Below are positions 1-64,000 of a stretch of DNA of 64,000 nt, piece by piece. A model generated the notes under the pieces. That model did no database searches. It was not told where the DNA came from and saw only the letters and a program-made list of their open reading frames with translations. The stretch is taken from contig JAOTYL010000001.1 in assembly GCA_029861865.1 (NCBI GenBank), positions 382,066 through 446,065 of the forward strand, written 5' to 3'. Each line of letters begins with the position of its first letter. The first letter of the stretch is position 1. This DNA comes from Myxococcales bacterium. Its GTDB lineage: Bacteria > Myxococcota_A > Polyangia > Polyangiales > Houyiibacteriaceae. Both the position numbers and the translations under genes were made by a program.

Positions 1-633
1 ATGCCCCGCTGCCCATGAAAGCGCGAGCATCGAGCGGATCTCCTCGGAAGTGTGCGTGACTTCGTCGCCATGATGCACCGGGAGGCCCACCAGCCGCAGC
101 ATCCAGTTGGAAATGCTGTTGATCGCAGCGATGAATGGCCCGAAGACCCAGGTGAACACTCTAAGCGTGAACGCAGTGTGCAAGGCGGTCGTTTCCGCAC
201 GACGAAGCGCCCACATCTTTGGTGCCTGCTCCCCCAACGTCATGTGCAGCACCGTGATCACGGTGAACGCCAAACCGATCGACACGACGGGCACCCAGGC
301 CGCATCAGCCGCGACCTCGACCCCGAGCCCACCCAACCCCGCAACGATCAACACCGAGACGGCCGGCTCGCCCAATGCGCCAAGGATCAGGCTGGCGAAA
401 GTGATGCCTAGTTGACAGGCAGACAGGTAGCGATCGAGATGACTGAGGATGTGCTTAACGGCCCGTGCACGACGGCTTCCCCCTTTGGCCAAGGTTTCGA
501 TGCGGGTCATGCGAACCTTCACCAGGGCAAACTCAGTGGCAACGAAGAAGCCGTTCAGCACGACGAAGAACAGCGTCGCACCCAGTCGCCAGGCGATCCC
601 GAAAGCGTCGAGATGAGCATGCGCTTCGTCCAA
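1..633 (-). CDS. CNNM/DUF21-domain membrane protein (HlyC/CorC family), C-terminus beyond window
   Basis: Reading the minus strand from an in-frame TTG at 633 gives an open frame that runs off the left edge. It shows a hydrophobic segment (FFVVLNGFFVATEFALV), the ITFASLILGALGEPAV block and LGEQAPK, which are the hallmarks of the CNNM (DUF21) transmembrane domain of HlyC/CorC-type proteins. These are proposed magnesium/cobalt transport or resistance proteins of the inner membrane. The CBS-pair and CorC_HlyC domains that normally follow would lie outside the window. No ATG is in frame near the start. The TTG has an AAAGGG-like site about 11 nt upstream and the frame stays open further up, so the start is uncertain. 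Confidence 0.8.
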   Translation of the reverse strand, partial: MDEAHAHLDAFGIAWRLGATLFFVVLNGFFVATEFALVKVRMTRIETLAKGGSRRARAVKHILSHLDRYLSACQLGITFASLILGALGEPAVSVLIVAGLGGLGVEVAADAAWVPVVSIGLAFTVITVLHMTLGEQAPKMWALRRAETTALHTAFTLRVFTWVFGPFIAAINSISNWMLRLVGLPVHHGDEVTHTSEEIRSMLALSWAAGH

Positions 634-818
634 CTTAGATCCAACCCTTTCGCCCCGAACTAGTACAGCATCTCCGGCGCGGCGAAAACCGTTCCGTTCG
701 AAGGCCGGGCATTGTGGGCGGGATGTGTTATGAGGACAAGAAGGAAAGCGACCGCTGGGATGAAGTAAGCTGAAATCTTGGGGGCCGAAAGCTACGGTCG
801 CCCGCTGGAGGGTGAGCA

Positions 819-1028
819 ATGCGCCAGTTGCGCTTGATCGGTATCTGGACCCTAGTCATTTTCATCTTGCTCTTCGTTCTTTCGAATTGGGACACGGTCC
901 GCGTCAGCATGGTGGGTATGCAGATCTTCGAAGCCCCGGCCAGTCTCGTGATCTTGGTCTCGGTGGGTCTCGGTATGGCGCTGGGGATCCTCGTCTTGGC
1001 GCTCAGACGCGCTCGTCGTAAGACCTAG
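819..1028 (+). CDS. LapA-like (DUF1049) small membrane protein
   Basis: A 69-residue protein with two transmembrane segments (about residues 7-22 and 42-62), an intervening loop with the NWDTVRVSM block, and a basic RRARRKT tail. This is the lipopolysaccharide assembly protein A domain (LapA/DUF1049) pattern. E. coli LapA works with LapB/FtsH in controlling LPS synthesis, but stand-alone short LapA-domain proteins are common and their role is mostly undefined. A strong GGAGG lies six bases before the ATG. It reads toward nhaA 42 bp downstream and may be cotranscribed with it. Confidence 0.75.
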   Translation: MRQLRLIGIWTLVIFILLFVLSNWDTVRVSMVGMQIFEAPASLVILVSVGLGMALGILVLALRRARRKT

Positions 1029-1070
1029 CCGGGCTGAGATGGCGAGGCCCAGTTTCTCAAGCGAACTGAG

Positions 1071-2420
1071 ATGACAACAGAACCACACTCGGCTTCCTCG
1101 AATGCGCTTCCTTCTCGGCCCGTCGTGCGGCTCACGCAGCCACTCGTGCGCTTCTTGCACGTGGAGTCCGCGAGCGGGCTGCTCCTCGCCATGTGCACCG
1201 TAGTCGCATTGGTGCTCGCCAACTCTCGATGGGCCGCAGCATACGAGCAACTCTGGAACCAGAACGTTCGCATCGGCGCTGGTTCGTTCGAGCTCTCCTA
1301 TCCAGTTTGGTACTGGATCAATGATGCGCTGATGGCGGTGTTCTTCTTCGTCATCGGGTTGGAAATCAAGCGAGAGCTCGTCAGCGGAGAGCTTCGGGAT
1401 CCGCGTCGTGTGGTGCTTCCCGTTGCGGCGGCTTGCGGTGGAGTAGTCGTCCCGGTCCTCGTGTTTTTGGCTATTCACTCCGAGGGACCGGGTCGTGCGG
1501 GATGGGCAATTCCGATGGCGACCGACATTGCGTTCGTGGTTGGCTGCCTCGCGTTGCTTGGAAAGCGTGTTCCGCACGGTCTCAAGGTTTTCGTGCTCTC
1601 CTTGGCCATCGTCGACGACATCATGGCTGTTGGCGTCATTGCGTTGTTTTACACGGACTCGATCAACGTGTACTGGCTCCTCGCTGCGTTGGGCGGCTTT
1701 GGCGTCACTGTGCTTGCTGTTGGGATCGGCGTGCGCGGAATCTCCGTGTACTTTCTGATCGGCGCGGGGGTGTGGCTCTGCACGCTCAAGTCGGGCGTTC
1801 ACCCTACCATTGCCGGGGTCGTGTTAGGGCTGCTCACGCCCACCAAGGCTTGGCTCGCCGATCGCACGTTCTTGGATCACTTGGACCGGGCGGTCTCTGT
1901 GCTCAAGATGCAATCCATCGACGAGATCTCGCGACGCCAGACGTTGAACGATCTCGCATTTGCTGCCCGCGAGTCCATGTCACCGTTGGTCCGACTCGAG
2001 TCGAACCTTCATCCTTGGGTCGCATTCGTCATCATGCCGCTGTTTGCGTTGGCAAACGCCGGAGTCCCGATCAGCAGACACAGCTTTGCCGAGCCGGTCG
2101 CGCTTGCGAGTGGGCTCGGCCTCCTCGTCGGCAAGCCGGTCGGGATTCTCCTGTTCTCGTGGCTGACCGTGCGGTTCGGATGGGCAAGGCTTTCAACCGG
2201 GATGACGTGGCCGGCTCTTGCAGGGGCCGCCTGTCTTTGCGGAGTCGGATTCACGATGGCCATTTTCATCGCGTCGCTGTCCCTGGACGGGCCGTTGCTT
2301 GCCGCCGCCAAGGGCGGTGTTCTCGTGGGCTCAGGCCTGAGCATCGTTGCAGGCATGCTGCTCCTGAACGCCGCGCTTCCCCGGCACTCGCCAACGCGTG
2401 CCCCTCCAGTACGCGCATGA
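1071..2420 (+). CDS. nhaA: Na+/H+ antiporter NhaA
   Basis: A 449-residue protein covering full-length NhaA. The family motif ATDIAFVVG (about residues 150-158, containing the Asp equivalent to E. coli D133) and the paired aspartates of IVDDIMAV (D182, D183, equivalent to D163/D164) are intact, so ion binding and proton exchange should be functional. It has about 12 hydrophobic segments and a short non-conserved N-terminal extension before the VRFLHVESASGLLL start of the domain. NhaA exchanges two protons for one sodium across the inner membrane for pH and salt homeostasis. The nearby Na/Pi symporter gene would benefit from the sodium gradient it maintains, but the two genes are convergent and not an operon. 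Confidence 0.95.
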   Translation: MTTEPHSASSNALPSRPVVRLTQPLVRFLHVESASGLLLAMCTVVALVLANSRWAAAYEQLWNQNVRIGAGSFELSYPVWYWINDALMAVFFFVIGLEIKRELVSGELRDPRRVVLPVAAACGGVVVPVLVFLAIHSEGPGRAGWAIPMATDIAFVVGCLALLGKRVPHGLKVFVLSLAIVDDIMAVGVIALFYTDSINVYWLLAALGGFGVTVLAVGIGVRGISVYFLIGAGVWLCTLKSGVHPTIAGVVLGLLTPTKAWLADRTFLDHLDRAVSVLKMQSIDEISRRQTLNDLAFAARESMSPLVRLESNLHPWVAFVIMPLFALANAGVPISRHSFAEPVALASGLGLLVGKPVGILLFSWLTVRFGWARLSTGMTWPALAGAACLCGVGFTMAIFIASLSLDGPLLAAAKGGVLVGSGLSIVAGMLLLNAALPRHSPTRAPPVRA

Positions 2421-2511
2421 AACGCGCTGCCTTAGGAGCGCAGCGACCGGTGCGCGCACGAACGCAGAATGTGCGTTGATCGGTCGGCCGGTTGGGTTGG
2501 TTTCGACGCAA

Positions 2512-4191
2512 TCAGGTCGGTTCGGGGGGTTCTGCTTCGACGTGAGGGGGGACCACCGAGCCCTCTGGCATTTCGGGAGGCTCTCGGTCTGTGCGACAGC
2601 GGTTCAGGTGGTGCGCGATGCGCCACATGTGGTACGCGACCCGTCTCACGCTCCGTGCCGCATCGAGACGCACCGCAGCCTCGCCTGTATCGAAGCCTCC
2701 CACTGCAACCTGCTCGAGCGCGCGCTCCCGGTAGTCATGGCCCTCGTCTTGAACCGATCGCCATGTGGCCTCGAGGTCTTCTTCAGCGACCAACTGCTCC
2801 CCGTGCACGATCGCCTCGCGCACCACGTCCGCCGCGGGGACGACCTTTCTGGCGATGGCCGCAAGCTGTTGGTCGTGTTTCAGCGGAGGCCAACGCTCCG
2901 AATCGGCGCAGCGATCGGCCAAACGGTCGAGGTGATCGATCACGTGCATCGCAGCAAGATGTCGCTGGTAGGTCCACCCCTCATCTGTCGAGGTGCGAAT
3001 GCTCTCTACGTAACCGCGGGTCTCGCTCAACGCTTCGCGTACGTGTGCCAGGCGTGCCTGCATGCCGCGCGTATCCGCGGTGGAAAGCAAACTCAGGGTC
3101 ATCTCAAAGGCGGTGGCCGAGAGGTCCGCGAGCGTGGTTCCTAGCGCATCGAGGGCGGCGGCGGGTGAATCCAGAAGAGAATGATCGAGGCTGCTAGCAA
3201 AAGGGAAGGGCTTCATAGGTACCAACCGGACCATGAGACCCGCGAATTGGCTTGCGAAGGGCAGCGCGATCATCACGCCGAGGACGTTGAAAAAGGTATG
3301 AAAGCCGACCAGGATCAACTCCGGCTCGGAGGCAAGCACTTGCGGCGCGAAATATTCCAAAGCGTGCATGAATGGCGCGAGGATTGCGAATGCCACGAAC
3401 CCCGTCAGCACGTTGAACATCGCGTGGGCATAGCCGGTACGCCGGGCATGCACGGACCCACCGATGGTGGCGAGGACAGCGGTGGCGGTCGTGCCGACAT
3501 TCATTCCGATCACGGCAGCAGCAGCTTGCTGAACGGTCATCGCGGAAGCGTTGACGGTGGCTAAGGCCAGGGCCACGCCTGCGCTCGAGGATTGCGTAAC
3601 GACCGTGAATACGAGCCCGAAGAGAAAGAGAAAAAGCCGCCCGGTCCAGGTGTCGGGCGGAAAGCTCTCCGGGGTGATGACGCCGACGAGCCCCCCCATG
3701 CCTTCCTGCAAGAGCGAGATGCCCACGAAGATTAGGCCAAAGCCTGCGAGCGCAAAGCCTGCCGAGGAAGCACGGCCCCGCGTGAAGAGACGCATGAGGA
3801 CGCCGACCAACACGATCGGTAATGCGGCAGTCCCAAGGCTCAGCTTGAAGCCCAGCAAGGCGACGAACCAGCCTGTGATCGTCGTGCCGACGTTCGCGCC
3901 TAGGACGATGCCAAATGCCTGCGGGAAGGTCAGCAAGCCAGCACCCACGAAGCCCACGGCGGCAACGGTGGTCGCGCTCGACGACTGAACCACCGCAGTG
4001 GTCATGGCGCCGGTCACGGCGCCGCTCAGCGGGCTCCGGGTGAAGCGGGTGAGCACGCGGCGGAGCGCATGGCCTGCGAGGGCTCGCAAGCCCTCGGTGA
4101 GAACGACCATTCCGAGAAGGAAAAAGCCGAGGCCGCCGAGGCAGAGAACGATGGCGCCGATCGAGTCCAGGTCAGCAGGAGCAGCCGGCAT
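2512..4191 (-). CDS. Na/Pi cotransporter family protein with C-terminal PhoU-like domain
   Basis: About 559 residues from the ATG at 4191 (an in-frame TTG six bases upstream has the better-placed GAGAGG). The N-terminal half carries two inverted Na/Pi-cotransporter repeats, each with the QSSSA signature (first near residue 70, second near residue 200), followed by a predicted helical PhoU-like domain of about 200 residues. This is the NptA/YjbB architecture of sodium-coupled phosphate uptake or export in the inner membrane. It ends with a Pro/Glu-rich tail (EPPEMPEGS). It converges on nhaA with a 91-bp gap. No pho box was recognised. Confidence 0.88.
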   Translation of the reverse strand: MPAAPADLDSIGAIVLCLGGLGFFLLGMVVLTEGLRALAGHALRRVLTRFTRSPLSGAVTGAMTTAVVQSSSATTVAAVGFVGAGLLTFPQAFGIVLGANVGTTITGWFVALLGFKLSLGTAALPIVLVGVLMRLFTRGRASSAGFALAGFGLIFVGISLLQEGMGGLVGVITPESFPPDTWTGRLFLFLFGLVFTVVTQSSSAGVALALATVNASAMTVQQAAAAVIGMNVGTTATAVLATIGGSVHARRTGYAHAMFNVLTGFVAFAILAPFMHALEYFAPQVLASEPELILVGFHTFFNVLGVMIALPFASQFAGLMVRLVPMKPFPFASSLDHSLLDSPAAALDALGTTLADLSATAFEMTLSLLSTADTRGMQARLAHVREALSETRGYVESIRTSTDEGWTYQRHLAAMHVIDHLDRLADRCADSERWPPLKHDQQLAAIARKVVPAADVVREAIVHGEQLVAEEDLEATWRSVQDEGHDYRERALEQVAVGGFDTGEAAVRLDAARSVRRVAYHMWRIAHHLNRCRTDREPPEMPEGSVVPPHVEAEPPEPT

Positions 4192-4437
4192 GCGCAAAGT
4201 GTACGCCTCTCGCCAGGCGACTTCGCCGCTAGAGGTTCTGACGCAAAAGTTTCGCGCTTCGCTCAGTCCGAGTGTGGAGGAAGCGCCTTGGCGTGGAGGG
4301 CATCCTCTCTCCTCTGGATCCCCAAGATCCCCAAATTTCGCGATTGCCCAACACTTCTGCCCGGTGGGGTAGCGCTGGGGCCCTCGGCATCGTCAGAGTC
4401 GGCACGACCTTTGCTTTAAACAACGGCGGAGGGAGTG

Positions 4438-4770
4438 ATGACGACCAGAAAACTCGAACGTTCGGAGTGGGGAACATATTTTCACCGGGTCGCAAAGCGT
4501 CTGCCAACGATGCGTGTGGCGGTATCCGTGCTCGGCGCGGACATTGGAGTCCAACACGAGACCGAAGATAGTGCGCTGATCGGAATTACCTACGACCCCA
4601 AGGACGGCATCCTGGAGGTAGCGACGCCCAACATCACGCACCGAATAGCGAATCCCGAAGAAATCTACGTGCAAGAGAGCCTGGGAGAGCTTGCAAGCAT
4701 CGAGGTGATTGCACCGGACGGCACCAAGCAAATCATCGAGCTGAAGCCTCTCCCGGCGCTACCACCGTAG
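4438..4770 (+). CDS. DUF5335 family protein
   Basis: A 110-residue acidic soluble protein of the DUF5335 type: an N-terminal TRKLERSEWGTYFHRVAKRL segment and an LGADIGVQHE core. The fold and function are not established. Members are often found in Myxococcota and Actinobacteria next to unrelated genes. I chose ATG 4438 over the overlapping GTG at 4435 because GGAGG at 4428-4432 sits five bases before it. It is nine bases upstream of the FAH-family gene, so the two are probably cotranscribed. Confidence 0.7.
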   Translation: MTTRKLERSEWGTYFHRVAKRLPTMRVAVSVLGADIGVQHETEDSALIGITYDPKDGILEVATPNITHRIANPEEIYVQESLGELASIEVIAPDGTKQIIELKPLPALPP

Positions 4771-4779
4771 ACATTTCCA

Positions 4780-5757
4780 ATGAAGAAACTCGGGGCGGTT
4801 GGAGGCGTGATCTTGGTCGTGGGGCTGGGGATCGTTGCCCTGTATCTCTTTCGCCCGTTGTCGGTGCAACCAAGACCGGCAGATGTCGAATGCTACGACT
4901 TTGGTCAGGGCGCCTATGTGCCGCTCGACCGGCCACCACGCGCGTTCGGTATCGGTCTTTCGTACGCCACACACATCGAGGAAACCGCATCGGAGTTCGA
5001 CCCGGAGGCCAATCCTCCGGTGTTTGAAAAACACCTTCGGGCGCTGAGCAGAACGGGCGCCATCGTGCGGATGCCGAGCGCCGATGAACTGATTCGCGTC
5101 GCCGACGAAATTGAGCCAGGCCTCGGAGATACGCTTCGAGCCGATTATCCCGAGCTATCTGCGCTGCTAGACTACGAAGTCGAGATGGGGTTTGTCCTGC
5201 TCGAAGACGTCGACCCCTCCCAGCTCGATCAACCGAGCTTTGCTCCGAGGCTCGGTTTCTTCATTGCCAACGACCTCTCAGCACGGTCGATCGGTATCCT
5301 CGGTGAAGGTCAGCCAAACCGATATGCCTATTGGGGCCTCTCGAAGAGCTTCCCGGGCTTCATGCCGATCGCCGACCGAGCCTGGGTGCCGGCCGAGGCC
5401 AAACCGAATGGGATCCCGTGCGTCGAGATCGAGTCCATCGTCAATGGCGAAGCTCGGCAGCGACAGTCGACCGCAGATCTCATTTACACCCCGGTTCAGA
5501 TGCTGCGATTCATCCACGCGGAGTTCCCCGACGTACCTCTGGAAAAGGGGCTGATCGTACTGACCGGAACGCCGGGCGGCGTGGCGATGGTGACACCGCG
5601 GTGGTTGGTCCGATTGAGCGATCTATTGGGTCTCAGCCGTTTTCGAAAGCTATCGACCAAGCTGGACGGCGACACCTCTCGTTTTCTCAACATCCGCGAC
5701 CGTGTCGAAGTCCGTGGTCAAGGGCTTGGCAAGGTCAGCATCACGATCGTCCGCTAG
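4780..5757 (+). CDS. Membrane-anchored fumarylacetoacetate hydrolase (FAH) family protein
   Basis: 325 residues. The FAH fold is shown by DYEVEMG (131-137, the metal-binding Asp/Glu strand), NDLSARS (164-170) and TGTPGGV (262-268), which together form the divalent-metal active site that cleaves carbon-carbon bonds of beta-diketone-like substrates. Unlike normal cytosolic FAH proteins, it opens with a clear hydrophobic segment (about residues 6-24) followed by FRPLSVQPRP, so it is probably anchored in the membrane or exported. A second oddity is an insertion near residues 270-300 (WLVRLSDLLGLSRF) between catalytic blocks. The substrate cannot be deduced. Its 3' end overlaps that of ppdK by four bases. 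Confidence 0.8.
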   Translation: MKKLGAVGGVILVVGLGIVALYLFRPLSVQPRPADVECYDFGQGAYVPLDRPPRAFGIGLSYATHIEETASEFDPEANPPVFEKHLRALSRTGAIVRMPSADELIRVADEIEPGLGDTLRADYPELSALLDYEVEMGFVLLEDVDPSQLDQPSFAPRLGFFIANDLSARSIGILGEGQPNRYAYWGLSKSFPGFMPIADRAWVPAEAKPNGIPCVEIESIVNGEARQRQSTADLIYTPVQMLRFIHAEFPDVPLEKGLIVLTGTPGGVAMVTPRWLVRLSDLLGLSRFRKLSTKLDGDTSRFLNIRDRVEVRGQGLGKVSITIVR

Positions 5758-8492
5758 GCCGAACGATCCGAGCCATCCGGCAGTCGGCGCAAGGCGGACT
5801 GGGCCGCGCTCAGGCGCGCGACAGGGATTCGGTACGGAGAACAACTGACATAGTCGACACCGAGGTGGTCGCAAATGGCGATCGAAGCAGGGTCACCGCC
5901 GTGCTCGCCACACACTCCGGTTTTGATGTCGGGCCGGGTCTTTCGGGCCTCGGTGATGGCGAGGCTCATGATCTTGCCCACGCCGTGCTCGTCGAGAGTG
6001 GCGAAGGGATTCGTGGGAAGAATTCCATCGGTCAGGTAGCGATTGAGAAAGCCCGATTCGGCGTCGTCGCGACTCATGGCGAACGTAGTTTGGGTCAGGT
6101 CATTGGTCCCGAAAGAGAGAAATTCGGCATACTCGGCGATCTGATCCGCAGTCACTGCTGCCCGCGGCACCTCGACCATCGTGCCGAATTGGTATTTCAC
6201 CTCGACGCCTTGCTCCTCCATGACCGCGCGAGCCTCGGCTTCGAGCATGGAGCGCTGTACGCGAAGCTCGTTCGCGTGACTCGTTAGCGGAATCATGATC
6301 TCGGGAATTGCGATGACGCCGTCTTCGGCAACTTCGCAGGCCGCCTCGAAGATGGCCCGGACTTGCATCTTGCTAAGCTCTGGAATCAGGATCCCGAGCC
6401 GCACGCCACGAAGCCCGAGCATGGGGTTGCTCTCCCGCATTGACCCTACCTGATGCAGCATGGTCTGGGTCTCCCCGAGCTTCCCGGTGAGCTCTTCGAC
6501 CTCGTCGAGGGTTCGGGCGTTGATGGTCCGTATCTGAAGGTCGGCGAGCTGTCGTGTCAGATCCTCGAAGCTCGGCAAGAACTCGTGCAGTGGCGGATCG
6601 AGGAGACGAATGATCACCGGAAGGCCGTCCATGGCTTTGAACAAGCCTGCAAAGTCGGCCCTTTGAAACGGCAACAAAGCGTCCACCGCCTCGCGTCGTT
6701 CTGCGGGCGATTGAGTCGTGATGAGGCGCTGGACTATCGGCAATCGCTCCGGCTGGAAGAACATGTGCTCGGTGCGACATAGCCCAATACCCTCGGCTCC
6801 GTAGCGCCGGGCGCGCTCTGCGTCTTCCGGGTAGTCGGCGTTTGCGCGAACGCCGAGGCGCCGAAACTCGTCGGCCCAGCTCATCAGCTTCGACAGCCAG
6901 GGGTCCTCCATGTCGGGCACGACGGTCTCGAGCTGTCCGGCAAAAACCTCGCCTGTCGTGCCGTCCACCGAAATCCACTCGCCCTCTCGGACTTCGACAT
7001 CGCCTGCTTTCATGGTGCGTGCACGAAGATCGATGCTGACTTCGGAAGCGCCGACCACGGCCGGTTTACCGAACTGGCGCGCTACGAGCGCGGCGTGGCT
7101 GGTGCGACCACCGCTAGAGGTCAAAATACCCTGCGCCGCGAGCATTCCGTGCACGTCATCTGGTTTGGTCTCCGGGCGAACCAGCAAGACCGGACGCTTG
7201 TCGTTCGTGGCCCATCGCTCCGCCAGGTCGGGGTCGAATGCGACAACGCCGGTCGCAGCGCCGGGCGACACGTTGAGGCCATGCGCAATGACGTCGTGCC
7301 CTGCCTTCGCTTCTAGTGAAAACTGCGGATGCAAGAAGAACTCGACTTGTGTCGGCTCGACCCGCAAGACCGCCTCCTCACGACTCAGCAGGCCCTCCTC
7401 GGCCATCTCAACTGCAATGCGGACCGCGGCTTGGGCCGTCCGCTTTCCTGTTCGGGTCTGCAAAATCCACAGCGTGCCGCGCTCCACGGTGAACTCCATG
7501 TCTTGCATCTCGCGGTAGTGTCGCTCGAGGCGACGTGCGATTCCCTCGAACTGCGCATACGCCGCGGGCATTTCAGTGGAGAGCTGCTGCAACGGCTTCG
7601 TGGGTCGGGTGCCTGCTACGACATCTTCGCCCTGCGCATCGGTGAGGTAATCCCCTTCGAGGGTATTTTCGCCGCTTGTGGCGTTCCGGGACATCGCCAC
7701 GCCAGTCACCGACCCTTCGCCGAGGTTTCCGTACACCATCGTGACGACATTCACGCCCGTTCCGAGGTCGTGTGCAATGTTGGCGGCGTTGCGATAATCG
7801 CGCGCCCGCTTGCCATTCCAGCTGTCGAATACAGCTTGAGTCGCCATCCGTAGTTGGTCTTCTGCGTTGGTCGGAAACTCGATGCGCGCGTGCCTTCGGA
7901 CGATTTCCTTGAAGTCGTCTACGACTCCCCGGAAGTCGTCTCCGGTGAGGTCGCCGTCGCTCTTCACTCCGCGGCGTTCCCGGTGGCGGGCGAGCGCATC
8001 CTCGAAGGGCTCGTCTCGCACACCCAGAACGACCGTGCCGAACATTTGGATCAAGCGTCGGTATGAATCGAAAGCGAAGCGCTCGTTCCCGGTGAGCCGA
8101 ATCATCCCCTTGGTCACCTCGTCGTTGAGACCGAGATCGAGCACCGTGTCCATCATGCCAGGCATGGAGAACTTCGATCCCGAGCGACACGACACCAATA
8201 GCGGGCTTTCAGGGTCACCAAAGCGCTTGCCGGTCTTCTGCTCCATCTTTCGGAGCGCGGTCAAGACCTGTTCCCACAGGCCATCCGGGAGCTCGCCGCC
8301 GGCGGCAAGGTATGCATTGCAGGCCTCGGTGGTGATCGTGAAGCCCGGAGGGACCGGGACGCCGAGCCGCGCCATCTCGGCGAGGTTCGCTCCTTTTCCA
8401 CCGAGCAGACTGCGGACCCGGTCCCAATCGCCGTCGACCATCGCTTCCGCCTGATCGAGCTCATCGAGCGCATACACCCATTTCGTCGTCAT
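5754..8492 (-). CDS. ppdK: Pyruvate, phosphate dikinase
   Basis: 912 residues, normal length for bacterial PPDK, which interconverts pyruvate + ATP + Pi and phosphoenolpyruvate + AMP + PPi. The ATP-grasp domain opens with GGKGANLAEMARLGVPVPPG. The phosphohistidine swivel domain has GGRTSHAALVARQFGKP with the catalytic His. The PEP/pyruvate barrel ends with GVCGEHGGDPASI, which includes the catalytic Cys. ATG 8492 is chosen over the upstream GTG at 8510 because AGGAG lies just before it. The inorganic pyrophosphatase encoded at 62.6-63.1 kb would pull the gluconeogenic direction, but the genes are far apart. It converges on the FAH gene with a 4-bp overlap. Confidence 0.96.
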   Translation of the reverse strand: MTTKWVYALDELDQAEAMVDGDWDRVRSLLGGKGANLAEMARLGVPVPPGFTITTEACNAYLAAGGELPDGLWEQVLTALRKMEQKTGKRFGDPESPLLVSCRSGSKFSMPGMMDTVLDLGLNDEVTKGMIRLTGNERFAFDSYRRLIQMFGTVVLGVRDEPFEDALARHRERRGVKSDGDLTGDDFRGVVDDFKEIVRRHARIEFPTNAEDQLRMATQAVFDSWNGKRARDYRNAANIAHDLGTGVNVVTMVYGNLGEGSVTGVAMSRNATSGENTLEGDYLTDAQGEDVVAGTRPTKPLQQLSTEMPAAYAQFEGIARRLERHYREMQDMEFTVERGTLWILQTRTGKRTAQAAVRIAVEMAEEGLLSREEAVLRVEPTQVEFFLHPQFSLEAKAGHDVIAHGLNVSPGAATGVVAFDPDLAERWATNDKRPVLLVRPETKPDDVHGMLAAQGILTSSGGRTSHAALVARQFGKPAVVGASEVSIDLRARTMKAGDVEVREGEWISVDGTTGEVFAGQLETVVPDMEDPWLSKLMSWADEFRRLGVRANADYPEDAERARRYGAEGIGLCRTEHMFFQPERLPIVQRLITTQSPAERREAVDALLPFQRADFAGLFKAMDGLPVIIRLLDPPLHEFLPSFEDLTRQLADLQIRTINARTLDEVEELTGKLGETQTMLHQVGSMRESNPMLGLRGVRLGILIPELSKMQVRAIFEAACEVAEDGVIAIPEIMIPLTSHANELRVQRSMLEAEARAVMEEQGVEVKYQFGTMVEVPRAAVTADQIAEYAEFLSFGTNDLTQTTFAMSRDDAESGFLNRYLTDGILPTNPFATLDEHGVGKIMSLAITEARKTRPDIKTGVCGEHGGDPASIAICDHLGVDYVSCSPYRIPVARLSAAQSALRRLPDGSDRSA

Positions 8493-8616
8493 AGGCCTCT
8501 CCTGCGACACGCTCGCGTGTCACGTCTATAGCGCTTAGCTAAGAGACGCCCGCAATGCAACGGCGGGACCAATGCCTCGGCGTCTGCGGGGCCGGCTTAC
8601 GACCCGAGCTCGCGAA

Positions 8617-9411
8617 TTATGGTTTGGTTGCGCTTGCGATGAGAGCGGGATGCTGGAATCGGACCGAGCCGTCGGACGTCACGAAGCGACGCAGCTCCCT
8701 TTCCGCCTCGGAAACGAGGAGCTCGTACTGCTCGTCATCGAGCTTGTCTGCGAGGGTCCAACCTCTGACGTCGGTGTGCATCCAGGATCGAATCGACGGA
8801 AAGTGGGCCTCGCCGTCCACCCGTCGAACCTCGGGCTTAATTACACCGGAGCTCGAAAGAAGTGACAGGAGCGCTTCCGAATCGCCGAGGGAGTAGGGAG
8901 CCTTCAGCAACTCCGCGATAGGGTGGCCAAAGAGCCGATCCAACAGCGTCGTGATGGCGGCGTAGCCGGGTGCGGCCTCGAGGGAGTCCCACACCGCGAT
9001 CACCAAGCGTCCTCCGGGCCTCAGGATCCTCGACATCTCACGAATGGCCGCCCGCTGGTCCTCAAAGAACATTAAACCGAACTGACTGATGACGGCGTCA
9101 AAATCATCCGAGTCGAGCGGCAGAGCCTCGGCCGGCGCTTCCCGCCACTCGATATCGGGTGCCTTGCGTCGGGCAACGCTCAACATCGCGGGGTTGAGGT
9201 CGACGCCTACGACGACCCCATCCGGGGAGACCGCCTTGGCGGCTTCGATGGTCAAGACGCCGGTTCCACAGGCGACATCGACGACCCGCATTCCCGGCTG
9301 AAGCTCTGCAGCGGCGACGACCCGTGGGGCCCAAGCGTGGAAGAGGGCCGGAAGAAAGAATTCGTCGTAAACTTCGGCCGCGCTCGAAATTAGCTGCCCA
9401 GCGTCACCCAT
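8617..9411 (-). CDS. Class I SAM-dependent methyltransferase (UbiE-like)
   Basis: 264 residues. Motif I is VVDVACGTGVLTIEAA, the acidic strand-2 end is VVGVDLNPAML, and the post-II region (ISQFGLMFFEDQRAAIREM then RILRPGGRLVIAVWD) matches the UbiE/COQ5-like Methyltransf_11 group. SAM binding is secure. The methyl acceptor is not deducible. It sits between ppdK and the divergent repeat-lipoprotein gene and has no evident operon partner. Confidence 0.85.
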   Translation of the reverse strand: MGDAGQLISSAAEVYDEFFLPALFHAWAPRVVAAAELQPGMRVVDVACGTGVLTIEAAKAVSPDGVVVGVDLNPAMLSVARRKAPDIEWREAPAEALPLDSDDFDAVISQFGLMFFEDQRAAIREMSRILRPGGRLVIAVWDSLEAAPGYAAITTLLDRLFGHPIAELLKAPYSLGDSEALLSLLSSSGVIKPEVRRVDGEAHFPSIRSWMHTDVRGWTLADKLDDEQYELLVSEAERELRRFVTSDGSVRFQHPALIASATKP

Positions 9412-9522
9412 GACGAACCCGCCATGGTTACATCATAGAACGGGCGTAGCCGTCCAGTCGTTGCCGAAGATTACGTCAACTCTGCCGGTCGTGGTACCGT
9501 CGCCTCGGGTGGAGGCGTAGTC

Positions 9523-11460
9523 ATGTGCGCAAGGGTTTTTCAGGCGGGGTACTTCCTGTTGGCAGGGCTGTTGGCGTTGCCAGTCGTCGTGTTCGGGTGC
9601 TCCGAAACGACGAACGTAAATACGATCGATACGAGCAATCTCCCTTGCTCGGATGGCGAGGACAACGACGACGACGGCTTGATCGACCTTGCCGACCCCG
9701 GTTGCTTTGGCAATCCACTCTCTGGATCGGAAGCAGCCACGCCCGAGTGCAGCGATGGGGAAGACAACGATGGTGATGGGTTCATCGACTACGGCTCGGA
9801 CTTCGGCTGTGGGAGCCCAGAGGGCGCAAGCGAAGTAGACCTTCCGCCGGAATGTGGGGATGGCGCTGACAACGACGGCGACACGCTCGTCGATTTCCCC
9901 AATGATCCTGGATGCTCGAGCGTCAACGATTTCCAAGAGTTCCCCGACATAGGGTGCCAAGACGGCATCGACAACGATGGCGACACGTTGATCGATTATG
10001 GCCAAGACCCGGGATGCGCCAGCAGGTTCGACGGCGATGAAACCGACTCCCCGCCGGAGTGCAACGACGACATCGACAACGACGGAGATGGGGCGATCGA
10101 CTTCGATGGGCTGGACATCGATGGCGATGGGTTGATCGACGTCCCACCCGACAAAGGCTGCGCCAACGGCAACGATGGCTTCGAGTTCCCGGATATTCAG
10201 TGTCAGGACGGGATCGACAACGATGGGGACGGCCTCACCGACTACGGCGATGATCCGAAGTGCTCGACTCCGCTCGATCCCGATGAAATCAGCGGACTCG
10301 TGGTGGAATGCAACGACGGCATCGACAACGACGAAGATGGGTTCATCGACTTCACTGGGCTAGATACCGATGGCGATGGGTTGATCGACATCGCACCCGA
10401 CAAAGGCTGCGCCAGTGGCAACGACACCTTGGAGTTCCCGGATATTCAGTGTCAGGACGGGATCGACAACGATGGGAACGGCCTCACGGACTACGGTGAA
10501 GATCCGAAGTGCTCGACCCCGGTCGATCCCGATGAAATCAGCGGACTCGTGGTGGAATGCAACGACGGCATCGACAACGATGGCGACACGTTCATCGACT
10601 TCACTGGGCTGGACACCGATGGCGATGGGTTGATCGACATCGCACCCGACAAAGGCTGCGCCAGTGGCGGCGACACCCTGGAGTTCCCGGATATTCAGTG
10701 TCAGGACGGGATCGACAACGACGGCGACGGCCTCACCGACTACGGTGAAGATCCGAAGTGCTCGACCCCGCTCGATCCGGATGAAATCAGCGGAGTGGTG
10801 ATCGAATGCAACGACGGCATCGATAACGACGGGGATGGGTTCATCGACTTCACTGGGCTAGATACCGATGGCGATGGGTTGATCGACATCGCACCCGACA
10901 AAGGCTGCGCCAGTGGCGGCGACACCTTGGAGTTCCCGGATATCCAGTGTCAAGACGGGATCGACAATGACAATAACGGACAGACCGATTACGGCGAAGA
11001 TCCGAAATGCTCGAGCCGGCTCGATGTCGACGAAATCAGCGGAGTGGTGGTCGAATGCAACGACGGCATCGATAACGATGGCGACACGCTCATCGACTTC
11101 CCGGCGGATCTGGGCTGTTCCGGCTTCAATGATACATTCGAGTTCCCGGACATTCAGTGTCAGGACGGGATCGACAACGACGGTGACGGGCTCATCGACT
11201 ATGGCCGAGACCCGGGCTGCGGTTTCCCCGCAGACAGCGATGAAACCGACACGACTCCGGAATGCCGCGACGGGATCGACAACGACAACGATGGCCAGAC
11301 CGACTATCCGAACGACTTTGGATGCTCCTTCCCCGACGACCCGCGTGAGTTCCCAAACCCAATCTGCAGCGATGGGATTGACAACGACGGTGACATGCTC
11401 ACCGATTTCCCCGACGACTTGCAGTGCGTCTCGGAGTCAGACCCCCGAGAGGATATCTGA
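9523..11460 (+). CDS. Secreted lipoprotein of 16 Asp-rich CxDGxDNDGDG repeats
   Basis: 645 residues. A signal peptide ends in a lipobox (VVVFGC, Cys about residue 26). The rest is almost entirely 16 copies of a short unit, C-x-DG-[IEA]-DND-x-DG-xx-D, each closed by a following GC or KC, with extra LDTDGDGLID calcium-loop-like inserts. This is the MopE-related 'putative metal-binding' repeat type seen in myxobacterial surface proteins. The DxDxDG loops predict calcium binding and the paired Cys predict disulfides. The middle four long repeats are nearly identical at DNA level (separate entry). It converges on the haem peroxidase gene, and no enzyme domain is present. GTG/ATG alternatives were not better than the ATG at 9523. 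Confidence 0.8.
   Translation: MCARVFQAGYFLLAGLLALPVVVFGCSETTNVNTIDTSNLPCSDGEDNDDDGLIDLADPGCFGNPLSGSEAATPECSDGEDNDGDGFIDYGSDFGCGSPEGASEVDLPPECGDGADNDGDTLVDFPNDPGCSSVNDFQEFPDIGCQDGIDNDGDTLIDYGQDPGCASRFDGDETDSPPECNDDIDNDGDGAIDFDGLDIDGDGLIDVPPDKGCANGNDGFEFPDIQCQDGIDNDGDGLTDYGDDPKCSTPLDPDEISGLVVECNDGIDNDEDGFIDFTGLDTDGDGLIDIAPDKGCASGNDTLEFPDIQCQDGIDNDGNGLTDYGEDPKCSTPVDPDEISGLVVECNDGIDNDGDTFIDFTGLDTDGDGLIDIAPDKGCASGGDTLEFPDIQCQDGIDNDGDGLTDYGEDPKCSTPLDPDEISGVVIECNDGIDNDGDGFIDFTGLDTDGDGLIDIAPDKGCASGGDTLEFPDIQCQDGIDNDNNGQTDYGEDPKCSSRLDVDEISGVVVECNDGIDNDGDTLIDFPADLGCSGFNDTFEFPDIQCQDGIDNDGDGLIDYGRDPGCGFPADSDETDTTPECRDGIDNDNDGQTDYPNDFGCSFPDDPREFPNPICSDGIDNDGDMLTDFPDDLQCVSESDPREDI
10060..11055 (+). repeat. 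249-bp in-frame tandem repeat, about 4 copies
   Basis: Within the repeat-lipoprotein gene, an 83-codon unit recurs with exact 249-bp spacing. The segment beginning GAATGCAACGACG(G/A)CATCGA starts near 10058, 10307, 10556 and 10805. Copies 2 to 4 differ by only scattered substitutions; the first and last are more diverged. Because the period is a multiple of three, copy-number change keeps the frame. The low divergence points to recent amplification or gene conversion. Confidence 0.9.
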
Positions 11461-11506
11461 CGAGCACATTCGAAGAGCTCCAAAAACTTTCGGGTGGTCG
11501 ACGGCG

Positions 11507-13201
11507 TCAATTCACATGAAACACATCGTCGCTGATTTCGGTGCTGATCGAGGTGTTGCGGCGAATGATATCGGCAAGGGTCGTGCTCTCGACGTCGGCG
11601 ATCTCTGCGGGTGAGAGACGTATCCTGTACCAGTAGCGGTCCCCATCTCGGAGTGCTTCGAATTGCCTCTTGATGACATGGAACGCCAGCTCGCCGACGT
11701 GTCCACCGTTGACAGGGTCCTCGGCGAGCACGCCCACCCAGAGATCGATGTCGTCGACGTCCACGTATACCGACGCCAAGCGGGCTTGTGTATCGGGATC
11801 GGTGCTGACGTCGGCAAAGCTCGCCTTCGGCGAGAGGCCCATGGCCCAGCGCGCGTCGTTGTAGCCAGGCAAACCGTGATCGCGGCCACGCTGGATGTTG
11901 AGCGACGCTAGGTCGAACCCACCTGACCCCGGTGGCCCGAACAAGAAGTCGCGGACGTCGTCTACGAGCTCGGTGTCGATCGGCGCACAGGCTTGGGCCG
12001 CAAGACCCCTCAGGATCGGCTCGATGCCGCCTTCGTTGACGAGTCGGTCTGGTCGAAAGAAGGCGTCTCGAAGCGGCAGGTGTCCCTCGGGAATCAGGTC
12101 CCCGGTTGCGTCGAGTCGCAACAAGGTGGCGCTCAGCGCGCTGTGCCCAAACCGGTAAATCGCCGTCGAGAACTCGTTGGTGATCGCTGGGCTCACGAAG
12201 AATCGGTAGTGACGGTAGCGCCTGAGCGCATTGGGACCGAGAAGTGCCGGCAGGAACTCGTTGTAGGTGATGACCTGCATGAGCGCACCGACGATGCGCC
12301 GCGCTTCCTGATAGATCTCTTCTCCCGAAAGGGTTGGATCGTTCGCCGCGATCTCCTGCGCCAAGCGGTTGTGCTCACGCACGAAAAGGACATGCATCGC
12401 GGTCAATCCGACCTGCTCGTTTGCCCGGACGTCTCCCGCGAGAAATAGCCCGGGACCGGTTCCGCCTTGATTGGGTAGGCCTGCGGTATTGAACGGAAGC
12501 AGATTGCCAGCACTGACCAACAGCCGACCGGTACCGTCGTTAATGCGTAGGGCGGCCGCGCGAACGTCGTCCGAGCCGTACACGTTGGATGCGTCGATGA
12601 AGTGCGTGACCTGGTTCAACTGCTGGCGAGGATACGCTGCATCGTTTCCGGTACCGGGGTGATAGACGGACCTGTTGAAATCGATCGTCGCTAATCCCGT
12701 ACCGGTCGGATCGAAGGAGGGATCTCCCATGGGAACGGCAATCGGTGCGGGCTCGGCGGGTTCCTGCGCCTCGGTGAGGTCGATGTCGTGATCGAGGAAC
12801 TGGCCCCATTGCCACAGAAAATCGCTCGCTCCCAATGGGTTTGGCGCAGGCTGCGAGTCCGCGCAGAGGGCATTGCTTACCTCGCGAGCAGACGCACGCC
12901 CGGCTCCAGCCATCGAAGCAACGCCGTCGCCATACTCGACTGTCATCATCCGGCGGAGTGTCGTGTTCGCAGCACCCAGTCTGAAGTGGACCGTGTGGTT
13001 GCCGGTTCCGTCGATGCTTCGGTATCGGCCTGTTGGTTGCTCCGAGGGATCGGGCGGATCGACGCTGGACGGGTCCACGTTGGAGTCAGGGGAGATCGCC
13101 TCCAAGGTGTCCTGTAGAAATCGGCACCCTGCCGTCACGCTCGGCAGAACCAAAAGAGCGAGTATCCAGAGCATCCACGTTTTCGTCCACTCGCGTCTCA
13201 T
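11507..13201 (-). CDS. Animal-type haem peroxidase lipoprotein
   Basis: 564 residues with a lipoprotein signal (lipobox SVTAGC, Cys 26). The animal haem-dependent peroxidase superfamily is recognised by the distal histidine block WQWGQFLDHDIDLTE (His 138), the LFVREHNRLAQEI helix (catalytic Arg/Glu region), the proximal histidine helix YRFGHSALS, and the SLNIQRGRDHGLPGYNDAR block. All key residues appear present. These enzymes oxidise halides, thiocyanate or organics with hydrogen peroxide. In a lipoprotein the active site would face the periplasm or cell surface. GGAG lies nine bases before the ATG. It converges on the Asp-rich repeat lipoprotein. Confidence 0.93.
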   Translation of the reverse strand: MRREWTKTWMLWILALLVLPSVTAGCRFLQDTLEAISPDSNVDPSSVDPPDPSEQPTGRYRSIDGTGNHTVHFRLGAANTTLRRMMTVEYGDGVASMAGAGRASAREVSNALCADSQPAPNPLGASDFLWQWGQFLDHDIDLTEAQEPAEPAPIAVPMGDPSFDPTGTGLATIDFNRSVYHPGTGNDAAYPRQQLNQVTHFIDASNVYGSDDVRAAALRINDGTGRLLVSAGNLLPFNTAGLPNQGGTGPGLFLAGDVRANEQVGLTAMHVLFVREHNRLAQEIAANDPTLSGEEIYQEARRIVGALMQVITYNEFLPALLGPNALRRYRHYRFFVSPAITNEFSTAIYRFGHSALSATLLRLDATGDLIPEGHLPLRDAFFRPDRLVNEGGIEPILRGLAAQACAPIDTELVDDVRDFLFGPPGSGGFDLASLNIQRGRDHGLPGYNDARWAMGLSPKASFADVSTDPDTQARLASVYVDVDDIDLWVGVLAEDPVNGGHVGELAFHVIKRQFEALRDGDRYWYRIRLSPAEIADVESTTLADIIRRNTSISTEISDDVFHVN

Positions 13202-13373
13202 CAGACACTCTCCGGGGGATCGGGCGACGATCTATATATCGAAGATCGAGGAGGCGAGGAAGATGCAATGGCGCCTGGGTCGGCGTTGTCCGAATCCGGC
13301 CAGTGGCGGCTTCGACGGCCGGCGGGTTGGCCGGTATGCTCCCTTGGCCCCAAAACTTCCGAAAGGAGACACC

Positions 13374-14501
13374 ATGAGAATAGGAGAGCCAGTCGATCGA
13401 CGAGTCCCTTGGGTGCGCCAGGTAAGCGACCTCACAGAAGCCCGCGCCATTCGATCACCCGGGCCCCAGCTCAGGGAGCTCCGAAAAAGGGGGAAGGCTC
13501 TAGGAGACGATCTTCGGGCCGGACCGAAGGTGGTTGCCGTCAAGACGTTGAATCTGACGACGCTCCTCTATCCGACGACCTTTGCCTTCAACCGGGCGGT
13601 GTCGCTCCCGTGGCCGTACGTCCAGATGTTCCATCGCTGTCTTCTCGTTCAAGTGATGGCCGGGGGTGAGCTCCGCAACATTCTGTTCAACCCGACCGAT
13701 TACGAAGCGTCGCGTGCAACGCCGTACTTCGCAAAGATGCTCGATAGGGTTGGGGAGCGGGGGGCGAAGCTGATCACCACGCAGTACGGTCAGGTCGACG
13801 AGCAGCTCGGGAAGCTTGGGCTGTCGCCGGAGGACATCGACCTTATCGCATTCGATCACTTCCACACGCAGGATGTTCGTCCACACCTCGGAGATGGAAA
13901 CCGTACTCCGAGGTTCCCTAACGCGTACTTGCTCGCTTCCCGCAAGGAATGGGAAGACTGGGGCGATTTACATCCGCTTCAGCGCTCTTGGTTCGTTGCC
14001 GACGGCAAGAAGGGCGTCCCGGAGGATAGAGTCGTTCTGACCGATGGGGACGTCGTTTTGGGTGATGGGTGCTTGCTCCTTCAAACGCCAGGCCACACGA
14101 CTGGTAACCAAACCCTCTTCGTCCACGCCGAGCAAGGCGTGTTCGGCTGTAGCGAGAATGGCACCAGCGCCGACAACTGGGCGCCCACGCACTCCCGCAT
14201 TCCAGGCTTGAAGAAGCAGGCCGAGCTTTATGATTTCGAGGTCGTTCTCAATACGAATACGCCCGAGCTTTGGGCCGACCAATACACCTCGATGATCCTC
14301 GAGCGGGAGCTGGTCGACCGGGTGCCCGAGCGGCCGGAGTTCGTGCAGATGTTCCCGTCGAGCGAGGTGACCCCCTCAGCCTTTGCCCCCGGTGTCCGCC
14401 CGTCGATGATCTTTAAGCACCGAGACAGCGGTCAGGTTCAGACGACCCGCCGGCGTATCTCTCGGGATTCGGGCGTCCATCCCCAACCTACTTTCACATA
14501 A
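13374..14501 (+). CDS. MBL-fold metallo-hydrolase
   Basis: 375 residues from ATG 13374, which is preceded by AAGGAG. The metallo-beta-lactamase fold is shown by the FDHFHTQD segment near residue 160 (an HxH-x-x-D variant of the usual HxHxDH metal motif), the LLLQTPGHTTGNQTLFVH strand-loop, and a late SRIPGLKK/NTNTPE region. The first motif is altered, so metal stoichiometry may differ from classical glyoxalase II or lactonase members. The substrate is unknown. A longer frame exists upstream but overlaps the divergent peroxidase gene and lacks the fold, so the shorter start is preferred. Confidence 0.8.
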   Translation: MRIGEPVDRRVPWVRQVSDLTEARAIRSPGPQLRELRKRGKALGDDLRAGPKVVAVKTLNLTTLLYPTTFAFNRAVSLPWPYVQMFHRCLLVQVMAGGELRNILFNPTDYEASRATPYFAKMLDRVGERGAKLITTQYGQVDEQLGKLGLSPEDIDLIAFDHFHTQDVRPHLGDGNRTPRFPNAYLLASRKEWEDWGDLHPLQRSWFVADGKKGVPEDRVVLTDGDVVLGDGCLLLQTPGHTTGNQTLFVHAEQGVFGCSENGTSADNWAPTHSRIPGLKKQAELYDFEVVLNTNTPELWADQYTSMILERELVDRVPERPEFVQMFPSSEVTPSAFAPGVRPSMIFKHRDSGQVQTTRRRISRDSGVHPQPTFT

Positions 14502-14542
14502 CTTTTACAAACGGCTCGCCGGCGCTGTCCTAGATTGATGGC

Positions 14543-15688
14543 GTGGCGACGCGAGCAACGCGGAAGAGCTCTCCGAACCGCCTGGTGGACCGCCTGGTCC
14601 ATCATGGCGAGGTAGCATCGTTCCGCGATCTGTGTGCGCACGTCCTGACCCCAAAGACCCGGTACTTGGTCCTCGACCTCGACCGCACGATTCACCTCGG
14701 CCGCGATCTGGGCCAAGACCTAGGTTGGGAGCTCTGCGCGTATCAAGGCTACGGACGCGAGCACTTCGGGCGCATCGAAGGCCGGCAACAAGGCGGGAAG
14801 TTTCTTCTCGACTGGGACCATCCTCGAAAGACGGCGCGATATCTTGCTCGTAGCTTGAAGATCTGGGCCTACCCCGGCATGTACTACGGCTTTTGGGGCA
14901 AAGCGGCCGCGCGCCTCGATTGGCTTCGAAGGCGGGGTTTTCGCCATTTTATCGGTGATCCGGTTCGCGCGGCGCAACGTGTTCCTCAGATCACCCTCCT
15001 CAGGCACTTAGAAACGACGTCCGAAGAGGTTCTGCGTGAGCTGGCTCAGCGCATCTGGCATCGGCACGAGCCCGACCAGGTGATCGATCGCGAAGACCTT
15101 GGGTGGGTTCGCGCCCAATGGCCCCAAATCGAAGTCGTGCTGAGCAGCGCTTCACCCAAACCGACCGTCAAGGTCGCGGGCGAGGTTCTCGGGGTGGACC
15201 ACGTTCACTATTCGACGCTCGACCACATCAACAGTGGCGAGGCCAAGATCGAGCGCCTCCAGGAGCTCTGCGATCGCGTGGGCGATCCCGAGGTCGAGAT
15301 CGTCGGCATCAGCGACACGAGCCGCGGCGAAGACCATTGCTGGGCTCACCATTTCACCCGCGTGGTCGACATCAACAGCCCGACGCCGTTCCCCGCGATC
15401 GTCCCGAGCGGCTCCCCGCTCCTCGAGGTGCACTCCGCCACCCTCCTGACGAGGCACGAGCGCGAGCGCCGCGCTGCAGGCCACACCGGCTACCTCGACC
15501 CCCGTCGTCACAAGCTAGCCCAATCTCAAACGAAGCTCGAGCTGACCCGTGAGGACCTCGAGCGCCGCCTGGGCTGGCTGCTCAAGCAGGTCAACAGTCT
15601 CGCAAGCGCCCCGGGTCACGTCACCGGCGACATCGCGTATCGTCTCGCGGTGCTGCAAGAGGCCTCTACGAATATCGTTCGCGCGTAG
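14543..15688 (+). CDS. HAD-superfamily hydrolase (phosphoserine phosphatase-like)
   Basis: 381 residues starting with GTG. The catalytic DLDRT motif is at residues 45-49 (nucleophile D45, general acid D47), motif II is VVLSSASPKPTVK, and a GISDTSRGEDHCW segment takes the place of motif IV. This resembles HAD subfamily IB. A long helical C-terminal region (about residues 310-381, with KLELTREDLERRLGWLLKQV) is not part of the HAD fold and looks like a coiled coil. The substrate is unknown. It lies 41 bp after the MBL-fold gene in the same orientation. Confidence 0.7.
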   Translation: MATRATRKSSPNRLVDRLVHHGEVASFRDLCAHVLTPKTRYLVLDLDRTIHLGRDLGQDLGWELCAYQGYGREHFGRIEGRQQGGKFLLDWDHPRKTARYLARSLKIWAYPGMYYGFWGKAAARLDWLRRRGFRHFIGDPVRAAQRVPQITLLRHLETTSEEVLRELAQRIWHRHEPDQVIDREDLGWVRAQWPQIEVVLSSASPKPTVKVAGEVLGVDHVHYSTLDHINSGEAKIERLQELCDRVGDPEVEIVGISDTSRGEDHCWAHHFTRVVDINSPTPFPAIVPSGSPLLEVHSATLLTRHERERRAAGHTGYLDPRRHKLAQSQTKLELTREDLERRLGWLLKQVNSLASAPGHVTGDIAYRLAVLQEASTNIVRA

Positions 15689-15698
15689 CGCGCCGCCG

Positions 15699-16265
15699 TC
15701 ATCGGAAGTTCTGCACGCTCCAGACCGAACCATCAGGGGTCTTGGCAAAGCCGCATGCAACCCGCTCGTACTTGGGGTTGCTCATGTTGATGTAGTGGCC
15801 GTGTTTCGAAAATCGCCTCCCGGGTCCTTCATCCCACATGGCCTGAAGGCATTGATCGATCACCCCCGAGGTCGAGGGCCAGCCCGGACACTCGTTCTGC
15901 GCGGAACCTTTGGGCTTGCAGATTCCGTCGTTGAAGCCCGCGTGGTTGCCGCGCTTACTGTCGTACTTCGCCTGCTTGTTGGCGCACTTTTCACCGTCTT
16001 TCCAACGTGCGAGCCTGGGTAGACATTGGCATTTCCAACGCAGCTGGTTGATTCGGGCGACGCAGTCTTCGTGCGCGTTGCCGGTGCTTGGAAGAGGAGG
16101 TGGGGCACAACCGGGGCGTGGATTGCGGAGTGGCCCCTTCTTGCATGCGGCGTTCGATTTGAGCGGGTCGTCAGGAACGTACGCGCGCGAATCCGGTGAA
16201 CCCGCCATCCACGAGCCTATGAGCAGCGAGAAAGCCGCTACCACCATTGGCATCCTCGCCGTCAC
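15699..16265 (-). CDS. Secreted CAP/SCP-domain protein
   Basis: 188 residues with an N-terminal signal peptide (about residues 1-28). After a Pro/Cys-rich linker, the segments INQLRWKCQCLPRLARW, QAMWDEGPG, HGHYINMSNPKYERVACGF and WSVQNF follow the order of the CAP (cysteine-rich secretory protein/SCP/PR-1) fold. There are many Cys, consistent with export and disulfides. Bacterial CAP proteins have been linked to envelope or extracellular roles without a common enzymatic activity. It lies six bases after the unknown 109-residue gene, so they are probably one transcript. Confidence 0.75.
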   Translation of the reverse strand: MTARMPMVVAAFSLLIGSWMAGSPDSRAYVPDDPLKSNAACKKGPLRNPRPGCAPPPLPSTGNAHEDCVARINQLRWKCQCLPRLARWKDGEKCANKQAKYDSKRGNHAGFNDGICKPKGSAQNECPGWPSTSGVIDQCLQAMWDEGPGRRFSKHGHYINMSNPKYERVACGFAKTPDGSVWSVQNFR

Positions 16266-16271
16266 GGGTGC

Positions 16272-16601
16272 CTAGTTGAGCGCGCGGGAGCCGCTCTTTT
16301 CGGACCAGATCGAATCCCAGCCTTCGCGGTACTCTTTGGTAGTGATCTTCGGGGGGCCGCTCGCCTGCCGCGCGGTGGTCACCGCGTGCTCCGTCTCGAC
16401 GTCGAACAGCAGCGGTGACTCCGACCGTGGGCTAAGGGTCACGATTTCGCCGTGAATCGGCTTGCCCTCCTCGAGCGGTCGCAGCGTGCCGACCTGAATC
16501 TCTTCTTTGCGACGCCGCAAAATCCCGTAGGACCGACCGTCGTCGGAGCGCGAGTAGAGAAGCGCCACATCCTCATGGAGCTCGTTTTTCGTTCCCGCCA
16601 T
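16272..16601 (-). CDS. Conserved-looking hypothetical protein, 109 aa
   Basis: No family recognised. It is a soluble, charged protein without signal peptide or membrane segment. It contains VALLYSRSDDGRSYGILRRR, a beta-rich middle (EEIQVGTLRPLEEGKPIHGE) and a C-terminal YREGWDSIWSEK. The order suggests a small beta-barrel or Sm-like fold, but this is a guess. It is placed between the copper efflux genes and the CAP-domain gene, all on the minus strand. Confidence 0.6.
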   Translation of the reverse strand: MAGTKNELHEDVALLYSRSDDGRSYGILRRRKEEIQVGTLRPLEEGKPIHGEIVTLSPRSESPLLFDVETEHAVTTARQASGPPKITTKEYREGWDSIWSEKSGSRALN

Positions 16602-16645
16602 AACCCCATAATTAAGGCCGCTCGGGACCGAAGTCTAGTCCCACC

Positions 16646-17206
16646 TCACGGGTTCGCGTCCCACGCCACTTCGGCCCCGCATTCGAGCATCCGAGATCCC
16701 ATGTAGGGGTTTGCGATCTTGTCGGTCGTCTGAATCCACTTTCCGTAGCCCTCCGTCATGGCGCATTCGTAGACATAGCGGCCCTTGCTCAGGGTCGAAT
16801 CGGCTCCGACGAGCACGATCGTATCCCGACTCACCTTGCCGAAAGCCTTCCGGACTGACGCGGGGTCCTCTTGGTCAGCCCGTTGAAGGTCGCCTGCCGC
16901 CGCTGACAAGGACTCGAGGGTCGGCCGGAGCGACGGTGGCGCGCTCTTCGATGCGTCCGCGGCGGCTCGCTCGAGGCGCTGGGCATCATCAGAGACGGTG
17001 GTCTGATCGCTTGCGAGCTTCGAGCGGATGTCGTCGTAAGCCTCAAGCGCGCGGTCGATGCTCGATCGAGCTTCCGCGGTGAGCTCGATTTGGGGTCCCT
17101 CGGCCGCCGGCGACGTCTTGCTGCATCCGACGAGCGTCATGAGCACGGCAGCGCCCGCAACGAGTCGCATTGCCGGAGGTGCGAGTGGATTCGTACTAGT
17201 CATCAT
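16646..17206 (-). CDS. DUF3347-type lipoprotein of a copper efflux operon
   Basis: 186 residues. A lipobox LVGCSK follows a hydrophobic signal. The helical body (residues 40-130) is followed by YVYECAMTEGYGKWIQ and ANPYMGSRMLECG, the metal-site end of the DUF3347 domain that is often fused to or encoded beside CusB adaptors. Usual family members have ECPM; here it is ECAM. The start codon lies inside the last codons of the RND pump gene (11-bp overlap), so translation is coupled. Likely periplasmic copper binding or handover to the efflux complex, by inference from context. Confidence 0.72.
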   Translation of the reverse strand: MMTSTNPLAPPAMRLVAGAAVLMTLVGCSKTSPAAEGPQIELTAEARSSIDRALEAYDDIRSKLASDQTTVSDDAQRLERAAADASKSAPPSLRPTLESLSAAAGDLQRADQEDPASVRKAFGKVSRDTIVLVGADSTLSKGRYVYECAMTEGYGKWIQTTDKIANPYMGSRMLECGAEVAWDANP

Positions 17207-20200
17207 GAGTCCTTTCGAGTGTTGATGGTTCTAGCGGAGAGCCCTTGGCGAGTCCTCTTCCTTTCCAGATCGCGAAGATCGACGGGTAGACCGTCAGCTC
17301 GAGAAGAAACGAGGTCACGAGACCTCCGACCATCGGGGCCGCGATTCGCTTCATCACATCGGCACCGGTCCCCGTGCTCCAGAGGACCGGCATGAGCCCG
17401 ATCATCGTGGTCATCACGGTCATGAGCTTGGGCCGAACGCGCTTGGCGGCCCCCTCGACGATCGCTTCTCGCAGGTCGCCGAAAGTCTGGAGCCGTCCTT
17501 CATCCTGCCGGCGTCGGTGGGCAAGCGTCAGGTACAGCAGCATGACGACGCCCATCTCGGCGTCGAGGCCTGCAAGCGCAATGAGCCCGACCCAGACCGC
17601 GACACTCATGTTGTAGCCGAGCAAGAACAGCAGCCATACCGCGCCAATCAGCGAAAACGGGACTGCCAGAAGCACGATGGCGGTCTCGACCATCGATTGG
17701 GTGTTCCAATAGAGAAGGAGCAAGATCAGCAAGAGCGTTAGCGGTACGACCCACGTGAGCCGCTCCTTGGCGCGCTCGAAGTACTTGAATTGCCCGGCCC
17801 ATCCGAGCCAAACCCCGGGTGGCAAGGTCACTTGCTCTGCGACCACCTGCTTTGCTTCCTCGACGTAGTCGGCGATCGGCCGGTCAGTGTCCACGAACAC
17901 GAAGCCGACGAGCTTCCCATCTTCGCTTCGGACCATCGGGGGGCCGGTGACGAACTCGATGTCTGCAACCTGAGAGATCGGCACTTGTGCTCCACTGGCG
18001 GTCGTGATCAAGATCTCGTTCAGCAGGGTGGGGTCGTCGCGGAACTCGCGTCCATAGCGGACGCTGATCGGGTAGCGCTCACGGCCTTCCACGGTTTCGG
18101 AAACCTCCATGCCGCCGACGGCGGTCATGATGACTTCATTGATGTCGCGAACCGTCAACCCGTACCGTGCCGCCTCTCGTCGTCTCACCTTGAAGTCGAT
18201 GTAAAAGCCGCCTGTCCCGCGTTCGGCGAACGCGCTTCGCGTGCCCGGAATCTGCGAGATGACTTTTTCGATTTCGAGCCCGGTGCGCTCGATTTCCTCG
18301 AAGGAGCTTCCGAAAACCTGGATGCCTAGGGGGCTTCGTATTCCGGTCGCAAGCATCTCGGTTCGGGTTTGTACGGGCATCCAGAAGATGTTTGGCATCC
18401 CCGGGTAACGGAGCTTGGCGTCCATCTCTTCGACGAGCGCTTCGAAGGTCAGGCCCGGGCGCCACTCCGAGCGGGGTTTGAGCACGATGGTGGTTTCGAA
18501 CATCGAAATCGGCGCAGGGTCGGTCGCCGTCTCCGCGCGCCCGGATTTTCCAAACACGGACTGCACCTCCGGGAAGTCTTTGAGCTCGCGGTCCATCGCT
18601 TGCAGGATGTTCGCTGCTTCCGTGACCGACATTCCGGGAGGCGCTGTCGGCATGTACAGGATCGCGCCCTCGTTGAGGGGAGGCATGAACTCGGTCCCGA
18701 GGCGCAAGAAGGCCGGCACGGTCAACACCATCGCGAGAGCTGCTGCGACGAGGACCGTCTTGCGATGGTCGACGACCCAGTGAACGACCGGCGTGTAAGC
18801 CCGCACCAGCCAACGATTGAGCGGATTCTGTTCCTCGGGACGGATTTTCCCGCGGATCACGAGCGCGGCGAGGGCAGGGACGAGGGTGACCGCAAGGACC
18901 GCGGCGAAGCCCATCGAATAGGTCTTGGTGAATGCCAAGGGCGTAAAGAGCCGTCCTTCGGCCCCTTGAAGGGTGAATACCGGCAGAAAAGAAACGGTGA
19001 TCACCAACAGCGAAAAGAAGATCGAAGGGCCTACTTCCTGCATGGCCACGACGGTCACCGCACGGCGTGATCCCGGTCTGCCGTCGCGATCCCACTCTTC
19101 GAGCTTCTTGTGCACGTTCTCGATCAGAATGATCGATCCGTCGACCATCGCTCCGATGGCAACCGCGATGCCTCCGAGCGACATGATATTCGCGGTGAGC
19201 CCCTGGTAGAGCATGGGGATGAACGCGAGGATGACCGCCAGGGGTAGGGTGATGATCGGTACCAGAGCGCTTCGGGCGTGGAGCAGAAAGAGGAAGATGA
19301 TGATGCTGACGACGATCATCTCTTCGACCAGCGTCGTGGTGAGGGTGTCGATCGAACGCCTGATCAGATCGGACCTATCGTACGTGATGACCACTTCCAC
19401 GCCCTCGGGCAGGCCCTGCTCGACAGCCTCGAGCTTTTCCTTGACGCGGTCGATGACCGAAAGCGCGTTCTCGCCATAGCGCATGACGACGATGCCGCCG
19501 ACCACCTCTCCCTCCCCATCGAGCTCGGCGATACCGCGCCGCATGGCAGGGCCGGCACTGACGAAGGCGACATCGTCCACCAGCACCGGAGTGCCGCTCG
19601 GCCCGAGTTTGAGCGGCACCTGCCGCAGATCATCGAGGCTTTGAATGTAGCCCCGCCCTCGAATCATCTGCTCGTGTCCCGCGATCTCGATGGTCCGACC
19701 GCCCGCGTCTTCGTTGGAGGCGCGAACGGCACGCACGACGTCGCCGATCGAGACGTCGTATCCCCTCAAACGGATGGGATCGATTTGAACCTGGTATTCC
19801 TTGACGAATCCGCCGATCGAACCGACCTCGGCGACGCCCGGAACACTCTCGAGGGCGAAGCGAAGCTGCCAGTCCTGGAGAGACCTCAGCTCCTGCAAGT
19901 CGAGATTCCCGGTCCTGTCGACCAGGGCATATTGAAACACCCAACCCACGCCCGTAGCGTCGGGGCCGAGCACCGGTCGCACTCCGTCGGGTAGGTCCGC
20001 TTCGGCGGAGCTCATGTATTCGAGCACACGACTTCGAGCCCAATACATATCGGTTCCGTCCTCGAAGATCACCATGACGAACGAGAGCCCGAAGAACGAT
20101 TGACCCCGGACAGACTGCACCTTCGGCGCCGCGAGAAGGGATGTCGAAATCGGGTAGGTGATCTGGTCTTCGACCAGGTCGGGGCTTCGGCCGGGCCATT

Positions 20201-20387
20201 CGGTGAAGACGATCACCTGGGTGTCCGAGAGATCCGGAATCGCATCGAGGGGCGCTCGCAAGAGCGCGTATCCGCCCCATGCACCGAACGCCGCTACCAG
20301 AGCGATGGTCAGAACGGGACGCCTGGCGCTCGAAGCGATGATGCGCTCGACGAACGAGGGCTTCGGCTCGGCTTCAGTGTCCGGCAT
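17196..20387 (-). CDS. cusA: Heavy-metal RND efflux pump, CusA/CzcA family
   Basis: 1063 residues, full length for HME-RND pumps. It shows the N-terminal FVERIIASSARRPVLT segment, IPDLSDTQVIVFTEWPGRSP, the TM4 block GGIAVAIGAMVDGSIILIEN with the proton-relay Asp, and the periplasmic LGTEFMPPLNEGAILYMP region. The Met-rich segment and the partner adaptor's CPMHP domain argue for Cu(I)/Ag(I) rather than Zn/Co/Cd. The pump spans the inner membrane and exports metal through adaptor and outer-membrane factor. It overlaps the adaptor gene upstream by 14 bp and the DUF3347 gene downstream by 11 bp. Confidence 0.93.
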   Translation of the reverse strand: MPDTEAEPKPSFVERIIASSARRPVLTIALVAAFGAWGGYALLRAPLDAIPDLSDTQVIVFTEWPGRSPDLVEDQITYPISTSLLAAPKVQSVRGQSFFGLSFVMVIFEDGTDMYWARSRVLEYMSSAEADLPDGVRPVLGPDATGVGWVFQYALVDRTGNLDLQELRSLQDWQLRFALESVPGVAEVGSIGGFVKEYQVQIDPIRLRGYDVSIGDVVRAVRASNEDAGGRTIEIAGHEQMIRGRGYIQSLDDLRQVPLKLGPSGTPVLVDDVAFVSAGPAMRRGIAELDGEGEVVGGIVVMRYGENALSVIDRVKEKLEAVEQGLPEGVEVVITYDRSDLIRRSIDTLTTTLVEEMIVVSIIIFLFLLHARSALVPIITLPLAVILAFIPMLYQGLTANIMSLGGIAVAIGAMVDGSIILIENVHKKLEEWDRDGRPGSRRAVTVVAMQEVGPSIFFSLLVITVSFLPVFTLQGAEGRLFTPLAFTKTYSMGFAAVLAVTLVPALAALVIRGKIRPEEQNPLNRWLVRAYTPVVHWVVDHRKTVLVAAALAMVLTVPAFLRLGTEFMPPLNEGAILYMPTAPPGMSVTEAANILQAMDRELKDFPEVQSVFGKSGRAETATDPAPISMFETTIVLKPRSEWRPGLTFEALVEEMDAKLRYPGMPNIFWMPVQTRTEMLATGIRSPLGIQVFGSSFEEIERTGLEIEKVISQIPGTRSAFAERGTGGFYIDFKVRRREAARYGLTVRDINEVIMTAVGGMEVSETVEGRERYPISVRYGREFRDDPTLLNEILITTASGAQVPISQVADIEFVTGPPMVRSEDGKLVGFVFVDTDRPIADYVEEAKQVVAEQVTLPPGVWLGWAGQFKYFERAKERLTWVVPLTLLLILLLLYWNTQSMVETAIVLLAVPFSLIGAVWLLFLLGYNMSVAVWVGLIALAGLDAEMGVVMLLYLTLAHRRRQDEGRLQTFGDLREAIVEGAAKRVRPKLMTVMTTMIGLMPVLWSTGTGADVMKRIAAPMVGGLVTSFLLELTVYPSIFAIWKGRGLAKGSPLEPSTLERTHDD

Positions 20388-21624
20388 GGTCCGCTCCGCT
20401 GCCCCAGTACTCGATGGCCGACCGGATGCGACTTTCGGCGGCGATGAGGAAGTTCCCCGAAGTGACCACTCGATCGCCTTCTTTCAGGCCATCAACGATC
20501 TCGTAGAAGGCTCCTGCATGCACGCCGAGCTTTACCTCCGTCGGGCGGAGACGGCCTTCGCCGAGGTCGACGAACACCAATCGTCGAGGCCCGGTGTAGA
20601 CAACCGCCGAGTCCGGTACGGCAAGACGCGGGCCCAGGTCCACGTCGAGCACGACATTCGCGTACATGTCGGGCTTGAGCTGGAGATCTTCGTTCGGGAG
20701 AACGATACGAGCGCGAGCGGTCCGCGTCTTTTCGTTGAGCGTCGGGTAGATGTAGTCGAGCCGTCCATCGAAGGAGGTGTTTTGCACGTAAGGCAGCTCG
20801 ACGCGCACGGGTTGGCCTACTTTGAGGTGAGGAAGATCCGCTTCGTAGACATCGGCGTCGATCCAGACGCGGCTCAGATCGGCGATTCGGTACACGCGCG
20901 TCCCCGCTTCTACCGAGGCGCCCTCGACCACCGCTTTCTCGATGACGTAACCGCTCGTGGGCGCCGTGATCGGCATGTGCTCCCACGGCTTTCCGCGTCG
21001 CATGAGGCGTTGGATCTGCCCGTCGCTCATTCCGAGCAGTCGCAGGCGTTGCTTCGACGCACCTGCAAGGTCAGCAAGCACGGTGACGCTGCCATCCTTT
21101 TGTTCCCGGAGCGCCGACAAGAGCTCCACCTGCGCGGCATACAGCTCCGGACTGTAGAGAGTGAACAGAATCTGCCCCTTTTTGACGCGCTGACCTGTTT
21201 CATCGACCAGCAGTTTCTGCACCCAGCCGCTCATTCGAAGGTTCACGTCGGAAAGGCGGGTCTCATCGTATTGCACCCTCCCGACAGCGCGGATCTCCAA
21301 CACGAGGGGTCGCACCTCCGCGGTTCCGATCCGTACGCCGATCTGCTGGCGCCGCACTTCGTCCACCACGACCGTACCCTCGCGGAGGTCCGTCTTGGTC
21401 ACCGGGGTAAGGGTCATTCCGCAGATCGGGCACTTCCCAGGCTCCGGTTGCTCGACCGACGGATGCATCGGGCAGGTGTAATAGGCGATGTCCGATTCCG
21501 GGTGCTCGGTCGCTGCGTGCTCGGGCGGATGCGCGTCTGGGGTCGATCGCAGTGCCACGGCCAGCGCGACTGCGGTGATCGCGACGAGGACCAAGATGGC
21601 GATGATGACTCGACGGCGGGTCAT
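20374..21624 (-). CDS. cusB: RND efflux periplasmic adaptor, CusB-like, with heavy-metal-binding domain
   Basis: 416 residues. An N-terminal membrane anchor (about 5-25) is followed by a heavy-metal-binding motif (CPMHP at 51-55, CPICGM at 65-70) and then the barrel-sandwich and membrane-proximal domains of the HlyD/CusB family (VGRVQYDETRLSDVNLRMSG; ITAPTSGYVIEKAVVEGASV). It joins the pump to the outer-membrane factor and hands over Cu/Ag. The 4-bp ATGA overlap with the upstream outer-membrane factor gene and the 14-bp overlap with cusA show a single translation-coupled operon. Confidence 0.92.
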   Translation of the reverse strand: MTRRRVIIAILVLVAITAVALAVALRSTPDAHPPEHAATEHPESDIAYYTCPMHPSVEQPEPGKCPICGMTLTPVTKTDLREGTVVVDEVRRQQIGVRIGTAEVRPLVLEIRAVGRVQYDETRLSDVNLRMSGWVQKLLVDETGQRVKKGQILFTLYSPELYAAQVELLSALREQKDGSVTVLADLAGASKQRLRLLGMSDGQIQRLMRRGKPWEHMPITAPTSGYVIEKAVVEGASVEAGTRVYRIADLSRVWIDADVYEADLPHLKVGQPVRVELPYVQNTSFDGRLDYIYPTLNEKTRTARARIVLPNEDLQLKPDMYANVVLDVDLGPRLAVPDSAVVYTGPRRLVFVDLGEGRLRPTEVKLGVHAGAFYEIVDGLKEGDRVVTSGNFLIAAESRIRSAIEYWGSGADHAGH

Positions 21625-22988
21625 GGCGTCTCTCCTTTCGGAAGGCCTGGCATCTCACCGAGCGCACGTGAGAGCTCAGCGCCGCGTTGGCCGAACGTTG
21701 CAAGCGCCTGCTCATATTGGATTTCGAGCGTCCGAAGGGAGCGTTCCGAATCGACGAGCGCCTGAAAACTGTTTCGCCCCGTCTGGTATCCCGCACGCGC
21801 GGCTTGGATTTGGGCCCTTGCGGCGGGCAGCAACCGGTTCTGGTAAAGCACGAGCACGTGTTGTGCCTCGAGGACTCGTTGCCTGCTTTGGTCGACCTCG
21901 GTGCGAACTTCGTCGCTGAGCACCTCTAAGTCTGCGCGGACTCTGCCGAGCTCGGCGTTGGCTTGGTCTACCGCTCCTCGACGCGACTTGATTTGGATGG
22001 GGAGGTTGAGTGACACCCCGAGCATCCATTGGTGCTGGGTCTCTCTCCACATGGAGTTGTATTCACCCATGATGCCGAGGTCCGGAAAGAACTCGCGCTG
22101 CGTGAGCTCCGCCGCAGACTCGCGGGCGCCTATCCGTGCGTCCGTCGCTCTGAGCTCCGGCCTTTCTTCGAGGGCCTGGTCCTGAAGCTCGGTGGTCTCC
22201 GCGATGTCGGCGGGCACGAAGCGCACCCTTGCCGGCTTGGGAAGAGGGGCTTGGGGCGCCCGGTGGAGAAGCTGATTCAGCTTCGCGATAATCACCGAAC
22301 GGTCGGCCTCCAACAGAACCTGCTCATGCAGGACGTGCGAAAGCTCGACCTCGGCTTGAAGCGGCTCCTGTTGTGGAGCCCGCCCCGCCTCGTACTGTGC
22401 CATGGCGGCCGCCTTGATGTCTTCGGTCAGCTCTCGATGCTCGACATTGAGCTCGAGCAAACGGACGACCTTGGCGTATTCGTCGAACAGAAGTGACGCC
22501 AACAGGGCCAGATCGAGCCGCACCGCCTCGTAGTCCGCTTGCGCTGCCTCGGCGTCGGACAGAACGACATCTCCTGCGAGCCCTAGCTTGCTTGGCCACG
22601 GAAAACGCTGCTCGACCTTCACGACCTGGCCGAACCGGACGACGTTCGACCCAATGCTCGCGGGGGCAAGCGAGTAGCTCACCATCGGGTCGCTGAGCGC
22701 CGTCGCCTGGGGCTGTTGCGCCACGACGGCCTGCCAGGCTAGTCGGGCAGATTCCAGGCTCGGGTTTCGAGCAAGCACCGCCTCAACCAGCTGTTTCTTC
22801 TCGAGCGGTCCAGCATGTTCGCTTTCGAGAAGCGCGTTGGCGGCCTCGGTTTCCTCGGGTTGCGGTGCGGCCTGGTGCAACGCGCGCTCCATCGCATCGA
22901 TTTGGCTGCGTTGGCCGTGGGCACAGCCGGTCAGCCAGACGGCAGCCAGCAGACCTGCGCATAGGTTCTCATTCTGAATTTTCCACAT
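21621..22988 (-). CDS. Outer-membrane efflux lipoprotein, TolC/CusC family
   Basis: 455 residues from ATG 22988, chosen because GGAG lies directly upstream and the sequence then gives a proper lipoprotein signal (LTGC). Upstream codons of the same frame look non-coding. Two outer_membrane_efflux repeats of long coiled-coil helices (ANALLESEHAGPLEKKQLVE; QANAELGRVRADLEVLSDE) are typical of TolC-like channels, which complete the tripartite metal exporter. First gene of the tightly overlapping efflux operon. Confidence 0.88.
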   Translation of the reverse strand: MWKIQNENLCAGLLAAVWLTGCAHGQRSQIDAMERALHQAAPQPEETEAANALLESEHAGPLEKKQLVEAVLARNPSLESARLAWQAVVAQQPQATALSDPMVSYSLAPASIGSNVVRFGQVVKVEQRFPWPSKLGLAGDVVLSDAEAAQADYEAVRLDLALLASLLFDEYAKVVRLLELNVEHRELTEDIKAAAMAQYEAGRAPQQEPLQAEVELSHVLHEQVLLEADRSVIIAKLNQLLHRAPQAPLPKPARVRFVPADIAETTELQDQALEERPELRATDARIGARESAAELTQREFFPDLGIMGEYNSMWRETQHQWMLGVSLNLPIQIKSRRGAVDQANAELGRVRADLEVLSDEVRTEVDQSRQRVLEAQHVLVLYQNRLLPAARAQIQAARAGYQTGRNSFQALVDSERSLRTLEIQYEQALATFGQRGAELSRALGEMPGLPKGETP

Positions 22989-23093
22989 CGCTCCTTCTCT
23001 CCTGCACGTGTTGCCTCGACGGTCGCGTTCTCGTGCGACGGTCATTCAGAGGGCGCAGAAATCCCTGCGCTCAGCCCAGCAAGTGTGCGGAGA

Positions 23094-23480
23094 TCAATTC
23101 AGAAAGGAGCAGTGTCGAATGAAGAGCGGTGGCCCGTGCTCAGGTGGCGGACCTCGAATGGGCGGAAGGACACATGTGTTGGCCCGAGTCGCGCTCGAAA
23201 GCTCGGGCGATGCCACCACGGCGGCGAACATCAGCGACGACTCGATGCTGATGTCGTGCGTGGTCAACACCGGAGGCTGCTCGCCTTGCGGAAGCAACGC
23301 TCCACAGCATTCATCCACGCGCTTCAGTTGAATCGGCGGCTGGTCGTGCTCTGACTGATGGCAGCAACACGTCGAGCGGACCGCTCCCTCCATCTGGCAG
23401 AGGTGAAGCGCAGCTCCGCCGAGGCCGGAGGCCGCGACCATCGCCGCCACGAGAAGCTGTGTGAAACCTCGATGCATCAT
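23094..23480 (-). CDS. Small secreted Cys/His-rich protein upstream of the copper efflux operon
   Basis: 128 residues with an N-terminal signal-like segment (LLVAAMVAASGLGGAALHL) and a cluster LCQMEGAVRSTCCCHQSEHD, then DECC. Clustered Cys, Met and His next to a Cus-type operon suggest metal binding. The shape (signal, CCCH-type cluster, Pro-rich second half) recalls DUF2946-like or copper-inducible small proteins, but I cannot name a family. It lies 105 bp upstream of the outer-membrane factor gene on the same strand. The ribosome-binding site is weak. Confidence 0.6.
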   Translation of the reverse strand: MMHRGFTQLLVAAMVAASGLGGAALHLCQMEGAVRSTCCCHQSEHDQPPIQLKRVDECCGALLPQGEQPPVLTTHDISIESSLMFAAVVASPELSSATRANTCVLPPIRGPPPEHGPPLFIRHCSFLN

Positions 23481-23579
23481 CAGACTTCGTCTGTTAGCGT
23501 AGCTCCGTTCGTGACCCGCCTCAAGGATCGCGCCCGCACCCGCGGAAACGCGGTGGAACCGGCGCCACGAGATGGACGT

Positions 23580-24641
23580 TCAGGTCTCTTTGTGTGAGTG
23601 CGCTGCGATTAATTGCTCGGCGTGCTGTACGAGCGTCTCTTCGACCGGGGTGTATTGAATCCCCAGGCGCTCGCGGCTCCGCGTGTTGTCGAAGTAAACC
23701 GGGTAGCCGGAGTTGGCGCGGATGAACTTCCAGGTAAAGCCGAGGCTCGGACCGGCGAGGTAGAAAAGGAACTTGGGGAGGGGGCCTTTGGGGAATGGGT
23801 ACTTGTCGCCAAAGTGGTTTCGCAAAATCTGACCCATCTCGACAAAGTTTTTCGAGTCGGCGACCAAAATGAAGCGCCCTTCGACTTCCGGCCGAATCGC
23901 GGCCTCGACATGCGCCTTGGCCACGTCACGCACGTCGACCACCCCAAACCAGAGATCGGGGGCACCCATCTTGAACTCCCCGCGAAGCATGCCCCGAACG
24001 AACTTGACGCTTTCGGAGTCCGCGCGTGGCGTCTTGCTGGGCCCGAGGATGAATCCAGGATTGATCGTCGCAAGCGTCCAGCGACTTTGAGCCTTGTGCA
24101 TTTCCCAAGCAGCCCGTTCCGCTTCGGTTTTCGAGAAGCTATAGGCCTGATGAGAAGCGGAGCTCGTGGTGTTCCAGTCATCTTCGGTGAAGCGGTCGAC
24201 GCCTGCGTTCGCCATGTCCTGCGCATCGCCGTACACCGCGAGCGCAGTTGAGGTGAGGACGACCTTCTTGACCGATTCGGCCTTGTTGACGGCGTCGAGA
24301 ACGTTCTTCGTGCCTTCGACCGCGGGATTGATCAATTGTCGGTAGGGTTCTTTCACTTTCCCGATGATGAACGGGGATGCGGTATGGATGACGACGCCTG
24401 CGCCGGCCACAGCCTCGTCGAAGCTACCCGCCTCTAAGAGGTCGGCTTTCGCGAGCTTGAGCGTCCCTGGGAGCTCGGCGGCCATGTCGAGCAAGTGTTG
24501 GCACTTGGTGGTGTCGTTCGGGTTTCGCACAGTGCCTCGCACAGTCGCGCCGCGATTCAGAAGCTCCCAGACGACCCACGAGGCCACGTAACCGGAAGCC
24601 CCTGTCACGACAAAAGGAGGAGAAGATGACAAATCGTTCAT
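23580..24641 (-). CDS. NAD(P)-dependent epimerase/dihydroflavonol-4-reductase-like extended SDR
   Basis: 353 residues. The glycine-rich nucleotide-binding loop is VTGASGYVASWVVWELLNRG. The acidic and adenine-site order (TVRNPNDTTKCQHL, ADLLEAGSFDEAVAG) and the active-site AYSFSKTEAER (YxxxK) match the DFR/cinnamoyl-CoA-reductase group of extended SDRs, which reduce ketones or aldehydes with NADPH. The substrate is unknown. It follows the amidohydrolase gene by 16 bp on the same strand and is probably in its transcript. Confidence 0.85.
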   Translation of the reverse strand: MNDLSSSPPFVVTGASGYVASWVVWELLNRGATVRGTVRNPNDTTKCQHLLDMAAELPGTLKLAKADLLEAGSFDEAVAGAGVVIHTASPFIIGKVKEPYRQLINPAVEGTKNVLDAVNKAESVKKVVLTSTALAVYGDAQDMANAGVDRFTEDDWNTTSSASHQAYSFSKTEAERAAWEMHKAQSRWTLATINPGFILGPSKTPRADSESVKFVRGMLRGEFKMGAPDLWFGVVDVRDVAKAHVEAAIRPEVEGRFILVADSKNFVEMGQILRNHFGDKYPFPKGPLPKFLFYLAGPSLGFTWKFIRANSGYPVYFDNTRSRERLGIQYTPVEETLVQHAEQLIAAHSHKET

Positions 24642-24657
24642 GGAGTGCCTTTCGGAT

Positions 24658-26382
24658 CTATTCGTTTGGCTCTTCGAAGATCGTCACGCCGCCGACCACC
24701 GTGCGCTCGATGCGAATGTCGCGCAGGTCGCCGGCGTAGTCGAGCGGGTTGTCGGATAGGATCACGAGGTCCGCTAGCTTGCCCGGCTCGATCGAGCCGA
24801 TTTGGTCTTCGAGCCGAAGCTGCCACGCCGCGTCGGAGGTCATGGCCCGCAAGGCTTGCTCGACCGACACGCGCTGCTGCTGGCCCAATACCTGGCCGCT
24901 CGATGTCTCCCGCGCGACGGGAGTCCAGAGCTGAAGCATCGAGTCGATCGGGACGATGGGCGTGTCGAGATGGGTAGTAAACCGCAGGCCGCGTGTCGCG
25001 GCGCTCGCGGCCGGGCTGATTCGCGCCGCACGCTCCGGTCCGAGGAAGATGTCGCGGTGGCGGTCGCCCCAATAGTAGACGTGTGCGCTGAAAAAGCTCG
25101 GGATCACGCCGAGTGTCTTCATGCGGCCGAGTTGGTCTTCGCGCGCCATCTGCGCATGCACCAGGATCGGCCGCGCGTCTTCGGCGGGGCAGGCTTCGAG
25201 CGCCGCTTCCCATGCATCGAGAAACTGATCGATCGCCGCATCGCCGTTGCCGTGCACCGCCACCTGCTGACCTTCGCAATGGATCGTCTTGACCTCGGCG
25301 TTTAGGGTCTCGGCGTCGATGTTGGGATACCCACGGTAGTCCGCGGGATGCTCGCCTGGCTGATGGTACGGCTCAGTGAGAAAACCGGTGTACCCTTGGA
25401 TCGATCCATCGCCGACGAACTTGATGGCGCCGATGTGGACGCGGTCACTGGCGAACTTCCCGAGTGCAAGCTCGCCTTCGGTGGCAGCGAGACCGAGTTC
25501 TTCTTTGGGCCAGACCACCAATCGCTGCGGGATGAGCCCGACCTTCGAGGCCCCGCTCATCCCCTTGATCTGCTCGAGGGTGGCGAGCCCGTTTTGCACG
25601 GTCGTGAACCCTTGACGCGCGTACTCGTCGACCGCCGAGCGGACGACCGAGAGCTGCTTCAAGGGCGGCATGTTGAGGGCTTCCAACATGATGGGGCGCG
25701 ACGCAGTCTCGAGAAGCAAGCCGGTCGGCTCCCCCGTCGCTCGGTCTTTGCGGATCTCGCCGCCGGGCGGGTCGGGCGTCTCGGCGGTGATCCCAAAGCG
25801 TTCGAGAGCCAAAGAATTTACCACCGCCATGTGGGCAGAGATGTGCATGGCGATGACCGGGCGGGTGGTCGACACCCCATCGAGATCGGCCCGGGTAAGG
25901 TGCCGCTTCTCCGCGATCATGGTGTCGTCGTACCCGAACCCGATCAGCCAATCGTCACCGGGTTGCGCCGCGTCGACCGTTCGGAACGCGTCCAGAGCCT
26001 CCGATATGTCGACGACTGTGCCGATCGGCGGACTGTTCAGGTCCGCCGCAACCGCCGCAAGGCCCGCACCAGGAAAGTGCCCATGAGCTTCGATGAATCC
26101 GGGCACCACCGCGCGTCCCTCGAGGTCGAGCACGACATCGGCATCGAGCAACCATTGTTCGACGTCCTCGTCGCTGCCGACCGCGACGATTCTGTCGTCT
26201 TCGATCACGAGTGCCGTGGCCTGTCGAGCCTCGGAGCCCATCGTGAGAATGTGACCGTTGGTCCAGACCTGAAGCCCTGGCGGCGGTGGATGCAGGCTCA
26301 ACCATGCAATGCCGACCCCGACGACGACCAGGATGACCAACGCCACGACCGCCCAGACCCCTATCATGATCGATCGTTTCAC
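24658..26382 (-). CDS. Amidohydrolase family protein (YtcJ-like), membrane-anchored
   Basis: 574 residues. An N-terminal transmembrane helix (about 6-29) precedes an amidohydrolase_3 domain. It has the N-terminal metal motif GFIEAHGHFPG (HxH), a mid-barrel HGNGDAAIDQFLDAW histidine and a late TTHLDTPIVPIDSM segment, then SIEPGKLADLVILSDNPLDY at the C-terminal beta-sandwich. YtcJ-type enzymes hydrolyse amide or formamide bonds. The exact substrate is not predictable. The anchor suggests periplasmic action. Confidence 0.85.
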   Translation of the reverse strand: MKRSIMIGVWAVVALVILVVVGVGIAWLSLHPPPPGLQVWTNGHILTMGSEARQATALVIEDDRIVAVGSDEDVEQWLLDADVVLDLEGRAVVPGFIEAHGHFPGAGLAAVAADLNSPPIGTVVDISEALDAFRTVDAAQPGDDWLIGFGYDDTMIAEKRHLTRADLDGVSTTRPVIAMHISAHMAVVNSLALERFGITAETPDPPGGEIRKDRATGEPTGLLLETASRPIMLEALNMPPLKQLSVVRSAVDEYARQGFTTVQNGLATLEQIKGMSGASKVGLIPQRLVVWPKEELGLAATEGELALGKFASDRVHIGAIKFVGDGSIQGYTGFLTEPYHQPGEHPADYRGYPNIDAETLNAEVKTIHCEGQQVAVHGNGDAAIDQFLDAWEAALEACPAEDARPILVHAQMAREDQLGRMKTLGVIPSFFSAHVYYWGDRHRDIFLGPERAARISPAASAATRGLRFTTHLDTPIVPIDSMLQLWTPVARETSSGQVLGQQQRVSVEQALRAMTSDAAWQLRLEDQIGSIEPGKLADLVILSDNPLDYAGDLRDIRIERTVVGGVTIFEEPNE

Positions 26383-26423
26383 GGAACTACGGGCGCCATG
26401 CTACCTAGTGACGCCGCATCCGC

Positions 26424-26445
26424 AAAGGGGACAGTCCCCTTTTTT
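26424..26445. repeat. GGGGACAGTCCCC palindromic repeat, copy 1
   Basis: AAAGGGGACAGTCCCC followed by a T run. It forms an 8-9-bp stem around a single central base and overlaps the stop codon of the Cys-rich peptide gene. On the plus strand it ends in six T and could be an intrinsic terminator for plus transcripts. On the minus strand an A run precedes the stem and only three T follow. Two further copies occur at 60435 and 61602. Confidence 0.75.
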
Positions 26446-26674
26446 AGCCGCAGCTGCCTTCGCCGCAGGAAGCCTCGGAGGCGTCGCCCTTCTTCTCTGC
26501 GCCGCAGTTCCCTTCACCGCAGGAGGCCTCCATGGCCCCTTCGTGACTCGCTGCTTCTTCGGCGCCCGCTGTGACCTCGCTTGCCGACGGCCCCTCATCG
26601 CTCTTGCAGGCTGCGGTCATGCTCAACGCCGCCGTCGCCATCGCCACCATCGTGTGCTTGAGTGCAGAATTCAT
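26444..26674 (-). CDS. Small exported peptide with CGEGxCG motifs (bufferin/HvfA-like candidate)
   Basis: 76 residues from ATG 26674 (GAGGGTG upstream; the GTG nine bases earlier lies inside that site). A signal segment (residues 5-22) leads to AAC at 21-23, possibly lipid-modified. The mature part is small, Glu/Ala-rich and ends in SCGEGNCG (51-58) and SCGEGSCG (69-76). Such E-G-x-C-G repeats are the core motif of HvfA/bufferin-type copper-binding RiPP precursors modified by MNIO (DUF692) enzymes. No MNIO or HvfC-like partner gene is in this window, so this is a candidate only. It could equally be an unmodified metal-binding lipoprotein. Confidence 0.6.
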   Translation of the reverse strand: MNSALKHTMVAMATAALSMTAACKSDEGPSASEVTAGAEEAASHEGAMEASCGEGNCGAEKKGDASEASCGEGSCG

Positions 26675-26779
26675 GTGTATCACCCTCTGCCCGCGATTGG
26701 TTGGGGCGGGCCTTCCACGGGGTTACGCCCGTGAGGCCGAAATGTTTCACCAAAAGGGCGAGGTCCTCTTCCTCGTGTA

Positions 26780-27292
26780 TTACGGCGTATTCTTCCGACT
26801 ACCGCCGACCTTGGGTCCTTTGAACATCCCGGTCCGTGGCACCGTGTTGCCGAGCAGCGCGCGAAAGAAAATCGGAAACTCGATGACGACGGTCAACGAC
26901 GCCAAAATGAGTGCACCGTAAAGGGCGATTCGACCTGCCTGTTGGTCTCGCGGCATCCACAAAAGGAAGGCGACGACGAAGATGGCGGTTGCTGCGAATC
27001 CACCAAGCGACATCAACAGAAATTGTCGGGGCGTGTTGTGCTCGGTATCGTAACTAAACAAGAACGGGGAAATCACGCGCCTAGCCGGCGTGAACACGCT
27101 GTCGGTCATGCGTGCAACGACCAGGTGACCCCACTCGTGAAAGTTGTACGCACACACCAGGGCGCCAACCCCGGCGCTGATCGACACGACGGAGGCAAGG
27201 GTGGTGCCGGGCTCAGTCTCGAGACTGAGGAGCCAAAGCCCGATCGTGACGAGCAGAATCGCGACGTCCCGAATCACGAACCGGCGAAACAT
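26780..27292 (-). CDS. Membrane protein with HEWGH motif (M50-like)
   Basis: 170 residues, four predicted transmembrane helices. HEWGHLVVARM (about residues 53-63) lies within or next to the second helix, as in site-2-type zinc metalloproteases (HExxH). The downstream NxxPxxxxD motif that supplies the third ligand is not evident, so either it is an inactive or very short M50-like protein, or the motif has another role. The Lys/Pro-rich C-terminus (GMFKGPKVGGSRKNTP) is cytoplasmic by the positive-inside rule. Stands alone between the Cys-rich peptide and the acyl-CoA dehydrogenase. Confidence 0.65.
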   Translation of the reverse strand: MFRRFVIRDVAILLVTIGLWLLSLETEPGTTLASVVSISAGVGALVCAYNFHEWGHLVVARMTDSVFTPARRVISPFLFSYDTEHNTPRQFLLMSLGGFAATAIFVVAFLLWMPRDQQAGRIALYGALILASLTVVIEFPIFFRALLGNTVPRTGMFKGPKVGGSRKNTP

Positions 27293-27345
27293 GGAATAGG
27301 ATCTACTAGGCGAGGCAATTGCGTCAAGGCCCAGACAAAGCGTGA

Positions 27346-28485
27346 CTAGCTACCCTGAAGCAATTGGCGACTGATGATGATGCGCTGCACGTCCGACGTA
27401 CCTTCGTAGATCTGAGCCACACGCACGTCCCGATAGATCTTCTCGACCGGGAGCTCGCGCGAGTAACCATAGCCGCCGAAGATCTGGATTGCATCGGAGC
27501 AGATCCGTTCGGCTGCCTCCGAGGCGAAGAGCTTGGCCATACAAGCCTCCTTCAAGCACGGACGCCCCGCCTCGCGAAGCACGGCTGCTTCGAGGACCAT
27601 CGTGGTGGCGGCGTGAAGCTCGGTCGCCATGTCGGCGAGGCGAAAGGCCACGGCTTGGTGCTGCGACAACGCTTGGCCGAAGGCGGTGCGCTCCTTGGCG
27701 TAGAGAAGGGCGTGGTTCAGTGCCGCTCGGGCCATGCCTACGCACTGTGCCGCGATGCCGATACGCCCGGCCTCGAGGTTGGCGAGGGCGATGCGATACC
27801 CGTCGCCTTCGTTTCCAATCAGGTGGCTCGCCGGAACCTTGACCGCCTCGAAGGTCAACTGCGCCGTATCGGACGCTTCCTGTCCCATCTTGTGCTCGAG
27901 AGACGAGACGGTCATGCCCGAAGTGCCCGCTGGAACGAGGAACGCGGAGATTCCGCGCTTACCGGCCGCGGGGTCGGTGACCGCGAACACGATCACCGCT
28001 CCCGCGATCTTCCCGGAGGTGATGAACTGCTTCGTCCCCGAGATCTCGTAGCCGTCGCCGGTGCGCACCGCACGAGTCTGAAGATTTGACGCATCGGACC
28101 CAGCCTGTGGTTCCGTGAGCGCGAACGCCCCGAGCATCTCTCCCGCGGCCAAAGACTTGAGGTACCGCTCTTTGAGCGCGTCACTGCCTCGCGATTCGAG
28201 GATCGCGCACACCGGAGCGTTGTTGAGGCTCATGATCGTCGACACGGCACCGTCGCCTGCCGCGATCTCGATCAACGCAAGCGCATACGAAACGTAGTCC
28301 AAGCCTGCTCCACCCCAGCGCTCGGCGACCGTCATGCCCATGAACCCGAGCTCCCCCATCTCGCGCAAGACCTGGAGGTCGACGGCCTGAGCCGCTTCCC
28401 ACGCACGGCTGTTTGGCACCAACCGCTGCTCGGCGAATCGCGCGGCGGAGTCTCGAATCAACTCTTGCTGTTCGGTGAGAATCAT
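27346..28485 (-). CDS. Acyl-CoA dehydrogenase (short/medium-chain type)
   Basis: 379 residues, the standard length. FAD- and substrate-binding blocks are present: GAFALTEPQAGSDASNLQTR, ITSGKIAGAVIVFAVTD, and the C-terminal IFGGYGYSRELPVEKIYRDV followed by IYEGTSDVQR, where Glu of YEGT is the catalytic base. It carries out alpha,beta-dehydrogenation of acyl-CoA in fatty or branched-chain acid breakdown, passing electrons to ETF. It has no co-directional neighbour within an operon-like distance other than the HEWGH gene 53 bp downstream. Confidence 0.93.
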   Translation of the reverse strand: MILTEQQELIRDSAARFAEQRLVPNSRAWEAAQAVDLQVLREMGELGFMGMTVAERWGGAGLDYVSYALALIEIAAGDGAVSTIMSLNNAPVCAILESRGSDALKERYLKSLAAGEMLGAFALTEPQAGSDASNLQTRAVRTGDGYEISGTKQFITSGKIAGAVIVFAVTDPAAGKRGISAFLVPAGTSGMTVSSLEHKMGQEASDTAQLTFEAVKVPASHLIGNEGDGYRIALANLEAGRIGIAAQCVGMARAALNHALLYAKERTAFGQALSQHQAVAFRLADMATELHAATTMVLEAAVLREAGRPCLKEACMAKLFASEAAERICSDAIQIFGGYGYSRELPVEKIYRDVRVAQIYEGTSDVQRIIISRQLLQGS

Positions 28486-28597
28486 GCTTGTTTCGTCGAT
28501 AAGTTAGCCCGATTCCGCGCGCGGCACACCCTGGCGCGAAACGTTTCTTCGCGTCGAGCGTATGCCCGGGAGCGCGGGACGATTGGACATAGACTAC

Positions 28598-29668
28598 ATG
28601 ACACGCTTTTCTTTATTCCTCGTTGTATTGGCTGGGACAGGAGTCGTGGGCTGCGGCGATTCAAGTCCCGGAGAGCCATCTGGAGAGGCACTCTACCTTC
28701 AGCCCCACACCGATGGAAATTCGTTCGCTTGCGCGACGTGCCACGCCCTCGAGGAACCCGCCGCCGACGGGTTTCGGCGTCCGGGCCATCCAATCGGCGA
28801 TGCGGCCAATCGCCCCTCGTACAAGAACGGACAGCTGACCGACCTCCTCGATGCCGTCAATACCTGCCGGGTGGAATGGATGATCGCGCTCCCCTTCGCC
28901 GCGGATGACCCCCGGTGGATCGCGTTGTCCGAGTACTTGAGCGGGGTTGCGGGGGATTCCGTGGCGCCCGCGTTGAGCTACGCCATCGTCTTGCCCCCGT
29001 CGTCTCTCACAGGCGGAGACGAGATGGCGGGCCAAGATCTCTTCAACCAGACCTGCGTCGTCTGTCATGGCGTCGATGCGACTGGAACCGAGCGAGCGCT
29101 CGCCCTTCGAGGCCAGTCGCTCGATGCGGAGAAGATAGCGCGTCGTGTGCGAACGAGTGGCGCGACCGACAGTAGTGTCTACGAAGGGCTCACCGGCGGT
29201 GTGATGCCGTTTTGGGCCGACGACCGACTCAGTGATCAAGAGCTCCTCGACCTCGTGGCTTTTGTCCTTGCGAACGACGGTGGGGCGGGCGGCGGAGGCG
29301 GGATGGGAATGCTGCGACAATGCGAATCAACCCATCCCAAGATCGGGCAGGTCGCGGAGCTGAGCACCTTTGCCCATCAGGTCTCTGGCACCGCAGTGAT
29401 CGTCGACGACTGCACGATTCGTCTCGATGACTTCGTGTACGATGGCGCCGGAATCGATGTGCGTTTCTATGGCGGCCTCGGCGGAAACTACGCCGCCGGG
29501 TTTTCGATGAGCGAGGAAGATCTTCGGCGACCCGAAGGCTACGACGGCTCGGAAACGGTCTATGCGCAGCTTCCCGAAGGCCGCAACCTAGACGAGCTCG
29601 ACGGGATTAGCGTGTGGTGCGTCCCGGTTAGCCAGAGCTTCGGCGACGGGCTGTTTCGAGACCCTTGA
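28598..29668 (+). CDS. Di-haem cytochrome c lipoprotein fused to a DM13 domain
   Basis: 356 residues from ATG 28598, which yields a lipoprotein signal (VVGC, Cys 19). Two haem sites are present: CATCH (45-49) and CVVCH (153-157), each in a cytochrome-c-like domain. A Gly-rich linker (DGGAGGGGGMGM) leads to a C-terminal domain of about 100 residues with VSGTAVIVDDCTIRLDDF, VRFYGGLGGNYAAGF, LPEGRNLDELDGISVWC and FGDGLF. This order fits the DM13 domain, proposed from comparative genomics to take part in electron transfer or cysteine oxidation. Likely an envelope-bound electron-transfer protein. Confidence 0.75.
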   Translation: MTRFSLFLVVLAGTGVVGCGDSSPGEPSGEALYLQPHTDGNSFACATCHALEEPAADGFRRPGHPIGDAANRPSYKNGQLTDLLDAVNTCRVEWMIALPFAADDPRWIALSEYLSGVAGDSVAPALSYAIVLPPSSLTGGDEMAGQDLFNQTCVVCHGVDATGTERALALRGQSLDAEKIARRVRTSGATDSSVYEGLTGGVMPFWADDRLSDQELLDLVAFVLANDGGAGGGGGMGMLRQCESTHPKIGQVAELSTFAHQVSGTAVIVDDCTIRLDDFVYDGAGIDVRFYGGLGGNYAAGFSMSEEDLRRPEGYDGSETVYAQLPEGRNLDELDGISVWCVPVSQSFGDGLFRDP

Positions 29669-29680
29669 TTTGATCCCGGT

Positions 29681-29695
29681 CGGGCCTGCGGCCCG
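29681..29695 (+). terminator. Short GC hairpin after the cytochrome gene
   Basis: CGGGCC-TGC-GGCCCG begins 13 bp after the cytochrome-DM13 stop codon. It is followed by GTTAGTTGG rather than a T tract, so termination would be weak. It lies between convergent genes. Confidence 0.4.
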
Positions 29696-29731
29696 TTAGT
29701 TGGTCCCACCCCACCACCCCCACACTATCGC

Positions 29732-31711
29732 CTAAATAGGGCTGCCGCCGATCGCTTTGGTGATGAACGCTTTTTCTGCCGGGAACTCGCTCGGGGTGTC
29801 TCCGATCGGGAAGGTGCGCCGGATCAAGTTTAGAACCCGGATGGTGGCCATGGGTGTCAAGCGATTCGAGAGTGCAAAGAACCGGCCTGGCGGCGTCATG
29901 ACCCGACGTTTGCGGTCGACGATCCCGTCGAGGATCATGATGGCGGCGCGGTCGGGTGTCATCGCGTCGACTCGGCCGGCGAACTCCTCTGTCGGGGCCG
30001 CCATTTCGGTTTTGACCAGCGGCAAGTAGACCGACGACACGTGAATCCCCTCGTGGTGGAGCTCTGCAGCCAGCGAGTCGCCAAAGGCATCGAGCGCCGA
30101 CTTGCTAGCCAGGTACGCACCGAAATACGGCCCCGGAACCAGAACGCCCATCGAGAGCACGTGCGAGATCGTGCCGCTTCGCTTTCGAAGCGATGGCAAC
30201 AAGCGCAGGGTCAGCCGCACGGGCGAGAAGTAGTTCAAGGCCATGGTGCGCTCGTAGTCGTGGAACCGGTCGAGGGCGTCGATGGCGGGGCGGCGGATCG
30301 AACGCGCGGCGTTGTGGACCAGAATGTCGACACCACCATGGGCCGCCAGCACCGACTCGGCCAACGCGTCGACTTCCTCGAGATGCGAAAGGTCCGTCGG
30401 ATAGACATGAGCCTCGCCACGGTCGGCGCGGATCCCTGTGGCAACCTCTTCGAGCGCTTTTTCGTCCCGAGCGACCAGCAGGACCTTGGCCCCCGCCTCG
30501 GCCGCAATTCTTGCCGTGGACGCCCCGATGCCACGAGACGAGCCGGTGACCAACATGACTTTGCCGGCAAGCGCCTTGCGATAACGGAGTGGACGCTGCG
30601 TCATCGGATCGAGATGGTCTTCGTAGTAACGGTAGAGGGTTTTGGCATAGGTCTTGAAATGCGGACAACGGATCTCGGTGTCCCTTAGCGCCGCTTGGGT
30701 GTTCGAATCGTCGAATCTCACGCGGAGATTCATCGAAGCCAGCCCGTTTGCCGGCAGCCCGAGGTCTTTGAGCACGGCGGTCCGCAGCTCTTGGACACTT
30801 GGCAACATCGAGGCCATCGAACCCGCCTGCTTCACGCCGCGCATCCTCGAGAAGTCGATCGCGGGGCCGAGTCGAGGCCCGCCGGCAACCTTGACCAGCG
30901 CCGCCATCATTCGAACGAATCGTTGCGGGCTCGGATCGACCAAGTGGAAGACACGCGCCTCGGCAGGCGAAAGGGCGATGTGCACCATCGCGTCGGCGAC
31001 ATAGTCGACTGGCACGACATTGAAGCGACCGCGGATCCGCGGGACCGGCACTCGCACCCAGGAGGGAAGGGCGGCAGCGAGTTTCTGAATCGCGCCAAAG
31101 CCGTAGTAGATGCCGTCGAGGCGGTCGATTTCGCCACTCTTCGAGTCTCCCACCACCGAGCTCGGCCGGTAGACACGGTAGTCGAGCCCGGACTCGCGAA
31201 CGAGCTTTTCAGACTCGAGCTTGCTCCGATGATACGCATCGGGAAGCGTCTGGCCCTCTTCGAACATCGATTCGGTGAAGGTGCCCGTATAGTCCCCGGC
31301 CACCGCGATCGAACTCACATGATGGAGGCGGCCCGCAAAGCCCGCCTTCCGAAGGGCCGAAAGAAGATGCTTCGTCCCCTCGATGTTGGTCTTTTCCGTG
31401 AGATCGGCGGGCGCTTCGATATCGTAAAGCGCGGCGATGTGGAAACAGTGTGCGGCTTGCGAGAGCGCGGCTATGCCCTCGTCTGACAATCCGAGGTTCG
31501 CTTCGTTGAGGTCTCCACTCACGTAGCTGAGCGACGAGTCGTGGACTCGCGCCACTTCGCTGAGCTTGGTGAGCGCCTCGGCACGTCGTTCGTCTGCGCC
31601 GCTTCGCAGCATCAACACCACCGGCACCCCGCGTTCGAGCAATCGCTCGACCACCGCGCGGCCAATGAGGCCTGTGCCGCCAGTCACGAAGGCGCCTTTT
31701 CGAGACGTCAT
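29732..31711 (-). CDS. Fatty acyl-CoA reductase, two-domain (FAR/AcrA1-like)
   Basis: 659 residues from ATG 31711. The longer upstream frame lacks coding character. The N-terminal domain is an extended SDR of the NAD_binding_4 (male-sterility) type, with [20 protein letters not shown] and a [12 protein letters not shown] active site. The C-terminal domain (from about residue 390) is a classical SDR, with [20 protein letters not shown] and [11 protein letters not shown]. This length and order match Marinobacter Maqu_2507 and mycobacterial AcrA1, which reduce fatty acyl-CoA to alcohol or aldehyde for wax-ester synthesis. A wax-ester or ether-lipid role is inferred. No wax synthase is in the window. 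Confidence 0.8.
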
Positions 31712-31823
31712 GGCGGAAGAATACACGGTCTTCGCCTGCAGGATTCCCGGCATTGCCGGAATTCTCTCAGCAGAGGCTCGCACAGTTGCTCTGACGCCAA
31801 AATCGTGTAGACGAGCGCCTGTC

Positions 31824-32423
31824 ATGGCCCCTCTGATCGTCTGCTTGGACTTGGAAGGCGTCCTCATCCCCGAGGTCTGGATCGCCTTCGCCGAGAAAAC
31901 CGGGATCGACGCGCTCAGGCGCACGACCCGCGACGAGCCCGACTACGACAAGCTGATGCAAGGGCGCCTCGAGATCTTGGACGAGCACGGGTTCAAGCTC
32001 GGCGACATCCAAGATGTGATCGGCGCCATGGAACCGTTACCCGGCGCGCGTGAATTCCTCGACGCGCTTCGGGCCCGTACCCAGGTGGTGATCCTGAGCG
32101 ATACCTTCTACCAGTTCGCCGCGCCGTTCATGCGCCAGCTCGGGCAGCCTACGCTCTTTTGTCATCAACTCTTGGTCGACGAGGCCGATCGGGTGACCGG
32201 CTATGAGCTCCGCATTCCCGACGGCAAGCGGAGGGCCGTGGCAGCGTTGAAAGACATCGGGTTTCGCGTGCACGCCGCGGGCGACAGCTACAACGACACC
32301 ACCATGCTCAAAGAAGCCGACAAGGGTGTGTTGTTTCGTTGCCCCGACAACGTCGCCGAAGAGTTTCCCGAGTTCGAACGAACCGACGCGTACGACGAGC
32401 TACTTGTACTTCTCGAGCTCTAG
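31824..32423 (+). CDS. thrH: Phosphoserine phosphatase / homoserine phosphotransferase ThrH
   Basis: 199 residues from ATG 31824, close to the 200-205 residues of ThrH. The HAD nucleophile motif is [12 protein letters not shown] (DxE rather than DxDxT, as in ThrH). Motif II is [16 protein letters not shown], and motif IV is [19 protein letters not shown]. ThrH dephosphorylates phosphoserine and can transfer the phosphate to homoserine. The last 24 bp overlap the convergent acyl-CoA dehydrogenase gene. Confidence 0.9.
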
Positions 32424-33608
32424 CCTTGCGACCATCCCGCGGTGGACCTCGTCCGGGCCGTCGGCGATGCGAAGGGCGCGGGCCATAGCGGCGAGACGGG
32501 TGAGCTCGCGGTCGGACATGCCCTCGCCGCCGTGCATCTGGATCGCGGCGTCGGCCACCCTTTGAAGCACGTTGGGGGCCACCACTTTGATGGCCGAGAT
32601 GTCGACCAGGGCCCCGAATGTGCCGAGCGTGTCGAGCCCCCACGCGGCCTTGAGCGTCAGGAGTCGTGCCTGGTCGATCGCCATGCGTGAGTCCGCAATG
32701 ATGTCGCGGTTGGCGCCGAGATTCACCAGCGGCTTGCCAAAGGCGACTCGGTGCATGGCTCGCCCGCACAACCGCTCGAGCGCCCGCTCAGCCGCCCCAA
32801 TGGCCCGCATGCAATGGTGGATGCGCCCAGGGCCGAGTCGCCCTTGCGCGATTTCGAAACCCCGGCCGGGCCCGGCGATGAAGTGATCGAGGGGCACGCG
32901 CACGTTGTCGAAAAGGATCTCTGCGTGGCCGTGGGGCTCATCGAGATGCCCGAACACCGGCAGCATCCGCAAAATCTTCACGCCGGGAGCGTCGATCGGG
33001 ATGAGCACCATCGAGTGGCGTTCATGCCGCCCCGCGTTCGGGTCGGTCACGCCCATGAAGATCAAAAACGCTGTCCTCGGATCACCGGCGCCACTGGTCC
33101 ACCATTTTTGACCGTTGATCACGATCTCATCGCCGACGACCTCACAGGTCGCTTGCATGTTGGTCGCGTCGCTCGAAGCGACCGCGGGCTCGGTCATGGC
33201 GAAACAGGAGCGGATCTCACCTGCGAGGAGCGGCTCGAGCCATCGCTCTTTCTGCGCGTCGGAACCATACTTGACCAACACCTCGGCGTTGCCCGTGTCG
33301 GGGGCGCTACAGTTGAACACCTCGGGCGCAAGGAAGCTCCGGCCGGTGAGCTCCGCCACGGGTGCGTAGTCCCGATTGTCGAGCCCGGCACCGTACTCCT
33401 CGTCGGGCAAAAACAAGTTCCAGAGCCCAAGCCCCTTCGCCTCGGCCTTCAGCTCTTCGAGGATCGGAGGGATCTTCCACTTGGTCCAGTCGTCGGTGTG
33501 AACGAGCTGGTCGACATAGGTCTGCTCGTTTGGAACCACGCGCTCGCGGACGAAACGCTCGACCTGCTCCATGACTTTGCGTGCCCGCTCGGAGTGTTGA
33601 AAGTCCAT
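32400..33608 (-). CDS. Acyl-CoA dehydrogenase, ACAD10/11 type
   Basis: 402 residues from ATG 33608. The longer frame upstream is not coding-like. Blocks [32 protein letters not shown] and [17 protein letters not shown] are typical. The C-terminal [22 protein letters not shown] has the DGPDEVH motif of the ACAD10/11 clade in place of YEGT, so the catalytic base is probably the Asp rather than Glu. These enzymes act on long-chain or 4-hydroxy acyl-CoAs. Its 3' end overlaps thrH by 24 bp. It may be in a minus-strand transcript with the hydroquinone reductase gene upstream (87-bp gap). Confidence 0.9.
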
Positions 33609-33695
33609 CTCTAGCCTCGAAGTCGCGCAGAGGATACACGATCTCCGCATTCTAGCGAGCCACAGCACTCACAACCGGACGTTTCGGACGGCTGG

Positions 33696-34697
33696 CTATT
33701 CGGCTGCGTCGACGGCCGAGTCGAGGCTCGTGTCCCGTCGGTGTGGATCGTTGTAATCGATGATCGGGCCAAGCGGCACGATGCGGCTCGGGTTGATGGT
33801 TTCGTGGCTGCCGTAATAGTGATGCTTGATGTGGTGCATGTTCACCGTCTCTTTGACGCCGGGCACCTGATAGAGCTCACGGGTGAAGCCCCAGAGGCTC
33901 GGGTAGTCCACGATTCGCCGGAGGTTCGTTTTGAAGTGCCCGAAGTAAACCGGGTCGAAGCGAAGGAGCGTCGTGAAGAGACGCCAGTCGGTCTCGGTGA
34001 TTTGGTCGCCCACGAGATAGCGCTGCTTCGACAAGCGCGCCTCGAGCCACTCGAGGGTGTCGAAGAGCTCGCCGAAGGCCTCTTCGTAGGCCTCCTGCGT
34101 CGTGGCGAAGCCGCACTTGTACACGCCGTTGTTGACCGTGTGGTAGACACGGTCATTGACCTCGTCGATTTCGGCGCGAAGGGCCTTTGGGTAGAAGTCG
34201 CCGGGAGTCGCGCCGAGATGGTCGAACGCGCTGTTGAACATCCGAATGATCTCCGACGATTCATTGCTGACGATCGTCTCTGTCTTCTTGTCCCAAAGGA
34301 CCGGCACCGTCACTCGGCCCGAGAACTTAGGCTCGGCCTTGGTGTAAATCTGATGCAGAAACTCGGCATTCATCACGGGGTCCGGAACGACGCCTTCAGC
34401 TTCATGAAACGTCCACCCCTCGGAGCCCATGAAGTGGTTGACGACCGATACGCTGATCATGTCCTCTAAGCCCTTGAGCTTCCGGAAAATCAGCGTTCGG
34501 TGCGCCCAGGGGCACGCATAGGACACGTACAGATGGTAGCGGCCGATCTCCGCTTTGAACGCTTTGCCGCTCGGGGCGTCTTTTCCGTCTGGTGTGATCC
34601 AGTTTCGAAACTTGGAGTTGGTGCGAACGAATTTCCCACCCGTGCGTGTCGTGTCGTACCACACGTCCTGCCAAACACCTTTGACTAGCTTTCCCAT
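33696..34697 (-). CDS. yqjG: Glutathionyl-hydroquinone reductase (YqjG/PcpF family)
   Basis: 333 residues. The N-terminal thioredoxin-like domain has YVSYACPWAHRTLIFRKLKG with the catalytic Cys of the CPWA motif. VPVLWDKKTETIVSNESSEI and ITETDWRLFTTLLRFDPVY are conserved in GS-hydroquinone reductases (Xi-class GST). They reduce glutathionyl-(chloro)hydroquinones to free hydroquinones. It lies 18 bp after the pirin gene, whose homologues act on the aromatic flavonol quercetin, so both may belong to an aromatic/oxidative-stress transcript. Confidence 0.92.
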   Translation of the reverse strand: MGKLVKGVWQDVWYDTTRTGGKFVRTNSKFRNWITPDGKDAPSGKAFKAEIGRYHLYVSYACPWAHRTLIFRKLKGLEDMISVSVVNHFMGSEGWTFHEAEGVVPDPVMNAEFLHQIYTKAEPKFSGRVTVPVLWDKKTETIVSNESSEIIRMFNSAFDHLGATPGDFYPKALRAEIDEVNDRVYHTVNNGVYKCGFATTQEAYEEAFGELFDTLEWLEARLSKQRYLVGDQITETDWRLFTTLLRFDPVYFGHFKTNLRRIVDYPSLWGFTRELYQVPGVKETVNMHHIKHHYYGSHETINPSRIVPLGPIIDYNDPHRRDTSLDSAVDAAE

Positions 34698-34715
34698 GTT
34701 TCCTCTTTCGTTGCC

Positions 34716-35729
34716 TTAGAGCAGGCGACCCATTCGGCCGCTTTGGTAGTCCTTGAATGCCGCGACGATTTCTTCCCGGGTGTTCATCACGAACGGCCCG
34801 TAGGCTACGACCGGCTCGTTCAGGGGCTCTCCGGCCAGCACCAGGACCCGTGCATCCGTTTTCGCATGAATCTGGACGGCGCCGTCGTCTTCACGGTCGA
34901 ACGCGCCAAAGTGCTGCGGTGGGATCACCTCTTGGGCGGGGCCCGCGGCCACATCGCCCTCGAGCGGAAACACAAGCGTCGTCCACCCAGCCGGAAGCGT
35001 GAAGTCCGTCGTGCCATCCTCGTGAAACCGCAGATCGAACAAGGTGATGGGTGTGTGCGTCTTGGCCGGTCCGGTTTGCCCATGAAGCGCGCCGGCCACC
35101 AGTCGCGCCTCGGCTGGGCCCAAGTTCACTCGTGGAAACTCCCTGTCGAGAAGCGGCTGGTATCGCGGCTCGCTCATCTTCTTCGAGGCGGGGAGGTTCA
35201 CCCATAGCTGCACCATTTCGAAGATGCCGCCGTCCTCGGAAAACTTCTGCGAGTGCTTCTCTTCGTGGACGACCCCCGAGGCCGCCGTCATCCATTGCAC
35301 GTCGCCGCGGCCGATCCGACCGCCCCCGCCCGCGGAGTCCCGGTGCTCGACCTCTCCCTCGTAGGCGAAGGTCACCGTCTCGAAGCCACGGTGCGGATGC
35401 TCGCCCACCCCGCGTCGCCACGGCGACGGATCGAAGTGACGCCGTGCCGCATGGTCGAGCAGCAGGAACGGACTCAGCATGTGCGCGTCGAGCTGCGGCC
35501 AAAAGACCGTCTTCACGAAGAAGCCATCACCGACCCAATGCTCCGGGCCAGGTGCGAACACACCCTTCAGCGCGCGCGGCGTCGTTCCGGTCTGTGAAGC
35601 CTCGGTTTCCATGGTTGCCTCCGGTGTCGATCGGCCGAAGAGCCTTCGGGCGAGAGCCCAACCCGCCACGGCCGCCCCGAGAGCGCCCATGGTGGCCAGC
35701 ACCCCGCGCCGCGTCGTCTCTTTCGCCAT
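34716..35729 (-). CDS. Pirin-family protein with Tat-like signal
   Basis: 337 residues. The bicupin is shown by PFLLLDHAARRHFDPS, GVGEHPHRGFETVTF (metal-binding His pair in HPHRG) and VQWMTAASGVVHEEKHS (further His and Glu), followed by the second cupin (LRFHEDGTTDFTLPAGW). Pirins bind iron; some have quercetinase activity. Uncommonly, it opens with a twin-Arg, hydrophobic segment (TTRRGVLATMGALGAAVAGW), suggesting export or membrane anchoring by Tat. The signal lies before a nonconserved linker, so it is not an artefact of a wrong start. The divergent LysR gene suggests regulated expression. Confidence 0.88.
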   Translation of the reverse strand: MAKETTRRGVLATMGALGAAVAGWALARRLFGRSTPEATMETEASQTGTTPRALKGVFAPGPEHWVGDGFFVKTVFWPQLDAHMLSPFLLLDHAARRHFDPSPWRRGVGEHPHRGFETVTFAYEGEVEHRDSAGGGGRIGRGDVQWMTAASGVVHEEKHSQKFSEDGGIFEMVQLWVNLPASKKMSEPRYQPLLDREFPRVNLGPAEARLVAGALHGQTGPAKTHTPITLFDLRFHEDGTTDFTLPAGWTTLVFPLEGDVAAGPAQEVIPPQHFGAFDREDDGAVQIHAKTDARVLVLAGEPLNEPVVAYGPFVMNTREEIVAAFKDYQSGRMGRLL

Positions 35730-35787
35730 GATCGAAACTTACGGCGCCGGGCGGCCGCGCGGGAGACCGCGTCCTATTGACATAAGG

Positions 35788-35801
35788 TTGCAAAAACGCA
35801 A
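35788..35801. promoter_or_regulatory. Candidate LysR operator dyad between divergent genes
   Basis: TTGC-N6-GCAA (TTGCAAAAACGCAA) lies in the short region between the exported pirin start (35729, minus) and the LysR N-terminal domain. Such short dyads in divergent promoters are common LysR sites. A TTGACA sequence lies just before it at about 35777. No binding data are available. Confidence 0.35.
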
Positions 35802-35814
35802 CTCTAGCCGAGAA

Positions 35815-43141: not shown

Positions 43142-43212
43142 GCGTGTCCGTTAACGGCCATGCACGATGGCCGCGTGGCCCGTCCGTCACGACCCGCGTG
43201 TCCGTTAACGGC
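43142..43212. repeat. 17-bp direct repeat with CCGTTAACGG palindrome
   Basis: GCGTGTCCGTTAACGGC occurs at 43142-43158 and 43196-43212, each holding the 10-bp palindrome CCGTTAACGG. Between them GGCCAT-GCACG-ATGGCC forms a small hairpin. It lies upstream of the Ig-like lipoprotein gene and downstream of the next gene, so it could be operator sequence or part of the terminator region. Confidence 0.55.
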
Positions 43213-43244
43213 AAGGCCCGCGAACCGAAGCACGCGGGCCTTGC
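43211..43244 (-). terminator. Hairpin terminator of the first constant-domain lipoprotein gene
   Basis: Arms 43211-43222 and 43233-43244 (GCAAGGCCCGCG and its complement) give a perfect 12-bp stem and 10-nt loop. Read on the minus strand the loop contains CTTCGG, a stable tetraloop. It is 50 bp after the stop codon. The following sequence is not T-rich. Two related hairpins end the paralogous genes. Confidence 0.6.
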
Positions 43245-43293
43245 AGGATGCAGACTCGGTATCCCCGAGCTGCGCATGTGATACCGAAGATGC

Positions 43294-44133
43294 CTACGTG
43301 ATCGGGATGCAAACCTGACCCGCGGCCGCTTCTGGCGTGATGACCGCCGAACTCGCGTTGATGTCGACCTGGTTTGCCGGCTGGCAGTTGAACGCTGCCG
43401 GGATGAACGTCGGGCCACCATCGAGCTCGTTCACTGTAATGATGAAGTTCATCCCCGCCGCGTAGTTGAAGCATGCTTCGCCGGCTGCTCCCGCCGTGAA
43501 GCTGCCCGAGCCCGGCAAGACGGGAATCGCGAACGGCCCTGGAACGGTGTTGCCGTCTGAGTCCACATCCAAGTCGAGCGGAATGGTGTCCGCAGTCAGT
43601 TCGACATCGTCCCCGGTTGCACCGGAGAGGGCGGTGATGGGAAAGACGCCTCCCATGTTGACGGTTGCCTTGTTGAGGTCGGCCATCAGCGCCGCTTCCG
43701 CGCCCTGAATGAACGCCTCGCTCACGACCGCCTCACCCCAGAAGTCTGCGGTGAACGTGCTGTCTGCCGCCACCGTCTCGGGAGCGACATTCAAGATAAT
43801 CGCGAAGCCGAAGGTGTTGCCGAGCGCCGTACAACCGTAGTCGCAGTCGACGAGGTTTTCGGGTATCGCACAGGCCGGGTCTCCCTCGGCTTGGCCGTCG
43901 CAGCAGGTGTCCGCATTGCTCAAGCCCGCTGGCATGCCACCCGTGCCTCCGGTGCCTCCACCCGTGCCTCCAGTGCCACCAGTGCCACCGCCGACGCCCC
44001 CGGTTCCCCCGGTCGCCCCAGCGCCCCCGGTTCCACCGTCACCGCCGGTCCCACCTTCATCGTCTCCGCAGCCCATGCCCACCGCGAGGGCGAGCCCGAG
44101 TAGGCCAATCAAATTCCAATACGATCTATGCAT
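43294..44133 (-). CDS. Lipoprotein with Gly/Thr-rich linker and constant C-terminal domain (279 aa)
   Basis: Start ATG 44133 is favoured over 44139 because AAGGAG is seven bases before it. A lipobox (AVGMGC, Cys 22) is followed by a Gly/Thr/Ala-rich linker (residues 28-70) and a short Cys-rich piece (ADTCCDGQAEGDPAC). The C-terminal domain of about 190 residues starts at CDYGCTALGNTFGF and includes EAFIQGAEAALMADLN, DSDGNTVPGPF and GGPTFIPAAFNCQPAN. The last domain is shared with the genes at 44288 and 50555. I do not recognise it as a known family. It is the shortest member, nearly the bare domain. Confidence 0.78.
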   Translation of the reverse strand: MHRSYWNLIGLLGLALAVGMGCGDDEGGTGGDGGTGGAGATGGTGGVGGGTGGTGGTGGGTGGTGGMPAGLSNADTCCDGQAEGDPACAIPENLVDCDYGCTALGNTFGFAIILNVAPETVAADSTFTADFWGEAVVSEAFIQGAEAALMADLNKATVNMGGVFPITALSGATGDDVELTADTIPLDLDVDSDGNTVPGPFAIPVLPGSGSFTAGAAGEACFNYAAGMNFIITVNELDGGPTFIPAAFNCQPANQVDINASSAVITPEAAAGQVCIPIT

Positions 44134-44223
44134 CCTCATACTCCTTCGACTTCGGCCGACGACCCAATCGCCCCGCCGGAGGGGAGCTTAGCCTCAGGAG
44201 GTGGCGATAAGCAAGAACAGACA

Positions 44224-44253
44224 GAGACCCGCGAGCCGAGGCGCGCGGGTCTC
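44224..44253 (-). terminator. Hairpin terminator of the second constant-domain lipoprotein gene
   Basis: GAGACCCGCG (44224-44233) pairs with 44244-44253 around a 10-nt loop. On the minus strand the stem is followed by TGTCTGTTCTTGCTT, moderately T-rich. On the plus strand TTTTTT lies 12 bp after it. 34 bp downstream of the stop codon. Confidence 0.6.
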
Positions 44254-44287
44254 CCTGGACTGAGGTTTTTTGGGCCTCTTTATGCCA

Positions 44288-46729
44288 CTAGGGGATGGTG
44301 AAACAAACCTGACCAGCGGTCGGTTCAGGCGTGATGACCGCCGGATCCGCGTTGATGGCGACCTGATTGGCCGGCTGGCAGTTGAACGCTGCCGGGATGA
44401 ACGTGGGGCCGCCGTTGAGCTCGGTGACCGTCAAGACGAAGTTGATCCCAGTTGTGAGGTTGAAGCAGGCGGTGCTGCCGCTCGCTCCAAACGTGTACGT
44501 ATCCACGATCGGCACGAATGGAAGCGGGAACGGTCCTGGGACGGTGTTGCCATCCGGATCGAGATCCAAGTCCAGTGTGATCGCAGGCAGGGTTACGGTG
44601 GTGGGTCCTCCAGCGGTCGTACCCGAAAGGGCGCTGACCGGAAGCGTAGCGCCTGGGTTGACGTTTGCAGTGTTGAGGTCGGCCATCAACGCATCTTCGG
44701 CACCCGCGATGAACGCCTCGCTAATGACAAACTCACCATCGAAGGCGACCGCGGAGGCGCTGCCACCGGTGGTCGCATCGTCCGGATCCACATTCAAGAT
44801 GGCCGCGAAGCCGAACGTGTTCGCGAGAGCCGTACAACCGTAGTCGCAGTTGTCCGGCGCCGGGGCGATACCGTCGTCGCAGGTGAGCGCGTTGGTGAAA
44901 GGACCAAGAGACGTCGCCATGCAGGTGCCGCTACTACACAAGCCACTATCTGGACCGCCGCCCGCGTCGCAGGCGCTGTTGTCTGGATCATCGACGCCCT
45001 CGCACTCGCCGTTTGCGGGATTACACTCGTCGGTCACGCACTCGATGCCGTTGTCCGGACAGGTGACGTTGGCGCAAAGGGCGACGCACAGGCCGCTCTG
45101 GCAGGAGCCTGGAGTTCCGTCGGCATCGCATTCTACCCCATCTGCTCCGGGTTGCGTGACGCACATGCCGTCGGGGCAGGTGTTGACGGTGCAAACGTCA
45201 AAGTCGTCGCATTGGGCGTCCATGGTGCAGTCGGGTCCGTCGACACAGGTGCCGTCTTCGCAGACACCATCGTCGACGCCAACGAAGTCACACACCATGC
45301 CATTCACGACGTTCGCCTGACCGCACGTGTTGGTGTCGCAGGCGGCCGTCGTGCACTCGTTGCTGTCATCGGGGCACTGGGTTCCGTCGTTGCACTCGAC
45401 GCAGGCGCCTTGACCGTCACATACGCCGTCAGCACAGGGCTCGTTGATTGCGATGTCGCCGCCGCCCTCACATACCCCGTTGCTCGGGTTGCAGGTGCCG
45501 CCGTCGACGCAGTCGTTGCCCGAGTCACAGTTGACGTCGACGCACTCGTCCCCGACTTCGCACACGCCGCCCACGCAAACGCCCGTATCGTCGTTGCAGG
45601 TTGTTTGGTCTGGGACGTTCATCAGGTCGCACATGCCGGTCTGGCTATTGCAGACCTCGACCGTGCAGTCGTTCATGGTGTCGTCACAGGTGACGGTGTC
45701 GCAAGGGTCTTCTTCGATGCAGGTGCCACCCATGCAGGCTCCACCATCGCCACACGGCGTGCCTTCGGCGACATTCGAGGTTTCGCACAAGCTGGTGTCA
45801 GGGTTACACGCCGCCGTGGTGCACTCGTTGCCGGTGTCTTCGCAGACGACATCCATGCAAGGGTCCTCCTTGGGGACGCACTCACCACCCATGCACATCC
45901 CGGCGCCACCGTCGCAGTCGGTGTTGTCGGGCACGTTCGAGGTTTCGCACAAGCCGGTGCCTGGGTTACATGCCGCGGTGGTGCATTCGTTGCCGGTGTC
46001 TTCACAGATCACCTTGTCGCAGGGGTCCCCATCGCCCGCCACGCAGGTCACGGGGAAGTCGAGCATGTCCATGCAGTAGGTGCCGCCGTCGTCGGTCACC
46101 AGGATGAAAATCACGTCGTCCCCGACGTCGGTGCAGGTATAGGTCGTCGACTGGGCCATCGGGTTGGCGATGATGCCGCTGCCCGAGCTCCACATGTAGG
46201 TGATCGTGTCGCCCTCATCGTCGTCCTTCGCCGTCGCGGAAAGATCGATATCGTTGCCGACCGAAGTCGTCATAGGCGATACATCGGCCCAGTCGATGTA
46301 GGGGCAGATGTTGAACTCGCCGTTGACCCGCACGCCGCCGAACTGTGGCGGCAGCTTGCAGTTTATGATGACGCTCACCACGGTCACTTCGGCGACCTTG
46401 ATGTCGAACATCGTCGAGCCCTTGCAGGTCGTCTCCTTATCGGTGGACACCGCTTCGAGCGTGATCGTGTAGCCATCCCCCGGCTCGAGCCCATACGCTT
46501 CGACCGAAGCCGTCGCTCCGTTGGCGCTAGTGTTGATGGTGCCCGATTTGATCTCCTCGCCTCCGCGGGTGATCGACCATTGCACCTCATCGATCTCGGT
46601 GTCGCCATTGATAACGAGGTCGAGCGAGAGCGAGCCGGACTCGCCCTGGGTGTCGGTCGCGCAGCCAAACGCGGTAAGAGCGCCGCAAACGATGAAAACG
46701 AGCCAACGCATAGAAAGGGAACCGGGCAT
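44288..46729 (-). CDS. Large Cys-rich lipoprotein with constant C-terminal domain (813 aa)
   Basis: Lipobox AFGC (Cys 23) with GAGGAGG before the ATG. Residues about 30-220 form beta-rich segments (VNGEFNICPYIDWADVSP; VGNDIDLSATAKDDDEGD). Residues about 230-610 hold many Cys-rich repeats of the form CEDTGNECTTAACNPGTGLC and CxGGxCV, an EGF-like spacing that predicts many disulfides. The constant domain (CDYGCTALANTFGF to the end) follows. Probably a surface or secreted protein. The cysteine-rich part could bind ligands or other cells, which is inference. The reverse strand has a long open frame that is only a shadow. Confidence 0.8.
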   Translation of the reverse strand: MPGSLSMRWLVFIVCGALTAFGCATDTQGESGSLSLDLVINGDTEIDEVQWSITRGGEEIKSGTINTSANGATASVEAYGLEPGDGYTITLEAVSTDKETTCKGSTMFDIKVAEVTVVSVIINCKLPPQFGGVRVNGEFNICPYIDWADVSPMTTSVGNDIDLSATAKDDDEGDTITYMWSSGSGIIANPMAQSTTYTCTDVGDDVIFILVTDDGGTYCMDMLDFPVTCVAGDGDPCDKVICEDTGNECTTAACNPGTGLCETSNVPDNTDCDGGAGMCMGGECVPKEDPCMDVVCEDTGNECTTAACNPDTSLCETSNVAEGTPCGDGGACMGGTCIEEDPCDTVTCDDTMNDCTVEVCNSQTGMCDLMNVPDQTTCNDDTGVCVGGVCEVGDECVDVNCDSGNDCVDGGTCNPSNGVCEGGGDIAINEPCADGVCDGQGACVECNDGTQCPDDSNECTTAACDTNTCGQANVVNGMVCDFVGVDDGVCEDGTCVDGPDCTMDAQCDDFDVCTVNTCPDGMCVTQPGADGVECDADGTPGSCQSGLCVALCANVTCPDNGIECVTDECNPANGECEGVDDPDNSACDAGGGPDSGLCSSGTCMATSLGPFTNALTCDDGIAPAPDNCDYGCTALANTFGFAAILNVDPDDATTGGSASAVAFDGEFVISEAFIAGAEDALMADLNTANVNPGATLPVSALSGTTAGGPTTVTLPAITLDLDLDPDGNTVPGPFPLPFVPIVDTYTFGASGSTACFNLTTGINFVLTVTELNGGPTFIPAAFNCQPANQVAINADPAVITPEPTAGQVCFTIP

Positions 46730-46983
46730 GAGAGCCTCCTCAAAAGGGGGTGGGGCGATATCTACAAATGGGGGAAAGCGAAGCTACCATCGAACGAATG
46801 CGCCGTTCAAGACCCTTAACCCTGGTTCGAACAACGTAATGATTTCTGTGTGTTGTAACTCACAACCGCAATCCTCGGCCCGGGCGTCGTGGCCTGATGT
46901 CGGCTTGAATTCTGCGGCGAAACCGCAAGACTTCCGGCTTTGGGCCAACGGCCCCAACCCGCACGATTTGGAGAGCGCCCGAG

Positions 46984-47613
46984 ATGAACCATCCAGCCAC
47001 TTACGTCACCAAGACTTTCTTTTTTACCGCATGCCTCGTGCTCGGCTGCTCGAGCGGCGGAACGCTCGGCTGCGGCAGCAGCGAGGAAGCAGGGCCCGAG
47101 GTCGACTCCGAGCTGACCGGAATCTACCAGATCAACACCTACCAGAGCGATCTAGAGGGCTGCGACCAGGCGGCGGATGCTGATCCCCCTGGCCAGCGTC
47201 TGGTCCTCTACGGCTTTTCTCCCGACGACGATCCGCAGGCGGTGTTTCTCGGCGGGGTCTTCTGTAACGAGCTCGAGGATTGCCGCGACGTCGCGAAACG
47301 AGCGCCCGAGCCCATCGTCGGTTACGCGTTCCGAAGTGGAGACGACGCATCGGGCTGGGTGGGCTTTGCAGTCTCGGGAACCGGGCTCGCGAATGATCAG
47401 TGCCAAGCCGATGTGCAGGAGCACGCTCTTACCGCAACCAGCGGCGGGACGATCGCCGTCGAAACACAAACGTTCGAAACCGTGTTCCCTCCGATCGAGA
47501 TGGACGGCACCAACATCACCTGTCGCAACGGCGATGCGCTTGCCGCGCTGACGGACGACCTGCCCTGTACAGCGACCTTCCTCGTGGAAGCGACGCTCGA
47601 AGCGAGCCTCTAG
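46984..47613 (+). CDS. Hypothetical lipoprotein, 209 aa
   Basis: Signal peptide with lipobox VLGC (Cys 22) and a Ser/Gly-rich start of the mature protein (SSGGTLGCGSSEEAG). The body is beta-rich with eight Cys (CDQAADAD, FCNELEDCRDV, DQCQADVQEH, ITCRNGD, LPCTATF). It carries a lipocalin-like 'TGIYQINTYQSDLEGCD' opening. No family recognised. The only plus-strand gene in the 41.6-53.8 kb lipoprotein cluster. The 254-bp upstream has no clear promoter motif. Confidence 0.65.
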   Translation: MNHPATYVTKTFFFTACLVLGCSSGGTLGCGSSEEAGPEVDSELTGIYQINTYQSDLEGCDQAADADPPGQRLVLYGFSPDDDPQAVFLGGVFCNELEDCRDVAKRAPEPIVGYAFRSGDDASGWVGFAVSGTGLANDQCQADVQEHALTATSGGTIAVETQTFETVFPPIEMDGTNITCRNGDALAALTDDLPCTATFLVEATLEASL

Positions 47614-47634
47614 CCTCTGAAGCCCTGTCGCGCG

Positions 47635-49335
47635 CTACTCGAATCGGTTTGTGCGCACCCATTGGCTGCCCGAGATGTTGTGTAGCCACACCGCATGGGC
47701 GTGGCGGTTGTCATCGACCACGACCTTCGGGAGCCTGGCGGCTCGTTCGGTGTCTTCGATGCGCTCGGTACGCATGGGCATCCAGCTCATCTCTACCGGG
47801 TCGCGGCGGTTGGACCAAACGCTAACCCAATCCTGCCAGACCTGAGTCCAGACCACGAACACGTTGCCATCGGCGTTGACGCCCACGCGTGGGGTCTCCG
47901 CATCACCGTCTTCGTCGGGCTCTTCGTTGGGCGGCTCGATGAGCTCGGGCGTGCCCCAGCCGGAGCTGTACTGGTTGGCATAGATATTCTCGAAGTCGGG
48001 GGTCAGGTCTTGGTCGGCCTGTGACCAGACCGCGTGGGCAATACCCATTCCGTCGACCGCCACGTCAGGCTGTTTCTTGTTGCCGGCGTCGTAGTCATCG
48101 ATCCGCTCCGGAGCTTCCCAACCGGAGGCCGAAAAACGAACGCCCCAGATGTCGTCGCGCGCGTCTTGGTTCTGAACCCAGACCACGAATGCGTCTCCGT
48201 TCGGTCCGACCGAGAGTCGCTCGTCGCGCGCGCGCGTCTCCGGATCGGGTTTGATCAGCCCAGCGTCTCCCCAACCCACACCGGCCACGTAGCGATTCGC
48301 CCAAAGCACCTCGCCTCGGCCGCCGCCGCTCGGGACGGTTTGCCGCGCCCATACCGCAATGGCATTGCCGCTATCGTCCATGCCCAGCGAAATCTTCTCG
48401 CCCACCGTCGGAGTCGGTATGGGATCGATCGATTCAGCGAGGCCCCAGCCTGAACCCGGCTCATACCGGTTGGCCCACACGACCCGATTGGGACTATCCA
48501 TATCTCGCTGCACCCAAACCGCGATGGCGTTGCCCGCCGGGTCGGCCGCGACGGAAGGGCTTCGCGCGTTCGTGCTCTCGTCGACGTTTTGGAGGAGGAC
48601 AGGGGTCCCCCAGCCTTCACCGACCACGTAGCGGTTGGTCCAAATGTTGTTCAGGGCCGCCGCGACACTCTGCTGCCATACCGCAAAGCCGTTCCCCGCA
48701 TCGTCGGTGGCCAGCCGCGGATTGGACGAAGGTTGATTTCCATCATCGATCGGCTCCGGTTCCCCCCAAAGGAAGACCCTGGTATAGCGGTTGGCCCAGA
48801 TGCGCGTTCCAGCGGGCTCGGTGTATTCCCAGACCGCAATAGCATCGCTCTGCGCGTCAACCGCGATCTGGTGCTGGTCGGAGGTTCCAGTCCCGACAAA
48901 CTCGAGCCAATCGTCCTTGCCCCACGCGCTATCGAGGGTGGTGAAATCCCATTCGAAGTCCTTGTCGAGCGTCGCTCCGCCCGAGGAGGCGAGCCCGGTC
49001 GTAATGGTGGCAGTGAAGTCGGTGATCACCGAGAGAGGGTCGTCAGGGATCAACACCGCCACGTCCGGCTCCTCGTCGTCGAACTCGAAGGTGCCCTGTA
49101 TCCGTGTGCCTTGCGAATCGGTCACGAAGAAGGTGTCGTTCGTGAGGGTCTCGCGATCGATGTTGGCGTTGATCCGAAACCCGATGCGTGTATCGACCTG
49201 GACATCCGTCCGTCCTTCTTCGGGCGATGTCTCGAGCACCATGATGAACGCGACGTCGCCTCCGCCTTTGCAGGCGTATCCAAGCGACAGCAATCCAACG
49301 AGCATGAATGCATAAGCTAACCAACGGGATTTCAT
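47635..49335 (-). CDS. Lipoprotein with Ig-like domain and WANRY beta-propeller-like repeats
   Basis: 566 residues. Lipobox LGYAC (Cys 22). Residues 30-135 fit a bacterial Ig-like (Big_5) domain (VLETSPEEGRTDVQVDTRIG; GTFEFDDEEPDVAVLIPDD). The rest is seven or eight repeats of about 55 residues with [IVL]WANRY..G.GWG.....I and DxxGNAIAVW.Q phrases, likely a beta-propeller. This repeat type is common in myxobacterial and other delta-proteobacterial secreted proteins, with no enzymatic role established. Confidence 0.75.
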   Translation of the reverse strand: MKSRWLAYAFMLVGLLSLGYACKGGGDVAFIMVLETSPEEGRTDVQVDTRIGFRINANIDRETLTNDTFFVTDSQGTRIQGTFEFDDEEPDVAVLIPDDPLSVITDFTATITTGLASSGGATLDKDFEWDFTTLDSAWGKDDWLEFVGTGTSDQHQIAVDAQSDAIAVWEYTEPAGTRIWANRYTRVFLWGEPEPIDDGNQPSSNPRLATDDAGNGFAVWQQSVAAALNNIWTNRYVVGEGWGTPVLLQNVDESTNARSPSVAADPAGNAIAVWVQRDMDSPNRVVWANRYEPGSGWGLAESIDPIPTPTVGEKISLGMDDSGNAIAVWARQTVPSGGGRGEVLWANRYVAGVGWGDAGLIKPDPETRARDERLSVGPNGDAFVVWVQNQDARDDIWGVRFSASGWEAPERIDDYDAGNKKQPDVAVDGMGIAHAVWSQADQDLTPDFENIYANQYSSGWGTPELIEPPNEEPDEDGDAETPRVGVNADGNVFVVWTQVWQDWVSVWSNRRDPVEMSWMPMRTERIEDTERAARLPKVVVDDNRHAHAVWLHNISGSQWVRTNRFE

Positions 49336-49407
49336 AAGACCTCCTGAACGCTAGTGATAACACAGCTCTAGAGCCGACGCATTCGCCCAACTGGTTACGC
49401 GGGCCGC

Positions 49408-50418
49408 TCAGGGACGGCTCTTTCGCTCGCCGGGGATCGTGAGCGTTCGGCGCGTGATCGTCCTGCTCTTTACGATCTTCTGTTCGAACTCGTATTCCAT
49501 CTCTTTGGTGACCGACAATGTCATCTTGCCCGAGCGGGGGACGAGCCGTGTCGGGTCCCATGTGACCTTTCCGCTGCCTTCGGCGGCGAACTCGGTCAGC
49601 TCGGCGTCGATGGGGCTTCCAGGGTTTCGAAAGTTTTGCGGCGCGGCGCTTTGCTGAACCTTGGTTTTGAGGGTGACGAGCTGCTTTCGCAGCTTGGTGA
49701 GCTGGAACTTGGACACCTCGCTAGCATCGACGCCGTCTTGCTCGACACCGCGCTCGATCGTCCACTTTGCACCGGTCCCGATCGGTTTTTCAGGAAACGG
49801 TGCCGAAAGCTGGCGGAGGGCCCACTCGAGATCACCCGAGATTCCCCAGAGCTCGCGCGATGCGTCAGAAGGCAGGTCGATAACGACCTCTTCGACCGTC
49901 CCGAGCGAGTCGATTCGATAGGTCCCCCCGAACCCCTTCATCGCTGCCACAGCCTCCTTTCGTGCTTCGAGGGCTTTCGGAGGAGTCTTCGCTGTGTCCA
50001 GGAGGCGTGCCTCATCGACGGTGAAGGAGACGACGCGGGGCCCCTCGCCGCCACCTTCCTCGGTCTGCAGGGTGAGCTCAAAGGCCACCGACCGTGGCGC
50101 TTGCTTGGCATTGAGCACGACCATGACTGCCTCGAGCTCGGTATCGACCCGCATCGTAAGCCGCTCTTTTTGCCCCGCTTCGATGCTCCAGCGAAGCGCA
50201 CGTCGCGGCTTCTTACCTGGCTTCACCAGTTTGAGGGTGGGTGGTGCCGTCTCCGAGGGTTCCGCTGTGGGTTCCGATGTCGGCTCGCCAGGCGCGGTCG
50301 GCGCCTCGTTTGCATCTCGGGGCGTTTCCGTCGCCGGCGCCTCCTCGGTGGACGCGGACTCCTCGTTGTTGCATCCAGCCAGACTGATCGCGATGAGTAA
50401 GATGATCGACCAACGCAT
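49408..50418 (-). CDS. Lipoprotein, DUF6263-like
   Basis: 336 residues with lipobox SLAGC (Cys 15), a low-complexity Glu/Pro/Thr stretch (residues 20-60), then a beta-rich domain (LRWSIEAGQKERLTMRVDTE; IDSLGTVEEVVIDLPSDAS; TWDPTRLVPRSGKMTLSVT). Overall it resembles DUF6263 lipoproteins. The function is not known. The Pro/Glu-rich stretch would act as a tether from the membrane. Confidence 0.65.
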   Translation of the reverse strand: MRWSIILLIAISLAGCNNEESASTEEAPATETPRDANEAPTAPGEPTSEPTAEPSETAPPTLKLVKPGKKPRRALRWSIEAGQKERLTMRVDTELEAVMVVLNAKQAPRSVAFELTLQTEEGGGEGPRVVSFTVDEARLLDTAKTPPKALEARKEAVAAMKGFGGTYRIDSLGTVEEVVIDLPSDASRELWGISGDLEWALRQLSAPFPEKPIGTGAKWTIERGVEQDGVDASEVSKFQLTKLRKQLVTLKTKVQQSAAPQNFRNPGSPIDAELTEFAAEGSGKVTWDPTRLVPRSGKMTLSVTKEMEYEFEQKIVKSRTITRRTLTIPGERKSRP

Positions 50419-50492
50419 CGGCCTTCCTTATCACAACCATTGACTCGCCGCTTGCCGGTTTTTTCGATGGTGTCGGCAACTTAAACGAGAAA

Positions 50493-50516
50493 ACCCGCGA
50501 GCCGAAGCCCGCGGGT
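50493..50516 (-). terminator. Intrinsic terminator of the third constant-domain lipoprotein gene
   Basis: ACCCGCG (50493-50499) pairs with 50510-50516. On the minus strand the loop reads GGCTTCGGCT and the stem is followed by TTTCTCGTTTAAG, a good T-rich tail. It lies about 40 bp after the stop codon at 50555. Stem and loop sequence match the terminators at 43211 and 44224. Confidence 0.8.
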
Positions 50517-50554
50517 CTCTCTGGATTCAAGCTCGAAGAGCTTGGTCTATCCCA

Positions 50555-52783
50555 CTAGGGGACCGTGAAGCAAACCTGGCCAGCAATCGGGTCCGGCACG
50601 ATGACCGCGGGGGTCGCGTTGACCGCTATCTGGTCTGCCGGCTCGCAGTTGAACGCTGCCGGGATGAACGTCGGGCCGCCATCGAGCTCCGTCACCGTGA
50701 TGACGAAGTTGATGCCTGCCGTGAGGTTGAAGCAGGCGGTGCTGCCGCTTGCGCCATAGGTGTAGACACCGCTGCCCGGCACGAACGGAAGCGGGAACGG
50801 CCCTGGAACGGTGTTTCCATCGGTGTCCAGATCCAGGTCGAGGATCGTTCCGCCCGGTAGGGTCAGGTTGGTCGGTCCTCCGGTGGTCGTGCCGTCGATG
50901 GCGGCGACCGGAAGGACAGCTCCTGCGTTGACGCTTGCCGTATTGAGGTCAGCCATCAGTGCCGCTTCGGCACCCGCGATGAATGCCTCGCTCACGACGA
51001 AGAAGCCATCGAAGTCGACGTTGAACGCGCCGCCTCCTACGGTTCCGTCATCCGGATCGACGTTCAAGACCGCCGCGAACCCGAACGAGTTGCCAAGCGC
51101 CGTACAACCGTAGTCACAGTCGACTGGGGGTGGTTGAATCCCGTCGTCGCAGGTGAGTGAGTTGGTGAACGGACCAAGCGTGCTGTCCTCACAAACGCCA
51201 GCGTTGCAGGCGCAGGGAGGTCCGCTCGGACACGTGTCGCACGAGTTGGTGTCGTCGTTGACCGGCGTCGGGCAGGTACCCGGGAACGTGCTGTTGTCAC
51301 ACGCCGGATCGTCGGTGCACTGGTTGCCGTCGTCGCAAACGACGCCGGTGCAGTTGTCTTGACAGGAGCCGCCCTGGCAGGTTCCGGTGCCACCAGCACA
51401 AGGTGTGTCGTTAGCGACAGCAACCTCAGCCAGCGTACAAGTGCCTGCGACACAGGAGCCCGCGGGTGCTTCCGTGCACTCGTTGCCATCCGTGTTGCAG
51501 TCCGGATTGTCGTTGTTGCAGCCCTGCGGCACGCAGGTGCCTGCGCCGTCACACAAGCCCGGCTGGGGCGCGAAGTCGTCGCAGGACGTGCCCGACGGAA
51601 GGTTGCTCGTCACGCATACCGCCGACCCCGACGAGTCGTCGCATGCGCCTGATTCGCAGCTTCCGAGGCCAACCGTGCAGTCAGGCGGCGGAGGTGTCGC
51701 AGCCGGATCGCAAGGCGATAGGCCCGGACAATCGATCGAAACGACTTTGGTCTTATCGCAGTCGTTGTCGCCGTCGGTCGTGACCGCCGTGCAGGTGATG
51801 GTCGCACCCGGAACACCGGCCGGATCACAAGCGACGTAGAAGCCGCCTGCATTTGGACCAGGACCACCGACCGCAACGGGAACCGGAGGCTGGTCGCCAA
51901 CGATGCCGAGCGTATCGCCATTAAAGACGCAGGAGGCGTCCGGAATGAGGTCGCCCTCGCAGTCGAGCAGCGCGTTGGCGCCACAAGTGATGGTGGTGGT
52001 CGGTGCGGTCGGGCAGGTATCTGGGCCGCCGGGCGGAGAGCACGCCGGGTAGCAAGTAAGCCCTTCTGGCGTGACGTCGCACATCTGCGGGTCACAGCCC
52101 TCGCCGCAGGTGCTGTCACCGTCGCGGAAGCGAACCTCGCAGGACGTCGCCGAAATCGGAACGCCAAAGAATGGCGGCTCCGGAGCGCTGTCGAGACAGT
52201 TGAGCTGGAAGAGGTCGGGGCAGAAGTTACCGACGACGAAGGAGAACGTGGCGTCCACGTCGAGCATGCCGACAGGAGCCTGGTAGCTCACTTGACAGAT
52301 CAAGACGAGGTTGACCTTCACCGTGGTGTCCGCGGCGATGGTCACGTCTTCCTGAGCGGTACAAATAACCTCGCCGTCGTTGTCACGCGCGCGAAGTTGC
52401 ACGGTGCAGTCTCCGGGCGGCAGGTCCATGAAGGCTTGCCAGATCTCGGCTCCGTCGCCGGGGCGCGGTGAGCCGAACTCGGGCGGGATGGGGCCCTGCG
52501 GGTCGGTCCGGCCATCCTGAACCTCGAGGTTACCATTGATCTGGACCTCGTCGGGGAAGCTGGCGCCGTTGTCGAGGAAAACATCACTGTTTCCAAGACA
52601 GTTGATGGTGTACTCGACATCTTGGATGTCGACTGGGGCCGGCACACCAGGGCTCGACTCATTGTTCGGAACAATGACGTTCAGCTCGGTGTTGTTCGCT
52701 GTACCGCCCTCGCCGCTCGTACAAGCTGCGACGGCGCTCATACAAGCGAGCACGACCCATGGGGTAAATCGTCTCTTATTCAT
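50555..52783 (-). CDS. Large Cys-rich lipoprotein with constant C-terminal domain (742 aa)
   Basis: Lipobox AVAAC (Cys 21), GGAG before the ATG. A first part of about 140 residues resembles that of the 44288 gene (DLPPGDCTVQLRARDNDGEV; ADTTVKVNLVLICQVSYQ). Next come Cys-rich repeats (CSPPGGPDTCPTAPTTTITC; GLCDGAGTCVPQGCNND; CTGVVCDDGNQCTDDPAC). The constant domain begins at CDYGCTALGNSFGF. The same three-part plan as its paralogue 4 kb away shows descent by duplication with heavy divergence in the middle. Confidence 0.8.
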   Translation of the reverse strand: MNKRRFTPWVVLACMSAVAACTSGEGGTANNTELNVIVPNNESSPGVPAPVDIQDVEYTINCLGNSDVFLDNGASFPDEVQINGNLEVQDGRTDPQGPIPPEFGSPRPGDGAEIWQAFMDLPPGDCTVQLRARDNDGEVICTAQEDVTIAADTTVKVNLVLICQVSYQAPVGMLDVDATFSFVVGNFCPDLFQLNCLDSAPEPPFFGVPISATSCEVRFRDGDSTCGEGCDPQMCDVTPEGLTCYPACSPPGGPDTCPTAPTTTITCGANALLDCEGDLIPDASCVFNGDTLGIVGDQPPVPVAVGGPGPNAGGFYVACDPAGVPGATITCTAVTTDGDNDCDKTKVVSIDCPGLSPCDPAATPPPPDCTVGLGSCESGACDDSSGSAVCVTSNLPSGTSCDDFAPQPGLCDGAGTCVPQGCNNDNPDCNTDGNECTEAPAGSCVAGTCTLAEVAVANDTPCAGGTGTCQGGSCQDNCTGVVCDDGNQCTDDPACDNSTFPGTCPTPVNDDTNSCDTCPSGPPCACNAGVCEDSTLGPFTNSLTCDDGIQPPPVDCDYGCTALGNSFGFAAVLNVDPDDGTVGGGAFNVDFDGFFVVSEAFIAGAEAALMADLNTASVNAGAVLPVAAIDGTTTGGPTNLTLPGGTILDLDLDTDGNTVPGPFPLPFVPGSGVYTYGASGSTACFNLTAGINFVITVTELDGGPTFIPAAFNCEPADQIAVNATPAVIVPDPIAGQVCFTVP

Positions 52784-53229
52784 TGCGTTGCGCTCCTTGG
52801 ATAGTTCACTGCGCCACGCGCAGCGTGTTTGAACGGGTTCACGCCGAAGTGGCTATCCCAACACGTTTCGCAAAGTCAACACCCTGAAGACTCTTTCACT
52901 TGCGAGTCCAGGTTCGCGCTCGAAATGTGTTAGGTAGTGCACAATTGTGCATAAAAACCCACAACGTGAGCTGAGTTACAAGTCGAGTCTCCGGATGCGC
53001 GTTCGGTCTGCAAATCCCGGGAGATCGTTCCGCGATCGGTGCACCCGTTTGTTGCGGGCGTGGTCACGGTTTCGCGCACGCCCATCACGGCGTCGTGTTG
53101 AAAGATCCATCGATCAGTGGTGGACGCGTCTGACACGGCGTTGCACTTGTCGCCGAGTGTATCCAGACGTCCGAAAACTGCCGATCGGGCGCCGAAACCG
53201 GACGTCGGTCACTCAATCCCCCGACAACA
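52784..53229. other. 446-bp gene-free region between lipoprotein genes
   Basis: No coding frame with a credible start is seen. It contains the promoter region for the 52783 gene, including an AT-rich stretch around 52938-52960 with the 14-bp palindrome TGCACAATTGTGCA, and a more GC-rich half of no obvious content. No tRNA or riboswitch structure was recognised. Confidence 0.5.
52938..52951. promoter_or_regulatory. TGCACAATTGTGCA palindrome upstream of the 742-aa lipoprotein
   Basis: A perfect 14-bp palindrome about 155 bp upstream of the gene starting at 52783 (minus strand), in the most AT-rich part of the gene-free region. It could bind a dimeric regulator. No regulator is assigned. Confidence 0.35.
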
Positions 53230-53826
53230 CTACTGAATGACGATCGTTCCCGAACCGATGCCCGGGTCTGCGGTGAAGTCGAGACAGGTCCGGTCGACTT
53301 GCACGATTTCGCCATCTTCGATCAGCGTCCGTTCGTAGCGCAAGGTGATGTCGGGATTGGCGTCGAACACGACCTCGCGCTCGTCGCAGTCGACGCCGCA
53401 AAGGGTGATCTTCATATAGTAGCGTCCGATGCGCTGGGTTTGCGGGAGCAGGACCAACGAGATCACCTCGTTGCCAGGCGTGTCCAAGTCGGTGGCATAG
53501 ATCAGGACGTCAGGCTCAAAACCGTCCCGGAGCTCGACGAACACCTGGCGTGTGGCGCTATTGACCGGAATCTCGGCGTCGATCGGGTCCCCCGGGTCGA
53601 CCTGGGCCTGTCCATTGGGATCGTCGGTGGGGAATCGCGGGGGCGCGAGCACAAAGAGGTCGGGGTAATCACCTGGCAAGGAGGGTTGGACGCAACCCAT
53701 CACCCCTCCATCACTCGGGTTGATCACGACGACCTCGCGCTCGTCGACGGGGCCGTTTTTGCATCCGGCTGCGACCGCAAGGAGAGAGAGGAGGATCAGG
53801 GAGTATCGCAAGTCGCTAAGAGTCAT
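53230..53826 (-). CDS. Hypothetical lipoprotein, 198 aa
   Basis: From ATG 53826, with GGAGG before it. Lipobox VAAGC (Cys 22). After a linker (KNGPVDEREVVVINPSD), the mature part has two beta-rich halves, including IDAEIPVNSATRQVFVELRD and MKITLCGVDCDEREVVFDA, with Cys at DRTCLDF. The style resembles the neighbouring lipoproteins, but it has no constant domain. Function unknown. Confidence 0.65.
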   Translation of the reverse strand: MTLSDLRYSLILLSLLAVAAGCKNGPVDEREVVVINPSDGGVMGCVQPSLPGDYPDLFVLAPPRFPTDDPNGQAQVDPGDPIDAEIPVNSATRQVFVELRDGFEPDVLIYATDLDTPGNEVISLVLLPQTQRIGRYYMKITLCGVDCDEREVVFDANPDITLRYERTLIEDGEIVQVDRTCLDFTADPGIGSGTIVIQ

Positions 53827-53988
53827 AAGAGATACCTCCGGGCGGGGGAGCCCGGTAGAATAAGCTGACGCGCCTCGATTCTCAAGCGCCCATCGTCGAG
53901 GATCCAACGTGACTACCCTCGATGGTCCGATGGTGCTAGCGTCCTCCTCCCAGCCCGTCCTCTTTTACACCCCTCCTGGAGGTGCAGC

Positions 53989-56910
53989 GTGCGCGCGTTC
54001 GTTCTTTTGTCGACAACTGCCATAGCTTTCGCCATCGCCCTGATGCAAGCTGCGACGGCGTCGGCCCAGTTACCCAACTATACGCTTTTCGAAGCCGACC
54101 CGGTTACTCCGATCGCGCTTTCCCCCGATGGGAGTCGCCTTCTCGCCGTCAACACGGCAGATGGTTATCTGGAGGTGCTTTCGCCTACGGCGACCGGCGC
54201 AGTGCTGAAGCTGGCCTCGGTTCCGGTCGGGCTCGAACCGATCTCGGTTGCCTTCCGCAACAACACCGAGGCTTGGGTGGTCAATCACCTCTCGGACAGC
54301 GTCAGCATCGTCGACCTGTCACTTGCCCCGCCCCGTGTCGTTCGCACGCTCTTGGTGGGTGACGAGCCGCGGGGGATCGTGTTCGCGGGACCGGGGGGCA
54401 ATCGGGCGTTCATCGCGACCGCACATCGCGGTCAAAACACCCCTTGGCCAGACGGCGACTACGACGTGCCGGGGACCGGCCGCGCCGATGTGTGGGTCTT
54501 CGACGCAAACAGTCTAGGCACCTCCCTTGGAGGCACACCGCTCACGGTCATTCAGCTCTTCGGCGACAGGCCTCGTGCCCTGACCGCCTCTCCTGACGGC
54601 TCGACGGTCTATGCGGCGGTGTTTCGTTCGGGCAACCGCACCGTTCCGATCAGCGAAGGCGTGGTCTGCGATGGGGCGGCGGTCAATTGCACAGTGCAGG
54701 GCACGGTCTATCCCGCGGGGCGTCCGGAACCAAGAGTTGGCCACTGCAGTAACAACCTCGGGACCGCCTGCGTAACCAATGGCGATTGCTCCGGCGGCGG
54801 CAGCTGCGTGAGCCGGGAGACCGGTATCATCGTTGGCTTCAACGACCTCACCGGAAACTGGGAAGACGAGACGGGCACGAACTGGAACGCCGCCGTCCGT
54901 TTTTCCCTTCCCGACCTCGACGTCTTCGAGATCGATGCCAATGCGCCGACGCCAGTCGAAACCGATGCGTTTTCGGGTGTTGGCACGGTTCTTTTCAACA
55001 TGATCGTCAACCCGGCGAACGGAAACCTCTACGTCACCAACACCGAGGCCAACAACCGAGTTCGCTTCGAGGGTTTTGGCGACTACGCCTCGACTTGGCC
55101 CAAGACGCCGGGCGAGCCAGCGTCGGTGCGGGGCAACCTGCATCGAGCGCAGATCACGGTCATCAATACCGCAGGCAACGTGCTCCCACGCCACCTCAAC
55201 AAGCACATTCCGTACGGGGTGAGCCCCGTCCCGGCAGGGGTCAAAGAAAAGAGCGTGGGCACGCCTCTTCAAATGGCCGTGAGCGGTGACGGCACGACCC
55301 TGTACGTCGCCGGTTTTGGGTCCAACGCGGTCGCGGTCTACGACACCACAGAGCTCGAAAACGACACCTTCGTGCCCGATGCGGCAGACCTGATTCCGAT
55401 CACGGGTCCGAGCGGGCTGGCGTTGGATGAAGCCCGTGGGTTTCTTTGGGTGTCCAGCCGTCGCACCAACGACGTCTCTTTCATCGACCTCGCCACCGGC
55501 GCGGTGGACACCGCGATCAGCCTTTACACCCCCGAGTCGATCCAACTCGAGGCGGGCAGGGCGTTCTTGTATGATACCCAGCTCACCTCCAGCAACGGCG
55601 AGGCCTCGTGCAGCAGTTGCCACATCTTTGGGGACATGGATGACCTCTCCTGGGATCTCGGGGATCCGGATGCCGTTGCCTTCCCGAATCCAAACCCGCC
55701 AGCGTCGGACCCAGCATTTCCAAACCTGAACTTCTTGCCCCCGCTCCAACCCTTCGATTCAAGCAAGGGGCCGATGACAACGCAGAGCCTTCGCGGGATG
55801 GCCAACCATGGGCCGATGCACTGGCGAGGCGATCGCACCGGCGGCGCGACCGGGGGGGATCCCCTCGACGAGAACGCGGCGTTTCTGGCCTTCAATGTCG
55901 CGTTTCCCGGCTTGATCGGAAGGGACGAGGGCGAGTTGGTAGCGGGCGCCATGCAGGCGTTTGCTGATTTCGCGCTGCGACTCACCTATCCACCAAACCC
56001 GATTAGGGCCTTGGACAATTCGCTGAGTGGGTCCCTCGACGATCCTGTCACAGGGGCTGCAGCCGGCGAGAGCCTCTACAACGGTCCGATCACCGACACG
56101 GTCGCTAACTGCAATGGCTGCCATAAGCTCAACCGCAACTTGGGGTTTTTCGGCTCCGCAGGCGAGTCGACCTTCGAAAATGAGGCGATGGAGTTTAAGG
56201 TCCCGCACCTGCGCAACGCCTATCAAAAGGTGGGCATGTTTGGTCAGCCGCCCACCAACTTCTTCCCCAATGCCGACGGGACGTTTATGGGGGACCAGGT
56301 CCGCGGGACAGGTTTCCTCCATGACGGCAGCGTTTCGACAGTGGCCAATTTCACGGGGGCAGGGGTCTTCAGTACGAACAGCACGCAGGAGGCCCAGCTA
56401 GAGGCCTTTATGATGGAGTTTGACAGCAACCTTGCGCCGATCGTCGGTCAGCAGATCACGGTGACCGCAGGCAGTAGCACGGATGTGCTCGACCGCGTCG
56501 GTCTGCTGATCGCGCGCGCCGACGAGACGTATTATACGAGCCCCACGGACGGCGCCGTCCCGGAATGCGACCTGATCGTCAAGGGCGCGGTCGATGGGAA
56601 GCAGCGCGGATGGTTCTACATCGGCGGCAACACCTTCGAGGCCGACACCACGCTGGAGGGTAGCTGGACCACGAGCCAGCTTCTGACCGAAGCCGCGCAG
56701 GCGGGGCAGCACCTCACGTTCACCTGCGTTCCCCCGGGTTCGGGCAGACGGATGGGCATCGATCGCGATGCGGACAACACACTGGATGGCCAGGACAGTC
56801 TCACGTGCTCGGCAAGCCTCGGGGCTTCGCCGCGTGGCGGCCCGGTTGCCGTGGTGTTTCTGATGATGATCGCCGGGCTGGCGGCGCGCAGGCTCCGGCG
56901 GCGGACGTAA
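53989..56910 (+). CDS. Beta-propeller/di-haem (MauG-like) secreted protein with C-terminal sorting-like tail
   Basis: 973 residues from GTG 53989, preceded by GGAGG. Signal peptide (about residues 1-27). N-terminal YVTN-type beta-propeller repeats (PDGSRLLAVNTADGYLEVL; NGNLYVTNTEANNRVRF; GTTLYVAGFGSNAVAVYD) extend to about residue 520. A cytochrome c peroxidase/MauG-like half follows, with CSSCH, LRGMANHGPMHWRGDRTGG, CNGCH and GFLHDGSV. The end (LTCSASLGASPRGG, a hydrophobic segment, then RRLRRRT) resembles MYXO-CTERM-type membrane sorting tails. Probably an envelope-attached electron-transfer or oxidase protein; its substrate is unknown. Confidence 0.82.
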   Translation: MRAFVLLSTTAIAFAIALMQAATASAQLPNYTLFEADPVTPIALSPDGSRLLAVNTADGYLEVLSPTATGAVLKLASVPVGLEPISVAFRNNTEAWVVNHLSDSVSIVDLSLAPPRVVRTLLVGDEPRGIVFAGPGGNRAFIATAHRGQNTPWPDGDYDVPGTGRADVWVFDANSLGTSLGGTPLTVIQLFGDRPRALTASPDGSTVYAAVFRSGNRTVPISEGVVCDGAAVNCTVQGTVYPAGRPEPRVGHCSNNLGTACVTNGDCSGGGSCVSRETGIIVGFNDLTGNWEDETGTNWNAAVRFSLPDLDVFEIDANAPTPVETDAFSGVGTVLFNMIVNPANGNLYVTNTEANNRVRFEGFGDYASTWPKTPGEPASVRGNLHRAQITVINTAGNVLPRHLNKHIPYGVSPVPAGVKEKSVGTPLQMAVSGDGTTLYVAGFGSNAVAVYDTTELENDTFVPDAADLIPITGPSGLALDEARGFLWVSSRRTNDVSFIDLATGAVDTAISLYTPESIQLEAGRAFLYDTQLTSSNGEASCSSCHIFGDMDDLSWDLGDPDAVAFPNPNPPASDPAFPNLNFLPPLQPFDSSKGPMTTQSLRGMANHGPMHWRGDRTGGATGGDPLDENAAFLAFNVAFPGLIGRDEGELVAGAMQAFADFALRLTYPPNPIRALDNSLSGSLDDPVTGAAAGESLYNGPITDTVANCNGCHKLNRNLGFFGSAGESTFENEAMEFKVPHLRNAYQKVGMFGQPPTNFFPNADGTFMGDQVRGTGFLHDGSVSTVANFTGAGVFSTNSTQEAQLEAFMMEFDSNLAPIVGQQITVTAGSSTDVLDRVGLLIARADETYYTSPTDGAVPECDLIVKGAVDGKQRGWFYIGGNTFEADTTLEGSWTTSQLLTEAAQAGQHLTFTCVPPGSGRRMGIDRDADNTLDGQDSLTCSASLGASPRGGPVAVVFLMMIAGLAARRLRRRT

Positions 56911-56959
56911 GGTCTGAGCTCAGCAAGTCGAGCGTAGCAACTCGCTAAGCTGCCGCACT

Positions 56960-56975
56960 TGTGCGCTAGCTCACA
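56960..56975. promoter_or_regulatory. CRP/FNR-like palindrome before the Ada-AlkA gene
   Basis: TGTGCGCTAGCTCACA differs from the CRP-type consensus TGTGA-N6-TCACA by one base. It is about 95 bp upstream of the DNA-repair fusion start at 57070. Presence of a CRP-family regulator in this genome is not shown here. Confidence 0.3.
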
Positions 56976-57069
56976 TACTCGCACCCACATTTGTCTACGA
57001 ACTTTTCGAAACGGGTCCGAATGCTGCTGACAGGGTCGCCGGAAACGGTCTATTCTCGCTGAACCCGTT

Positions 57070-58584
57070 ATGCCCGTTGTCGCGCCTGAATATCATCAGG
57101 CGTTTCTTGGAAAAGATGCTCGGTTCGACGGACGCTTCGTTGTAGGTGTCAACACAACCAGTATCTATTGTAAGCCGAGCTGTTCTGCGAAAAAGCCCGC
57201 TGCCGAGAACGTCGTTTTTTTTGATACGCCTGCCGAGGCAGAGTCGGCGGGGTTTCGTCCGTGTCGCAAGTGTAGACCCGACGCGATGCCTGGGACGCCC
57301 GCATGGAACGGGACGTCGGCAACGGTGTCGCGAGCGCTTCGGTTGATCGAAGACGGTGTGCTCGACCGCTCCAGCATCGATGCGCTTTGCGAACGATTGG
57401 GAATCGGCGCGCGACAACTTCGGCGTTTGTTCCGCAAGCACCTCGGCACATCGCCCATTCAAGTCGCTCGGATGCGGCGCGCCGACTTTGCGCGCCGGTT
57501 GATCGAAACGACGCGCCTTTCGATGACCCATATCGCCGAAGCGGCCGGCTTTGGAAGCATTCGACGGTTCAACGCGGTGATGAACGAAGTGTATGGGTGC
57601 CCGCCGACCGCGCTTCGAAAGGGGTCTGTTCACGGTGCCGTGGGACTCGAGCTCGAGATCCCGGTGCGTCGACCGTTTGCGTGGGATGCGCTCCTCGTTT
57701 CGCTCGAAGCAACGGCGACACCAGGAATCGAGAAGGTGGCCGACGGGCGATACCATCGCACCGCCCGATTCAAGCAAGCCGTTGGCGAGGTCTCGGCATC
57801 CTTCGACGAGGACGACTCGGCGCTTCGCGTGCGGGTGAGCCATTCGCTCAACTCGTATCTACTCGACGTGGTGTCGGGGGTGCGTCGCTTGTTCGATGTC
57901 GAAGCCGATGTCGCGGTCATCAGGGAGCACCTGGCAGGCGACCCACTGCTCGATACGTGTCTACAGACGACGCCGGGGCTTCGGGTCCTCGGGGCGTTCG
58001 ATCATTTCGAGACCGCTGTCATGACGCTCCTCGGTCAGCATGTGGGCGACGAGGAGCTTGCCGAGCTCGCCAGGCGGATCAACGAAAAGTACGGCAAGCC
58101 GATCAACGCGTCGCTCGACGGGCTGACGCATGTCTTTCCAACCCCGTACGCGCTAAGCACAGCGCACCTCGAGGCGGTGGGCGTTCCGAAGCGGCGCAGT
58201 AAGTCGATTCAAGGGCTGGCGAAGGCTGTCCATGAAGGCGAGCTTCGGCTCGATGGCTCGCCGTCGTTGGACGAAGCCCTTCGTGGGCTTCGCGCGGTTC
58301 CCGGCCTGGGCACGACCACGGCCGATTACATTGCCATGCGCGTCTACCGCGAGCCCGATGCGTTTCCCGCCAACGACCGGCGGCTCCGCACGGTAGCGTC
58401 TTCGAATGGCGGCTCGCTTGCTGCCCATGAGCTCGAAGCGCTCGCCGAACGGTGGAGGCCTTGGCGAGCCTATGCCGCGATGTGCTTGTGGGAGAGGGCG
58501 CGCTGCAACGGCACCGAGAGCCCAACGTACTTCCAGGGGAATCGCGACACGATCACGCCTGAGGCCCCTGAACAGGTCGCTTAA
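57070..58584 (+). CDS. Ada-type regulator/AlkA DNA-3-methyladenine glycosylase fusion
   Basis: 504 residues. The N-terminal Ada zinc domain has four Cys (C34, C38, C65, C68 in YCKPSC and CRKCRP). An AraC-type helix-turn-helix follows (about 85-185; LCERLGIGARQLRRLFRKHL, IAEAAGFGSIRRFNAVMNE). AlkA N-terminal and HhH-GPD domains fill 190-500, with the hairpin PGLGTTTADYIAMRVYREPD and the catalytic Asp in FPANDRRLR. It lacks the Ada C-terminal PCHR methyltransferase domain. Comparable AdaA-AlkA fusions in Actinobacteria remove alkylated bases and regulate the response. Expression is likely self-regulated after methylation of the N-terminal Cys, by analogy. Confidence 0.92.
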   Translation: MPVVAPEYHQAFLGKDARFDGRFVVGVNTTSIYCKPSCSAKKPAAENVVFFDTPAEAESAGFRPCRKCRPDAMPGTPAWNGTSATVSRALRLIEDGVLDRSSIDALCERLGIGARQLRRLFRKHLGTSPIQVARMRRADFARRLIETTRLSMTHIAEAAGFGSIRRFNAVMNEVYGCPPTALRKGSVHGAVGLELEIPVRRPFAWDALLVSLEATATPGIEKVADGRYHRTARFKQAVGEVSASFDEDDSALRVRVSHSLNSYLLDVVSGVRRLFDVEADVAVIREHLAGDPLLDTCLQTTPGLRVLGAFDHFETAVMTLLGQHVGDEELAELARRINEKYGKPINASLDGLTHVFPTPYALSTAHLEAVGVPKRRSKSIQGLAKAVHEGELRLDGSPSLDEALRGLRAVPGLGTTTADYIAMRVYREPDAFPANDRRLRTVASSNGGSLAAHELEALAERWRPWRAYAAMCLWERARCNGTESPTYFQGNRDTITPEAPEQVA

Positions 58585-58632
58585 CCCGCGTCCTATGGCG
58601 TGGGTGTGGCGTACAGGCCATACCGTCGGTTC

Positions 58633-59406
58633 ATGAATCGCCACATCCCTCTCTCCGGGCAGCCGAACTTTCGCGACCTTGGCGGGTACGAAAGTAGAGA
58701 CGGACGGCGGGTGAAATGGGGAACGGTGTATCGGTCGGGCGAGCTCAGTCAGCTTTCCGCGAGCGACATCGACAAACTCGGTGAGCTCGGCATCAAGACC
58801 GTGGTCGACCTCCGTTCGCCACAAGAGGTGTCCGCGCGCGGGGAAAGCCGTACGCCGCCCGGGGCACGAGTCGAGGCTTTGCCGATCGCGTCGAGCAGCT
58901 TTTTCGCCAAGTTGATTCCGATGTTCCTCGAGGGCGACTTTTCGCAGTTGCCCCCGGACTTGCTCGAGCGGGTCAATCGGGCGTTGGTTCGAAACTCCGG
59001 TGCACAGTACGGCGGCCTCTTGCGTACGCTGATCGATCGAGCGAACCGGCCGCTCGTGTTCCACTGCACGCAGGGGAAGGATCGCGCCGGCTTTGGGGCT
59101 GCGATGGTTCTCTCGGCGCTTGGCGTACCGTGGGAGACGGTGGTGGAGGACTACCTCTTGTCGAACCACTTCCGACAGGAGGAAAACGACAAGATTCTCC
59201 GAATGATCCGCGACTTTGCGAGCAGCAACGGCACGGAGGTCGAGCTTTCGAAGATCGAGGGGCTGTTGTACGTCAAAGCGGCGAGCCTCGAAGCGGCCCA
59301 CACGGAGATCCGAGCGCTTCACGGAGATGTGGAGTCGTTCTTGATCGATGGGTTGGGGTGCCGAGTCGACGAGCTCGAGCGGCTCCGCGACGACCTGTTA
59401 GAGTAG
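58633..59406 (+). CDS. Tyrosine-protein phosphatase family protein (Y_phosphatase3)
   Basis: 257 residues from ATG 58633. The FRDLGGY opening (13-19) and the signature HCTQGKDR (C145 to R151, CX5R) define the bacterial dual-specificity/lipid-phosphatase-like family (PF13350). The general-acid Asp would lie in the preceding loop. It is only 3 bp from the TRAP-type binding-protein gene downstream, so the two are probably one operon, an unusual pairing. Confidence 0.9.
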   Translation: MNRHIPLSGQPNFRDLGGYESRDGRRVKWGTVYRSGELSQLSASDIDKLGELGIKTVVDLRSPQEVSARGESRTPPGARVEALPIASSSFFAKLIPMFLEGDFSQLPPDLLERVNRALVRNSGAQYGGLLRTLIDRANRPLVFHCTQGKDRAGFGAAMVLSALGVPWETVVEDYLLSNHFRQEENDKILRMIRDFASSNGTEVELSKIEGLLYVKAASLEAAHTEIRALHGDVESFLIDGLGCRVDELERLRDDLLE

Positions 59407-59409
59407 AAA

Positions 59410-60426
59410 GTGAACAAAACGATGAAAGCTTGGTTTTCCTGGATCTTGGCGATTGCTTGCTTCTGTGTGGCGGGATCGTCCGTGCAAGAGGTGCGAGCCG
59501 AAGAAAAGACCGTGATCCGCTATGCGACCCTGGCGCCTTCGCAGTCTGCCTTTGGCAAGATCCTCAAAGCCTGGGGGAGGTCCCTCAAAAAAGAAACCGA
59601 GGGGCGGGTCGAGTTCCGCGTCTACTCGGGCGGCAGCCAAGGCGACGAGCGCGACGTCATCCGCAAGATGCGGGCGGGGCAAATCGATTCGGCCGGAATG
59701 ACCACCGTGGGGCTCGGGATCGTCGTGCCGCAGATCCGGGTGCTCGCGGCGCCTGGGGTGATCGAGAACTACGAAGATCTCGGACGCGTACGCGAGAAGA
59801 TGGATGCGCGGTTCGTAGAGATGTTTAGCAAGGCCGGGTTCGTCTTGTTGGCCTGGTCCGACGCGGGCAAGGGGCGGATCATGTCGACGGTCCCCATCCT
59901 CCGGCCCGCGGATTTGAAGGCACACCGGCCGTGGGCTTGGAAGGACGATCCGATCTTCAACGAGTTCTTGCAGGTCGTCGGCGCGAATCCCGTGCGGCTC
60001 GGCATTGGGGAGGTGTACCCCGGCCTTCAGACCAACATGGTCGACGTCGTCCCCGCCTCGGCGATCGGAGCTGTGGCGCTCCAGTGGTTTACGAAGCTCA
60101 AGTACATGTCGAAGGACAGCTTCGGCATCATCGTCGGCGCGTCGATCGTCAAGAAAGAGAAGTTCGACGAGTTGTCCGCCGGGGATCAAGAGATTCTCGT
60201 GAGTACCGCCAAGCGAGCCGCCCTCGCGCTCGACAAGCTCGTCCGCAAGGACGACGCCGAGGCCTACCAGGCGATGGTGCGCCGCGGGATCGAGATCATC
60301 GACACCGGCCCCTACCGCGCCGAGTGGGAAAAAGCTGCCAAAGAAACCCGCCAGCGCCTCATCGGCCGAATCTACAGCAAGAGCCTGCTAGCCGAAGTCG
60401 AAGCCGCAGCCAGCCCCCCAAATTAA
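59410..60426 (+). CDS. TRAP-type substrate-binding protein (DctP family), orphan
   Basis: 338 residues from GTG 59410; an in-frame ATG at 59422 is also possible. Signal peptide to about residue 31 (VRA). DctP pattern: IRYATLAPSQSAFGKILKAW, FRVYSGGSQGDERDVIRKMR, GIGEVYPGLQTNMVDVVPAS and VGASIVKKEKFDELSAGDQE. TRAP binding proteins deliver carboxylates to DctQM membrane partners. No DctQ or DctM gene is in the window. An alternative is a signalling or sensing role; the tyrosine phosphatase 3 bp upstream hints at the latter. Confidence 0.88.
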   Translation: MNKTMKAWFSWILAIACFCVAGSSVQEVRAEEKTVIRYATLAPSQSAFGKILKAWGRSLKKETEGRVEFRVYSGGSQGDERDVIRKMRAGQIDSAGMTTVGLGIVVPQIRVLAAPGVIENYEDLGRVREKMDARFVEMFSKAGFVLLAWSDAGKGRIMSTVPILRPADLKAHRPWAWKDDPIFNEFLQVVGANPVRLGIGEVYPGLQTNMVDVVPASAIGAVALQWFTKLKYMSKDSFGIIVGASIVKKEKFDELSAGDQEILVSTAKRAALALDKLVRKDDAEAYQAMVRRGIEIIDTGPYRAEWEKAAKETRQRLIGRIYSKSLLAEVEAAASPPN

Positions 60427-60434
60427 CCCCCAGT

Positions 60435-60455
60435 AAAAGGGGACAGTCCCCTTTT
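60435..60455. terminator. GGGGACAGTCCCC palindromic repeat, copy 2 (convergent terminator)
   Basis: AAAGGGGACAGTCCCCTTT, with a further A and T at the ends, lies between the convergent DctP gene (ends 60426) and the CEC-tail lipoprotein gene (ends 60459). The stem plus T run reads as a terminator on both strands. Together with TTAACCCCCAG before it, the element matches copy 3 at 61590-61622. Confidence 0.75.
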
Positions 60456-60458
60456 CTG

Positions 60459-61412
60459 TCAGCGGTCGTCGCGATGGTCGTCGTCGTCCTCGGGCTCGCA
60501 TTCGCACGCATAGCACTCGCATGCGTCGCACCCGCACATCCGGTCGTCGTCGCACTCGCAAGCGTCGCACTCGCAGCTCTCGCACTCGCAGTCTTTGCCG
60601 TCGTGCGCGTCGTCGTCGTCGTCGTCGCAGTCGAGGTCGCCAGGAGCCATCATCGTGTATGCCGCGCCGTCGTCGATCGCCATGTCGCCGCTCTGGTCGT
60701 GCGGAACCGTGACGACGCATTCGCCGGTGGTTGGGTTTCCGGCTTCGTCCGAAGCGTGCCAGGCGAGCCTGTAGACTCGGCCGTTCCCGCCGCCTTGGCG
60801 CTCGGCTCGTAACTTCACACCGTCGCAACCGAACACGATGTCGGGCTCGGTGTTGCCGTCACCCATGTCGTTGACCGGCTCGTCGCTCGACGCCGTCAGG
60901 AAGGTGACCTCGACGTCGTCTTCGCAGGCATCGGTGATATCGGCGCAGTCAGCCGCCGAGATCGTCTTGAATTTGTGGTTGGGGGGCCAGAGCTCGGGCT
61001 CGCGGGTTTCGGCCGTGGGCGGCTCGGTGTCCACTACGGTCAGCTTGGCTTCACACTCGAAGACTGCCGGCTCTCCGCCTTCGACCGAGGCTTCGGCGGT
61101 GACGACCACCTCATGCTCACCGACTTCGAACGGCCCTTCGTCATTGAGAGTTAGCTCGATTTCGTCGCACGCGCTTTCGGAGACGTCGCCTGCGGGCTCG
61201 AGGTAGATGGTGTCCGGATTGCCTTTGCCGTCTTCGCATTCGACGGTGAAGTCATCGGGGCATACCCAGTCTTCCGGTTTGAGCTGCTCGGCATCGTCCA
61301 CGCAAGACGCGACGAGTGCCGTGGGTGATCCTTCGACACCATCGCTGTTACAAGAGGCGGTGAGGGCGAGCGCGAAAGCACCCGCGATTAGAAGCATTGA
61401 TCGATGAGGCAT
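60459..61412 (-). CDS. Lipoprotein with metallothionein-like CEC/Asp-rich tail
   Basis: 317 residues from ATG 61412. Lipobox LTASC (Cys 21). The middle is a set of beta-sandwich (HYR-like) segments (FEVGEHEVVVTAEASVEGG; TLNDEGPFEVG; WHASDEAGNPTTGECVVTVP). The last 43 residues are DCDDDDDDAH-type acidic sequence leading to CECESCECDACECDDD and CGCDACECYACECE, with 12 Cys in 32 residues, then Asp/Arg. A run of Cys-x-Cys and Cys-x-x-Cys of this density resembles metallothionein and suggests metal binding at the surface. No homologue is recalled. Confidence 0.72.
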   Translation of the reverse strand: MPHRSMLLIAGAFALALTASCNSDGVEGSPTALVASCVDDAEQLKPEDWVCPDDFTVECEDGKGNPDTIYLEPAGDVSESACDEIELTLNDEGPFEVGEHEVVVTAEASVEGGEPAVFECEAKLTVVDTEPPTAETREPELWPPNHKFKTISAADCADITDACEDDVEVTFLTASSDEPVNDMGDGNTEPDIVFGCDGVKLRAERQGGGNGRVYRLAWHASDEAGNPTTGECVVTVPHDQSGDMAIDDGAAYTMMAPGDLDCDDDDDDAHDGKDCECESCECDACECDDDRMCGCDACECYACECEPEDDDDHRDDR

Positions 61413-61544
61413 AGTCGCGGTATTGCCACGCCGAGGGTTGCCCTGCCAAGGCTTAGAACGGCGGAAAATACGAGGAAATACAAACTGGAAAGGTTTCCTG
61501 AACGCCAGTGTGCGATCGACTACACAGCGCTCCTGTACAAACGC

Positions 61545-61580
61545 GAACGTGCCGGGCGCTCGAGGCACGCCGGCACGTTC
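61545..61580. other. 10-bp stem hairpin in the gene-free region before the OmpA gene end
   Basis: GAACGTGCCG (61545-61554) pairs with 61571-61580 around a 16-nt loop. It lies between the divergently placed lipoprotein start (61412) and the GGGGACTGTCCCC copy at 61602. It may act with that copy as a bidirectional terminator. Confidence 0.5.
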
Positions 61581-61601
61581 GCTGCGGTATTAACCCCTGG
61601 T

Positions 61602-61622
61602 AAAAGGGGACTGTCCCCTATT
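61602..61622. terminator. GGGGACTGTCCCC palindromic repeat, copy 3
   Basis: AAAGGGGACTGTCCCCT directly abuts the stop codon (61621-61623) of the OmpA-family gene. On the minus strand the stem is followed by TTTTACCAGGGG, giving a short T run. The match to copy 2 extends left through TTAACCCC. Confidence 0.7.
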
Positions 61623-62379
61623 ACTGGCCGATGGAGGAGAGGTCGGGGAGCTCGTCTAGGTTCGGGACGAGGGCGATTTCGATGCGGCGGTTTTGTGCGC
61701 GACCTTCTTTGGTGTCGTTGGACGCGACCGGCTGGGTGTCCGCGTAGGCAGCTCCCGAGATCCGAGTGGCTGGGACGCCGTACTCGGTCAGGAGCTTGGT
61801 CACGTCGATCGCGCGTGCGCCCGAGAGCTCCCAGTTCGAGGGAAAGCGTGCGGTCCTGATCGGAACGTTGTCGGTGTGGCCGCCCACCTGGAAGCTACGA
61901 CCCTTGAGGCTCGCGAGGACGGGACCGACCTCGGCTAGGATCTTGACGCCGTCTTTTTTGAGCTTGGCTTGGCCGCTCGGGAAGAGAACCGCTTCAGGAA
62001 GCTCGATGACCATCTTGTTGCGCACGATGCGGACCTTGAGCTTGCCAGCGTCGATCATCGACTTGAGCTGCCTCAGCATCGAGTTGTACTCGGCGAGGCG
62101 CTTTTGCGCGCGAGCCTCACGTGCGGCGGCTTCGGCGAGCGCGGCCTCCATCGCATTGATCTGGCCCTTCTGCGCTTTCATGTCGGAGGTGTAGCCGGCG
62201 ACCAATTTGTTGAGGTTCTCGCGGTCCTTCTTGCACTGTTCGAACGATGCCCCCGTCTCTTGGCTCATCGCCTCGAGCTCAGCGATTCGGGCGTCCTTCG
62301 CCCGTAGCTCGTCCTTTTTACAGCCCGCCGTCAGCATCAGGCCGACGGACAACATCAGTACCCAGCTTGCTTTATACAT
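61621..62379 (-). CDS. OmpA-family lipoprotein with coiled coil
   Basis: 252 residues from ATG 62379, preceded by GGAGGGG; the ATG at 62391 lies inside that site. Lipobox LTAGC (Cys about 20). Residues 25-110 are predicted coiled coil (KDARIAELEAMSQETG; MEAALAEAAAREARAQKRL). The OmpA/MotB C-terminal domain follows, with VLFPSGQAKLKKDG, VGGHTDNVPI and NWELSGARAIDVTKLL, and then RAQNRRIEIALVPNL. The peptidoglycan-binding Asp/Arg residues are present. It probably ties the outer membrane to the cell wall. Confidence 0.9.
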   Translation of the reverse strand: MYKASWVLMLSVGLMLTAGCKKDELRAKDARIAELEAMSQETGASFEQCKKDRENLNKLVAGYTSDMKAQKGQINAMEAALAEAAAREARAQKRLAEYNSMLRQLKSMIDAGKLKVRIVRNKMVIELPEAVLFPSGQAKLKKDGVKILAEVGPVLASLKGRSFQVGGHTDNVPIRTARFPSNWELSGARAIDVTKLLTEYGVPATRISGAAYADTQPVASNDTKEGRAQNRRIEIALVPNLDELPDLSSIGQ

Positions 62380-62556
62380 ATGCCCCTCCATAAACGAGTT
62401 TCACTACTTGGGAGCGGCACCTTATCAAGCACTTGGGGCAAGGCAAGCGGTTGTTTGCTCTTTACGCGCCAGGGCTCCGGCCCCCACCCCGGTCGCAGTT
62501 TTTTCGCCCTCATGGCCGACCAAACCAGACCTCGGCGAGCGAGCCTCAGGGGGCGG

Positions 62557-63111
62557 TCAGTCCTTGGAGATCTCGCCTCGACGAAGCTTGCGGTAGAGCT
62601 CCAACGAGTCCTTCAGGATTTGGAGCGCAGCCTCGCGGTTTTGCATGCCTTCGACGATGACCTCTTTGTGCTCGAGCGCTTTGTAGTCTTCGAAGAACCG
62701 CTGAATCTCGAGGAGCTTGTGCTTGGGCAAGTCGCCGAGATCGCGCCGGGCTTCGTACTCGGGGTCGTGGGCGCTGATCGCGATGATCTTGTCGTCGATC
62801 CCCTTGTCGTCGCGCATCCGCATCACCCCGATCGCGCGGGCGTACATGATCGTCAAGGGCACCACCGGCTCTTGGCCGATGACCAGCACATCGAGCGGGT
62901 CGCCATCATCGCAAAAGCTTCGGGGGACGAATCCGTAGTTCGCGGGATAGTGGACGGCGCTAAAAAGGACGCGGTCGAGCTTGAGAAGGCCGCTCTCCTT
63001 GTCGAGCTCGTACTTGTTCTTGCTCCCCGTCGGGACTTCGATGACGACGGGGAAGACCGTATCGAGTTGGTCTTCGTCGATGTAGACGTCGTGCCAGGGG
63101 TGCATGGGCAT
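62557..63111 (-). CDS. ppa: Inorganic pyrophosphatase
   Basis: 184 residues, family I soluble. The conserved sites are [39 protein letters not shown] (metal-binding Asp cluster) and [11 protein letters not shown]-like [13 protein letters not shown]. It hydrolyses PPi to two phosphates. ATG 63111 or 63105 is possible. The GGAGG is about 13 bases upstream of the first. It is followed upstream by the EXPERA-like gene with 7 bp between, so they form one transcript. Confidence 0.95.
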
Positions 63112-63118
63112 TGGGCGA

Positions 63119-63613
63119 CTAGCCCCTCCTTACGTCGAAAGGGTTCGGGTTCCGCATGCGATAGGCGAGCAACAACGGGATGACGCCGTACGGGCCGTTG
63201 AACGCCCAGAACACGAGCGGATTTCCCGGAGGGGGGCCGATCCAATACTCGGCGATGTAAAACTCGATGACCCCGTGCATCATCGCGCCGACATAAAGGA
63301 ACGCCGGAATTCGGATCCAGTTCTTCCCTTTGACGAAGGCGTAGACCAGCAAAACATAGAACGGGCCGTACACCATTCCCGAGATGCCGGTGTTGATGCG
63401 GATGTAGTCGTGATCGGCGAGGAAGAAGTGGTCCTGGGCGACCTCTCCGTACCATCGGTTGGCGCGAGACCAAAAGGCGTCGCCTTCGAGGAGCCCGAGC
63501 GCATGCCAGGAATCCGAGAAAAACGATGAGAATGCAAAGAACGAAAAGCACGCGACGAAAAACCAGTCCCGAGGCCGCGCGCTGAGGGGACTACCGGTGC
63601 TCGATGGACTCAT
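63119..63613 (-). CDS. EXPERA-domain-like (emopamil-binding/TMEM97-type) membrane protein
   Basis: 164 residues from ATG 63613 (GGAG just upstream); the longer frame lacks coding character. Four predicted membrane helices. The order [20 protein letters not shown], then [38 protein letters not shown] and [20 protein letters not shown] fits the EXPERA family (EBP, TM6SF, TMEM97), proteins acting on or binding sterols and lipids in eukaryotes. Bacterial function is not known. Called by pattern memory only. Confidence 0.55.
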
Positions 63614-63674
63614 GCGATCTCCGTGAAAGCCGCTTCTTATATCATCGGGGACGCAGGGCTTGCTAGGGCGAGGT

Positions 63675-64000
63675 TCACCATTCGAGAATTGGCCAGCGTC
63701 GCCTTTTTGCGGCCCGGCGCAAACGCGGGTCGGGCGCGATGACGCGTGGGTTTCCGACCGCATCCAACATGGGGAAGTCGGTCAGCGAGTCGCTGTAGAA
63801 GAAGCAGTCGGCGAGGTTGATTCCGCGCTCGCCGGCCCACGCTCGGGCTCGTTTGACCTTGCCCGGCCCGTAACAGAGCGGCGACACGACCGTGCCATCG
63901 AGCTTACCAGCGGCGTCGGTGGGGAAATCGTTGGCCAGAAAATCATCGAGACCCCAGGTGTCACGTGCGACTCGAGCGGCGAACACCGACGCGCTGGTCA
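63675..64000 (-). CDS. HAD-IB phosphatase (SerB-like), N-terminus beyond window
   Basis: The frame runs off the right edge of the window, and only the C-terminal part of the protein is present. It shows VTSASVFAARVA (motif II region), GPGKVKRARAWAGERGINLA and the motif IV segment FFYSDSLTDFPMLDAVGNPRV, then APDPRLRRAAKRRRWPILEW. This matches HAD-superfamily subfamily IB hydrolases (phosphoserine phosphatase-like), with the nucleophile Asp outside the window. Confidence 0.8.
   Translation of the reverse strand, partial: TSASVFAARVARDTWGLDDFLANDFPTDAAGKLDGTVVSPLCYGPGKVKRARAWAGERGINLADCFFYSDSLTDFPMLDAVGNPRVIAPDPRLRRAAKRRRWPILEW

What the first reader, a model, noticed from the sequence alone, without database searches (positions are those of the whole stretch)
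43294..52783. New-looking constant C-terminal domain (about 190 aa) shared by three modular lipoproteins
The genes at 43294, 44288 and 50555 end in the same domain (CDYGCTAL.N.FGF, EAFI.GAE.ALMADLN, DGNTVPGPF, GPTFIPAAFNC). The parts before it differ: a short Gly/Thr linker in one, long divergent Cys-rich repeats in the other two. This constant-plus-variable plan suggests a display or secretion domain carrying variable cargo, such as recognition or adhesion proteins. I do not recognise the domain.
Basis: partly seen in the sequence, partly recalled or inferred. Interest (0 to 1): 0.7.

Follow-up and report, generated by a model that had tools for sequence, protein, structure and literature searches.

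The report
Swappable heads on bacterial surface lipoproteins
Three neighbouring bacterial lipoproteins do share a new end domain, but comparison with sister species shows that the stalks are the constant part and the shared end domain is an exchangeable head, replaced in all three genes in a close relative.

Summary
Confirmed: genes 43294-44139, 44288-46729 and 50555-52783 (- strand) end in one ~205-aa domain (61-78% identical); a fourth copy lies on another contig. It matches no Pfam, NCBIfam, PADLOC or PHROG family. In Myxococcota, homologues turned up in one genus only.

Between species the signal peptide, N-terminal module and Cys-rich stalk are conserved and the end domain changes. In sister species G018 (RpoB 97.6%) the 44288 orthologue keeps a 74-76% identical scaffold, yet all three genes end in a different domain (type D). 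In G005 and G013 they end in a third form (type C). At the unlinked fourth locus, 10 of 12 readable genomes carry another, Cys-rich head; two carry type A.

Some heads are more alike within a genome than between orthologues (84-88% against 51%, G005/G013), which indicates intragenomic recombination. The N-terminal module of the 50555 gene is homogenised the same way.

Best reading: outer-membrane lipoprotein scaffolds with exchangeable, probably Ig-like, heads. Exchange is well supported; an adhesion or recognition role is inference. SitA-like toxin delivery and TraA-like self-recognition are rivals. Matching of heads is not universal.

The parts
43294..44139 (-). P0001: lipoprotein = signal peptide with Cys24, Gly/Thr linker, type A head
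   Evidence: orthologues in G018, G005, G013 with other heads
43930..44067 (-). P0001 Gly/Thr linker (residues 25-70), conserved between species (76% to G018 over 38 aligned residues)
43297..43929 (-). P0001 type A head (residues 71-281)
   Evidence: 30% to G018 head
44288..46729 (-). P0002: lipoprotein = signal peptide with Cys23, N2 module (Ig/PKD-like), Cys-rich stalk, type A head
46040..46660 (-). P0002 N2 module (residues 24-230), in 18 of 19 genomes of the genus, with many different C-termini
44909..46039 (-). P0002 Cys-rich stalk (residues 231-607), 74% to G018, 50% to G005
44291..44908 (-). P0002 type A head (residues 608-813); replaced by type D in G018 and type C in G005 and G013
50555..52783 (-). 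P0003: lipoprotein = signal peptide with Cys21, N3 module, Cys-rich stalk, type A head
51722..52720 (-). P0003 N3 module (residues 22-354); 67-69% to G001/G013/G016, 90% to a paralogue on own contig C18
51179..51721 (-). P0003 Cys-rich stalk (residues 355-535)
50558..51178 (-). P0003 type A head (residues 536-742); type D in G018, type C in G013 and G016
41602..43233 (-). P0004: neighbouring lipoprotein of repeated Ig-like units; conserved marker of the locus (70% to G018, 56-58% to G005, G013, G004). True start is probably nearer 43044
47635..49335 (-). intervening gene (Big_5 domain), 57% identical to the gene in the same place in G018
49408..50418 (-). intervening lipoprotein-like gene; only 33% identical to the gene in the same place in G018

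Best explanation
The shared domain is an exchangeable extracellular head. Each protein is exported as a lipoprotein (lipobox-like Cys seen; localisation inferred), held in the outer membrane, and carries its head on a constant scaffold: a Gly/Thr linker (P0001), an N2 Ig/PKD module plus Cys-rich stalk (P0002), or N3 plus Cys-rich stalk (P0003). Heads are replaced as units at the linker or stalk boundary (shown by comparison of genomes). A lineage tends to copy one head type into several scaffolds (shown for G000, G018, and in part for G005 and G013), probably by gene conversion between paralogues (inferred for heads; best shown for the N3 module). The head core is probably an Ig-like beta-sandwich (low-confidence model). 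Most likely it binds something outside the cell (a surface, polymer, prey or neighbouring cell), and head turnover reflects selection on that binding (inferred).
For: Same locus in sister species: P0002 73/76/74% identical in signal peptide/N2/stalk but 26% in the head; DNA identity falls from about 0.8 to about 0.45 exactly over the two heads and recovers between and after them. All three G018 genes carry type D, 65-67% identical to each other; type D is in 1 of 19 genomes. At the P0005 locus the signal peptide stays (up to 84%) while the head is type A in 2 and E-like in 10 of 12 readable genomes. G005/G013: P0002 heads 51% between orthologues but 84% and 88% to another lipoprotein of the same genome, with stalk 80% and P0004 85%; in-genome head dS 0.46 and 0.37 against stalk dS 0.64. 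N3 of P0003 and the C18 paralogue 0.95-0.99 DNA identity over codons 41-200 ending abruptly at the stalk, though the paralogues predate the G000/G018 split. N2 and N3 carry other C-termini: Exo_endo_phos, IgGFc_binding, DUF11. Ig-like models.
Against: Function is untested. Matching is not general: P0001 heads of G005 and G013 are a separate subtype (C2, 84% orthologous) unlike the P0002 heads (C1), and G016 P0003 has a C2-like head. Type B and one type C head are ordinary orthologues between G000 and G018 (68% and 88%). Type A heads of G000 are 60-78% identical with dS 0.64-0.75, so not recently converted. dN/dS of heads 0.13-0.50 shows no positive selection. Some A-D pairs are weakly similar (z up to 7.2), so very fast divergence is not wholly excluded. 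Models have pLDDT 59 and 62. G018 P0003 is read only from the end of N3 because its contig starts there.
Confidence: 0.55

Rival explanations
1. Polymorphic lipoprotein toxins working like SitA: the N-terminal module escorts a variable C-terminal toxin to neighbours by outer membrane exchange, and a neighbouring gene gives immunity.
For: Lipoprotein N-terminus, conserved N-terminal module and swapped C-terminus, as described for SitA escort and toxin domains (PMC8546572, passages). One N3 paralogue ends in an Exo_endo_phos domain.
Against: No toxin-family match for heads A, C or D. The gene after P0002 is a lipoprotein with the same head, the next is lipoprotein P0004, and the gene after P0003 is another lipoprotein-like gene; gaps of about 60-150 bases leave no room for an immunity gene. 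Several genes of one genome carrying one and the same head is unlike a toxin repertoire.
Confidence: 0.1
2. Self-recognition or compatibility system: heads bind each other or one shared partner, so all scaffolds of a lineage must carry the same head type; TraA-like logic spread over several genes.
For: A,A,A plus unlinked A in G000; D,D,D plus unlinked D in G018; C1,C1,C1 in three lipoproteins of G013. TraA specificity lies in a variable domain next to Cys-rich repeats (PMC13184517, passages).
Against: P0001 heads in G005 and G013 do not match the others; G018 and G000 keep further heads of types B and C; neutral gene conversion alone gives within-genome similarity, as seen for N3.
Confidence: 0.13
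3. Neutral process only: frequent gene conversion between paralogous surface genes plus fast divergence; the matching of heads has no function.
For: Homogenisation also affects N3, which is not the head; Cys and Gly repeats give many sites for recombination; no positive selection seen.
Against: Non-homologous or barely homologous heads (A, D, E-like) replacing each other at one site is more than homogenisation; orthologous B, C2 and other heads of the same genomes stayed 68-88% identical.
Confidence: 0.19
4. One reading: a constant C-terminal display or secretion domain carrying variable cargo.
For: Within this one genome the C-terminal domain is the shared part.
Against: Between genomes the N-terminal parts are conserved and the C-terminal domain is replaced; N2 occurs in 18 of 19 genomes with other C-termini; an N-terminal lipid anchor already fixes the protein.
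Confidence: 0.03

Closest known systems
SitA lipoprotein toxins of myxobacteria (sitBAI)
   Same: lipoprotein; conserved N-terminal part; exchangeable C-terminal domain (PMC8546572 and PMC5562445, passages and abstract)
   Different: no adjacent immunity gene, no toxin family match, the same head repeated in several genes of a genome; Cys-rich stalks
TraA kin-recognition receptor
   Same: variable domain combined with Cys-rich repeats on the surface of Myxococcota (PMC13184517, passages)
   Different: the proteins here end in the head and start with a lipobox-like Cys; no C-terminal sorting tag; no sequence relation was tested
Concertedly evolving surface adhesins such as Helicobacter pylori Bab and Hom
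   Same: paralogous surface proteins homogenised within a genome (seen in a search listing only; details recalled)
   Different: here unrelated scaffolds exchange a whole C-terminal domain, and different head types replace each other between sister species
PDB 3lso, membrane-anchored Ig-like protein of Corynebacterium diphtheriae
   Same: best structural match of the type A model: Z 9.0, rmsd 4.1, 143 aligned; next row 6.8; its domains are called Ig-like in PMC10034466 (passage)
   Different: 6% identity and a low-confidence model; for the type C model arrestins come first (Z 6.3) and 3lso has Z 4.9

Membership tests
SitA polymorphic lipoprotein toxins | lipoprotein with conserved N-terminal part and polymorphic C-terminal domain | tested here: met
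   (lipobox judged by eye; P0001 and P0002 have non-canonical residues at -3)
SitA polymorphic lipoprotein toxins | C-terminal toxin domain | tested here: inconclusive
   no Pfam or PADLOC match for the heads; absence of a match does not exclude toxicity
SitA polymorphic lipoprotein toxins | cognate immunity gene next to the toxin gene | tested here: not met
   next genes are lipoproteins; gaps of about 60-150 bases
SitA polymorphic lipoprotein toxins | transfer by outer membrane exchange (TraA/TraB) | not tested
TraA receptors | variable domain plus Cys-rich repeats | tested here: inconclusive
   the plan is similar, no sequence comparison with TraA was made
TraA receptors | C-terminal MYXO-CTERM sorting tag | tested here: not met
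   the four type A proteins end with the head, with no membrane helix or Arg-rich tail (by eye)
Pfam DUF6801 (PF20611) | match to the family profile | tested here: not met
   0 matches in the own genome at E<=10; no Pfam match for heads
Ig-like beta-sandwich domains | Ig-like sandwich fold | tested here: inconclusive
   AlphaFold2 pLDDT 59 and 62; Foldseek nothing at E<=0.001; VIA best Z 9.0 to 3lso

The most novel reading that the evidence does not exclude
A multi-gene compatibility code: several outer-membrane lipoproteins with unrelated stalks display one matched head type per lineage (A, D or C1). Heads bind each other or one shared partner, so a new head brought in by recombination has to be spread to every scaffold, and head type decides which cells or surfaces are accepted.
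Probability: 0.13. Interest if true: 0.85.

Novelty: new variant of a known kind. Interest (0 to 1): 0.55.

Why it matters
Replacement of the head in three linked genes (with an unlinked fourth copy in each genome) between sister species is a natural experiment on how bacteria renew surface proteins. It gives defined loci and breakpoints with which to ask whether matched heads are selected or a by-product of gene conversion. It also brings several undescribed head types and two scaffold families (N2, N3) that carry many different cargoes in an uncultured genus of Myxococcota.

Tried and rejected
Known-family searches: Pfam, NCBIfam, PADLOC and PHROGs gave nothing for the domain (PHROGs only two weak partial matches at E 0.029 and 0.043). 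PDB sequences gave only chance-level matches, best E 0.5. DUF6801, which I recalled as similar in pattern, was tested and not found. BFVD gave nothing at E<=0.001. The first genome-contig scan with the type A alignment confirmed no relative; the second, with P0004, found four named records. A paper search for those four record prefixes found none. Paper searches for this kind of system found no description of it: Myxococc, lipoprotein, gene conversion, polymorphic; SitA; concerted evolution terms.

Rejected: a constant C-terminal sorting domain (contradicted by G018); recent duplication of the three genes (their scaffolds differ and A-head dS is 0.64-0.75); mis-assembly as the cause (the G000 genes lie together on a 736-kb contig, the G018 P0002/P0001/P4 genes on a 195-kb contig). 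Discarded rows: the two P0004 rows used a wrong frame; correct values are. At the P0005 locus 14 loci were examined; G006a and G011 end before the head, and the 59-residue G015 hit was not read, so 12 count.

Not settled: homology of type A and type D (hhalign 1.2%; shuffles mixed); type D against C (hhalign 50%). Type D was sought only in the 19 genomes of the genus and type C in 115 genomes. Restriction to one genus is best tested for types A and B: 377 genomes drawn evenly from the phylum, up to 8 first-look candidates scored in each.
Full report
The observation. The genes at 43294-44139 (P0001, 281 aa), 44288-46729 (P0002, 813 aa) and 50555-52783 (P0003, 742 aa), all on the minus strand, end in one domain of about 205 residues. 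Pairwise identity is 62-78% and no shuffle reaches the scores. The genome holds a fourth copy on contig C23 (P0005: signal peptide, Gly/Thr linker, head). Pfam, NCBIfam and PADLOC give nothing for it.

Distribution. With an alignment that includes a diverged relative, 5 of 377 genomes sampled over the phylum match, all in one genus out of 234. Type A itself occurs in the window's genome (4 copies) and in G012 (1 copy). Two relatives were found by profile: type B, the head of short lipoproteins in G001, G018 and G000:C15, and type C (11 of 115 genomes, 1 of 57 genera). Types A/B against type C give hhalign 95.6%, E 1e-8. That the lineage is Myxococcota is inferred from the record titles of four members of the genus ('Myxococcales' or 'Deltaproteobacteria' MAGs).

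The decisive comparison. The block P0003 ... P0002 - P0001 - P0004 is conserved in G018; G005 and G013 keep P0002 - P0001 - P0004, and parts are seen in G004, G016 and G001. G018 is the closest relative by RpoB (97.6% over 1152 residues). Its P0002 is 73%, 76% and 74% identical in signal peptide, N2 and stalk, and 26% in the head, no better than an unrelated C-terminus aligned the same way (23%). Along the DNA, identity is about 0.8 through the stalk, about 0.45 over the head, about 0.7 over the signal peptide and linker of P0001, about 0.45 over its head, and 0.72-0.83 beyond. All three G018 genes end in a new head, type D, 65-67% identical to the first. Type D is absent from the other 18 genomes of the genus; its fourth G018 copy sits on an N-terminus resembling, by eye, that of a G005 protein with two type C domains. 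In G005 and G013 the P0002 and P0001 orthologues carry type C heads. The G013 P0002 is cut at its contig start and was assigned by stalk and neighbours.

The fourth locus. The gene after a conserved 676-aa outer-membrane-protein-like gene has the same kind of signal peptide and Gly-rich linker in 12 readable genomes. The head is type A in G000 and G012 (58% over 151 aligned residues) and a Cys-rich E-like domain in the other ten (42-65% to the G005 one). In the RpoB tree G012 groups with G016, G017 and G007 and not with G000 (support 0.93), so heads at this locus do not follow the species tree.

How the exchange looks. In G005 the P0002 head is 84% identical to that of another lipoprotein of the same genome, in G013 88%, while the two P0002 heads are 51% identical although stalk (80%), P0004 (85%) and P0001 (83%) are close. 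In-genome head dS is 0.46 and 0.37, below the 0.64 of the stalk: homogenised after the split. Type A paralogues have dS 0.64-0.75 and type D paralogues 0.71-0.85, like the G000-G018 orthologous modules (0.40-0.71), so those spreads date from around that split. The process is not limited to heads. N3 of P0003 and of a paralogue on contig C18 that ends in an Exo_endo_phos domain (E 1.8e-9) are 0.95-0.99 identical in DNA over codons 41-200, 0.72-0.89 up to codon 363, and then fall to 0.39 at the stalk. Both paralogues exist in G018 too (Exo_endo_phos ends 82% identical), yet N3 ends are 98% and 100% identical within genomes and 62% between. Gene conversion between paralogues explains this best.

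Results against a simple story. P0001 heads of G005 and G013 (subtype C2) are orthologous at 84% and do not match the C1 heads of P0002; G016 P0003 carries a C2-like head. Type B and one type C head are normal orthologues between G000 and G018 (68% and 88%). Head dN/dS is 0.13-0.50, no sign of positive selection by this crude measure. Some A-D pairs are weakly similar. One intervening gene is only 33% identical between G000 and G018. G018 P0003 is seen only from the end of N3, its link resting on about 40 residues and on the neighbouring genes.

What the head may be. AlphaFold2 on 8 sequences gives a beta-sandwich with a helix after the second strand (pLDDT 59, pTM 0.56). The type C model starts with a similar order of elements (pLDDT 62). 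Foldseek finds nothing at E<=0.001. VIA-align ranks 3lso, an Ig-like bacterial surface protein, first at Z 9.0; for type C, arrestins come first at 6.3. This favours a binding role over an enzyme, weakly.

Mechanism and comparison. Shown: conserved scaffolds, replaced heads, sharp boundaries, within-genome homogenisation. Inferred: surface display, gene conversion as the agent for heads, adhesion or recognition as the function. The logic resembles SitA lipoprotein toxins (escort domain plus polymorphic C-terminus; PMC8546572, passages), but the adjacent immunity gene of that system (PMC5562445, abstract and passages) was looked for and not seen. It also resembles TraA (variable domain with Cys-rich repeats; PMC13184517, passages) without its C-terminal tag. 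Long-lasting concerted evolution in prokaryotes is described as rare (PMC6053082, abstract).

Verdict. The most interesting feature, head types changing in step in several genes, could not be seen from the window alone.

Noticed in passing
window 53989-56910 (+): 973-aa protein with lactonase-like propeller and di-haem peroxidase-like (CCP_MauG) matches and a Cys-hydrophobic-Arg tail resembling MYXO-CTERM (recalled, by eye); relatives lie next to this locus in G001 and G018.
   Followed up: partly
L128 (G000:C18:136001-148000) 4225-7260 (-): Paralogue of P0003 with a nearly identical N3 module but an Exo_endo_phos C-terminus; its counterpart in G018 starts contig C22 with the same DNA that starts contig C24, an assembly break at a homogenised repeat.
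   Followed up: yes
L143 (G017:C861), L133 (G017:C101), L136 (G010:C176), L129 (G000:C6): The N2 module is a genus-wide scaffold (18 of 19 genomes) with very different C-termini: IgGFc_binding, alpha/beta-hydrolase-like, DUF11 and unassigned ones.
   Followed up: partly
L158-L169, gene after the 676-aa OMP-like gene: An E-like Cys-rich head of about 130 aa ending in CSGLP..., with no Pfam match in the two tested, is the usual head at the P0005 locus.
   Followed up: partly
L111 8800-10407 and L113 1402-2940: Standalone lipoproteins with very long GGMAGA-type linkers before a type C head.
   Followed up: no
window 47635-49335 (-): Lipoprotein-like protein with a Big_5 domain followed by repeats with the look of a beta-propeller; conserved between P0003 and P0002 in G018 (57%).
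   Followed up: partly
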